Notes under the pieces: generated by a model | The model's database searches: none | What the model saw: the letters and a program-made list of their open reading frames with translations, nothing else | What the model was told of the DNA's origin: nothing | Program-made: the position numbers and the translations under genes | NCBI GenBank assembly: GCA_019752115.1 | Contig: JAIEMN010000051.1 | Coordinates: 1-37,529 of the forward strand | DNA from: Gemmatimonadaceae bacterium | Lineage (GTDB): Bacteria > Gemmatimonadota > Gemmatimonadetes > Gemmatimonadales > Gemmatimonadaceae | DNA length: 37,529 nucleotides | Reading direction: 5' to 3' | Shown here: positions 1-37,529 of the stretch, piece by piece | Numbering within the stretch: position 1 is the first letter of the stretch | Layout of the letters: each line of letters starts with the position of its first letter

Positions 1-38
1 GTTGCGTCACCCCCTGCGCGCACTGGGGGCTCACCGGC

Positions 39-82
39 GGGGGGGTGCGCCCTGCCCCGGGGCGGGCGTGCGCGCTCCCCCC
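39..82. terminator. GC-rich imperfect hairpin downstream of the S9 peptidase gene
   Basis: A run of G at 39-45 pairs with CCCCCC at 77-82, and inside it TGCGC faces GCGC and CCCTGCCCC faces GGGGCGGG. The whole can fold into one long imperfect stem. It lies about 40 bases past the stop of the minus-strand S9 peptidase gene, where a terminator is expected. There is no U-tract on either side, so intrinsic termination is a guess. The rest of 1-119 shows no gene. Confidence 0.3.
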
Positions 83-119
83 TGATATCCTGCCCCCTGA
101 GCTCTCGGGGGTTCCGCCT

Positions 120-2384
120 TTACATCCCCCTGATCTCCACCTTCTTCTCCGCCGTCGGCTCCTCGAGCGTCTTCAGCACATCCCGCCACGAGAACTTCGT
201 CCCCTTCCCGAGCACGTAGTAATCCATCCACGCCATCTCGGCGGTGCTCTTCACGAGGCGGTTGCGGGCGTAGGGGATGCCGTGCGAGGCCCCGGGGTAC
301 ATGAACAGCTCCGTCGGGACGCCGACGCGCTTGAGGCCCATGTGGAGCTCGACGCTCTGCGGGCTCGGCACGCGGGGATCGCCTTCGACGACATGGATCA
401 TCGTGGGCGTCCTGGCGTTGCGGATGTAGCGAATGGGCGACTGGCGCCAGTAGGCGTCGAAGTCGTCGTACGGGAGCTTGTTGCCGAGGTAGTACTGGCG
501 ATTGCGCTGGACGTCGGACTGCGCGTACATCGAGATCCAGTTGCTGGTGCCGGCGCCGCTCGAGATGGCCTTGAAGCGCGTCGTGTGCGTCAGGATCCAG
601 TTGCTCCAGTGACCGCCGGCGCTCCAGCCGAGGACGCCCATCTTGGTGCTGTCCACCATGCCCTCCTTGATCAGCGCGTCCACGCCGGTCATGATGTCGT
701 TGTAGCCCGGCGCGAAGTAGTTACCCACGATGCCGTTCTTGTGAGCCTCACCGTAGTTGGTCGAGCCACGGTAGTTGGGCATCAGCACCACCCACCCGGC
801 GCCGGCATACGTCTGCGCGCCGTAGCCGCCGTTGAAGCTGAGCAAGTCCGCCCCCGCCGGACCGCCGTGGATTGCCACCAGCAGGGGGTACTTCTTCCCG
901 GGCTGCCAGCCCACGGGCTTGAGGAGCACGCCGCCGACTTTCTTGCCGTCCTTGGACGTCCAGGTGTACTCGCTCTCTTCCCCCAGCGCGAGCGTCTGAC
1001 GGACCCACGGATTGGGGTCGGTCAGCTGCGTCCACTTGTCGCGTGACGCCACATCAGCGATCGCGTTCACCGTGTAGAGCGCCCCGGGATTGCTCGGGTC
1101 GTTGTAGCTCACCAGGAGCCGCTTGGTGTCGGCATCCTGCGAGACGCTCACCACGCCCTGCACCGCCGTCACCGGCGTGCACTTGCCCGTCGCCACATCC
1201 ATCGCGAAGAGCTGCTGCGTGGCCTTCACGCCTTCGTTGAAGTAGATCGTCTTGCCGTCGGCGCTCCAGAAGTCCGCGCTGACATCGCCGTCATAGTCGC
1301 CGATCTTGCGGAACGGCTGCCCTTTGGCGCTCACGTCGCGCACGTAGACGCGGCGGTTCTTCATGTTGTACGCCGTCATGTCGTCCGACGACGAGAACGC
1401 GATCGTCTTGCCATCGGGCGAGAACGACAGCGCACTTTCGGCGATTTCGTCGTTCTGCGTGAGCCGCTCGATGCTGTTGTCGCGCGTGTCCAGGAGGAAC
1501 ACATCCGCGTAGATCCCCTCCTCGGTGATGTTGCGCTTGTAGCGGTCGTTGGGCACGGCGTTGAAGCCGATCCACCGGTTGTCGTCGGAGAGCGTGAAGC
1601 CCGTCACGGCCATCGACGTGTCTTTCGTGAGGCGCGTGGTGCTCCGGCTCGCGAGGTCAAAGGCCCAGAGCGACGCGATCGGCGTGGCCGCGTTGCGCAC
1701 ATTCACCGTGAACTTCTTCTCGCGGCGCGTCTTGTCATCCACATCCACCGAATCGGTGGTCGTGAAGTAGATCCGGCGCGAGTCCGGGCTCACCCGCCAG
1801 TCGCCCACCCCCGTCGGATGCCGGGTGAGTTGGGTGGCGGTGATGGAATCCACCGGCAGCCCCTGCTCGAGGGTGCGCACCGCCACCGCATACAGCTGCT
1901 CCTCGTTCGCCTTCCCGCTCCGATACACGAGCCAGGCGCCATCCTTGGTGAAGGCGAAGGTGCTGACGCCTTCCCGGGCGGCCGTGATGCGCCGCGCCTC
2001 GCCCCCGTCGGCACGCATGAGAAAGAGCTGGTTCTGATTCGCGCTCGCCGCTGGCGCTTCGCGGTTGGAGCTGAAGACAAACCACCCGCCGCTCGGCGCC
2101 CACTTGGGCTGCGACTCGTTCTTAGCGGTCGTGAAGGTGAGCTGCCGCCCTCCGCCCGGCGCACCCGACATCGGGACGACCCAGATATCGCTCTGGGTAG
2201 TCGCCTCCTTCCAGTCGGGCGTCGTCAGCGTGTAGAGCAGCTGACGCCCGTCGGGGGAGACGGCATAGCCGCCCGCCGACTTGAGATACTGGGCGTCGAG
2301 CCAGGTCATGGGGCGCTTCTGGGCGCTACCCGAAGTGGCCGCGAGGGCAAAGAACGCGGCAGCGTAAGCGTAGGGGCGTATCAT
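120..2384 (-). CDS. Secreted S9-family peptidase (prolyl oligopeptidase / acylaminoacyl-peptidase type)
   Basis: Exported serine peptidase expected to cleave short peptides in the periplasm. The 754-residue product starts with a signal peptide (Ala-rich core, likely cut after the GSAQ near residue 18). A TolB/WD40-like propeller fills roughly residues 25-480, with repeated 'SPDG' blades (VSPDGR, SFSPDGK). The C-terminal alpha/beta-hydrolase domain carries the S9 triad: Ser588 in GWSAGG, Asp669 in EGDPRV and His701 in GASHG. The open frame runs on upstream to 2633, but the residues before 2384 are Arg/Pro-rich noise and would bury the signal peptide, so the ATG at 2384 is chosen. No clear Shine-Dalgarno is visible. 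It diverges from the BNR-repeat gene across a 184-base space holding an inverted repeat. The family call is firm; the exact substrate cannot be told. Confidence 0.93.
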   Translation of the reverse strand: MIRPYAYAAAFFALAATSGSAQKRPMTWLDAQYLKSAGGYAVSPDGRQLLYTLTTPDWKEATTQSDIWVVPMSGAPGGGRQLTFTTAKNESQPKWAPSGGWFVFSSNREAPAASANQNQLFLMRADGGEARRITAAREGVSTFAFTKDGAWLVYRSGKANEEQLYAVAVRTLEQGLPVDSITATQLTRHPTGVGDWRVSPDSRRIYFTTTDSVDVDDKTRREKKFTVNVRNAATPIASLWAFDLASRSTTRLTKDTSMAVTGFTLSDDNRWIGFNAVPNDRYKRNITEEGIYADVFLLDTRDNSIERLTQNDEIAESALSFSPDGKTIAFSSSDDMTAYNMKNRRVYVRDVSAKGQPFRKIGDYDGDVSADFWSADGKTIYFNEGVKATQQLFAMDVATGKCTPVTAVQGVVSVSQDADTKRLLVSYNDPSNPGALYTVNAIADVASRDKWTQLTDPNPWVRQTLALGEESEYTWTSKDGKKVGGVLLKPVGWQPGKKYPLLVAIHGGPAGADLLSFNGGYGAQTYAGAGWVVLMPNYRGSTNYGEAHKNGIVGNYFAPGYNDIMTGVDALIKEGMVDSTKMGVLGWSAGGHWSNWILTHTTRFKAISSGAGTSNWISMYAQSDVQRNRQYYLGNKLPYDDFDAYWRQSPIRYIRNARTPTMIHVVEGDPRVPSPQSVELHMGLKRVGVPTELFMYPGASHGIPYARNRLVKSTAEMAWMDYYVLGKGTKFSWRDVLKTLEEPTAEKKVEIRGM

Positions 2385-2410
2385 CAGGCTGACTCGCCGG
2401 GGGGAGGGTG

Positions 2411-2508
2411 AACCGCTCGCACAGAGGGCACAGGGACGCACGGGGAACACAGAGAAACTGCGTGCTGCGAGCGCTCTGTGCATCCCTGTGGGCTCTGTGC
2501 GGGCGGTT
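2411..2508. repeat. REP-like inverted repeat in a divergent promoter region
   Basis: Two 31-base arms, 2411-2441 and 2478-2508, are inverted copies of each other with 27 of 31 positions matching; one of the mismatches would be a G-U wobble in RNA. The core words are GCACAGAG and CACAGGGA, and the left arm runs on into a further CACAGAG (2448-2454) that can pair instead with CTCTGTG (2474-2480). The left half is therefore a short near-tandem array of CACAGAG-like words 9-10 bases apart. The element fills most of the 184-base space between the S9 peptidase gene and the BNR gene, so it would be transcribed in either 5' leader. Confidence 0.7.
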
Positions 2509-2568
2509 TCCCGCCGCCGTGGCCTTCCCCACCTTGCCGCGGCCGGTCGTTGCCGACACACTCCCCGC

Positions 2569-5500
2569 ATGACTTTGCCTTCCGCTTCCCTCCGTTCTGT
2601 GCGCGGCGCGGCGTTCCTGCTGCTGGCTGCCACCCTGCCCCTCGGGGCCCAGCGCGCGCCGCGGGTCGCGGCCGCGGAGCCGAGCCGCCCGGCGTACGAC
2701 CCGACCCTCTATTCCGACGGGTCAAAGACCAACAAGGCGTTCAAGTCCCTGCGCTGGCGGAACATCGGCCCGTTCCGCGGCGGTCGCTCGGTCGCCGTCA
2801 CCGGCGATCCGACCCGCCCGCTGGTCTTCTACTTCGGCGCCGTGAACGGCGGCGTCTGGAAGACGACGAACGCCGGCCAGTCGTGGGAGAACATCACCGA
2901 CGGCAAGACCGATCTCTCGAGCGTCGGGGCGATCGCCGTGGCGCCCAGCGATCCGAATGTGATCTGGGTGGGCACCGGCGAAGGCCAGCCGCGTGAGGAT
3001 CTCACCTACGGCACCGGCGTCTATCGCTCCACCGACGGCGGCCAGAGCTGGAAGCCGGCGGGGCTCGGCAATACGCATCAGATCTCGTCGCTGCGCGTGC
3101 ATCCGACGAACCCGGACATCGCGTACGTCACCGCACTCGGGCACGCATTCGGCCCGAACCCCGATCGCGGCGTCTTCCGCACGACCGACGGTGGCGTGAC
3201 GTGGAAGAAGGTGCTCTTCCTCAACGACAGCACGGGAGCCGCCGATCTCTCGATCGACGTGACGAACCCGCGCATTCTCTACGCGTCGATGTGGAAGTTC
3301 CAGCGCACGCCGTGGGGGATGGATGCCGGTGCCGGTCGGAGCGGCCTCTGGAAGAGCACCGACGGCGGGGATACGTGGACCGAACTCACGTTCAACCCCG
3401 GCATGCCCAAGGGGCTGATCGGCAAGATCGGCGTGGCGGTGTCGCCGGCCAACCCGCGCCGGGTGTATGCGAACATCGAAGCGCAGGATTCGTCGGGCGG
3501 CGTGTTCCGCAGCGACAACGGCGGCGAGTCGTGGCAGCGCGTGAATGGCGACCAGAAGTTCGTGGTGCGCCCATTCTACTACACGACGCTCACGGCCGAT
3601 CCGCTGAATGAGAACACCGTGTACGTCATGAATCTGCAGGTGAACAAGTCGATCGACGGCGGGCGTACCTTCACCACGGTGCGGGTGCCGCACGGCGATA
3701 CCCACATCATGTGGATCGACCCCAAGAACTCCGACCGCCTGATCAACGCGAACGACGGCGGGGCCACGATTTCGCTCGACGGCGGGCGCACCTGGAGCTC
3801 GGTGGACAACCAGCCCACCGCGCAGTTCTACCATGTGACCACCGACAATCAGCAGCCGTATCGCCTCTACGGCGCGCAGCAGGACAACAGCACCGTCTCC
3901 ATTCCGCACCGCTCCGACTACGGGCGCATCACCGAACGCGACTGGTGGAGTGTGGGCGGCTGCGAGAATGCGTACATCGCGGTGGACCCGCTCAAGCCGA
4001 CCATCACCTACGGCGGCTGCTACATGGGCATGCTGACGCGCCATGACAGCAAGACGCGCGACACGCGCGATGTGTCGGTGTGGCTGTACAACTACGACGG
4101 CTGGGCGGTGAAGGATGTGCCGCAGCGCTTCCAGTGGACGTACCCGATTCTCTTCTCGCCGCACGATCCGAAGACGCTCTACGCCACGTCGCAGTTCGTC
4201 TGGCGCACGAAGAACGAAGGCGCGAGCTGGGAGAAGATCTCCCCCGACCTCACGCTGCACGACACCACCACGATGGGACGCAGCGGCGGCCCGGTGACCG
4301 GCGACATGACCGGCACCGAGTGGTACGCCACCATCTTTGCGTTCGCCGAAAGCCCGGTGAAGGCGGGCGTGCTCTGGGCCGGCAGCGACGACGGCCTGGT
4401 GCACGTGTCCACCGACAACGGCGCGTCGTGGAAGAACGTGAGCCCCAAGGCATTCGGGAAGTTCACGCGCGTCTCGATCATCGAACCGTCGCCGTTCGAT
4501 GCCGGCACGGCCTATCTCGCCGCGAACCGCTATCAGCAGGACGACTTCGCGCCATACCTGTTCAAGACGACGGACTACGGTGCCACGTGGACGCGCATCG
4601 ATGCCGGCATTCCGATGGGCGCCTACACGCGCGCCATCCGCAGCGACATCAAGCGCAAGGGACTGCTCTTTGCCGGCACCGAGACCGGCGTGTATGTGTC
4701 GATGAACGATGGGACGTCGTGGGAGCCGCTGCAGCTCAACCTGCCGCGGGTGAGCGTCCGCGACTTGAACGTGCACGACAACGACCTCCTCATCGCCACG
4801 CACGGCCGCGCCTTCTGGGCGCTCGATGACATCACGCCGCTGCGGACACTGAGCGCCGAGATCATGGCCAAGCCGGTGCATCTGTTCTCGCCCGCACCGG
4901 CGGTGCGCTGGACGAGCAACGGTGGCAGCGGGGCGCCCGGCACCAATCCGCGCTACGGCGTGAACGTGGACTACTGGCTCTCGGCCAAGCCGGACAAGCC
5001 GATCACGCTGCAGTTCCTCACGGCCGACGGCTCCGTGATTCGCACCTTCACCAGCGAGTCCGTGCCCAAGAAGGACAGCACCGGCAACCCGGCGGCCGAC
5101 TCCGCGGCCGCCGCGGCGCGCGCCAAGCAGAACGAACCGGAGCTCGCGTATGCGCCGGCCGATTCAGTTGTGCATGGGCGCGTGGGTGCCAATCGCTTCA
5201 CCTGGGACCTCGGCTATCCCAAGCCGCGCCGCATTCCGAATACGGTGGTGGACTACGGCTCGGGTGACGGCCCGACGGCCGTGCCCGGCGAGTATCGCGT
5301 GCGGCTGGTGGTGGGCAAGGACACGCTCACGCAGCCCTTCACCATCAAGCCCGACCCGCGTATTGCGCTCACCGCCGCCGAGTACAAGGCGCAGCTCGAT
5401 ATGGGGCTCGCCGTGAGCAACCGCATTTCGAGCATCACCGAGACCGTGCAGCGCATTCAGGACCTGCAGCGGCAGCTCGATGAGCGCGCGCGCCAGGCCG

Positions 5501-5850
5501 GGTCGCAAGCCTACGCCGATTCCGTGCGCACCGCGGCCACGGCGCTGCGGAAGAAGCTCGAGACCGTGCGGGCGGAAGTGTACGAGGTGTACACGAAGGC
5601 CGATCAGGCGACGCTCAACTATCCGATCAAGCTGTACCAGATGTTCCTGAGCCTGAACGGCCAGGTGTTGGAAGGCACGAACCCGCCGACGGCGCAGCAC
5701 GGCGACATCCTCAAGGATCTGGGCGGCAAGCTCGATGTGCAGCTCAACACGCTGCAGCAGCTCGAGGACAAGGAGCTGAGCGCCTTCAACGCAATGCTCT
5801 CGCGCTTCGGTGTGCCGAACGTGTTCGTGCCCAAGAAGCCGATCGGGTGA
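2569..5850 (+). CDS. Secreted BNR-repeat (VPS10/sortilin-like) protein
   Basis: A 1093-residue exported protein of unknown substrate. A signal peptide (hydrophobic FLLLAATLPLGAQ, cut near residue 29) is followed by a conserved 'RWRNIGPFRGGR' segment. Then come at least eleven Asp-box motifs of the S-x-D-x-G-x-x-W type (for example STDGGQSW, TTDGGVTW, STDGGDTW, SDNGGESW, SLDGGRTW, STDNGASW), spread over about residues 85-740. These build a ten-bladed or double beta-propeller as in sortilin/VPS10 and BNR glycosidase-like proteins. A FlgD/Ig-like segment (VDYWLSAKP...) follows, and the last 160 residues include a helical, coiled-coil-prone stretch (ITETVQRIQDLQRQLDERA). No sialidase catalytic residues can be assigned, so enzymatic activity is not claimed. 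The start at 2569 is the ATG directly before the signal peptide; the frame is open to 2488. Its stop overlaps the GTG start of the hydrolase downstream. Confidence 0.9.
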   Translation: MTLPSASLRSVRGAAFLLLAATLPLGAQRAPRVAAAEPSRPAYDPTLYSDGSKTNKAFKSLRWRNIGPFRGGRSVAVTGDPTRPLVFYFGAVNGGVWKTTNAGQSWENITDGKTDLSSVGAIAVAPSDPNVIWVGTGEGQPREDLTYGTGVYRSTDGGQSWKPAGLGNTHQISSLRVHPTNPDIAYVTALGHAFGPNPDRGVFRTTDGGVTWKKVLFLNDSTGAADLSIDVTNPRILYASMWKFQRTPWGMDAGAGRSGLWKSTDGGDTWTELTFNPGMPKGLIGKIGVAVSPANPRRVYANIEAQDSSGGVFRSDNGGESWQRVNGDQKFVVRPFYYTTLTADPLNENTVYVMNLQVNKSIDGGRTFTTVRVPHGDTHIMWIDPKNSDRLINANDGGATISLDGGRTWSSVDNQPTAQFYHVTTDNQQPYRLYGAQQDNSTVSIPHRSDYGRITERDWWSVGGCENAYIAVDPLKPTITYGGCYMGMLTRHDSKTRDTRDVSVWLYNYDGWAVKDVPQRFQWTYPILFSPHDPKTLYATSQFVWRTKNEGASWEKISPDLTLHDTTTMGRSGGPVTGDMTGTEWYATIFAFAESPVKAGVLWAGSDDGLVHVSTDNGASWKNVSPKAFGKFTRVSIIEPSPFDAGTAYLAANRYQQDDFAPYLFKTTDYGATWTRIDAGIPMGAYTRAIRSDIKRKGLLFAGTETGVYVSMNDGTSWEPLQLNLPRVSVRDLNVHDNDLLIATHGRAFWALDDITPLRTLSAEIMAKPVHLFSPAPAVRWTSNGGSGAPGTNPRYGVNVDYWLSAKPDKPITLQFLTADGSVIRTFTSESVPKKDSTGNPAADSAAAAARAKQNEPELAYAPADSVVHGRVGANRFTWDLGYPKPRRIPNTVVDYGSGDGPTAVPGEYRVRLVVGKDTLTQPFTIKPDPRIALTAAEYKAQLDMGLAVSNRISSITETVQRIQDLQRQLDERARQAGSQAYADSVRTAATALRKKLETVRAEVYEVYTKADQATLNYPIKLYQMFLSLNGQVLEGTNPPTAQHGDILKDLGGKLDVQLNTLQQLEDKELSAFNAMLSRFGVPNVFVPKKPIG

Positions 5851-6683
5851 CGGCGGTGACCCAGACCGTCGTTTCCGCAAATGGGGTACGACTCTCGTGC
5901 CTCACACGGGGCGACGGTCCGGTGGTGCTCCTCCTGCACGGCTTCCCCGATCTCGCCGTGAGCTGGGAAGCCCAGATGGAGGCGCTGGCCGCTGCTGGGT
6001 ATCGCGCGGTGGCCCCGGATCTGCGCGGCTACGGCGAGAGCGAGCGCCCCGAAGGGATCGCGGCGTACGCCCTTGATGTGTTGGCGCGCGACGTCGCCGC
6101 CCTCGCCGACCAGCTGGGTGGTCGCGTGCATCTGGTGGGGCATGACTGGGGCGGTGTCATCGCGTGGCACGTGGCCATGCAGCACCCCGCGGTGCTTCGG
6201 TCCCTGACCATCATTAACGCGCCGCACCCCAAGGCCTTCCGCCGCGAGCTGGCGCGCAATTGGGCGCAACGCCGGCGCTCGTGGTACATGCTGGCGTTTC
6301 AGGTGCCGGTGCTGCCCGAGTTGGCGCTCCGCGCGCTCACGCGGCGGCTGTTCGCCACGATCCTGCGTGAAGGCACGCATTCCCCCGACGCGCGCGCGGC
6401 CTACCGGCAGGCCTTTGCGACCCGCGCCGCGTGGCGCGCGGCGGTGCACTACTATCGCGCGCTGTTCCGCATCCGCCCCGCGTCGTCGCAGCCGGTCACC
6501 TGCCCCACGCAGATCCTGTGGGGCCTGCAGGATCCGTATCTCGGGCCCGCGCTCATTGAGGGGCTGGAGCGGTGGGTGCCCGATCTCACGATCGAGCGGC
6601 TCCCGAACGCCGGGCACTGGGCACAGTGGAGTGCTGCGGAGGCGGTGAACCACGCGCTGCTCGCGTTCGTCAGCCGCCACTGA
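5847..6683 (+). CDS. Alpha/beta hydrolase, epoxide-hydrolase-like
   Basis: A 278-residue cytoplasmic alpha/beta-hydrolase without signal peptide. The oxyanion motif HGFP is at 31-34. The nucleophile elbow is GHDWGG with Asp100 rather than Ser, which marks the epoxide hydrolase / haloalkane dehalogenase branch; the acid is probably Asp229 (LQDPY) and the base His257 (NAGHW). HGFP plus HDWGG favours epoxide hydrolase over dehalogenase, but the substrate is open. The GTG start overlaps the TGA of the BNR gene (GTGA), so translation is probably coupled; a second GTG three codons on is possible. Pairing a cytoplasmic hydrolase with an exported propeller protein gives no obvious shared pathway. Confidence 0.85.
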   Translation: MTAVTQTVVSANGVRLSCLTRGDGPVVLLLHGFPDLAVSWEAQMEALAAAGYRAVAPDLRGYGESERPEGIAAYALDVLARDVAALADQLGGRVHLVGHDWGGVIAWHVAMQHPAVLRSLTIINAPHPKAFRRELARNWAQRRRSWYMLAFQVPVLPELALRALTRRLFATILREGTHSPDARAAYRQAFATRAAWRAAVHYYRALFRIRPASSQPVTCPTQILWGLQDPYLGPALIEGLERWVPDLTIERLPNAGHWAQWSAAEAVNHALLAFVSRH

Positions 6684-6708
6684 TCGGGCCTCGGACGTCG
6701 GACTGCCG

Positions 6709-6753
6709 TCAGACATCGGAACTCGGTCTCGGGCGCTGAGGTCGGATGTCTGA
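6709..6753. terminator. Inverted repeat between convergent genes, possible two-way terminator
   Basis: TCAGACATC (6709-6717) and GATGTCTGA (6745-6753) form a perfect 9-base inverted repeat with a 27-base loop. It directly abuts the stop of the minus-strand BNR gene and lies 26 bases past the stop of the hydrolase. The surrounding bases (6690-6750) repeat variants of TCGGAC/TCAGAC every 7-10 bases. There is no U-tract. The word CAGACATCGG recurs at 21526-21535, upstream of ilvD, so this may be a dispersed repeat rather than a dedicated terminator. Confidence 0.4.
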
Positions 6754-9700
6754 TCAACAGCCGTTCTTGGGGCGGGTGGGCTTCTGGCTCATCACGGCGT
6801 CCCACTTGGCTTGCAGCGCGCGATAGTCCGCACACACGGCCCGGAGCCCCGCCCACATGCTCGGCGTGGGCCGCAGATCGGCATTGTCCTGGGTGTTGAG
6901 CTGGCCGATGAGCGCGTCGTGCACGGCCTTGAAGCTCGTGCTGTGCGGCACGGCGCCCGGCACGGGACGCGGGCGCGCGGCGCCAAGCAGCGTGTCGAGC
7001 ACGGCCGCCTTCGCCCCCGTTGCGCCCTTGCGTGCCGCCTCGGCGGCGCGATGGTCGGCGTAACTGTCGTTGATGGCGCGCGTGAGGATGACCTGCAACG
7101 AATCCTGCGCCTGCACGTCGGCCACGGTGGCGCGCACGCGCGGATCATTCACCACCGTGATGGGCTGCGTGGTGGTGACGCCGTTGGCAGTGAGCTTGAG
7201 CGTGTAGCGGCCAGGTGGCACCAGGGCGCCTTCGGGAGACGCTGGCGTCCGACCGGGGTTGGCATTGATCTCGAAGCTGTGCGACAGCGCGTTCGGCGCA
7301 TCGCGGCGCAGATCCCACTGCACGCGATGGGCACCAGCACTCGTCGGAAGCGGCTGCGGCACGGCCACCCAGAAGTTCGGGTGCGGCGGCTTCGCCGCCT
7401 CTGGCACCGGTGCGATGGGCGCGCTGCTCAGGTGCCGCACGACTTGCCCCGCGGCGTTCAGCACATCCAGCGAGACCGCCGACGCCGGTTGTGCGAGCCA
7501 GTAGTCGATGAGCGCGCCATCGGGCGCGTTGTCGGCATGCGGAATCTCGGGCGGCAGCGGGGTGTTCGAACCCACGTTCCGACGCATGCGCACCGCCGTA
7601 CCCGGCGCGTACAGCTGCGCGGCCTTGGCGGCATCGGCGTCGGCGAGCTGCCGCAGGCGGGAGATGTCATCGAGCACCCAGAAGCCGCGGCCGTGGGTGG
7701 CGATGACGAGGTCGTGCTCCTTGACCTCGAGATCGCGCACTGGCGTGTTCGGCAAACCGGCCTGCAGGCTCTGCCAGTGGTCGCCGTCGTCGAACGACAC
7801 GTAGACGCCGCTTTCCGTGCCGAGGTAGAGCAAGCCGGCGCGCTTGGGATCGGCGCGAATGACACGGGCAAAGCTGCCGCTCGGTTCGTTGGTGGGCAGC
7901 CCGCTGATGATGCGCGTCCAGTGCGCGCCGAAGTCGCGCGTGCGGTACACGAAGGGCGTGTGATCGCCTGCCCGCAGGTAATCCACAACGGCGTATGCCG
8001 TGCCGGCCTGGGTCGGCGAGGTGGCGATGGCGCCCACGTTCGCGCGGCGCGGATTGGGGAGATCGGCGATACTCACATCGGTCCAGCTGAGCCCCGCATT
8101 CCTCGTGACGTGAATCAGGCCGTTGTTGGTACCAGCCCAGATGATGCCGCGCCCCACACGCGACGCGGCGAACGATTCAATCGCACCGCGCCCGCCCGGC
8201 GTGTTGAAGGCGGAGGCCGAGTCCATCCCCTTGGGCACGCCGAGATCAGGGCTCAGGTGCGACCAGTGCGCGCCGCCATCGGTGGTACTCGCCACGTAGT
8301 GCAACCCCAGCAGCAGTTGGCGCGGGTTCCACGGCAGGAAGAGCAGCGGCTGCGAGTTGGTCGTGCGGGCCAGCGTGGCGGGATCGAGCGCCGGACTCAC
8401 GTTGATCCACTGCTCGCTGGGATACGTGATCTTCACCAGCCCACTGCCGCTCGCGTATACGGTGTTCGGATCGTGCGGATCGGGCTGCACCGTGCCCCAC
8501 TCCCAGCCGTTCACCGGGTTCCAGTCGAACATCGTGACCGCGCCGAGATTGCCGCGCGCCCGCGTGCGGATGGCGCCGGCGTCCTGCTGCGAGCCGTACA
8601 CGAAGTACGGGAAGCTGTTGTCGGTGGCGAGGTGATAGATCTGCTCGACCGACTGGTTGTACCACGAGCTCCAGGTCTTGCCGCCATCGAGCGTGACGAT
8701 CGCGCCCTGATCGTAGCCGGCGAGCATGCGGTCGCCGTTGGTGGGGTCGATCCACCACTGCTGCGGATCATCCCCCCCTGGCGCGCCCTTGAGGCCGGTG
8801 AACGTCTTGCCCCCATCGCGGGAGATGTAGCTCGCGGTGTTCAGCGTGATGACCACATCCGGATTACGCGGATCGACATACACGCCGGCGCTGTAGCCGC
8901 CCTGCCCGTTGTGAATGCGCTCGTCGTCGGCGGCCATGCGTGTCCACGTCGCGCCCTGATCGTCGGAGCGATAGAGCGCACTGTTGGTGATGAGATAGAC
9001 GCGCTGCGCGTTCGTATTCATCGCCACCGCCACCGACAGGCGGCCATCGAGCTTCGGAAGCCCGGTGCCCTTCACTTCGGCCCACGTGACGCCGCCATCG
9101 AGGCTCTTGTAGAGCGCGGAGCCACTCTTCGTGCTGTCGCTCGTGAGCCTGGCGCCGCTGCTGAACTGCCAGGTGCGGCAGCAGTTGTTGAAGCCGGGTC
9201 CCGCGTAGTGCTTGGCGGTGGCGGCGAAGATCACGGTCGGGACGTCCCAGGCGCGCGCGAGCTTGGTGACGCCCACTTCGTTGTCCACGAAGAGCACCTT
9301 GGTCCAGCTCTTGCCGCCGTCGGTGGTGCGGAAGATGCCGCGCTCGGCGCTCCGCTCCATGTGATCGCCCAGCGCGCCCACGAGCACGATGTCGGGGTTC
9401 GTCTTGTCCACGAGCATCGTCTGGATGTGTTTCGTGCCGGCGAGGCCGAGATGCTGCCAGGTCGCGCCGGCGTCGGTGCTCTTGTACACGCCATTGCCGC
9501 CATCGAAGGTGCCGCCGGTGATCATGTCGCCAGTCCCGACATACACGATGCGGCTGTTCGACGGCGCCACTTCCACGGCGCCCACCGAGGAGACCTCCTT
9601 CACGCTGTCGAAGACCGGCGTCCAGACCATGCCGGCGCTCGTGGTCTTCCACAGGCCGCCGCCGGGGAAGCCGGCGTAGAAGGTGCCGGGCTCACTCATG

Positions 9701-9855
9701 GAACCGCTCACGGCGCCGACGCGGCCGGAGCGGAAGGGGCCGATGTTGCGCCACTGGTAGCCGCCCAGCAAGCGCGCATCGATCTGGGCGTAGGCGGCGG
9801 ACGCAGTGACATGCAGCGCGCAGAGCAGCGCGCTGAAGTGGCGCAGGCGTGACAT
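6754..9855 (-). CDS. Secreted BNR-repeat (VPS10/sortilin-like) protein, paralogue of the 2569-5850 gene
   Basis: A 1033-residue exported protein. The signal peptide (LLCALHVTASAAYA, cut before QIDAR) is followed by YQWRNIGPFRSGRVGAVSG, closely matching the start of the mature 2569-5850 product. About eleven Asp-boxes follow (STDAGATW, TTDGGKSW, SLDGGVTW, SDDQGATW, TLDGGKTW, TTDGGAHW, TRDFGAHW and others). After them come the same 'IDYWL' Ig-like segment, a WDLRRDAP stretch, and a helical tail. Order and length match the other copy, so the two are paralogues that now face each other across the hydrolase gene. The ATG at 9855 is chosen because it opens directly into the signal peptide; the frame is open to 9903. 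A 9-base palindrome sits 27-52 bases upstream. Function is unknown; a binding or scaffold role in the periplasm or at the surface is an inference. Confidence 0.9.
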   Translation of the reverse strand: MSRLRHFSALLCALHVTASAAYAQIDARLLGGYQWRNIGPFRSGRVGAVSGSMSEPGTFYAGFPGGGLWKTTSAGMVWTPVFDSVKEVSSVGAVEVAPSNSRIVYVGTGDMITGGTFDGGNGVYKSTDAGATWQHLGLAGTKHIQTMLVDKTNPDIVLVGALGDHMERSAERGIFRTTDGGKSWTKVLFVDNEVGVTKLARAWDVPTVIFAATAKHYAGPGFNNCCRTWQFSSGARLTSDSTKSGSALYKSLDGGVTWAEVKGTGLPKLDGRLSVAVAMNTNAQRVYLITNSALYRSDDQGATWTRMAADDERIHNGQGGYSAGVYVDPRNPDVVITLNTASYISRDGGKTFTGLKGAPGGDDPQQWWIDPTNGDRMLAGYDQGAIVTLDGGKTWSSWYNQSVEQIYHLATDNSFPYFVYGSQQDAGAIRTRARGNLGAVTMFDWNPVNGWEWGTVQPDPHDPNTVYASGSGLVKITYPSEQWINVSPALDPATLARTTNSQPLLFLPWNPRQLLLGLHYVASTTDGGAHWSHLSPDLGVPKGMDSASAFNTPGGRGAIESFAASRVGRGIIWAGTNNGLIHVTRNAGLSWTDVSIADLPNPRRANVGAIATSPTQAGTAYAVVDYLRAGDHTPFVYRTRDFGAHWTRIISGLPTNEPSGSFARVIRADPKRAGLLYLGTESGVYVSFDDGDHWQSLQAGLPNTPVRDLEVKEHDLVIATHGRGFWVLDDISRLRQLADADAAKAAQLYAPGTAVRMRRNVGSNTPLPPEIPHADNAPDGALIDYWLAQPASAVSLDVLNAAGQVVRHLSSAPIAPVPEAAKPPHPNFWVAVPQPLPTSAGAHRVQWDLRRDAPNALSHSFEINANPGRTPASPEGALVPPGRYTLKLTANGVTTTQPITVVNDPRVRATVADVQAQDSLQVILTRAINDSYADHRAAEAARKGATGAKAAVLDTLLGAARPRPVPGAVPHSTSFKAVHDALIGQLNTQDNADLRPTPSMWAGLRAVCADYRALQAKWDAVMSQKPTRPKNGC

Positions 9856-9881
9856 AGCTTGGGGCCGAGGAGTGGGACTGG

Positions 9882-9907
9882 GGAGGTGCACCACATCATG
9901 CACCTCC
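9882..9907. repeat. Perfect 9-bp palindrome between leuB and the BNR gene
   Basis: GGAGGTGCA (9882-9890) and TGCACCTCC (9899-9907) are exact inverted copies with an 8-base loop. On the minus strand this is 40 bases past the leuB stop and 27 bases before the BNR start codon. It could end the ilv-leu transcript, although no U-tract follows, or be an operator for the BNR gene. The sequence alone does not decide. Confidence 0.45.
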
Positions 9908-9946
9908 TGATGCTGCGCCTCGGCGGGACGGTGCGCAATCGGGAAT

Positions 9947-11035
9947 CTACCCCAGTCGACTCAACACGGCATCGGTGAAGGCGGTGGTCGTACAGGCGAT
10001 CTCGCCAGGTTGTACGCAGTCCGCCGTGCGCACTCCGGCGTTGATCGCCCCGTACACGGCGGCTTCGATCTCGGCGGCGGCATGCTCGCGACTGAAGCTG
10101 TGCCGAAGCATCATCGCGACGCTGAGGATTGTGCCCGCGGGGTTGGCCTTGCCTTGGCCGGCAATGTCGGGGGCAGACCCGTGAATGGGTTCGTACAGCC
10201 CAGGGACGGTCCCGTCGCGCCGTCGTTCTCCCAGCGATGCACTCGGGAGCAAGCCAATACTGCCGGCGAGCACCGCAGCTTCGTCGGTGACCAGATCGCC
10301 GAACAGGTTATCGGCGACGACGACATCGAACGTCGACGGCCGTTGAATCAGCAGCATCGTGAACGCATCTGCGAGCAGATGGTCGAGCTGCACGTCGGGG
10401 AACTCGGTGGCGAAGATGCGACTGGTCACCTCACGCCAGAAGCGGGAGGTCTCCATGACGTTGGCCTTGTCGATGCTGGTGACCCTGCCGCGCCGCGCCC
10501 GGGCGGCGGTGCCGGCCACCCGCGCGATGCGCTCGATCTCGCCTTCGGTATACACACACTCATCCACCACCCGCCGCCCACTCCCGTTCGGATCGGTGTC
10601 CCAGCGTTTCTCGCCGAAGTAGACGCCGGCGGTCAGTTCCCGCACGAACAGGATGTCCACGTTCGCCAGCCGGTCGTCTTTCACCGGCGAGAGCGGCGCC
10701 AGCACCGGGACGGCACAGACGGGTCGCAGATTAGCATAGGTCCCCAAGAGCTTCCGCAGCCCAAGCAGTCCCTGCTCCGGTCGCACCGCCCCCGTGCCCC
10801 ACTTGGGGCCGCCCACGGCGCCAAGCAGCACCGCATCGGCGCGCTGAACGGCCTCCCGTGTCGCTGACGGCAACGGATCGCCGGTCGCATCGATGGCGCA
10901 GCCACCGATCAGCGCTTCCTCCACGGTCAGTTCGATCCCATGCGTCCGGCTGACGTGCCGCAAGACGCGCAGGGCTTCGGCCGTCACCTCCGGGCCGATG
11001 CCGTCGCCCGGAAGCACCGTGACGGTGGCCTTCAT
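9947..11035 (-). CDS. leuB: 3-isopropylmalate dehydrogenase
   Basis: Oxidises and decarboxylates 3-isopropylmalate to 2-ketoisocaproate with NAD+, the last step specific to leucine synthesis; cytoplasmic. The 362-residue product has the expected length and landmarks: the N-terminal LPGDGIGPEV, the substrate-binding arginine region with ELTAGVYFGEKR, DKANVMETSRFWREV, the metal-site Asp segment DNLFGDLVTDEAA, and the cofactor loop GSAPDIAGQGKANPAGTILS. The GSAPDIAG form fits LeuB rather than isocitrate dehydrogenase. The ATG at 11035 overlaps the leuD stop by four bases (ATGA) and begins [12 protein letters not shown] as in the family; the frame is open to 11071. It is the last gene of the ilvBNC-leuACDB run. 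Confidence 0.96.
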   Translation of the reverse strand: MKATVTVLPGDGIGPEVTAEALRVLRHVSRTHGIELTVEEALIGGCAIDATGDPLPSATREAVQRADAVLLGAVGGPKWGTGAVRPEQGLLGLRKLLGTYANLRPVCAVPVLAPLSPVKDDRLANVDILFVRELTAGVYFGEKRWDTDPNGSGRRVVDECVYTEGEIERIARVAGTAARARRGRVTSIDKANVMETSRFWREVTSRIFATEFPDVQLDHLLADAFTMLLIQRPSTFDVVVADNLFGDLVTDEAAVLAGSIGLLPSASLGERRRDGTVPGLYEPIHGSAPDIAGQGKANPAGTILSVAMMLRHSFSREHAAAEIEAAVYGAINAGVRTADCVQPGEIACTTTAFTDAVLSRLG

Positions 11036-11649
11036 GCGACGCGCTCCGTGCGACCCGTATCGGCTTCCCACGCGAGAATCTGGGGGAGCTCGGCGACGAG
11101 CATGCCCAGTTCATCCAGCCCGGTCAGCAAGCCGTGCTTGGTGAACGCATCGACGGGGAACGAGAGCGCGGGGCCGTCGGTCCAATGCACGATCTGCGCC
11201 TCCAGGTCCACCGTCACGGTGAGGTCGGGGGCGCGCGTGAGGGCGTCGGTGAGCGTCGAGAGCTGTGCGCCCAGCGCGACCGTCAGCAGGCCGTTGCGAT
11301 TCGCGTTGCTGCGAAAGATGTCGGCGAACGAGGCGGCAATGACGGCCCGAAAGCCGGCATCGAGCAAGGCCCACGGAGCATGCTCGCGACTGGAGCCACA
11401 GCCGAAATTCTCTCCAGCCACGAGGAGTTGTCGCCCCGCCGCGGCCACACCATTCAAGACGAAGTCGGGGCGCGGCGCACCGTGTTCGTCGTACCGCCAA
11501 TCGTAAAATGCCAGCGCCCCGAGGCCGGCGCGCGCGGTGGTGGTCAGGAACCGAGCGGGAATGATCTGGTCCGTATCCACATCGTTGTGCGGGAGCACGA
11601 CCGCAGCGGATGCGAGCGTGGTCCACGGCGTACGCGTGGTGGTGCTCAT
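11032..11649 (-). CDS. leuD: 3-isopropylmalate dehydratase small subunit
   Basis: Small (swivel-domain) subunit of isopropylmalate isomerase, which with LeuC converts 2- to 3-isopropylmalate. The 205 residues match the usual bacterial LeuD length. The N-terminus contains [14 protein letters not shown], and the substrate-loop motif is [12 protein letters not shown] at about 81-92, both diagnostic for this subunit. The ATG at 11649 overlaps the leuC stop (ATGA) and leaves the standard N-terminus; the longer open frame upstream to 11880 is a shadow of leuC. Tight coupling to leuC suits a 1:1 complex. Confidence 0.96.
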
Positions 11650-13076
11650 GCCGCGCCCTCCAGCACGAGTGGACGCGCCAACACCGGCGTCCGACGCGGA
11701 TCGGCGACGGCGCCGGCGATGGCCGAGGCGGCGGCGGTGGCCGGTGAGGCCAGCAAGGTGCGCGCGCCGGCGCCCTGCCGTCCTTCGAAATTGCGATTGC
11801 TGGTGCTGATGGCGAGCTGTCCGCGACCCACGGTATCGCCGTTCATCGCGATGCACATGCTGCAACCGCTTTCCCGCCACTCGGCGCCAGCCGCGCGGAA
11901 GATCTCGGCGAGCCCTTCGGCTTCGGCGTCGCGTTTGACCTGCTGCGAGCCGGGCACGACAAGGAGCCGAGTGTGCGGCGCGACCCGCTGCCCCTCCAGC
12001 ATCCGCGCGGCGACCCGCAGATCGTCGAGGCGCCCGTTGGTGCAGCTGCCAATGAAGACCACGTCCACCGGTTGTCCGAGGAGGGGGCGCCCAGGCGTGA
12101 CGCCCATATACGCGAACGCGCGCTGTGACGCGGCCCTACCGTCGTCCGGCACCGGTGCGTCGATGGCAATGCCCATCCCGGGGTTGGTGCCCCACGTGAT
12201 CATCGGCGCGAGGCGCGACGCGTCGACGTGCACGCTGGCGTCGAACGGCGCACCGTCATCGCTGCACAGGGTACGCCAGTGCGCCACGGCCGCTTCCCAA
12301 GCCTGGCCCTTCGGCGCGAACGGGCGGCCATGCAGGAACGCGATGGTGGTGTCGTCGGGGGCGATCATCCCGGCTCGGGCGCCAGCCTCGATGCTCATGT
12401 TGCAGACGGTCATGCGTCCGGCCATGTCGAGCGCCTCGACGGCCTGTCCGCGGTACTCGATCACGTGTCCCGTGCCGCCATCCACCCCGATCTGGGCGAT
12501 AATGGCGAGAATGATGTCCTTGGCCGTCACGCCCGGCTGCAGGGCGCCATCCACACGCACCTGCATCGACTTGGGACGCCGCTGCAGCAGACACTGTGTG
12601 GCGAGGACGTGGCCAACCTCACTGGTCCCGATCCCGAAGGCCAGCGCGCCGAAGGCGCCGTGCGTGCTGGTATGGCTGTCGCCGCACACGATCGTCATGC
12701 CGGGGTGCGTCCGTCCCAGTTCGGGGCCGATCACATGCACGATGCCGCGACGCGCATCACCCAATCCGTACAGCGTAATGCCGTATTCGGCGCAGTTGGC
12801 CGCGAGAGTATCCAGCTGCGCGCCGGCGGCGGCATCGGTCATTTCGCGGCGCGTGCGGACGAGCGTCGAGGTGCTGTGGTCCATCGTGGCCAGCGTCCGA
12901 TCGGGGCGGCGGACCGTGAGTCCCCGTGCCCGCAGCTCGGCGAACGCCTGGGGTGAGGTCACCTCATGAATGAGGTGGAGATCGACGTAGAGGGTGGACG
13001 GCATGGTGCCGCTGCCGGCGCGGACCTCATGGGCGCGCCAGAGCTTGTCGAAGAGGGTCGTGGGCGTGGTGGTCAT
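11646..13076 (-). CDS. leuC: 3-isopropylmalate dehydratase large subunit
   Basis: Catalytic aconitase-fold subunit of isopropylmalate isomerase, carrying a [4Fe-4S] cluster. The 476-residue protein has the three expected cluster ligands: Cys345 in GSCTNGR, and Cys405 and Cys408 in [10 protein letters not shown]. Also present are [23 protein letters not shown] at 132-154 and the substrate segment [16 protein letters not shown] near the N-terminus. Length and motifs fit LeuC of the bacterial (leuCD heterodimer) type rather than aconitase. The ATG at 13076 overlaps the leuA stop by four bases; the long open frame to 13940 is antisense and shadow sequence. It is the fifth structural gene of the operon, between leuA and leuD. 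Confidence 0.96.
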
Positions 13077-14623
13077 GCCGCCTCCGCGGTGGTGTGCCGA
13101 CGGACGCGCACGCGAGTCAGCGCGTTGATGGCCGCGATGTAGGCCTCCCCCGTTGCCACGATGATGTCGGTGTGCACGCCGAACCCGTGCGCCGTACAGC
13201 CGTCGGCACGGAGGGCGATGCGTACGCCGCCGACCGCGTTGATCCCCTCGGCCGCCGCATCGATGTGGAACTCCACGAGCTCGCCGCTTTCGCCCTCCAC
13301 GCAGCTGTCGATGGCGCGGCAGACGGCGTCGACCGGCCCGTCGCCCTCGGCGGCGGCAATGCGTGACTGCCCGTCCGGCGCGATGAGCTTGACGGTGGCG
13401 GTGGGAATGGCATGCGTCCCGCTCGAGACCTGCAGGAGGTCGAGCGTCCAGACCGCGGTGGCGTGTCGGGCGACTCCGGCAACGATTGCCTCGAGTTCGC
13501 GATCGTCGACGAGCTTCTTGCGATCGGCCACGTCCTTGAAGCGCGCAAAGACGGCGTCGCAGGTGGCGTCGTCGACGTGGTGTCCCAATTCTGCGAGTCG
13601 GGCCCGTAGCGCCGCCCGACCCGAATGCTTGCCGAGCACCAGCCCGCCCGATTCGAGCCCTACGTCGGCGGCGCGCATGATCTCGTAGGTGTCGCGATGC
13701 TTGAGCATCCCATCCTGGTGAATCCCGGCCTCGTGCGCGAAGGCATTGGCGCCAACGACGGCCTTGTTGGCGGGGACGCGCATCCCGGTGCTCCGGGCCA
13801 CGAGTCGCGAGGTGCGCCCGATCTCGGTGGTCTCGATGCGCGTCTCGAGCCCAAAGCGATCTGCGCGGGTCCGCAAGGCCATCACGACTTCCTCGAGCGC
13901 CGCATTGCCCGCCCGTTCGCCGATGCCGTTGATGGTGCACTCCACCTGCCGCGCCCCCGCGCCGACACCGGCCAACGAGTTCGCGACCGCGAGGCCGAGA
14001 TCATCATGGCAGTGAGTGGCAATGACGATGTCGCGTCCGCGCACGACCTGATCGCGAATCCCGGCGATGAGCGCGCTGTACTCATCGGGCGTGGTGTAGC
14101 CGACGGTATCGGGGATGTTGAGCGTGGTCGCTCCCGCCTCGATGGCTTCGTGGAGCACCTCATGCAGGAACGCGATGTCGCTGCGCGTCGCATCCTCCGG
14201 CGAGAACTGCACGTTGGGAGTGAAGGAGGCAGCGAGGGCGACCATCTCGCGCACCCGCTGCCGCACCTGCGTGTGCGTCATCTGCAGCTTGTGCGTGAGA
14301 TGCACCGCGCTGGTCGCGAGGAAGGTGTGAATACGCCAGGCCGGTGCCGCGTCGAGCGCGCGGGCAGCGGTGTCGATGTCCCGCGTCGTGGCCCGGGCGA
14401 GGCCGCAGATCACCGGACGCACGGCCCACTGTTGGCTCTCGCGCGCGATCGCCTGCACGGCCTCGAAGTCCCCCGGGCTTGCCGCCGGAAAGCCCGCTTC
14501 CATGATGTCCACACCGAGCCGCGCCAACTGCCGGGCGACGGCGAGCTTTTCGCTGACCGTCATGGAACAGCCTGGCGCCTGTTCCCCGTCGCGCAGTGTC
14601 GTGTCGAAGATGCGGACCGTCAT
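13073..14623 (-). CDS. leuA: 2-isopropylmalate synthase
   Basis: Condenses acetyl-CoA with 2-ketoisovalerate, the committed step of leucine synthesis. The 516 residues comprise a TIM-barrel HMG-CoA-lyase-like domain starting with [10 protein letters not shown] (6-15), metal ligands Asp8, His204 and His206 (HCHDD) and Asn240 (GERAGN), and a C-terminal regulatory LeuA domain from about residue 390, which normally binds leucine as feedback inhibitor. LNIPDTVGY and [10 protein letters not shown] support LeuA over citramalate or homocitrate synthase. The ATG at 14623 overlaps the ilvC stop by four bases, and the leuA stop overlaps the leuC start. Control is therefore expected at two levels: leucine feedback, known for the family, and attenuation of the operon, inferred from the leader upstream of ilvB. 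Confidence 0.95.
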
Positions 14624-15708
14624 ACGGCGACGGCCTCGTCGGCTGGCGCGGACGCCTGCACCCCGGTATCCGGTCGGGCGACCTTGGCGTTCAGGAACGG
14701 CATGAGCGCGCGCAACCGCACGCCGACCTGCTCGATCGGATGGTCGATGTCGGCGGCGCGGGCCGCGTTGAACTGCGATCGCCCCTGCTGATTTTCGGCC
14801 ACCCAGGTCCGGGCGAAATCGCCACTGCGGATATCAGCGAGCAGCTGTCGCATCGCGTCGCGGGTCTGATCGGTGATGATGCGTGGGCCAGCGATGTAAT
14901 CGCCATACTCGGCGGTATCGCTCACCGAGTAGCGCATGTAGTTGAGGCCCCCCTGATACATGAGGTCCACGATGAGCTTGAGTTCGTGGAGGCACTCGAA
15001 GTAGGCCATCTCGGGGCGATAGCCCGCTTCGACCAGCGTTTCGAAACCCGCCTTCACCAGCGCCGACACGCCACCGCAGAGCACCGCCTGCTCCCCGAAC
15101 AGATCGGTCTCGGTTTCTTCCGCAAAGCTCGTTTCGATCACGCCAGCGCGCGTACAGCCGATCGCCCACGCGTAGGCGAGCGCATCATCGCGCGCACCGC
15201 CGCTGGCATCCTGTGCGACGGCGATCAAGCCGGGGACCCCACCGCCCTGGGTGAAGACCTCGCGCACCCGATGTCCGGGGCTCTTCGGGGCGATCAGCGC
15301 CACGTCGACACCGGCCGGTGGCGCAATGAGGCCAAAGTGAATGTTGAACCCATGCGCGAACCAGAGGCTCTTCCCCGGACGCATACTGGGGGCGATTTCG
15401 CGATCGTAGAGGCGCTGCTGTTCCGTGTCGGGCGCGAGGATCATGATGATGTCGGCCTCGGCCGCGGCCTCGCCCACACTCACCACCCGGAGCCCGGCCG
15501 CCTGCGCGGCCGCCCAACTGCGCGAGCCTGGCCGCAGCCCGACGCGCACATCCAGTCCGCGATCGTGACAGTTGCGCGCGTGCGCATGCCCCTGGCTGCC
15601 GTAGCCGATGATGGCAATCCGCCGCCCCTGGAGCCGCGTGGGATCGGCATCGCGATCGTAGAACACGGGCAGCGCATCGAAGGTCGGGAACGGGGTCGTC
15701 GGGGTCAT
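14620..15708 (-). CDS. ilvC: Ketol-acid reductoisomerase (NADP+), class I
   Basis: Isomerises and reduces acetolactate / acetohydroxybutyrate to the dihydroxy acids for valine and isoleucine. The 362-residue length marks class I. The Rossmann motif [12 protein letters not shown] begins at 35, and the loop GLRPGSRSW has the Arg/Ser pattern of NADPH users. The C-terminal knotted domain carries the Mg ligands Asp202 and Glu206 ([10 protein letters not shown]), plus Glu238 and Glu242 (FECLHE). The start codon shares one base with the ilvN stop (TGATG on the minus strand), with GAGGAGG just upstream as a clear ribosome-binding site inside the end of ilvN. The stop overlaps the leuA start. Confidence 0.96.
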
Positions 15709-16253
15709 CAGGCAACCTCCTCATGGGGCGCGCCATCGGCTTGCGCGCGGTAGTCGTTGGGTGCTTCGAGCACGCGCGGCGTCGTGCCGCGGAGCATGGC
15801 CAGTTGGCCAGTGCGCATGAGTTCCGCGATGCCGAAGCGGCGCATCGCGCGCACCATCTCGTCGACGCGCTCGGGCACGTCGGTGTATTCGCAAATGACT
15901 TCGGCGGCCGTGCGATCGAGCACCCGGGCGCCGGCCGCTTCGGCCGCCCGTTGGGCGTACTCAAGCTGCTCGGCGTTCGTGTGCACCTTGAGGAGTGCCG
16001 TTTCGCGCACCACGGGAGCTGCATTCGACACGTCGAGGACGCCGATCACTTCCACCAGTCGGTCGAGCTGCTTCACGACCTGCACGGCGTCCGGCGCCTC
16101 GACGACCAGCGTCATGCGCGAGATGCCCGCGGTTTCACTGCGGCCCACGCTGAGCGAATCGATGTTGTAGCCCCGCCGGCGCAGCAGCGTGACCACGCGA
16201 TGGAGCACCCCCGCCTTGTCCTGCACCATGGCAATGAGCGTGTGCACGGCCAT
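15708..16253 (-). CDS. ilvN: Acetolactate synthase small (regulatory) subunit
   Basis: Regulatory subunit of acetohydroxyacid synthase; it activates IlvB and confers valine feedback inhibition. The 181 residues hold an N-terminal ACT domain ([20 protein letters not shown], about 1-76) and the usual C-terminal small-subunit domain ([10 protein letters not shown] ... TGQLAMLRG). The ATG at 16253 lies one base after the ilvB stop and begins exactly at the ACT domain; the frame open to 16538 is a shadow of ilvB. Gene order ilvB-ilvN-ilvC is the common bacterial one. The symbol ilvN could equally be written ilvH; the sequence does not separate the two isozymes. Confidence 0.95.
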
Positions 16254-16254
16254 C

Positions 16255-18102
16255 TCAGGCCCCCCGCGGCGCGGGGCGACGCGCCGCGCGCCAGCTGCGC
16301 GTCTGCTCCGCGTGATGGGCCTCGTCGTGCACGGCATCGTGGATGGCGCGCCCGGCGGGTACCATCGGAAACACATTCGCCTCACGCTCCACGCGGAAGT
16401 CGATGAGGACCGGCCCCGGGTGCGCCCACGCCGCGCGCACCGCGTCTTCGGCATCGGCGGCGTGCTCGACGGTGATCCCGCGGATGCCATGCGCCGCCGC
16501 CAACATGGCGAAGTCGGGGCCGGAGAGCGGCGTTTCACTGTAGCGCTCCCCCTCGAACAGCTGCTGCCACTGGCGCACCATGCCGAGATAACCGTTGTTG
16601 ACGATCGCGATCTTGACGTTCGCCAGCCGTTCCTGCCGAATGGTGGCCAGTTCGGCCGCCGTCATCTGGAATCCGCCATCACCGCAGATGGCCCAGACCG
16701 TCTGCGTCGGGTCGGCGATGGCCGCCCCCATCGCAGCCGGCACCGCGAACCCCATGGTCCCGGCGCCGCCGCTGGTGATGTGCGAGCGCGGGCGCCTCCA
16801 GTCGATGAGCTGCGCCGCCCACATCTGGTGCTGCCCGACATCCGTCACGACGCGCCAATCGTCGCGGCGGGCCGCGACGCGGTTGAAGGCCGCGAAGACA
16901 TCCTGTGGCATCAGGTCGGCGGTCCGCGTCGCGCGCCGATAGTGCTGGCGCGGCGCGAACTCGGCCTGCAGCGCAGCGATGTCCGCACGCCACGCCGCCG
17001 TGCGGTCGGGGCGCGCCGAGGTCCGCTGGATCAACAATTCCAGCACGTCGCGCGCGTCGCCGTGAATGCCGATCGCGGTGCCGACCAGCTTTCCGATCTC
17101 GGCGGCATCGATGTCCACGTGAATGATGCGCGCGTGTGGCGCGAACGTTGCGACCTTGCCGGTCACGCGGTCATCGAAGCGGCTGCCGATGTTGAGGAGG
17201 ACGTCACAGCGCTGGATGGCGCGATTCACGTGCACCCAGCCGTGCATGCCAGGCATGCCCAGCGCGAGCGGATGATCATGGGGCATGGCGCCGAGGCCGT
17301 GCAGTGTGGTCACGACCGGCGTACCGGTGCGCTCGGCAAAGCGTTGCAGCGCGGCCGTCGCGCCGCTCTGAATGACCCCGTTGCCGGCCAGAATGAGCGG
17401 ACGCGACGCCTGAGTCAGGGCGAAGACCGCCTCGTCCACGGCTCGGGTCGCGCTGTCGCTCAGTCGGCGACCGGCCGGGTGATAGCCAGGAAGGTTGATC
17501 GGCACATCCCAATCCGGAATGCTTCGTGCCTGCTGCGCGTCCTTGGTGATGTCGATGAGGACGGGGCCGGGGCGTCCGGTGCGCGCGATGTGAAATGCTT
17601 CGCGGAAAACCCGCGGCAGCTCCTGCACGTCGGTCACGAGGTAGTTGTGCTTCGTGATCGGCACCGTGATGCCGGTGATGTCGGTCTCCTGGAACGCATC
17701 GGTCCCGAGCAGGTGGCTGGGCACTTGCCCGGTGATCGCCACCAATGGCGTTCCATCCATGTAGGCGTCGGCGATGGCGCTGACGAGGTTGGTCGCGCCG
17801 GGGCCGCTGGTGCCGATGCACACGCCGACCTGTCCGGTGGCGCGAGCGTATCCTTCGGCGGCGTGTCCGCCCCCCTGCTCGTGGCGGACGAGCACATGCC
17901 GCAGCTGTGCCCGATAGTCCCACATGGCGTGGTAGAAGGGCATGATGCAGCCGCCTGGAATGCCAAAACAGACGGTGACGCCCTCGCGGATGAGCGCTTC
18001 ACACATGATCTGGGCGCCGGAACGCCAGGCGCCGTCGGCCGGCGGAGTCGCCGACGGGGAGATCGTTCCGGGATACGGGGTGGATTGGGCGTCGTGGGTC
18101 AT
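16255..18102 (-). CDS. ilvB: Acetolactate synthase large (catalytic) subunit
   Basis: Thiamine-diphosphate enzyme joining two pyruvates, or pyruvate and 2-ketobutyrate, in the first common step of branched-chain amino-acid synthesis. The 615-residue protein shows the catalytic Glu75 in RHEQGGGHAAEGYARATG. The ThDP/Mg motif runs GDGGFQM ... NNGYLGMVRQWQ, and an FAD-binding middle domain includes LNIGSRFDDRVTGK. The RQWQ tryptophan is the conserved residue of this family near the herbicide site. The ATG at 18102 follows an intrinsic terminator by only 14 bases, so transcription has to escape that terminator to reach the gene. It is the first structural gene of the seven-gene ilv-leu run. No Shine-Dalgarno is seen directly before the start. 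Confidence 0.95.
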   Translation of the reverse strand: MTHDAQSTPYPGTISPSATPPADGAWRSGAQIMCEALIREGVTVCFGIPGGCIMPFYHAMWDYRAQLRHVLVRHEQGGGHAAEGYARATGQVGVCIGTSGPGATNLVSAIADAYMDGTPLVAITGQVPSHLLGTDAFQETDITGITVPITKHNYLVTDVQELPRVFREAFHIARTGRPGPVLIDITKDAQQARSIPDWDVPINLPGYHPAGRRLSDSATRAVDEAVFALTQASRPLILAGNGVIQSGATAALQRFAERTGTPVVTTLHGLGAMPHDHPLALGMPGMHGWVHVNRAIQRCDVLLNIGSRFDDRVTGKVATFAPHARIIHVDIDAAEIGKLVGTAIGIHGDARDVLELLIQRTSARPDRTAAWRADIAALQAEFAPRQHYRRATRTADLMPQDVFAAFNRVAARRDDWRVVTDVGQHQMWAAQLIDWRRPRSHITSGGAGTMGFAVPAAMGAAIADPTQTVWAICGDGGFQMTAAELATIRQERLANVKIAIVNNGYLGMVRQWQQLFEGERYSETPLSGPDFAMLAAAHGIRGITVEHAADAEDAVRAAWAHPGPVLIDFRVEREANVFPMVPAGRAIHDAVHDEAHHAEQTRSWRAARRPAPRGA

Positions 18103-18116
18103 AGGCCTGGCAAGCG

Positions 18117-18149
18117 AAAAGGCCCCCTCCGCGCGGTGCGGAGAGGGCC
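18117..18149 (-). terminator. Intrinsic terminator of the ilv leader (attenuator 3:4 hairpin)
   Basis: On the minus strand GGCCCTCTCCGC (18149-18138) pairs with GCGGAGGGGGCC (18132-18121), a 12-bp stem with a single G-U and a 5-base loop, followed at once by TTTT (18120-18117). It stands between the leader ORF and ilvB, 14 bases before the ilvB start. A strong terminator ahead of the first structural gene makes sense only if termination is conditional. An outer pairing (CCTGGCGCAAGC at 18167-18156 with GCTTGCCAGG at 18115-18106) embraces the hairpin and might modulate it. Confidence 0.88.
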
Positions 18150-18239
18150 TCAGTGGCTTGCGCCAGGCTGCCTCTCCGCGGAACGGGAGAGGCGGCGGGG
18201 TTCGCGTTAGTTCATCGCGACAGGGCGGCCTGACTCCCG
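18117..18239 (-). promoter_or_regulatory. Ribosome-mediated attenuator of the ilv-leu operon
   Basis: Five segments can be drawn on the minus strand. Segment 0 is CGGGAG..AGGC inside the leader ORF (18239-18228). Segment 1 is GCCTCTCCCG (18193-18184), segment 2 is GCGGAGAGGC (18179-18170), segment 3 is GGCCCTCTCCGC (18149-18138), and segment 4 is GCGGAGGGGGCC (18132-18121). Pairs 0:1 (10 bp with a two-base bulge), 1:2 (8 bp perfect), 2:3 (9 bp perfect) and 3:4 (terminator) exclude their neighbours. Inferred logic: a ribosome stalled at Val/Leu/Ile codons leaves 0:1 and 2:3 to form and transcription continues; a ribosome reaching the leader stop melts segment 0, so 1:2 and 3:4 form and transcription ends. 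The pairings are seen; the switching order is inferred. Confidence 0.8.
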
Positions 18240-18332
18240 GGTGCTAAGCACACGTACCGACGTAACGACAAGCGTTACGACGGCGGGAATAAGGCGAAGA
18301 AGTCGCGACTGCACGGCGAACGGGCGAAGCAT
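18207..18332 (-). CDS. Branched-chain amino-acid leader peptide
   Basis: A 41-residue ORF too short for ordinary gene calling. Residues 11-29 read LLRLIPAVVTLVVTSVRVL: 12 of 19 are Leu, Ile or Val. All six Leu codons in the ORF are CTT and the one Ile is ATT, while the structural genes around it use mainly CTG/CTC and ATC; several Val codons are GTA or GTT. Such clustered rare codons are the hallmark of attenuator leaders, and the run resembles the LLRVISLVVISVVV part of E. coli IlvL. The ORF ends at TAA 14 bases before the first attenuator arm. The start is uncertain: ATG at 18332 is given, but an in-frame ATG at 18380 would make 57 residues, and neither has a good Shine-Dalgarno. It probably has no function as a peptide. 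Confidence 0.85.
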   Translation of the reverse strand: MLRPFAVQSRLLRLIPAVVTLVVTSVRVLSTRESGRPVAMN

Positions 18333-18415
18333 CAGTCGGGGAACGAGGGGCTCAGGGTAAAACGATGGTGCCGGGGCCATGACGATCGGGCGCTACGGCT
18401 GGTCACGCCCCGTGC

Positions 18416-18445
18416 AACCTGCCCGGGGTGAGGGGTGTCCGTCAA
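18416..18445 (-). promoter_or_regulatory. Candidate promoter of the ilv leader transcript
   Basis: On the minus strand TTGACG (18445-18440) is followed after 18 bases by CAGGTT (18421-18416). The -35 is close to TTGACA; the -10 is poor but of the A-GGTT kind tolerated in GC-rich genomes. It lies in the 178-base space between the esterase stop and the leader ORF and would give a transcript starting near 18410, about 77 bases before the leader ATG. Nothing else in this space resembles a promoter. Confidence 0.3.
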
Positions 18446-18510
18446 GGGGCCCGCCGTACGTGTTTCAGAAAACCCCCGCATTCGTGTCGCCGCCGCAGAG
18501 CGTCGGCGCG

Positions 18511-19770
18511 CTAGGGCGTCACCCCGAGATGGCGCAACAGAAAGGCCTCGGTGCGTGCGACCATCTCCGGCGTCTGCACGTGGCCGATCTCCTTCACGAT
18601 GAACAGCTCTTTGGGGGCGCTGACGAGATTGTACGCCGCGTACGCGGAGGTCGGAGCCACGGTGAGGTCGTTGTAGCCCCACGTGTAGAAGCCAGGCACC
18701 CGGACCAGTCGCGCGAAATTATCGCCGTCGTAGTACGGGAGTGTGGCCGCAATCTCGGCCTTGGCTTTGAGGCGCGAGGTGTCGGCAAAGACATGGGGCC
18801 AACCACCAGCGCGCCCGCGCCGATAGCCGAAATGATCGGCGAGCGCGGGGTGGGCCACCGCAATGGCCTTCACCCGCGGATCGAGCGCGGCCGCGGCCAG
18901 CGTGAGCATGCCGCCCTGACTGCCGCCGCGCACCACGTAACGCGCGGTGTCGACCTGCGGCAACGACATCAGGAAGTCGCCGGCCCGCACCGCACCGACG
19001 ATCACGCGCTTGTAGTAGTACTTGTCACGGTCCTCGATGCCGAAGAACTGGTATCCGCTCAGCGCGGTGGCGCGCAGCTCGTTGTAGAGCAGCGAATCGC
19101 GATCGACGGGAATGCCGTGAATGCCAATGGTGAGATGCACCACCCCCCGTGCGGCCAGGCGCGTGTTGGGGAAATACGGCCGCACGCCGGCGCCAGGCAC
19201 CACGAGCATCGCCGGATAGCGCCCCGGCGCCTTGGGGACCGACAACATGCCGTAGAGCCGGCTCCCCTCCTTCTGGTTCTGAAAGGAGACGTGATACACA
19301 TCGACCGTTTTGGTCGAGAGATCCGGGCGCGCCGTGAGCTGCGGGGCGAGGGGCACGCGACGCGCCTCGGCGATCGCCTTCTGCCAGAACGCCAGAAAGT
19401 CGTCGGGGAGCGTGGCGCTGGCATCGATGTCGGACACGTTGAAGCCGACGGTCGCCATCTCGCTCAAGGGCATGCCATCCACCTCGGCGGTGGCGGTGAG
19501 CCGCAGAAAACCGGGCGCACTCAGGGCACCGTCAATACGCGCCCCGCCGGCCGGGAGGGCGATCGTATCGACGCGCATGGGCTTCATCCGCTCCGGCGCG
19601 AGCGTCACGATGACCCGCACACCGGGGCGCTCGCGCCCGTTCTGCAGCACGCGCACGGTGAACGACGCGCGCTCTCCCACGCGATAGAGCCAGTCGTCGT
19701 GCGAGGCGGTGATCGTGAGGACCTGGGCGGCGGGCGGCTGGGTCGCGACGACGGCCGCCGGTGCGGGCAT
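18511..19770 (-). CDS. AXE1-type acetyl esterase (acetyl xylan esterase / cephalosporin-C deacetylase family)
   Basis: A 419-residue alpha/beta-hydrolase predicted to deacetylate sugars or related esters. An Ig-like N-terminal part (about 15-115, SFTVRVLQNGRERPGVRVIVTL) precedes the esterase domain. The nucleophile is Ser284 in RGGSQGGM, with acid Asp368 (WGYNDLT) and base His397 (EIGHVQT). Homologues with this build are usually exported, but from the ATG at 19770 no signal peptide is seen: the N-terminus MPAPAAVVATQPPAAQ lacks charge and a hydrophobic core. The open frame upstream, to 20061, is Arg-rich antisense-like sequence inside ilvD, so no better start was found. It follows ilvD by 14 bases and is probably cotranscribed with it, although it has no known role in branched-chain synthesis. 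AXE1 family is firm; the substrate is unknown. Confidence 0.85.
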   Translation of the reverse strand: MPAPAAVVATQPPAAQVLTITASHDDWLYRVGERASFTVRVLQNGRERPGVRVIVTLAPERMKPMRVDTIALPAGGARIDGALSAPGFLRLTATAEVDGMPLSEMATVGFNVSDIDASATLPDDFLAFWQKAIAEARRVPLAPQLTARPDLSTKTVDVYHVSFQNQKEGSRLYGMLSVPKAPGRYPAMLVVPGAGVRPYFPNTRLAARGVVHLTIGIHGIPVDRDSLLYNELRATALSGYQFFGIEDRDKYYYKRVIVGAVRAGDFLMSLPQVDTARYVVRGGSQGGMLTLAAAALDPRVKAIAVAHPALADHFGYRRGRAGGWPHVFADTSRLKAKAEIAATLPYYDGDNFARLVRVPGFYTWGYNDLTVAPTSAYAAYNLVSAPKELFIVKEIGHVQTPEMVARTEAFLLRHLGVTP

Positions 19771-19784
19771 TGGGAGGGGCGGCA

Positions 19785-21497
19785 CTAGGCGTCCGCGTAG
19801 ACGTGGGTTTCGGCCTTCGCGCCGGGGTGCACCACGGCGCCGTAGCGGGCCGGCCCCACCATCTGGGCGTAGCGCCAGATGGCCCCGCTCTGATAGTCGT
19901 GGGCGCGGGGCGTCCACTGGGCGCGGCGCGCGGCGAGTTCGCTGTCGCTCAGCTCCACGTCCATGGTGCCGGCGTCGGCATCGATCACGATGATGTCCCC
20001 GTCGCGGAGCAGAGCGATGGGGCCACCGACGGCGGCCTCGGGACCGACATGACCGATGCACAGCCCGCGCGTGGCCCCGCTGAAGCGACCGTCGGTGATG
20101 AGCGCGACGGTCTCGCCCATCCCCTGGCCGTAGATGGCGCTGGTCGTGGAGAGCATTTCGCGCATCCCGGGGCCACCGGCTGGCCCTTCGTAGCGAATGA
20201 CGAGCACGTCCCCGGCGGCGTAGTCGCGCTTCATCACCGCCTCGAAGCAGGCGTCTTCGCTGTCGAAGACGCGCGCCGGGCCGCGATGCTGGCGGTGCTT
20301 GAGCCCGGCCACCTTCACCACCGCGCCATCGGGCGCGAGGTTGCCGCGCAGCCCCACCAGGCCGCCGGTGGGGGAGATGGCCTGCGAGACGGGCATGACG
20401 ACCTTCTGATCACCCGGCACCACCACGTCGGCGAGATTCTCGGCGAGCGTCTTGCCCGTCACCGTGAGGCAGTCGCCGTGCAGGAACCCGCCGTCGAGGA
20501 GCGCCTTGAGCACCACGCCGGCGCCGCCGATGTCATGCACATCCTTGGCGAGATACTTCCCGCCCGGCTTGAGGTCGGCGATGAGCGGCGTGCGCTTGAA
20601 CACCTCGGCGACATCGAACAGATCGAAGGCGATGCCGCACTCGTTGGCGATGGCCGGCAGATGCAACGTGGCGTTGGTGGAGCCGCCCGTGGCGGCGACC
20701 ACGGCCGCCGCGTTCTCGAGCGCCTCGCGCGTCACGATCTTGCGCGGGCGCAGCCCGTCACGCAGGCAGCGCATCACCGCTTCCCCGGCGCGTTCGGCGT
20801 AGGCGTCGCGCGACTCGTATTCGGCCGGCGGACTGGCGGAGCCCGGCAACGCGAGCCCGATCGCCTCGGACACATACGCCATGCTGTTGGCGGTGTACTG
20901 CCCGCCGCAGGAGCCGGCGCCGGGGCACGCGACCTTTTCGAGCGCGGTGAGCTCCTCGAGCGTGCACTTGCCGGCGGCGTAGGAGCCCACGGCTTCGAAC
21001 ACGTCGAGTACCGTCACGTCGCGATTCTGGTAGCGCCCGGGGAGAATCGAGCCGCCATAGAGAAACACGCTGGGTACATCGAGGCGCACCATGGCCATCA
21101 TCATGCCGGGGAGCGTCTTGTCACAACCGGCCAGCCCCACGAGTGCGTCGTAGCAGTGCCCGCGCACGGTGAGTTCGATGCTGTCGGCGATCGTTTCGCG
21201 GCTCACGAGACTCGCCTTCATGCCGGCGTGCCCCATGGCGATACCATCGGTCACGGTGATCGTGGTGAACTCGCGCGGCGTGCCCCCGCCGCTGATCACG
21301 CCGCGCTTGGCGACCTCGGCCTGCCGCTTGAGCGCGATGTTGCAGGGGGCGGCCTCGTTCCAGCTCGACACGACCCCGACCAGCGGCCGCGCGATCTCCT
21401 CGGCGGTGAGCCCCATGGCGTAGTAGAAGGCGCGATGCGGCGCGCGCTCAGGGCCGCTGGTGGCGTGACGGCTGGGGAGGTGGCTCTTGTCGCTCAT
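19785..21497 (-). CDS. ilvD: Dihydroxy-acid dehydratase
   Basis: Dehydrates 2,3-dihydroxyisovalerate and 2,3-dihydroxy-3-methylvalerate to the 2-keto acids, the third step of valine/isoleucine synthesis. The 570-residue protein carries the three cluster cysteines Cys52 (AAPCNIAL), Cys125 (GCDKTLPGM) and Cys197 ([15 protein letters not shown]), and the catalytic-serine motif [11 protein letters not shown]. Length and the Cys pattern fit the IlvD/Edd family; [19 protein letters not shown] and the ilv context favour IlvD over phosphogluconate dehydratase. It is the only ilv gene ahead of the leader, so it lies outside the attenuator and should be transcribed from its own promoter in the space before 21747. 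The frame begins [13 protein letters not shown] with an ATG at 21497. Confidence 0.95.
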
Positions 21498-21679
21498 GAA
21501 TGGCCTAACGACGGGTGACGGGGGGCAGACATCGGTGTCGGATCACCAGCGGCCGCGACCGATGACTGGCTCGGTCGCCGGGCGCATTCCACACGCGCGG
21601 AAGATGTGTCGTGCGCCCGGATCCGGCGAGCGTGGGGCTCGACGGCGCTCGGCCCTCTCTGTCCCCCCTCGAGAGCCGG

Positions 21680-21685
21680 TAGAAT
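21680..21685 (+). promoter_or_regulatory. Candidate -10 element of the TonB-dependent receptor gene
   Basis: TAGAAT lies 61 bases before the receptor start in the 249-base divergent space shared with ilvD. It is the best -10-like hexamer there on the plus strand, but no TTGACA-like box is found 16-19 bases upstream, so the call rests on the hexamer alone. Otherwise the space holds only the CAGACATCGG word at 21526-21535, shared with 6710-6719. Confidence 0.28.
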
Positions 21686-21746
21686 ACGGCGGACGACCGA
21701 TCCCGGATTTCGGGGCCCTCGGCCAGCCCTCCCCCGCCCCGCCCCA

Positions 21747-24170
21747 ATGCTCCGTCTCTCGCTTCGCGTGCTGGCCTGCCTGCTGGCACTCGCTCCGTTC
21801 TGTGCGCCACCGCTCGCCGCGCAATCCGGCGGAGCGGTCACCGTTTCCGGCAAGATCGTTGACGCGCAATCGCGCGCACCGCTGCCCTATCTGACGGTAC
21901 AACTGCTGACCGATCGGGACAGCGCGTTCGTCGCCGGGCGCCTCACCACCGCCTCCGGCGCCTTTTCGTTCGCGGGGCTTCGCAAAGGCCGCTATGTGCT
22001 CCGCGTCCGCGCGATCGGCTACCAGCCGCTGCAGCAACGCGTGGTCGTGGGCGAACTCAGCCCGTTTCTCGATCTGGGCGCCGTGCTCCTGGAACCGGAC
22101 GCCCGGCAGTTGGCGGGTATCAAGGTCACCGCCGATTCCGCCACGCCCTCGACGGAGGCGGTTCAGGTGACCGTTCGCGACAATGTCAGCCAGGCCGGCG
22201 GCTCGGTGCTGCAGGCCATGAGTACGCTGCCCGGCGTCACGGTCTCCTCCGAGGGGAAGGTGCTCGTTCGCGGGAGTGACAAGGTCCTGGTGCTGATCGA
22301 CGGCAAGCAGACCGCGTTGACCGGTGCTGCCGGCCAGAGTGGGCTGGACAACCTGCCCGCGTCGTCGGTGGAGCGCATCGAGCTGATCAACAATCCCTCG
22401 GCGCGCTACGATGCGAACGCGAGCGCCGGGATCATCAACCTCGTGTTGCGCAAACAGGACCAGCGGGGTGTGAACGGGCGCGTCGGCCTCGTCGTTGGCG
22501 CCGGCGCGCTCGTGCAGCGCCGGGAGAACTTGCCCAGTGTGGGCGATCCGTATCGCTTCACCCCAAAGTTCAATCCGTCGGTGGCGATCAATCGGCGCGA
22601 GGGGCCCACGAACGTGTTCCTCCGCGCCGACTGGCTCTACTCGCCCACGTTGAACAAGAACGAGTTCTCGACCCGCCGATACACCGACGGGACGGTGATC
22701 ACCCAGCAAGTCCGGCGCAATCGGCGCACCGACTATGCCACGATCAATGGCGGCCTCGATCGCGCACTCGGCACCGCCAATACGCTGAACGTCACCGGCT
22801 TCTTCAATCGCGAAAAGATTCTCGACCACGGCGATAATCCCTACTTCGCCGGCTCCCTGCAGAATCGCTATCGCCTGTGGCAGTTCCTCGAAGACGAGGT
22901 GAAGTACACGGGTCTCGGCACGGCCGTCTTCACGCACCGGTTTCCCGAGCCGGGCCATACGCTCACGAGCACCGCGATCTACTCGTTCCACCGTGAAGAT
23001 GAGAAGTACTTCTTCACCAACACGCTGCCGACCTTCGTGGGGAAGGATGCGTTCAAGCTGCTGTCCGACGAGCACATCACCGATCTCAACATCGACTACG
23101 TGAAGCCCCTGCGTCAGGGGCGCCTCGAGACCGGCTTCCGCGGACGCTACCGCTCCATTCCGGTGAACATGCGCTTCTTCCCCAGCGTGAACTCGCCGAT
23201 CGACACGGGGGCGGGCGGCTGGGCGACGTATCGGGAGACCATTCCGGCGCTCTACGGCACCTATGTTTACGAGAGCGAACGCCTAGAGTTCGAGGGCGGC
23301 GTGCGGCTGGAAGACGTCCGCGTGAACTACGAGGTGAACCCCCAGCACAACACCTACCGGAGCGATGGCTACCGGTACATCCGCCCGTTTCCGACGCTGC
23401 GGGTGGCGCTCAAGCGCAGCGACCGCCATCGCCTGACGCTTGCGGCGAGCCAGCGTGTCGATCGGCCCAACGAGGTGGACATTCGCATCTTCCCGAAGTA
23501 CGACGAGCCGGAACTCATCAAGGTGGGCAACCCGGCGTTGCAGCCGCAGTTCACCTCCACGGTGGACCTCGCGTATCGCCTGACGCGCGCGCGCAGCAGC
23601 CTGTCCCTCTCGGTGTTCGAGCGCGTGGTCGATGGTACGATCACCCGCATCGCGACACAGGTGCCGGGCAGCGTGCTGCTGTACAACGTGTTCCAGAACG
23701 GTGGGAACAGCCGCACCATCGGCACCGAGTTCTCGTGGCAACGCACGGTGTCGCCGCGCCTCACGCTGGGGGCCAATGCGACCGTCTACCAGCAGATCTT
23801 TGACGCCTTCACGGTCGTCAACCGGTACCCCGTGCCGAGTACGTACACGGCGTCGCGTCAGGCCCTGTCGTCGGGGGTGGCCAAGGGCAATGCGCAGTGG
23901 CAGGGCCCGTTCGGCTTTCAGTCGCAGATCGCCGCCGCCTACTACGCACCGGATCTGATTCCACAGGGGCGAATCGGCCGCCGCTTCGGCGTCGATATCG
24001 GCACCAAGAAGAGTGTGCGCGGCGGTCGCGGCGAATGGGTGCTCAATGCGACCGATCTGTTCGGCACCATGCCCGTCGAGCGAACGATCCGCGGCAACGG
24101 CTTCACCCTGACGAGCACGGACTATCTGGAGACGCAGGTCGTGCGCGCCGGCTACAGCTGGAAGTTCTGA
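21747..24170 (+). CDS. TonB-dependent outer-membrane receptor with N-terminal carboxypeptidase-regulatory domain
   Basis: An 807-residue outer-membrane barrel expected to import an unknown ligand with energy from TonB/ExbBD. Order: signal peptide 1-25 (LLALAPFCAPPLAAQ), a carboxypeptidase-regulatory-like beta-sandwich at about 30-115 (VSGKIVDAQSRAPLPYLTV ... GAFSFAGLRKGRYVLRV), a plug domain at about 130-235 (VLQAMSTLPGVTVSSEGKVLVRG ... VERIELINNPSARYDANASAGIINLVL), then a barrel of the outer-membrane protein beta-barrel 3 type. It ends in YSWKF; a C-terminal Phe is the usual barrel-assembly signal. The ATG at 21747 opens into the signal peptide, although the frame runs open from 21606. The ligand cannot be deduced from neighbours. 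It converges on the DUF1707 gene with a shared hairpin between the ends. Confidence 0.92.
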   Translation: MLRLSLRVLACLLALAPFCAPPLAAQSGGAVTVSGKIVDAQSRAPLPYLTVQLLTDRDSAFVAGRLTTASGAFSFAGLRKGRYVLRVRAIGYQPLQQRVVVGELSPFLDLGAVLLEPDARQLAGIKVTADSATPSTEAVQVTVRDNVSQAGGSVLQAMSTLPGVTVSSEGKVLVRGSDKVLVLIDGKQTALTGAAGQSGLDNLPASSVERIELINNPSARYDANASAGIINLVLRKQDQRGVNGRVGLVVGAGALVQRRENLPSVGDPYRFTPKFNPSVAINRREGPTNVFLRADWLYSPTLNKNEFSTRRYTDGTVITQQVRRNRRTDYATINGGLDRALGTANTLNVTGFFNREKILDHGDNPYFAGSLQNRYRLWQFLEDEVKYTGLGTAVFTHRFPEPGHTLTSTAIYSFHREDEKYFFTNTLPTFVGKDAFKLLSDEHITDLNIDYVKPLRQGRLETGFRGRYRSIPVNMRFFPSVNSPIDTGAGGWATYRETIPALYGTYVYESERLEFEGGVRLEDVRVNYEVNPQHNTYRSDGYRYIRPFPTLRVALKRSDRHRLTLAASQRVDRPNEVDIRIFPKYDEPELIKVGNPALQPQFTSTVDLAYRLTRARSSLSLSVFERVVDGTITRIATQVPGSVLLYNVFQNGGNSRTIGTEFSWQRTVSPRLTLGANATVYQQIFDAFTVVNRYPVPSTYTASRQALSSGVAKGNAQWQGPFGFQSQIAAAYYAPDLIPQGRIGRRFGVDIGTKKSVRGGRGEWVLNATDLFGTMPVERTIRGNGFTLTSTDYLETQVVRAGYSWKF

Positions 24171-24183
24171 ACCCTGCCCTCGC

Positions 24184-24209
24184 GTACCGCCGCGATCTAC
24201 GGGCGGTAC
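24184..24209. terminator. Hairpin between convergent genes
   Basis: GTACCGCC (24184-24191) and GGCGGTAC (24202-24209) are exact inverted copies with a 10-base loop. The hairpin sits 13 bases past the receptor stop and overlaps the last codons and stop of the minus-strand DUF1707 gene (stop at 24197-24199). It could serve as terminator for the plus-strand gene. No U-tract follows. Confidence 0.42.
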
Positions 24210-24901
24210 TCGGGATGGGGCCCACGGCCCGTGTGCTCATCGCGCGGCGGCTGCAGCGCGCGATACTGCTCGGCGCGTTCGAGCGCCTGGATGTAGCGCT
24301 TCTCGCCTTTCTTGTTGCGATCCTTGCGGCGGACTTCCACACCCGCCATGACGCAGAAGCCGCTGATGCGCAAGACGGGCGCGTTAGGATCGTCGTTCAG
24401 ATCCCCGCCATGCACGCTGAAGCCGCCCATCAGCGCCATGCCCACGCACTCCACGCGCACGCCAGCGGGCACCGAGATCTCGACGCCACCCATGAGGCTG
24501 AAGATTTCGATCTCGGTGACGCCGGGGCTGAGCTTGGCCTCGCGGAGATCGAGTTCGCCGCCGCCCATGACGGCGGTGATCTTGAGGTGACGCGGCACCA
24601 CCCACGGCCCCTTCCGCTCGAAGCCGCCCATGATGGCCATGGCCACACCGCGTTCGGGCACGATATGCGCCGGCGCGATGCGTGACTCAACGCCGTCCAT
24701 CGCCAACGACCGGTTGGGGTCGTTGGGATCGGCGAGCAGCCACTCGAGCTCACTCTGCGACTGCGCGCGATACACCGCGGCCAGCCGTTCGTCGAGCTGC
24801 TCGACGGAGAGCCGATCGTTCGCAAAGGCGGCCGACAGCAGCTGCACCACCCGGTCGCGATGCGCTGGTGTGATCACGACCGGGGCGTAGGGACTCGTCA
24901 T
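24197..24901 (-). CDS. DUF1707 / LiaF-C-like domain protein
   Basis: A 234-residue protein with an N-terminal DUF1707 domain (about 8-58: ITPAHRDRVVQLLSAAFANDRLS ... ELEWLLADP). Then comes a beta-helical part like the C-terminal domain of LiaF-type cell-wall stress proteins. The latter shows five repeats with the word 'MGG' or a close variant (AIMGGFERKG, AVMGGGELDL, SLMGGVEISV, ALMGGFSVHG, CVMAGVEVRR). The tail is charged. No signal peptide or membrane segment is seen, unlike LiaF itself, which has several, so it is probably soluble and cytoplasmic. LiaF-like proteins elsewhere influence envelope-stress signalling; whether this one does is unknown. The ATG at 24901 follows the amidase stop by three bases, so the two are almost surely cotranscribed and coupled. 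Confidence 0.8.
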   Translation of the reverse strand: MTSPYAPVVITPAHRDRVVQLLSAAFANDRLSVEQLDERLAAVYRAQSQSELEWLLADPNDPNRSLAMDGVESRIAPAHIVPERGVAMAIMGGFERKGPWVVPRHLKITAVMGGGELDLREAKLSPGVTEIEIFSLMGGVEISVPAGVRVECVGMALMGGFSVHGGDLNDDPNAPVLRISGFCVMAGVEVRRKDRNKKGEKRYIQALERAEQYRALQPPRDEHTGRGPHPEYRP

Positions 24902-24904
24902 GCG

Positions 24905-26746
24905 TTAGCTGAGGGCTGGACGACGCGCATGGAAGTCGGTGGCCTTCTGGAACTGATGGGCCACCGACAGGATGATGTCGTCGTTGTACAGGTTGCCGGT
25001 GATGACGCCGCAGATGGGCTGCGGCTTGTACGTCGGGGCCGACTGCGATGCGTTCGGGCCGCCACCGCCAAAGTTCGGAACATCGAACTTGTACGGCAGC
25101 ACCGCGCACGGATGCCCCGTCTGCGCGTTGGGCGCCACATCGGCGTTGGGGCCTCCGATGAAGCCGTCGAGATCCTTCATGAACTCGCCCCACTTCTGCA
25201 CGAGCAGCAGACGGCGGCGCTGGTTGTTGATGAAGTCGAAGGCCTTGATCGTGCGGCCACCCACGAAGCGGGGGTTCCAGTCGGCCGGCGCCATGGGGTT
25301 GGGCTGGCCTTCCTCGATGCCCTTGGGGCGCGCCGGCGGCGTATTGCCGAACGGTCCGTTCGAACCCGGGCCGGGCGGACGATCGACCACCGCCGTAGCG
25401 AGATCGAGATTGAACTCCTTGGCCTTCTTCTGCACGTAGCTGTCGAACGCCGCCGCGTACTCGGCGTTGAGGCCACCCGCACCCATCCCCGCCACCGTGG
25501 GGCGCGGGCCGATCTCCTTGGGCTTGAGGCCGAGCTCCTTGAGCTTCTCCACGAGCTCCTTGGGCGCCTGCGGGTCCACCCCAATGCGCAGCGACGCCAG
25601 CTTGATGGCGCGATCGAAGCGGAACGGCGTGGTGACGGTGCTCGAATCCTTGGGATCCACGCCGTGCAGCACGTTGAAAACCATCGCACAGTCTTCGGCG
25701 GTGCGGCACATGGGGCCGACGCGATCCTGCGACCAGCTCAACACCATGCCGCCGTGGCGGCTCACACGCCCAAAGGTGGGGCGCAGGGCGCTGATGCCAT
25801 TGCGAATGCTGGGCGACACGATAGAGCCCTGCGTTTCGGTGCCGATGGCGAACGCCACGCAGGCCGCGGCGGTGGCGGAGCCCGGACCCGTCGAACTGCC
25901 GCTCGATCCGATATTCAGGTTCCACGGATTGTTCGTACGGCCGCCGTACCACCAGTCGTTCTGCGCGAAGAGACCGGTGGCCAGCTTGGCGAGCAGCACG
26001 GCGCCGGCGGCACGGAGGCGCGTCACGATCTCGGCGTCGTAGTCGTAGACGGTATCCTTGAAATCCGCCGAGCCCCATGAGGTGGGCACGCCCTTCGTCG
26101 CGAAGAGATCCTTGATGCCGTACGGCACGCCGTGCAGCGGGCCACGATACTTGCCGGCGGCCAGTTCCTTGTCCATGGCATCGGCCTCGGCGCGCGCCGA
26201 GTCGGCCATGAGGGTCACCACGCAGTTGAGCTGCGGATTGAGCTTCTGCAGGCGATCGAGGTAGATGTCGGTGATCTGCCGCGAGGTGATCTTGCGCGCC
26301 TTGATCAGCGCGGCGATGCGATGTGCGGGGAGGAACGCGAGATCCTCCGGATTCTTGGGCACGGCGCCCACCCACGGCTCCACCGTAAATGTGGCGCGCT
26401 TGAACGCGAGCGCCCCCTTCTCGGCGATGAGCTTCTCCATCAGCGCCCCGGTGCCGTGCGGATACGGCATGAACTGCAGCGCGGGTGCCTCGCCATTGCC
26501 GAGCGGCACTGCGGTCTGCGCCTGCTGTGCAGGCGGCTGCAGCGCACTCCACACCGGCGCCATGGCGCTCAGGTAGTGGTCAGGCGTTTGCGCACCGGCT
26601 GCTTTCGCGCCGAATGCACTCGCGGCGGCCGCGACGAGCGAACGGAACATGAACTGGCGCCGATCGACACCGGTGGCCTGTTCATCGTAATCGAGGGCCG
26701 CCAGTTCGGCTTCGGCTTGCGCCAGGAAATCGAGGGGAGTCTCCAC
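24905..26746 (-). CDS. Amidase-signature family protein, Tat-exported
   Basis: A 613-residue amidase-signature hydrolase, predicted to cleave an amide bond in the periplasm. The Ser-cisSer-Lys triad is visible: Lys212 (YGIKDLF), cis-Ser284 (GSSTGPGSA) and nucleophile Ser308 (GTETQGSI). The N-terminus has DRRQFMFRSLVAAAASAFGA, a twin-arginine signal with RR at 29-30, preceded by an unusual acidic stretch of about 28 residues. The GTG at 26746 is chosen because GGAG lies five bases before it; another GTG at 26761 would add five residues. The C-terminal third contains a Gly/Pro-rich insert (RPPGPGSNGPFGNTPP). Candidates include aryl- or fatty-acid amidase-like enzymes; Glu-tRNA amidotransferase subunit A is unlikely because of the Tat signal. 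It is followed by the DUF1707 gene after three bases. Confidence 0.88.
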   Translation of the reverse strand: METPLDFLAQAEAELAALDYDEQATGVDRRQFMFRSLVAAAASAFGAKAAGAQTPDHYLSAMAPVWSALQPPAQQAQTAVPLGNGEAPALQFMPYPHGTGALMEKLIAEKGALAFKRATFTVEPWVGAVPKNPEDLAFLPAHRIAALIKARKITSRQITDIYLDRLQKLNPQLNCVVTLMADSARAEADAMDKELAAGKYRGPLHGVPYGIKDLFATKGVPTSWGSADFKDTVYDYDAEIVTRLRAAGAVLLAKLATGLFAQNDWWYGGRTNNPWNLNIGSSGSSTGPGSATAAACVAFAIGTETQGSIVSPSIRNGISALRPTFGRVSRHGGMVLSWSQDRVGPMCRTAEDCAMVFNVLHGVDPKDSSTVTTPFRFDRAIKLASLRIGVDPQAPKELVEKLKELGLKPKEIGPRPTVAGMGAGGLNAEYAAAFDSYVQKKAKEFNLDLATAVVDRPPGPGSNGPFGNTPPARPKGIEEGQPNPMAPADWNPRFVGGRTIKAFDFINNQRRRLLLVQKWGEFMKDLDGFIGGPNADVAPNAQTGHPCAVLPYKFDVPNFGGGGPNASQSAPTYKPQPICGVITGNLYNDDIILSVAHQFQKATDFHARRPALS

Positions 26747-26836
26747 GCACGCTCCACACACAGCCCCGAGGGGCCAACAGGTGAGAAATGGCGACGGGCC
26801 TACGCGTCGTGGGCCGCCGCAGCCTCACGAATATCT

Positions 26837-26859
26837 CTCCCGGACTCGCAGGCCGGGAG
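26837..26859 (-). terminator. Hairpin terminator after the TonB gene
   Basis: CTCCCGG (26837-26843) and CCGGGAG (26853-26859) pair perfectly around a 9-base loop, beginning 11 bases past the TonB stop codon. On the minus strand it is followed by AGATATTCGTG, not a U-run. Position and lack of competing features make a terminator likely. The rest of the space up to the amidase start (108 bases in all) shows nothing else. Confidence 0.45.
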
Positions 26860-26869
26860 GTTGGCCGCG

Positions 26870-27577
26870 TCAGACGCCGGTGGGCGGCGCCGGAGGCTTG
26901 GGGCTGATCTTGAACGAAAAGCGCTGCTCGGCGAGTTGATTCACCCGCTTTCCGCCGAACATCGCGGGGCGATAGCGCATGCGGGCCAGGGCCGTCTTCA
27001 CCGCCGACACGAACTCCGGGTCGGCATCCTGCAGCAGATGAAACGTGGTCACATCGGCACGACCCGTACTGTCCACCACAAAACTGGCGAGCACCGCGCC
27101 CTCGATCCCGAGCTTGAGCAGCGTGGGCGGATAGATGGGCGCTTCACCGTTGGGATCGGGGATGGCCACAGAATCCACCTCGACCTCGGTGTAGGCCTTG
27201 AGCGGTTCGCCGTCGGCGGCCTCCTGCACAATCGTCTCGGCGCCCTTGGCCTGACTGGAGTTCACGGAGGTGGGGCGCCGGGCGTCGCCATCGGCGGTGA
27301 CGGTGAGCGACGAACTGGCCTGGAGCCCGCCGATCCCCACGAACTCCACCTTCTCCTCGCGCGGCGGGGGCGCGGTGCGCTTGGTGATGGGCGCGAGGAA
27401 GCGGGCGATCTGCAGCTCCTCGGTGGGCATGCGCACCCATTCCGGCTTCCACGCCTGCACCGCCACGGTGCAGCTCAGGGCGAACACCATGGTGCCGACG
27501 CCCAGCGTCTCCTTGAGCAGGAGGGGGCGCCAGGGACGCGGCGCAGACTCGACCAGATGCAGACGGAAGCGGCGCAT
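26870..27577 (-). CDS. TonB-family energy-transducing protein
   Basis: Inner-membrane anchored protein that passes proton-motive energy to outer-membrane receptors. The 235-residue product has one N-terminal membrane helix (about 24-43, TLGVGTMVFALSCTVAVQAW), a short periplasmic linker with only one brief Pro run (TAPPPREE, 69-75), and a TonB C-terminal domain at about 146-224. That domain contains the typical APIYPPTLLKLGIEGAVLASFVVDSTG and VKTALARMRYRPA. The linker lacks the long Pro-Glu/Pro-Lys repeats of classical TonB, so its reach across the periplasm is unclear. It begins 13 bases after the stop of the plug-domain gene and is probably cotranscribed with it. No exbB or exbD genes lie in this window. 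Confidence 0.88.
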   Translation of the reverse strand: MRRFRLHLVESAPRPWRPLLLKETLGVGTMVFALSCTVAVQAWKPEWVRMPTEELQIARFLAPITKRTAPPPREEKVEFVGIGGLQASSSLTVTADGDARRPTSVNSSQAKGAETIVQEAADGEPLKAYTEVEVDSVAIPDPNGEAPIYPPTLLKLGIEGAVLASFVVDSTGRADVTTFHLLQDADPEFVSAVKTALARMRYRPAMFGGKRVNQLAEQRFSFKISPKPPAPPTGV

Positions 27578-27590
27578 ACTGGATTAGACG

Positions 27591-30053
27591 TCAGGGAGTG
27601 GTGCCGGGTTTCTTCTTGGTGCCCGGATCCATGCGGGTGTGGAGGACCAGCACTCCGCACTGGGAGCCGCTGCGCTGAAACTGCGCCGGAATGACCGCCG
27701 GCGATGGGTACCACTCGACCGCTTCGAGCTGATGCACGGCGACGGAGTTGAGGTCGAAGGGCTCACTCGGGACGCCTCCAGTGCGTACCGTGCCGTCCAT
27801 GAAGACCACCGGGAAACAGGCACAGATCATCCCCCCGCCCTTCTCGGCCAGTCGCGGCGTCAACGCATTCGGCGGGCCGCAGCTGCCGTCGTCCTTTTCC
27901 TTCACGAGCATTTGCACGTGCGTCGAGATCGGGTAGCGCCCGCCGGCAAACACCATGTTGCGGGCGTTGATCAGGGCGCTCCGCACCACCTGCCCGTCCA
28001 TCCGCTCCAGCTGGGTCCGGTCGAGGAACCACCCGAGCCCGACTTTACGGTTCTCCTCGAACTCGACCATGCGGAGCGGTGGCTTGCTGGCAATGATCTC
28101 CACCGAGTCGAGCACGGTGAGCTTGTTGAGCACGATGCGCCGCTCTTCTTCATCGTTGGCGGCGAAGGTGAGGGTCGTGTTGAGGGGCGAGAAGCCCAGC
28201 TTCCGGACAACAATCTCATGCGCGCCGGCGGTCACTTCGTCGATGCGGAAGGCGCCCTTGTCGTCGGTGCGCGCCGTACGATCACTGCCGCTCACGCTGA
28301 CATCGGCGCCGGCAATGGGGGTGCCCGTCGAGTCGGCCACGACGACGCCGCGGAAGGTCGAGGCGGCCGCGAGGGTGACATCCACGGCGATCGGTACCGT
28401 CGCAAAGCGCTGCGCGGGCCCGAGACGCGCCGACTGCACCTGCGAGCGCCCCGTCTTGGGGAAGGCGCGTACGGTGAGCGCCGCCTCTACCGGCACGCCA
28501 CAGAGCCGATAGCCGCCGGAGGCGTCGGTCCGGGTCTGGAGGCGCTTCCCCTGCCCCTGCGTGAGCGCGGCCATGCTGGTGGCGCTCAACTCGGTCCAAT
28601 CGGCCGCCACGGGAATGTCGGCGAGGCCTTCGGTGCTCCCCGTGCGCGTCACGGCCCCCACGATGGCCCCGGTGCCCTTGTTCAGGGAGAAACTGGCACC
28701 GCACAGCGTCTGCGCGATCTGCGCTTCGGTGGGCACCTTCACCACGAGGGGGGCGAGCGAATCGCGTACCACCACGGTGCTCCCGGCCGAGGCGCGCATC
28801 GCTTCGAGGGCGGGCGTGGCCACGGCAAGCGTGTACTGCCCGGGGAGCACGTCGGTGAGCTGGAACGTGCCGTCGGCGCCGGAGCGGGTGCGGTTCGTGG
28901 TCCCCGACAGGGACACCGAGGCCCCGGCGAGGGGTTTGCCACTGACGCTGTCGCGCACGACACCGCTTACCGTCACGAGCGGCCGCTTGAAGAGCGTGTC
29001 GGCGCCTCGGCGAATGGCCACCACCATACCGCCGGTGCTCTGCAGCTGATCGACGCGCGTCTTGGTACCGCCGAACTGTTCGCGGGAGGTGAGCGGCATG
29101 CGCAGCTCCCACGTTTCGATGATCACCGCGCCGTTCGGGAGGCGCGCGAACCGCATGGTGCCGCCCCCCGGCACAGGTGGCGTGGGCACGCCCTGCGGCA
29201 TGGTGAAGCTGAACTCCGCGCGTTGCAGTTGGGCGCTGGCGCGCTGCACCCAGAAGGTGCCGCGAATCTCGGAGGCCTTGGCGCGCTGTGGCGCCGGCTC
29301 GAAGGCCACGCCAATCTCGCTGGTGTCTTTCGAGGCGACGAGCCGGAAGCAGTGATCGTCGAGGAACTGGGGCGCCACGAAGCCGTCGATGCCCGGCGCG
29401 TTGTAGGTGAGCGCGTCGTCCTTGTCGATCCACACGTAGCCGCGCTTGCGCAGCGTATCGATGGGGAAAGTGGCCCACGGCGCGGTCATGTTGCCGGAGC
29501 GCATGCCCAGCTGCTGATCGAGCAGCTTGCCGCCCGGATCGAGCACGCGCTGCACGTTCATGATGCTGGTCGTCAGGCCGCGGGTGCCGGTGGTGAGCAG
29601 CGACGCCGCCAGACTGGTCTGCGCCTGCTCCCACACCTCGAGCAGCGCGGCGTCGCTCGCATCGGCGCGCCCACAACGGTTCGAGGCCACGACGCGCACG
29701 GTGGCCAGCTGCACCTGCGCCCCCTCGAGCGTCACCGTGGGGGTGACGGTGGCCCCCGCGCCCAGGGCGAAGGGCTCGGTGACTGTGGCCTGAAAGCCGA
29801 TGCGCTGGGCGCGGAGCCGCATGGTGCCCGCGCGCTGCGCGACCACCCGGAAGTCGCCGCGCTCATCGCTCAGTGCGCGCGCGACCACGGTGTTGGTGCT
29901 GTCGAGCAGTGCGACCACGACACCGACAACCGGCCGCTTGGCGGCATCCTGCACCGATCCGCGCACGGTCTGGGCCGCCAGCCCGGCCGCACCAACGGGA
30001 AGGAGCGCCAGCGCCGTGAGCAGGCGCGGCACGAGACGAACAGGACGGGACAT
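27591..30053 (-). CDS. Exported multi-domain protein: carboxypeptidase-regulatory repeats plus TonB-receptor plug-like domain, no barrel
   Basis: An 820-residue protein of unknown role. The signal peptide is 1-28 (LLTALALLPVGAAGLAAQ). Four carboxypeptidase-regulatory-like modules follow near 29-110, 360-440, 462-540 and 566-640 (for instance VVRDSVSGKPLAGASVSLSG and VVADSTGTPIAGADVSVSG). An unassigned mixed domain at about 130-350 separates the first from the rest. The C-terminal 645-808 looks like a receptor plug (LTVLDSVEIIASK ... GQVVRSALINARN ... FMDGTV ... LEAVEWYPSPAVIPAQF) with four cysteines, but the protein ends there, so no transmembrane barrel exists. It may be a periplasmic or surface partner that engages TonB, whose gene follows after 13 bases; that is inference. 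The ATG at 30053 is chosen because it opens into the signal peptide. It diverges from the subtilase gene. Confidence 0.82.
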   Translation of the reverse strand: MSRPVRLVPRLLTALALLPVGAAGLAAQTVRGSVQDAAKRPVVGVVVALLDSTNTVVARALSDERGDFRVVAQRAGTMRLRAQRIGFQATVTEPFALGAGATVTPTVTLEGAQVQLATVRVVASNRCGRADASDAALLEVWEQAQTSLAASLLTTGTRGLTTSIMNVQRVLDPGGKLLDQQLGMRSGNMTAPWATFPIDTLRKRGYVWIDKDDALTYNAPGIDGFVAPQFLDDHCFRLVASKDTSEIGVAFEPAPQRAKASEIRGTFWVQRASAQLQRAEFSFTMPQGVPTPPVPGGGTMRFARLPNGAVIIETWELRMPLTSREQFGGTKTRVDQLQSTGGMVVAIRRGADTLFKRPLVTVSGVVRDSVSGKPLAGASVSLSGTTNRTRSGADGTFQLTDVLPGQYTLAVATPALEAMRASAGSTVVVRDSLAPLVVKVPTEAQIAQTLCGASFSLNKGTGAIVGAVTRTGSTEGLADIPVAADWTELSATSMAALTQGQGKRLQTRTDASGGYRLCGVPVEAALTVRAFPKTGRSQVQSARLGPAQRFATVPIAVDVTLAAASTFRGVVVADSTGTPIAGADVSVSGSDRTARTDDKGAFRIDEVTAGAHEIVVRKLGFSPLNTTLTFAANDEEERRIVLNKLTVLDSVEIIASKPPLRMVEFEENRKVGLGWFLDRTQLERMDGQVVRSALINARNMVFAGGRYPISTHVQMLVKEKDDGSCGPPNALTPRLAEKGGGMICACFPVVFMDGTVRTGGVPSEPFDLNSVAVHQLEAVEWYPSPAVIPAQFQRSGSQCGVLVLHTRMDPGTKKKPGTTP

Positions 30054-30126
30054 GTCGCGAAAGCTGAGAGCCGGGGAGATGGGGCGCCAGCGGTGCGGGG
30101 ACCGATCGGCGGAACTGACATCACCA

Positions 30127-30153
30127 GGCATCCGAGGCATCCCAGACATCCCA
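30127..30153. repeat. Three tandem 9-mers in a divergent promoter region
   Basis: GGCATCCGA, GGCATCCCA and GACATCCCA follow one another without gap at 30127-30153, about 75 bases upstream of the plug-protein start and 100 bases upstream of the subtilase start; a further GGCATCCC occurs at 30223-30230. Such a short array could be a protein-binding site or simple slippage sequence. The rest of the 198-base space shows only the -10-like element noted separately. Confidence 0.45.
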
Positions 30154-30212
30154 GAACGGCAGGACAACGACCCGAGAGCCGGAACCACAATGCGCCAGAC
30201 CTGCCCTCGCGC

Positions 30213-30218
30213 TATGAT
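30213..30218 (+). promoter_or_regulatory. Candidate -10 element of the subtilase gene
   Basis: TATGAT, one base from the TATAAT consensus, lies 33 bases before the subtilase ATG and would place the transcript start near 30225, giving a leader of about 27 bases. No matching -35 is seen at the usual spacing. In such GC-rich sequence an AT-rich hexamer at this position is still notable. Confidence 0.38.
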
Positions 30219-30251
30219 CACGGGCATCCCTCTCACGCTCTCGAAATCCTC

Positions 30252-31937
30252 ATGCGCGTCTCTCCGATGACCATCGCTGCTGCCCCCCTGCCCGGCCGGT
30301 TGCGCTTGGCGTTCCTGCCGGCCCTGCTGTCGGCGGCCCTGCTGAGCGCGTGCGCGCGCGCGGGGGCGCCCGCCACGGCGCCGCAGCCGGTGCAGCAGCC
30401 CCCCATCGCCGTCACGCCGGCTCCGGCGGCGCCGAGTGCGCCAGCCAGGCAGGACGGGCCCCGGGCGGACTGGCATCGGCTCGACCTGGATGTGGATGGC
30501 ATCGCGGGGGTCGGGAGCGAGCGCGCCATCAAGGAACTGCTCGCCAATCGGCAGCCGACGCGTAAAGTCGTCGTGGCGGTCATCGACGGCGGTGTGGACA
30601 CCGCGCACACCTATCTCGCCGCGAATCTGTGGAAGAACCCCAAGGAAGTGGCCGGCAACGGCCGCGACGATGACGGCAACGGCTTTGTCGACGATGTGTA
30701 CGGCTGGAACTTCCTGGCGCAGGCCGACGGCGCGGTCATTCGCTACGACACGTTCGAGCTGACGCGCGAGTATGCCGCCTGCAAGGGGCAGCCGGCGGGG
30801 CGCGACCTGCCGAAGCCGGCGGCCAGGATGTGCGATTCGCTCTCGGTGGCGTATCAGAGCAAGGCGCGCGAAGTGAACGGCACGCTCATGCAGATTCGCG
30901 GCCTGAGCGGCACGCTCGAACAGGCGTCGAGCATGCTCCGGCAGGCCATGGGCCCCGGGCCGCTGCTCAAGGCGCGTGTGCAGAATTTTGCGCCGACCTC
31001 AGCGCAGCAGGAGCAGGCCAAGCGGGTGTGGCTGCAGCTCGAGGCCAACGGACTCACCGAGGCGGAGCTGACGGACGCGCTGGCGGCCTACGAGTCGCAG
31101 AGCAAGTACGGGCTCGATACGCTCTTCAACCCGCACAGCGCCGGCGCCGTGCGGGGGACGACCGACGTGACGGGCCCGGACGCCCTGCACGGCACGCACG
31201 TGGCCGGCATTATCGGCGCGGTGCGCAACGCGGCCAACGCCGTGCAGGGCATCGCGCCCAACGTGGCGATCATGGCGGTGCGCACCGTACCGGATGGCGA
31301 CGAGCGCGACCTCGATGTCGCGCGCGCCATTCGCTACGCGGTGGACAACGGCGCGCAGGTCATCAACATGAGCTTCGGCAAGGCCTACTCGCCGTACAAG
31401 GCCAGTGTGGACAGCGCGGTGAAGTACGCTGAAAGCAAGGGCGTGCTGCTCGTGCACGCGGCGGGGAACGATGGCGAGAACAACGATCTCGTGCCGAGCT
31501 TCCCGACCGCCGTGTACGCGGGCGGCGGCGTGGCGAGCAACTGGCTCGAGATCGGCGCGAGCTCCTACAAGGGGCTGAGCGCACTCGCGACGAGCTTCTC
31601 CAACTACGGCAAGCAGCGTGTGGACTTCTTCGCGCCGGGCGAGGACATTCTCTCCACCGCGCCGGGCGGCGGCACCAAGCGGGAGAGCGGGACGAGTATG
31701 GCCGCGCCGGTGGTGAGCGGTGTCGCGGCGCTTCTGCTCAGCTACTTCCCCACCCTCACGCCGCTGCAGGTGAAGGAGATCCTGCTGCAGTCGGTGCGCA
31801 CCTTCCCCAATGCGCAGGTGGCCAAGCCCGGTGACGACGGGCAGCGCGTGCCGTTTGCGGCCCTGTCGAAGACGGGCGGGGTGGTGGATGCGTACGCGGC
31901 GGTGAAGCTCGCGTTGCAGCGGGAGACGCGGCCGTAG
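30252..31937 (+). CDS. Subtilisin-type S8 serine peptidase, probable lipoprotein
   Basis: A 561-residue exported protease. The N-terminus has a hydrophobic stretch ending in the lipobox LLSAC (Cys34), which predicts lipid attachment. A Pro/Ala-rich linker follows to about residue 68. The S8 triad is complete: Asp112 (VIDGGVDTAH), His313 (HGTHVAG) and Ser482 (GTSMAAP), with oxyanion Asn406 (HAAGND). Between Asp and His lie about 200 residues, far more than in plain subtilisin; the insert (about 155-300) is helical and charged and may be a regulatory or substrate-binding addition. An acidic, Asn/Asp-rich stretch (GNGRDDDGNGFVDD) just after the catalytic Asp looks like a calcium-binding loop. 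The ATG at 30252 is used; another at 30267 would also keep the signal. A much longer open frame from 27639 is antisense to the plug-protein gene and is not real. Its stop is four bases from the end of the convergent regulator gene. Confidence 0.92.
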   Translation: MRVSPMTIAAAPLPGRLRLAFLPALLSAALLSACARAGAPATAPQPVQQPPIAVTPAPAAPSAPARQDGPRADWHRLDLDVDGIAGVGSERAIKELLANRQPTRKVVVAVIDGGVDTAHTYLAANLWKNPKEVAGNGRDDDGNGFVDDVYGWNFLAQADGAVIRYDTFELTREYAACKGQPAGRDLPKPAARMCDSLSVAYQSKAREVNGTLMQIRGLSGTLEQASSMLRQAMGPGPLLKARVQNFAPTSAQQEQAKRVWLQLEANGLTEAELTDALAAYESQSKYGLDTLFNPHSAGAVRGTTDVTGPDALHGTHVAGIIGAVRNAANAVQGIAPNVAIMAVRTVPDGDERDLDVARAIRYAVDNGAQVINMSFGKAYSPYKASVDSAVKYAESKGVLLVHAAGNDGENNDLVPSFPTAVYAGGGVASNWLEIGASSYKGLSALATSFSNYGKQRVDFFAPGEDILSTAPGGGTKRESGTSMAAPVVSGVAALLLSYFPTLTPLQVKEILLQSVRTFPNAQVAKPGDDGQRVPFAALSKTGGVVDAYAAVKLALQRETRP

Positions 31938-31941
31938 CGAG

Positions 31942-34900
31942 TCAGCGGGGGCGGTCGGGCGGCGTCTGCCACACCACGTCCGTGCGCACCCCCGTCCAGA
32001 GGTCGACGGGGCCGAAGGCCAGCAGCGCCCCCTTCGCCTCGTCGCCGAGGCGGAGCCGATACTGGAGGCGGCGCGCCACTGGTTCGGCGGAGATGTACAG
32101 CACCCGGCCGTTGATCGCGACGCCGCAACGCCCATCGGCAAGGATCTGAATGCGCAGCGTCCACCACTGCCCGGTGCGCAGCGAGTCGGCGAACGGGCCG
32201 GCGTCAAAATCGAGTGGCGTCCCGCCGACAAAGGCGAAGTGGCGCTTGCCCCATTCGCCTTCGTCGGGAAAGGTGAGGCCGCACAGGGTGCTGGGAATCA
32301 CCGACGCCGGGAGCGAGCCATTCGGATTCGCCTGCACGATTCGTGAGGAATCGAGCCCGCCCAACAGCATCGCCCGGATGCGTTGATTGGCGGTGCCGTT
32401 GAACGGTGTGGAGACGCGGACCTCGAACCCCAGTCCGCTGTCGGCGGACCACTGCTGACGCGAGATCGCGGCACTGACGTACGCCCCATCGCCGCGACTC
32501 CAGAGCACGGGCAGGCCACCGGGGCCTGGCACCACGACCGGGCGCGGTTCTCCCCAGGCAAACCAGCGCCCCGACCAATCGGGCGTCCATGCCTCGTGCA
32601 GCAAGGCGCGATGCAGCGAACCGCGCACCGCGAAGCGAGCACGTACCGACCGCCATCCGGCGAGCGACGCCTCGATCTCCACCGCCCCCGGCCGCCGGGG
32701 AATGACTTCCCCATCCGGCGTGACGATGGCAATCGTCGTATCGAGTGACCGCCACCGGACACGCGCCGGCGTGGCGATCGGCTGCCCGCCGTCGCCCCGT
32801 GGCACGACGTGCAGGCGCGTACTCGCCCCCAACGGGAGCACGCGACTGCTGTCGCTGAAAGTGAGATGCGTGACGAGCAGCGACCGATCGGAGCCCCCCT
32901 CCCACCAGCGCACGTCCACGGCGCGTTCGTCGACAGTCTCCACGACATGCGCGTCGGTGGGCCGATCGAGCGGAATGACCCAGTCGCGGATTCCCACGCC
33001 GCCGTTCCCGCGCAGCGACGCCACGGCATACTTGCCGTCGCGGCTCAGCGCCGCGGTGACCACGGTGGGCCCGAGCAGGCGACGCACGGTCGCGCGCGTC
33101 CAGTCGTAGGCGAACAGTGGGCGCTCCGTGTTCGACTGACCGAGCAAGACGAGTTCATCGAGCCCGGCCCAACCAATAACCGCCGAGGTGTACGACAGGA
33201 TACGCCGGCACTCGGGCTCGACGGCGCCGTCCACATCCACCACACACACCTCGGGGCCATTGCTGCCGCCTTCGCGGACAAACGCGATGCGCGTCCCATC
33301 GGGGGAGATGTGCGCGGAATTCTCGTGAAAGGGCCCGTGCGTCACCGCGCGCGCCACGCCGGTGGCGGTGTCGAACACCGCAATGTTGTAGTGGCCATGC
33401 TCGGGACTCGACCAGCGACTGCTCGCCCCGAGCAGCGCCGAGCCGTCGGGGAGCCAGTCGCTGACCACGTCATCACGAATGCCCTTCGTGAGGCGGCGGA
33501 GGCCGGCCGGTGTGCGGAGCCAGATATCCAGCGTCGTGCTGTCGCCAGAATCGTGCGTCCAGGCCATCGACTGCTGATCCGGACTCTGGTGCACGGACAG
33601 ATCGGGGTGGATCAGCGCCTCCTGCGCGATCTGCCGCCCATCGCCACCCACCGACACGGGCTTGGCCACCAACGTCCGCGTCGTGCCCCAGCGCTCCGGC
33701 GATACACCAACCTGTGAGACCTCGAGCGACGGCATCACATACAGCAGGCGCTGCTCGTGCGCGAGGCGATCTGCCCGCGCGCGCCACGACACGACGGTAA
33801 ATCCTCCGAGTGCCAGCAGGGCCGTCGCGGCCAAGCCCCGCCGCAACGGCGACCACAGCCCCACACGCCAGCTCCGCGGTTCGGCGCGCGCGAGCAGGTC
33901 GATGGCCCCCCGGTCCAGCGGGAGCTGTCCATCGAGGGCCCCTGCCAACCAGTCGGCGGCGACGTCGCGGGCGGGGCGGCGATCCCGCTGTTCACGCGCG
34001 CGCAGCAGCAGGCGGCGGAACAGCGACTGCGCCTCCCCAGACTCCCCCGCCAACAGCAGATGGCGCAGCGCACGCCGGGCAAGCCCCGACTCGAAGGCCC
34101 GTTCTTCGGCCGACCGCATGAACGCGACGCCGATCGCCGCATGCGCCCGTTGCTGATCCGCCGTCGCGCTGGCGGTGCGCACGACATCCGCCAGCTCGTC
34201 ATGCGCCGGGATCCATCCACCGGTGATGCGCGTGATGATGCCCGTGCGCTCGAGCACATCGAGCGGGGCGGCGAGCGCCGCCGGCTCGCATCCCGCGGCC
34301 TGGGCGAGCACCAAGCGGTCCACCGGTGCACCGGCGGTCGCCAGCAGCAGCAACAGCCAGCGGGCGTCGGCCGGAATCGCCTCGACACGCTGGCGCAGCG
34401 CCCCACCGCCCTGCAGCAGCGCTGAACAGGCCGCGTCATCGAGCACCCGCCACGCTCGCTGTTCCAGGGCGAGCGCGCGCCGATCGAGCGCCAGCCGCAG
34501 CGTTTCGAGCACGAGCAGCGGGCTCCCACCGGTGGCGGCGTGCAGCTGCGCCACGCGCGCGTCGCTCCAGACGGTGGTGGGATCGCCGAGGCTCGACACG
34601 AGCGCGCCCACATTCGCCGCCGAAAGCGGGAGCAGCGACAAGACCTCGGTCGTGCCGGCGAGCGGCGCACGCTCCGGGCGCGACGCCGTCAACGCGAGCA
34701 CGCGGGCATCGCCAAGCCGCGACCAGAGCCCGTCCAGCAGACGGAGCGAGTCGGCGTCGATCCAATGCAAGTCATCGACGGCCAGAATGAAGCGCTGTTC
34801 GTCGGCGACCGCGTGCACGAGATCGACCAGCGCCATCAGCCAGCGGCGACTGGCCTCCTCACCCGTGGTGGGCTCGGGCGCCGTGTTGTAGCGCCGCGAG

Positions 34901-35970
34901 AGCGTGGGGTTGAGCGCGACGAGCGCGCTGGCCGACGCGGGCGCGATCCCGAGCGATCCGGGCAGCTCGGCGATCGCCGCCGCGAGATCGCTCACGAACG
35001 CGAACGGGACCTCGCGGTCTCCCATGCGTCCGCCAACCGAGACGATCCGCGCCCCGCCCGCCGCGGCGCGCGCCAGCACCTCACGCAGCAGCCGCGACTT
35101 GCCGACGCCCGCCGCGGCGCTCAGATGCACCCGGCGCGCGGGGGCCCGCCGCGCCGCCTGCCACGCGCCGATGAGCGTGGCGAACTCGCGTTCACGACCG
35201 GTGAGTTCGGCGGTGAGTTGCGGCGGTTCATCGGTGTTGGCCTCATCGCTCGGCGTCGGCCCATGCACGCGGGCGAGCAAGGCCCGTGTCGAGCCCTCGA
35301 GCGCGACGCCCTCGCGCTCCGCCCACAGCTGCAGGGCGTTCGCTTCCATGAGCGCCGTGACGCCGTCGTTGACACTCAGCGCCACTTCGATCACGAGCCG
35401 CGCGCTTTCTTCACGATGCGGCGTAATCGTCCGCACCTCGCGCGCGCGCTCGCGGGCCTCCGCCGCACGCCCCGCGTTGAGGGCGCGGCGCACGAGCAGC
35501 TCGGCGGCGCCCAGATAGCCCTGCTCCAACCGATCACGCTCGAGATCGGCCCAGTGCTCAAAGCGCGCCGCGCCCGGAATCGCGAAGCCCGGCAGGAAGG
35601 CGCCGCCGTACGCCGCGACCGCGTCATCGAGCGCATCGCGATCGAGCGCGCGCAAAAAGGTGTCGCGGTCGCCCGGCAGGGGGCGCACCAGCGACAACTC
35701 TTCGGCCCCAACGAGCGCCTCGTCGCCCAGTAGGCGGCGCAACAGGAAGAGCGCCTGGCGCAGCGCGGGGCGTGCCTGCGACGGCGGCACGTCGCTCCAC
35801 AACAGGTCGAGCAGCGACTCGCGGGTGACACTCCGCCCGGCGACGGAGAGATAGACCAGCACCGCGAGCGCCTTGCCCGGGCCGAGGACCACACGCGGCT
35901 CCCCGGCGCCCGCCTCCGCCGTGGAGTCGAGCAGGGCCGCCGAGCCGAGGGTCCGCAGATACAGCGTCAC
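31942..35970 (-). CDS. Membrane-spanning SARP/BTAD - AAA ATPase - beta-propeller regulator
   Basis: A single 1342-residue reading frame joining a transcription factor head to an extracytoplasmic sensor-like tail. Order: winged-helix domain of OmpR/SARP type (1-95), BTAD helical domain (about 96-235), AAA/STAND-like ATPase (about 255-450; Walker A AAAGVGKS at 285-292, Walker B FILAVDD ending at Asp400), helical repeats to about 700, one membrane helix (about 706-728, GLAATALLALGGFTVVSW), TolB-like propeller (about 785-1050, with SPDQQSMAW, SPDGTRIAF, SRDGKYAV), Ig-like BIG2 module (1050-1117) and a concanavalin/laminin-G-like end (1120-1335). The first Gly of Walker A is Ala. The start is GTG at 35970, giving the standard SARP N-terminus LRTLGSAAL. 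It follows the M20 peptidase gene by 15 bases, so both are probably cotranscribed. Target genes are unknown; sensing of an envelope polymer or sugar is inference. Confidence 0.88.
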   Translation of the reverse strand: MTLYLRTLGSAALLDSTAEAGAGEPRVVLGPGKALAVLVYLSVAGRSVTRESLLDLLWSDVPPSQARPALRQALFLLRRLLGDEALVGAEELSLVRPLPGDRDTFLRALDRDALDDAVAAYGGAFLPGFAIPGAARFEHWADLERDRLEQGYLGAAELLVRRALNAGRAAEARERAREVRTITPHREESARLVIEVALSVNDGVTALMEANALQLWAEREGVALEGSTRALLARVHGPTPSDEANTDEPPQLTAELTGREREFATLIGAWQAARRAPARRVHLSAAAGVGKSRLLREVLARAAAGGARIVSVGGRMGDREVPFAFVSDLAAAIAELPGSLGIAPASASALVALNPTLSRRYNTAPEPTTGEEASRRWLMALVDLVHAVADEQRFILAVDDLHWIDADSLRLLDGLWSRLGDARVLALTASRPERAPLAGTTEVLSLLPLSAANVGALVSSLGDPTTVWSDARVAQLHAATGGSPLLVLETLRLALDRRALALEQRAWRVLDDAACSALLQGGGALRQRVEAIPADARWLLLLLATAGAPVDRLVLAQAAGCEPAALAAPLDVLERTGIITRITGGWIPAHDELADVVRTASATADQQRAHAAIGVAFMRSAEERAFESGLARRALRHLLLAGESGEAQSLFRRLLLRAREQRDRRPARDVAADWLAGALDGQLPLDRGAIDLLARAEPRSWRVGLWSPLRRGLAATALLALGGFTVVSWRARADRLAHEQRLLYVMPSLEVSQVGVSPERWGTTRTLVAKPVSVGGDGRQIAQEALIHPDLSVHQSPDQQSMAWTHDSGDSTTLDIWLRTPAGLRRLTKGIRDDVVSDWLPDGSALLGASSRWSSPEHGHYNIAVFDTATGVARAVTHGPFHENSAHISPDGTRIAFVREGGSNGPEVCVVDVDGAVEPECRRILSYTSAVIGWAGLDELVLLGQSNTERPLFAYDWTRATVRRLLGPTVVTAALSRDGKYAVASLRGNGGVGIRDWVIPLDRPTDAHVVETVDERAVDVRWWEGGSDRSLLVTHLTFSDSSRVLPLGASTRLHVVPRGDGGQPIATPARVRWRSLDTTIAIVTPDGEVIPRRPGAVEIEASLAGWRSVRARFAVRGSLHRALLHEAWTPDWSGRWFAWGEPRPVVVPGPGGLPVLWSRGDGAYVSAAISRQQWSADSGLGFEVRVSTPFNGTANQRIRAMLLGGLDSSRIVQANPNGSLPASVIPSTLCGLTFPDEGEWGKRHFAFVGGTPLDFDAGPFADSLRTGQWWTLRIQILADGRCGVAINGRVLYISAEPVARRLQYRLRLGDEAKGALLAFGPVDLWTGVRTDVVWQTPPDRPR

Positions 35971-35985
35971 AAGCGATGGCTGACG

Positions 35986-37395
35986 TTACTTCCCCTTCTT
36001 GCCGGTCGCCTTCCCCTTCGTCGGGGTCGCCGCGACCCGCACCAGCGTGCGGTAGATCATGTCCGTGCCCTGCGCGAGCGACGTGATCGCCACGCGCTCG
36101 TCGTTGCCGTGCATGCGACGCAACTCGTCGTTCGTGATGGGATACGGATAGATGCCGTAGACCGGCACATTCCGCGACCGCCACGCCGCGGCATCGGTCC
36201 CCGCCTGGAACAGATACGGCGTAACCGCCGCCTGCGGCCACTGCACCTTGGCTTCGGCCGCGAGCGCCTTATAGAGCTCGTTGTCCTGGGGCGACGGATT
36301 GCTGGCCCCGGTACGCCCGGTCACGCGCACGGTGAGCAGCGGATCGTTGAACAGCTTTTCGAAGGTGGCCTGCAGCGCCGCCGGATCGGTCCCCGGGATG
36401 ATGCGCAGATTGACCTGCGCCTCCGCCGACCCCGGGATCACGTTGGAGCGGAAGCCGCCGTTCATGATGACGGGCGCGATCGTGCCGCGCATGAGCGAGT
36501 GGAGCAGCGCGTCCTTCGACAGCTCCTTGTCGGCGCGGGCCTGCGCGTCGGGCGTCCCGTTCAGGAGATCGCGGAAGAGCTGCGCCGTCTCGCCGGTCGT
36601 GGTCTTGGCCAGCGCGTCGAAGTACTGCCGCGACTCGGCGGTGAACTGCAGCGGGAGATCGTAGCCCGACAGCTTGGCGAGCGCCTTGCCCACCGTGATG
36701 AGCGCATTGTCGGGGAGCGGCATCGAGGAGTGGGTGCTCGTGCCCTTGGCGGTGAGCGTCATGATCACCGACTGCTTGTCTTCGGTGGAGATGCTCACGT
36801 ACTGCACCGACTTGTCATCACGCTGAATGATCCAGCCGCCTTCGTTCAGCGCGAACTCGGCGTCCATCAGATTCCAGTGGTCCTTCGCCAGCCACGTCGT
36901 GTTGAGCGGCTGCCCTTCTTCGTCGGCCTCGGCGAGGAAGATCACGTCGCGGTCGAGCGGCACCTTGCGATCGGCGAGCAGCATGGCCGCCCGTGCAAAC
37001 ACCGCCGTGCCGCCCTTGAAGTCGATCGCCCCGCGACCGTACACATAGCCGTCCTTGATGACGCCGGCGAACGGATCGAGCGACCACTTCTCGCGCTCCA
37101 CCCCCACGACATCCACGTGCGCCGCGAGCAGCACGGGCTTCTTGCTGCCGTTGCCCTTGAGGCGCGCAAAGAAGTGGACCTTGCCGCTGTCGGGCGTGGG
37201 GATGACGGTGACCTCAAAGCCGCGCGCCTTGAACATCGGCCCCAGCACATCGGCGATCCCCTGGGTCCTGCCGGGCGGATTGCTGGAATTGACGCGGATG
37301 AGCTGCTGGAGGAGGAGCGCAGTGGAATCGACGGGCTGGGCGGCCAGCGGGGCGGCAATCAGGAGGGCCGCGGCGGCGAGGAGGGAGGGGCGCAT
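35986..37395 (-). CDS. Secreted M20-family metallopeptidase
   Basis: A 469-residue exported zinc exopeptidase / carboxypeptidase. The signal peptide is 1-19 (LLAAAALLIAAPLAAQ). The M20 metal site is visible: His93 (AAHVDVV), bridging Asp125 (GRGAIDFKGG), catalytic Glu159 and metal ligand Glu160 (EADEEG), and a late His in RRMHGNDER. The lid (dimerisation) domain spans about 210-330. PYLFQAGTDAAAWR fits M20 carboxypeptidase / Xaa-His type enzymes; the substrate is not determined. The C-terminus is Lys-rich (TKGKATGKKGK). The ATG at 37395 starts the signal peptide directly. It is the first gene of a pair with the membrane-spanning regulator, and its upstream region contains a direct repeat at 37458-37503 that may be a mobile-element end. 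Confidence 0.92.
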   Translation of the reverse strand: MRPSLLAAAALLIAAPLAAQPVDSTALLLQQLIRVNSSNPPGRTQGIADVLGPMFKARGFEVTVIPTPDSGKVHFFARLKGNGSKKPVLLAAHVDVVGVEREKWSLDPFAGVIKDGYVYGRGAIDFKGGTAVFARAAMLLADRKVPLDRDVIFLAEADEEGQPLNTTWLAKDHWNLMDAEFALNEGGWIIQRDDKSVQYVSISTEDKQSVIMTLTAKGTSTHSSMPLPDNALITVGKALAKLSGYDLPLQFTAESRQYFDALAKTTTGETAQLFRDLLNGTPDAQARADKELSKDALLHSLMRGTIAPVIMNGGFRSNVIPGSAEAQVNLRIIPGTDPAALQATFEKLFNDPLLTVRVTGRTGASNPSPQDNELYKALAAEAKVQWPQAAVTPYLFQAGTDAAAWRSRNVPVYGIYPYPITNDELRRMHGNDERVAITSLAQGTDMIYRTLVRVAATPTKGKATGKKGK

Positions 37396-37457
37396 GGGGT
37401 GAGGATACGTCGGGCGATGATCCGACGCGAGAGCCGCAAGATGAGAGGTGAGTGTTC

Positions 37458-37503
37458 AGACCGGGATGATGGGTGACACCGAGACCGGGATGATGGGTGA
37501 CAC
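37458..37503. repeat. Direct repeat of a 22-base word, possibly an insertion-sequence end
   Basis: The word AGACCGGGATGATGGGTGAC (plus AC) occurs at 37458-37479 and again at 37482-37503, exact copies with a 24-base period. On the other strand it reads TGTCACCCATCATCCCGGTC followed by TGAACA, a form that resembles terminal repeats of IS481-type elements. No transposase is in the window; the element, if any, would lie beyond the right edge or be a remnant. The repeat is 63 bases upstream of the M20 peptidase start, so a regulatory site is an alternative. Confidence 0.5.
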
Positions 37504-37529
37504 TGGGCCATGTTTTGAGCTCCACGCGG

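Follow-up and report, generated by a model that had tools for sequence, protein, structure and literature searches.

A putative membrane-tethered SARP-STAND regulator with a TolB-like and lectin-like exterior in Gemmatimonadota

The window analysed here, a stretch of 37,529 nucleotides from a Gemmatimonadaceae bacterium, carries on its minus strand an uninterrupted open reading frame of 1342 residues (35970→31942, start codon GTG) that encodes a putative membrane-tethered SARP-STAND regulator (31942..35970). An M20 peptidase gene (35986..37395, minus strand; PF01546, E 6.4e-25) lies 15 bp upstream in the same orientation; its product has an N-terminus resembling a signal peptide, and 134 bp past this gene the contig stops. 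The regulator opens with an AfsR-like SARP head, which is followed by a STAND ATPase resembling MalT and PH0952, with its arm, and then by a predicted membrane helix; C-terminal to the helix come a propeller like that of TolB, a Big_2-like domain and a domain of the concanavalin/L-lectin-like kind. The window protein itself gave direct domain matches to AAA_16 (residues 255-422) and PD40 (residues 874-908), and none to Trans_reg_C or BTAD at E 0.01. AlphaFold models of residues 1-700 and 730-1342 (pLDDT 91.8 and 88.8) confirmed each domain, with the junction at 701-729 falling outside both. The sequence-only reading had placed a winged helix, BTAD and ATPase ahead of propeller, Ig-like and concanavalin-like domains, and this layout was borne out by the domain searches and the structure models.

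The head begins with an OmpR/SARP-type winged helix (residues ~1-100, 35671..35970) and continues into a BTAD helical domain (residues ~101-240, 35251..35670), for which structural matches to AfsR and EmbR were found. Trans_reg_C was detected in 22 of 30 aligned relatives and BTAD in 19. The head model matches AfsR (8k60) with Z 16.7 over residues 1-241, so that the combination of winged helix and BTAD that defines a SARP is present. In the alignment, the phosphate-contact residues W74, R87, R94 and K95 of AfsR correspond to W58, R71, R78 and R79 of the window protein. W58 and R71 are invariant across the family, and positions 78 and 79 are mostly R or K.

The STAND nucleotide-binding module follows at residues ~252-600 (34171..35217) and was identified by AAA_16, by conserved motifs and by structural matches of its model to PH0952 (Z 18.9) and MalT (Z 17.9). 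Its motifs are hhGRExE (257-263), Walker A (285-292), Walker B (394-400), hhhToR (424-431), GxP (482-484) and an MHD-like HD pair (590-591). All of them align and are largely conserved in 30 sequences, the Walker A lysine and the H-D pair being invariant. Between this module and the membrane lies an arm-like helical region (residues ~601-705, 33856..34170; modelled helices 603-694), and the structural alignments to PH0952 and MalT extend into it, to ~692-696. The conserved Walker A, Walker B, GxP and HD residues support an ATP-driven switch; that the module would indeed switch with its nucleotide is inferred from AfsR and MalT.

A single membrane helix is predicted at residues 711-731 (33778..33840), oriented N-in/C-out. 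Taken alone, the window protein makes a weak case: its helix is only weakly hydrophobic (19-residue Kyte-Doolittle score of 1.42 at 713-731), ends in WRAR and is outscored by soluble stretches elsewhere in the protein. The case is made by the relatives, because the stretch is conserved in them. Hydrophobicity is kept at this position in 32/32 aligned proteins without conservation of the sequence, and the flanking charges obey the positive-inside rule (mean about 4.0 R/K before the helix vs 1.6 after). The hydrophobic stretch that had been proposed as a membrane helix at 706-728 is real, and only its boundaries are better drawn at ~711-731.

Beyond the helix, the model of residues 730-1342, the proposed sensor part, yielded TolB-like and lectin-like folds. 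The propeller (residues ~739-1026, 32893..33756) matches TolB (2w8b) with Z 23.0 and an rmsd of 3.1 over 258, and PD40 was found in 27/28 relatives. It is followed by a Big_2-like Ig domain (residues ~1027-1116, 32623..32892), recognised from Big_2 in 11/28 relatives and from profile matches to Ig-like structures, and by a concanavalin/L-type-lectin-like domain (residues ~1120-1330, 31981..32613), whose model matches the carbohydrate-recognition domain of Emp46p (2a6x; Z 16.4, rmsd 3.0 over 189). Two propeller cysteines, C909 and C921, are invariant (32/32), and two in the lectin-like domain nearly so (C1230 in 30/30, C1282 in 29/30); all four near-invariant cysteines are C-terminal to the helix and none is N-terminal to it. 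As conserved cysteines occur only after the helix, together with TolB, Big_2 and lectin folds, the exterior is likely exported. Sequence thus gives good support to a layout with the N-terminal head and ATPase inside and the beta-rich exterior across the membrane, without experimental confirmation.

The same architecture was found in 31 relatives, as single ORFs in dozens of genomes, and is conserved across Gemmatimonadota. One way for the reading to fail would have been a propeller encoded by a separate gene and fused here by an assembly error. This is not the case, since the relatives carry the fusion as single full-length ORFs. The sensor-only matches examined (G137, G164, G006 and G018) were rejected as separate propeller genes, since each is truncated at the end of a contig. 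In other cases this head and helix bear a different exterior, including a 1050-aa class whose 300-residue exterior gave no Pfam match, and in related genomes the same head is also present in soluble proteins. Taken together, alignments and models show a SARP-STAND-membrane family conserved in Gemmatimonadota in which the predicted exterior has been exchanged while the head and helix stayed.

A direct repeat, T(G/A)ACG at 11-bp spacing, was found in 29 of 41 upstream regions of relatives, compared with 18 of 364 for non-adjacent genes, and the enrichment peaks at spacing 11 (form T(G/A)ACG-N6-T(G/A)ACG). The core was derived from the same data set as these counts, and some of the upstream regions are related by descent. 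The remaining 12/41 regions lack the repeat, and for the window regulator no operator-like repeat was found either upstream of the gene or in the 134 bp preceding the M20 gene. The SARP protomers of AfsR bind one 11-nt repeat each (PMC10936776). As the spacing here equals the repeat length bound by the AfsR SARP dimer, autoregulation is likely; the repeat in most of the family's own upstream regions suggests it, in the absence of binding data.

The DNA-binding domain of MalT is C-terminal. To our knowledge, MalT, AfsR and similar STAND regulators are soluble, as are the known large SARPs, and membrane-integrated regulators such as CadC have no ATPase switch. The window regulator shares with AfsR, a large SARP of Streptomyces (PMC10936776), the SARP winged helix and BTAD followed by a STAND/NOD ATPase and arm, and, for most relatives though not for the window gene, an 11-bp direct repeat as a putative operator. 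However, AfsR ends in a TPR sensor, whereas the window regulator has a membrane helix and propeller, Ig-like and lectin-like domains, and so does not qualify as a large soluble SARP with a C-terminal TPR sensor. MalT and PH0952 (PMC4381067, PMC10427625, PMC6468293) have the same STAND core with an arm, but their sensor is a soluble TPR and not one across a membrane; relative to MalT, moreover, the DNA-binding head is at the opposite, N-terminal end. Like the ToxR/CadC family (PMC5430869, PMC6320335), it combines on one polypeptide a winged helix in the cytosol, one membrane helix and a sensor outside. It differs in that ~600 residues of BTAD, STAND ATPase and arm separate the winged helix from the membrane, where that family has no ATPase, and in its exterior, which is much larger and folded differently. 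TolB has the same propeller fold but is a free periplasmic protein, whereas here the propeller forms the exterior of a regulator. The giant ToxR/CadC-like one-component layout with an ATPase in between, as the sequence-only reading had it, is supported, on topology evidence that comes from sequence and without experimental data. The regulator is best filed as a ToxR/CadC-like one-component receptor with a SARP-STAND engine, and not as a member of the ToxR/CadC family. A literature search, from which most subscription journals were out of reach, found no description of a SARP-STAND-membrane-exterior architecture.

The window regulator is, in our view probably, a single-pass inner-membrane one-component receptor with a SARP-STAND switch and its sensor outside; its ligand, its targets and its ATP dependence are inferred. 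The exterior would lie in the periplasm and bind either a protein partner or a ligand from the envelope or the environment. The arm would run into the membrane helix, instead of into a soluble TPR sensor as in AfsR and MalT. Without a signal, the STAND module would be closed (ADP) and the SARP head kept inactive; a signal would shift helix and arm, so that the module opens and binds ATP. Activated SARP heads could then sit side by side on the 11-bp direct repeats and recruit RNA polymerase. Signal, targets and switch mechanism are all inferred by analogy with AfsR, in which inhibition by NOD and TPR is lifted once ATP binds (PMC10936776), and with the arm switch of MalT (PMC4381067); CadC provides the parallel of a membrane-integrated one-component regulator (PMC5430869). 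With slightly less assurance, we think it likely that Gemmatimonadota possess a receptor class in which a STAND (NLR-type) ATPase relays an outside signal to a SARP head, with interchangeable sensors and its own 11-bp operator, in one polypeptide. If the family does join a STAND switch to membrane integration, it would show that signals passing through a membrane helix can drive an NLR-like switch, and Gemmatimonadota would gain a class of envelope receptors. The family would also be a set, provided by nature, of different sensors exchanged on a common head, and the 11-bp repeat a directly testable DNA target.

A signal might instead trigger regulated intramembrane proteolysis near the helix, so that the released cytosolic SARP-STAND fragment works as a soluble regulator. 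The soluble proteins with the same head make a functional freed head plausible. However, where the arm meets the membrane, hydrophobicity and basic flanks are all that is conserved, with no conserved cleavage-site-like sequence found, and CadC is active while membrane-integrated (PMC6320335). Nor does a protease recur beside the regulator gene, although such proteases need not adjoin it. We regard this route as unlikely without dismissing it. Far more doubtful is the suggestion that the M20 peptidase makes or removes the regulator's ligand. An exported M20 peptidase does adjoin the regulator here, and the two genes, being so close, probably share a transcript. However, the adjacency is confined to this genome, no M20 gene adjoining the regulator in any of ~40 other neighbourhoods and M20-like genes lying several genes away in only two loci, so that a functional pair is unsupported and the peptidase is placed outside the conserved system. 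Conserved neighbourhood was likewise rejected as a functional clue: the genes that recur nearby (PTPS and GTP cyclohydrolase I, ThyX, EF-G) are distributed by clade and share no theme.

It is slightly less credible still that the protein is a large soluble AfsR-like SARP, with 706-728 a buried helix and the beta domains cytosolic. The helix of the window protein is only moderately hydrophobic, and the large SARPs we know of are soluble. Against this stand the hydrophobic position kept in 32 proteins, its flanking charges, the cysteines found only past the helix and the absence of a comparable stretch from soluble relatives with the same head; the soluble buried helix that could have undone the membrane reading was not encountered. 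A STAND-type defence or alarm receptor, with no role as a gene regulator, is the least tenable alternative, for although the STAND core is structurally like NLR and resistosome proteins, PADLOC gave no match, the effector part is a SARP head that keeps its DNA-contact residues and has a repeat associated with it, and the identified neighbours are metabolic or housekeeping genes. Among the closest known systems is also an 839-aa Gemmatimonadota protein in L104 (wHTH-BTAD-TM-TPR), which likewise carries a SARP head on a membrane helix but has no STAND module and a TPR-type exterior.

Lastly, divergently transcribed neighbours that share the repeat are candidate targets of the family. Signal peptides were predicted for 8/17 of these genes vs 24% (p 0.04), a weak excess from a crude predictor. 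Genome-wide, a one-mismatch TGACGC pattern at spacing 11 gave 92 matches vs 40 for the reversed pattern, and 77 vs 63 at spacing 14. Because this excess is too weak, targets cannot be named genome-wide. The sole exception is a SARP-type paralogue on C24, which has a site in its upstream gap.

The window, an entire contig of a 5.17-Mb genome, encodes the SARP-STAND regulator on its minus strand, as a single 1342-codon ORF (35970 to 31942). Pfam matches within the protein itself were to AAA_16 (residues 255-422) and PD40 (residues 874-908); among aligned relatives, the head part matched Trans_reg_C in 22/30, BTAD in 19/30 and AAA_16 in 30/30, and the exterior part matched PD40 in 27/28 and Big_2 in 11/28. 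AlphaFold models, built from alignments of the protein with its relatives, covered residues 1-700 (mean pLDDT 91.8) and 730-1342 (88.8). Model residues 1-241 resemble the Streptomyces SARP AfsR (8k60; Z 16.7, rmsd 3.8 over 227) and also EmbR. For residues 252-696 the matches are to two STAND proteins, PH0952 (Z 18.9, rmsd 8.0 over 343) and MalT (Z 17.9, rmsd 8.6 over 355); both rmsd values are large because several domains were superposed at once. The exterior resembles TolB (Z 23.0, rmsd 3.1 over 258) and, at residues ~1120-1330, the carbohydrate-recognition domain of Emp46p (Z 16.4, rmsd 3.0 over 189). Profile comparisons at the sequence level agree, with matches to TolB (E down to 4.8e-24) and to Ig-like proteins, and weak ones to AfsR and PH0952. 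Pfam, profiles and models support the SARP head, AAA switch, propeller, Ig-like and concanavalin-like domains proposed in the sequence-only reading.

An assembly error joining head and exterior can be dismissed, since full-length relatives occur as a single ORF on named Gemmatimonadota contigs and in many genomes of the same order. At an E-value of 1e-25 or lower, the sensor profile matched 36/151 order genomes and 26/121 phylum genomes, among them a second family of the class, in which head, helix and propeller are all retained. A propeller encoded by a separate gene, which would have refuted the fusion, was looked for; the apparent cases are genes running off contig ends. At one locus (L148, G160:C40:98500-106500) wHTH-BTAD (297-aa frame) and the remainder (1118-aa frame) lie in different frames, broken between BTAD and ATPase, by decay or sequencing error, which cannot be distinguished.

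STAND signature motifs, among them GxGK[ST]R (Walker A), DD (Walker B) and GxP, are conserved in the aligned relatives, and an H-D pair directly after the winged-helix hairpin of the STAND module is invariant. In NLR proteins this position is occupied by the MHD motif. The counterparts of the AfsR phosphate-contact residues W74, R87, R94 and K95 are W58, R71, R78 and R79, respectively, with W58 and R71 invariant.

The predicted membrane helix, previously placed at 706-728, is upheld with boundaries of ~711-731. This stretch is poorly conserved in sequence, yet hydrophobic at one alignment position in 32/32 proteins, and in most of them it is the most hydrophobic 19-residue window. The 15 residues N-terminal of it contain on average ~4.0 R/K and 0.25 D/E, and the 15 residues C-terminal of it 1.6 R/K and 1.9 D/E (32-protein table), as expected for an N-in/C-out protein. 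Moreover, cysteine columns at 909 (32/32), 921 (32/32), 1230 (30/30) and 1282 (29/30) all follow the helix, and the same alignment has no column of comparable conservation N-terminal of it. This fits an oxidising compartment, in which disulfides are inferred. The predicted topology rests on sequence comparison without experimental data, and in this set the stretch of the window protein ranks with the weakest (KD 1.42).

Relatives sharing the head carry, after the helix, a propeller, a different exterior of ~300 residues without a Pfam match, or TPRs. The ~300-residue kind (L103:9930-10841 and L104-L116) has a conserved 'TNW...GDGND'-like segment, and L103 is a paralogue in the window gene's own genome. 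The TPR-type exterior, a third sensor kind, follows SARP-STAND head and helix at L124:1918-3912 and L125:1043-3016; an 839-aa gene at L104 (exterior 17143-18672) has SARP head, helix and TPR exterior and lacks the STAND ATPase. Same-head relatives of about 610-760 and 1100-1130 residues lack a comparable helix, their best stretch mostly scoring <1.45 (one, at 1.58, is interrupted by charged residues), and heads from Chloroflexota, Pseudomonadota and other phyla have no clear helix at the corresponding place. On a tree of 84 heads, the five labels used cannot be explained with fewer than 9 changes, and every one of 200 shuffles needs more; well-supported branches force at least 2 changes for the propeller and at least 2 for the Ig-like exterior. 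Given these changes and the class pattern, the exterior has been exchanged on a retained head and helix, in an undetermined direction.

Upstream of 41 regulators, direct repeats peak at a spacing of exactly 11 (125 vs 29 +/- 9 in shuffles), with the core T(G/A)ACG. Pairs of this core at spacing 11 (<=1 mismatch) occur in 29/41 regulator upstream regions and in 26/210 control genes that have intergenic space upstream (p 8e-14). The core was derived from the same data set and some upstream regions are kin by descent. However, spacings 8-10 and 12-14 are near background, 14/32 control matches are divergent neighbours using the same gap as a regulator, and, with such neighbours excluded, 18/364 other genes have the repeat; spacing control and control genes speak against a chance origin. 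In AfsR, two SARP protomers sit adjacent, one 11-nt repeat per protomer (PMC10936776). The repeat is a candidate operator, with no binding data. A perfect TGACGC-N5-TGACGC lies upstream of another SARP-type paralogue in the same genome (L156, C24:235525-235541). The window gene has no T(G/A)ACG repeat upstream, as it lies 15 bp behind an M20 peptidase gene with little sequence beyond to search. That sequence (37396-37529) holds a 24-bp tandem direct repeat, two (near-)copies of GTGTCACCCATCATCCCGGTCTCG, before the contig end; it does not match the 11-bp candidate operator.

In AfsR, ATP binding lifts inhibition of the SARP by C-terminal domains (PMC10936776), and in MalT the arm alternates, engaging either the ATPase in its closed form or the sensor once loaded with inducer (PMC4381067). 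In the present family the arm would be coupled to the membrane helix, such that ligand bound outside may open the ATPase inside and allow SARP heads to pair on the 11-bp repeats; anatomy aside, every step is inference. Each single module is already known; the literature searched, incomplete in its coverage, yielded no membrane-tethered SARP-STAND regulator whose external sensors are interchangeable. We file the protein as a form of membrane one-component regulator with a SARP-STAND engine and swappable exteriors.

Lastly, the proposed pairing with a secreted M20 peptidase is not conserved. The gene for the exported M20 peptidase (35986-37395, minus strand) is indeed present 15 bp upstream on the same strand, but no family member outside the window shows this placement; an intergenic gap of ~70-800 bp precedes most of them, and their neighbours are clade-specific. 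An S8 subtilase gene (30471-31937, plus strand) converges on the regulator, their stop codons 4 bp apart, and adjoins a CarboxypepD_reg-rich gene (27591-30032, minus strand). Further along (9947-21497, minus strand), N-terminal sequences inspected by eye resemble a leu/ilv-type branched-chain amino acid biosynthesis cluster.
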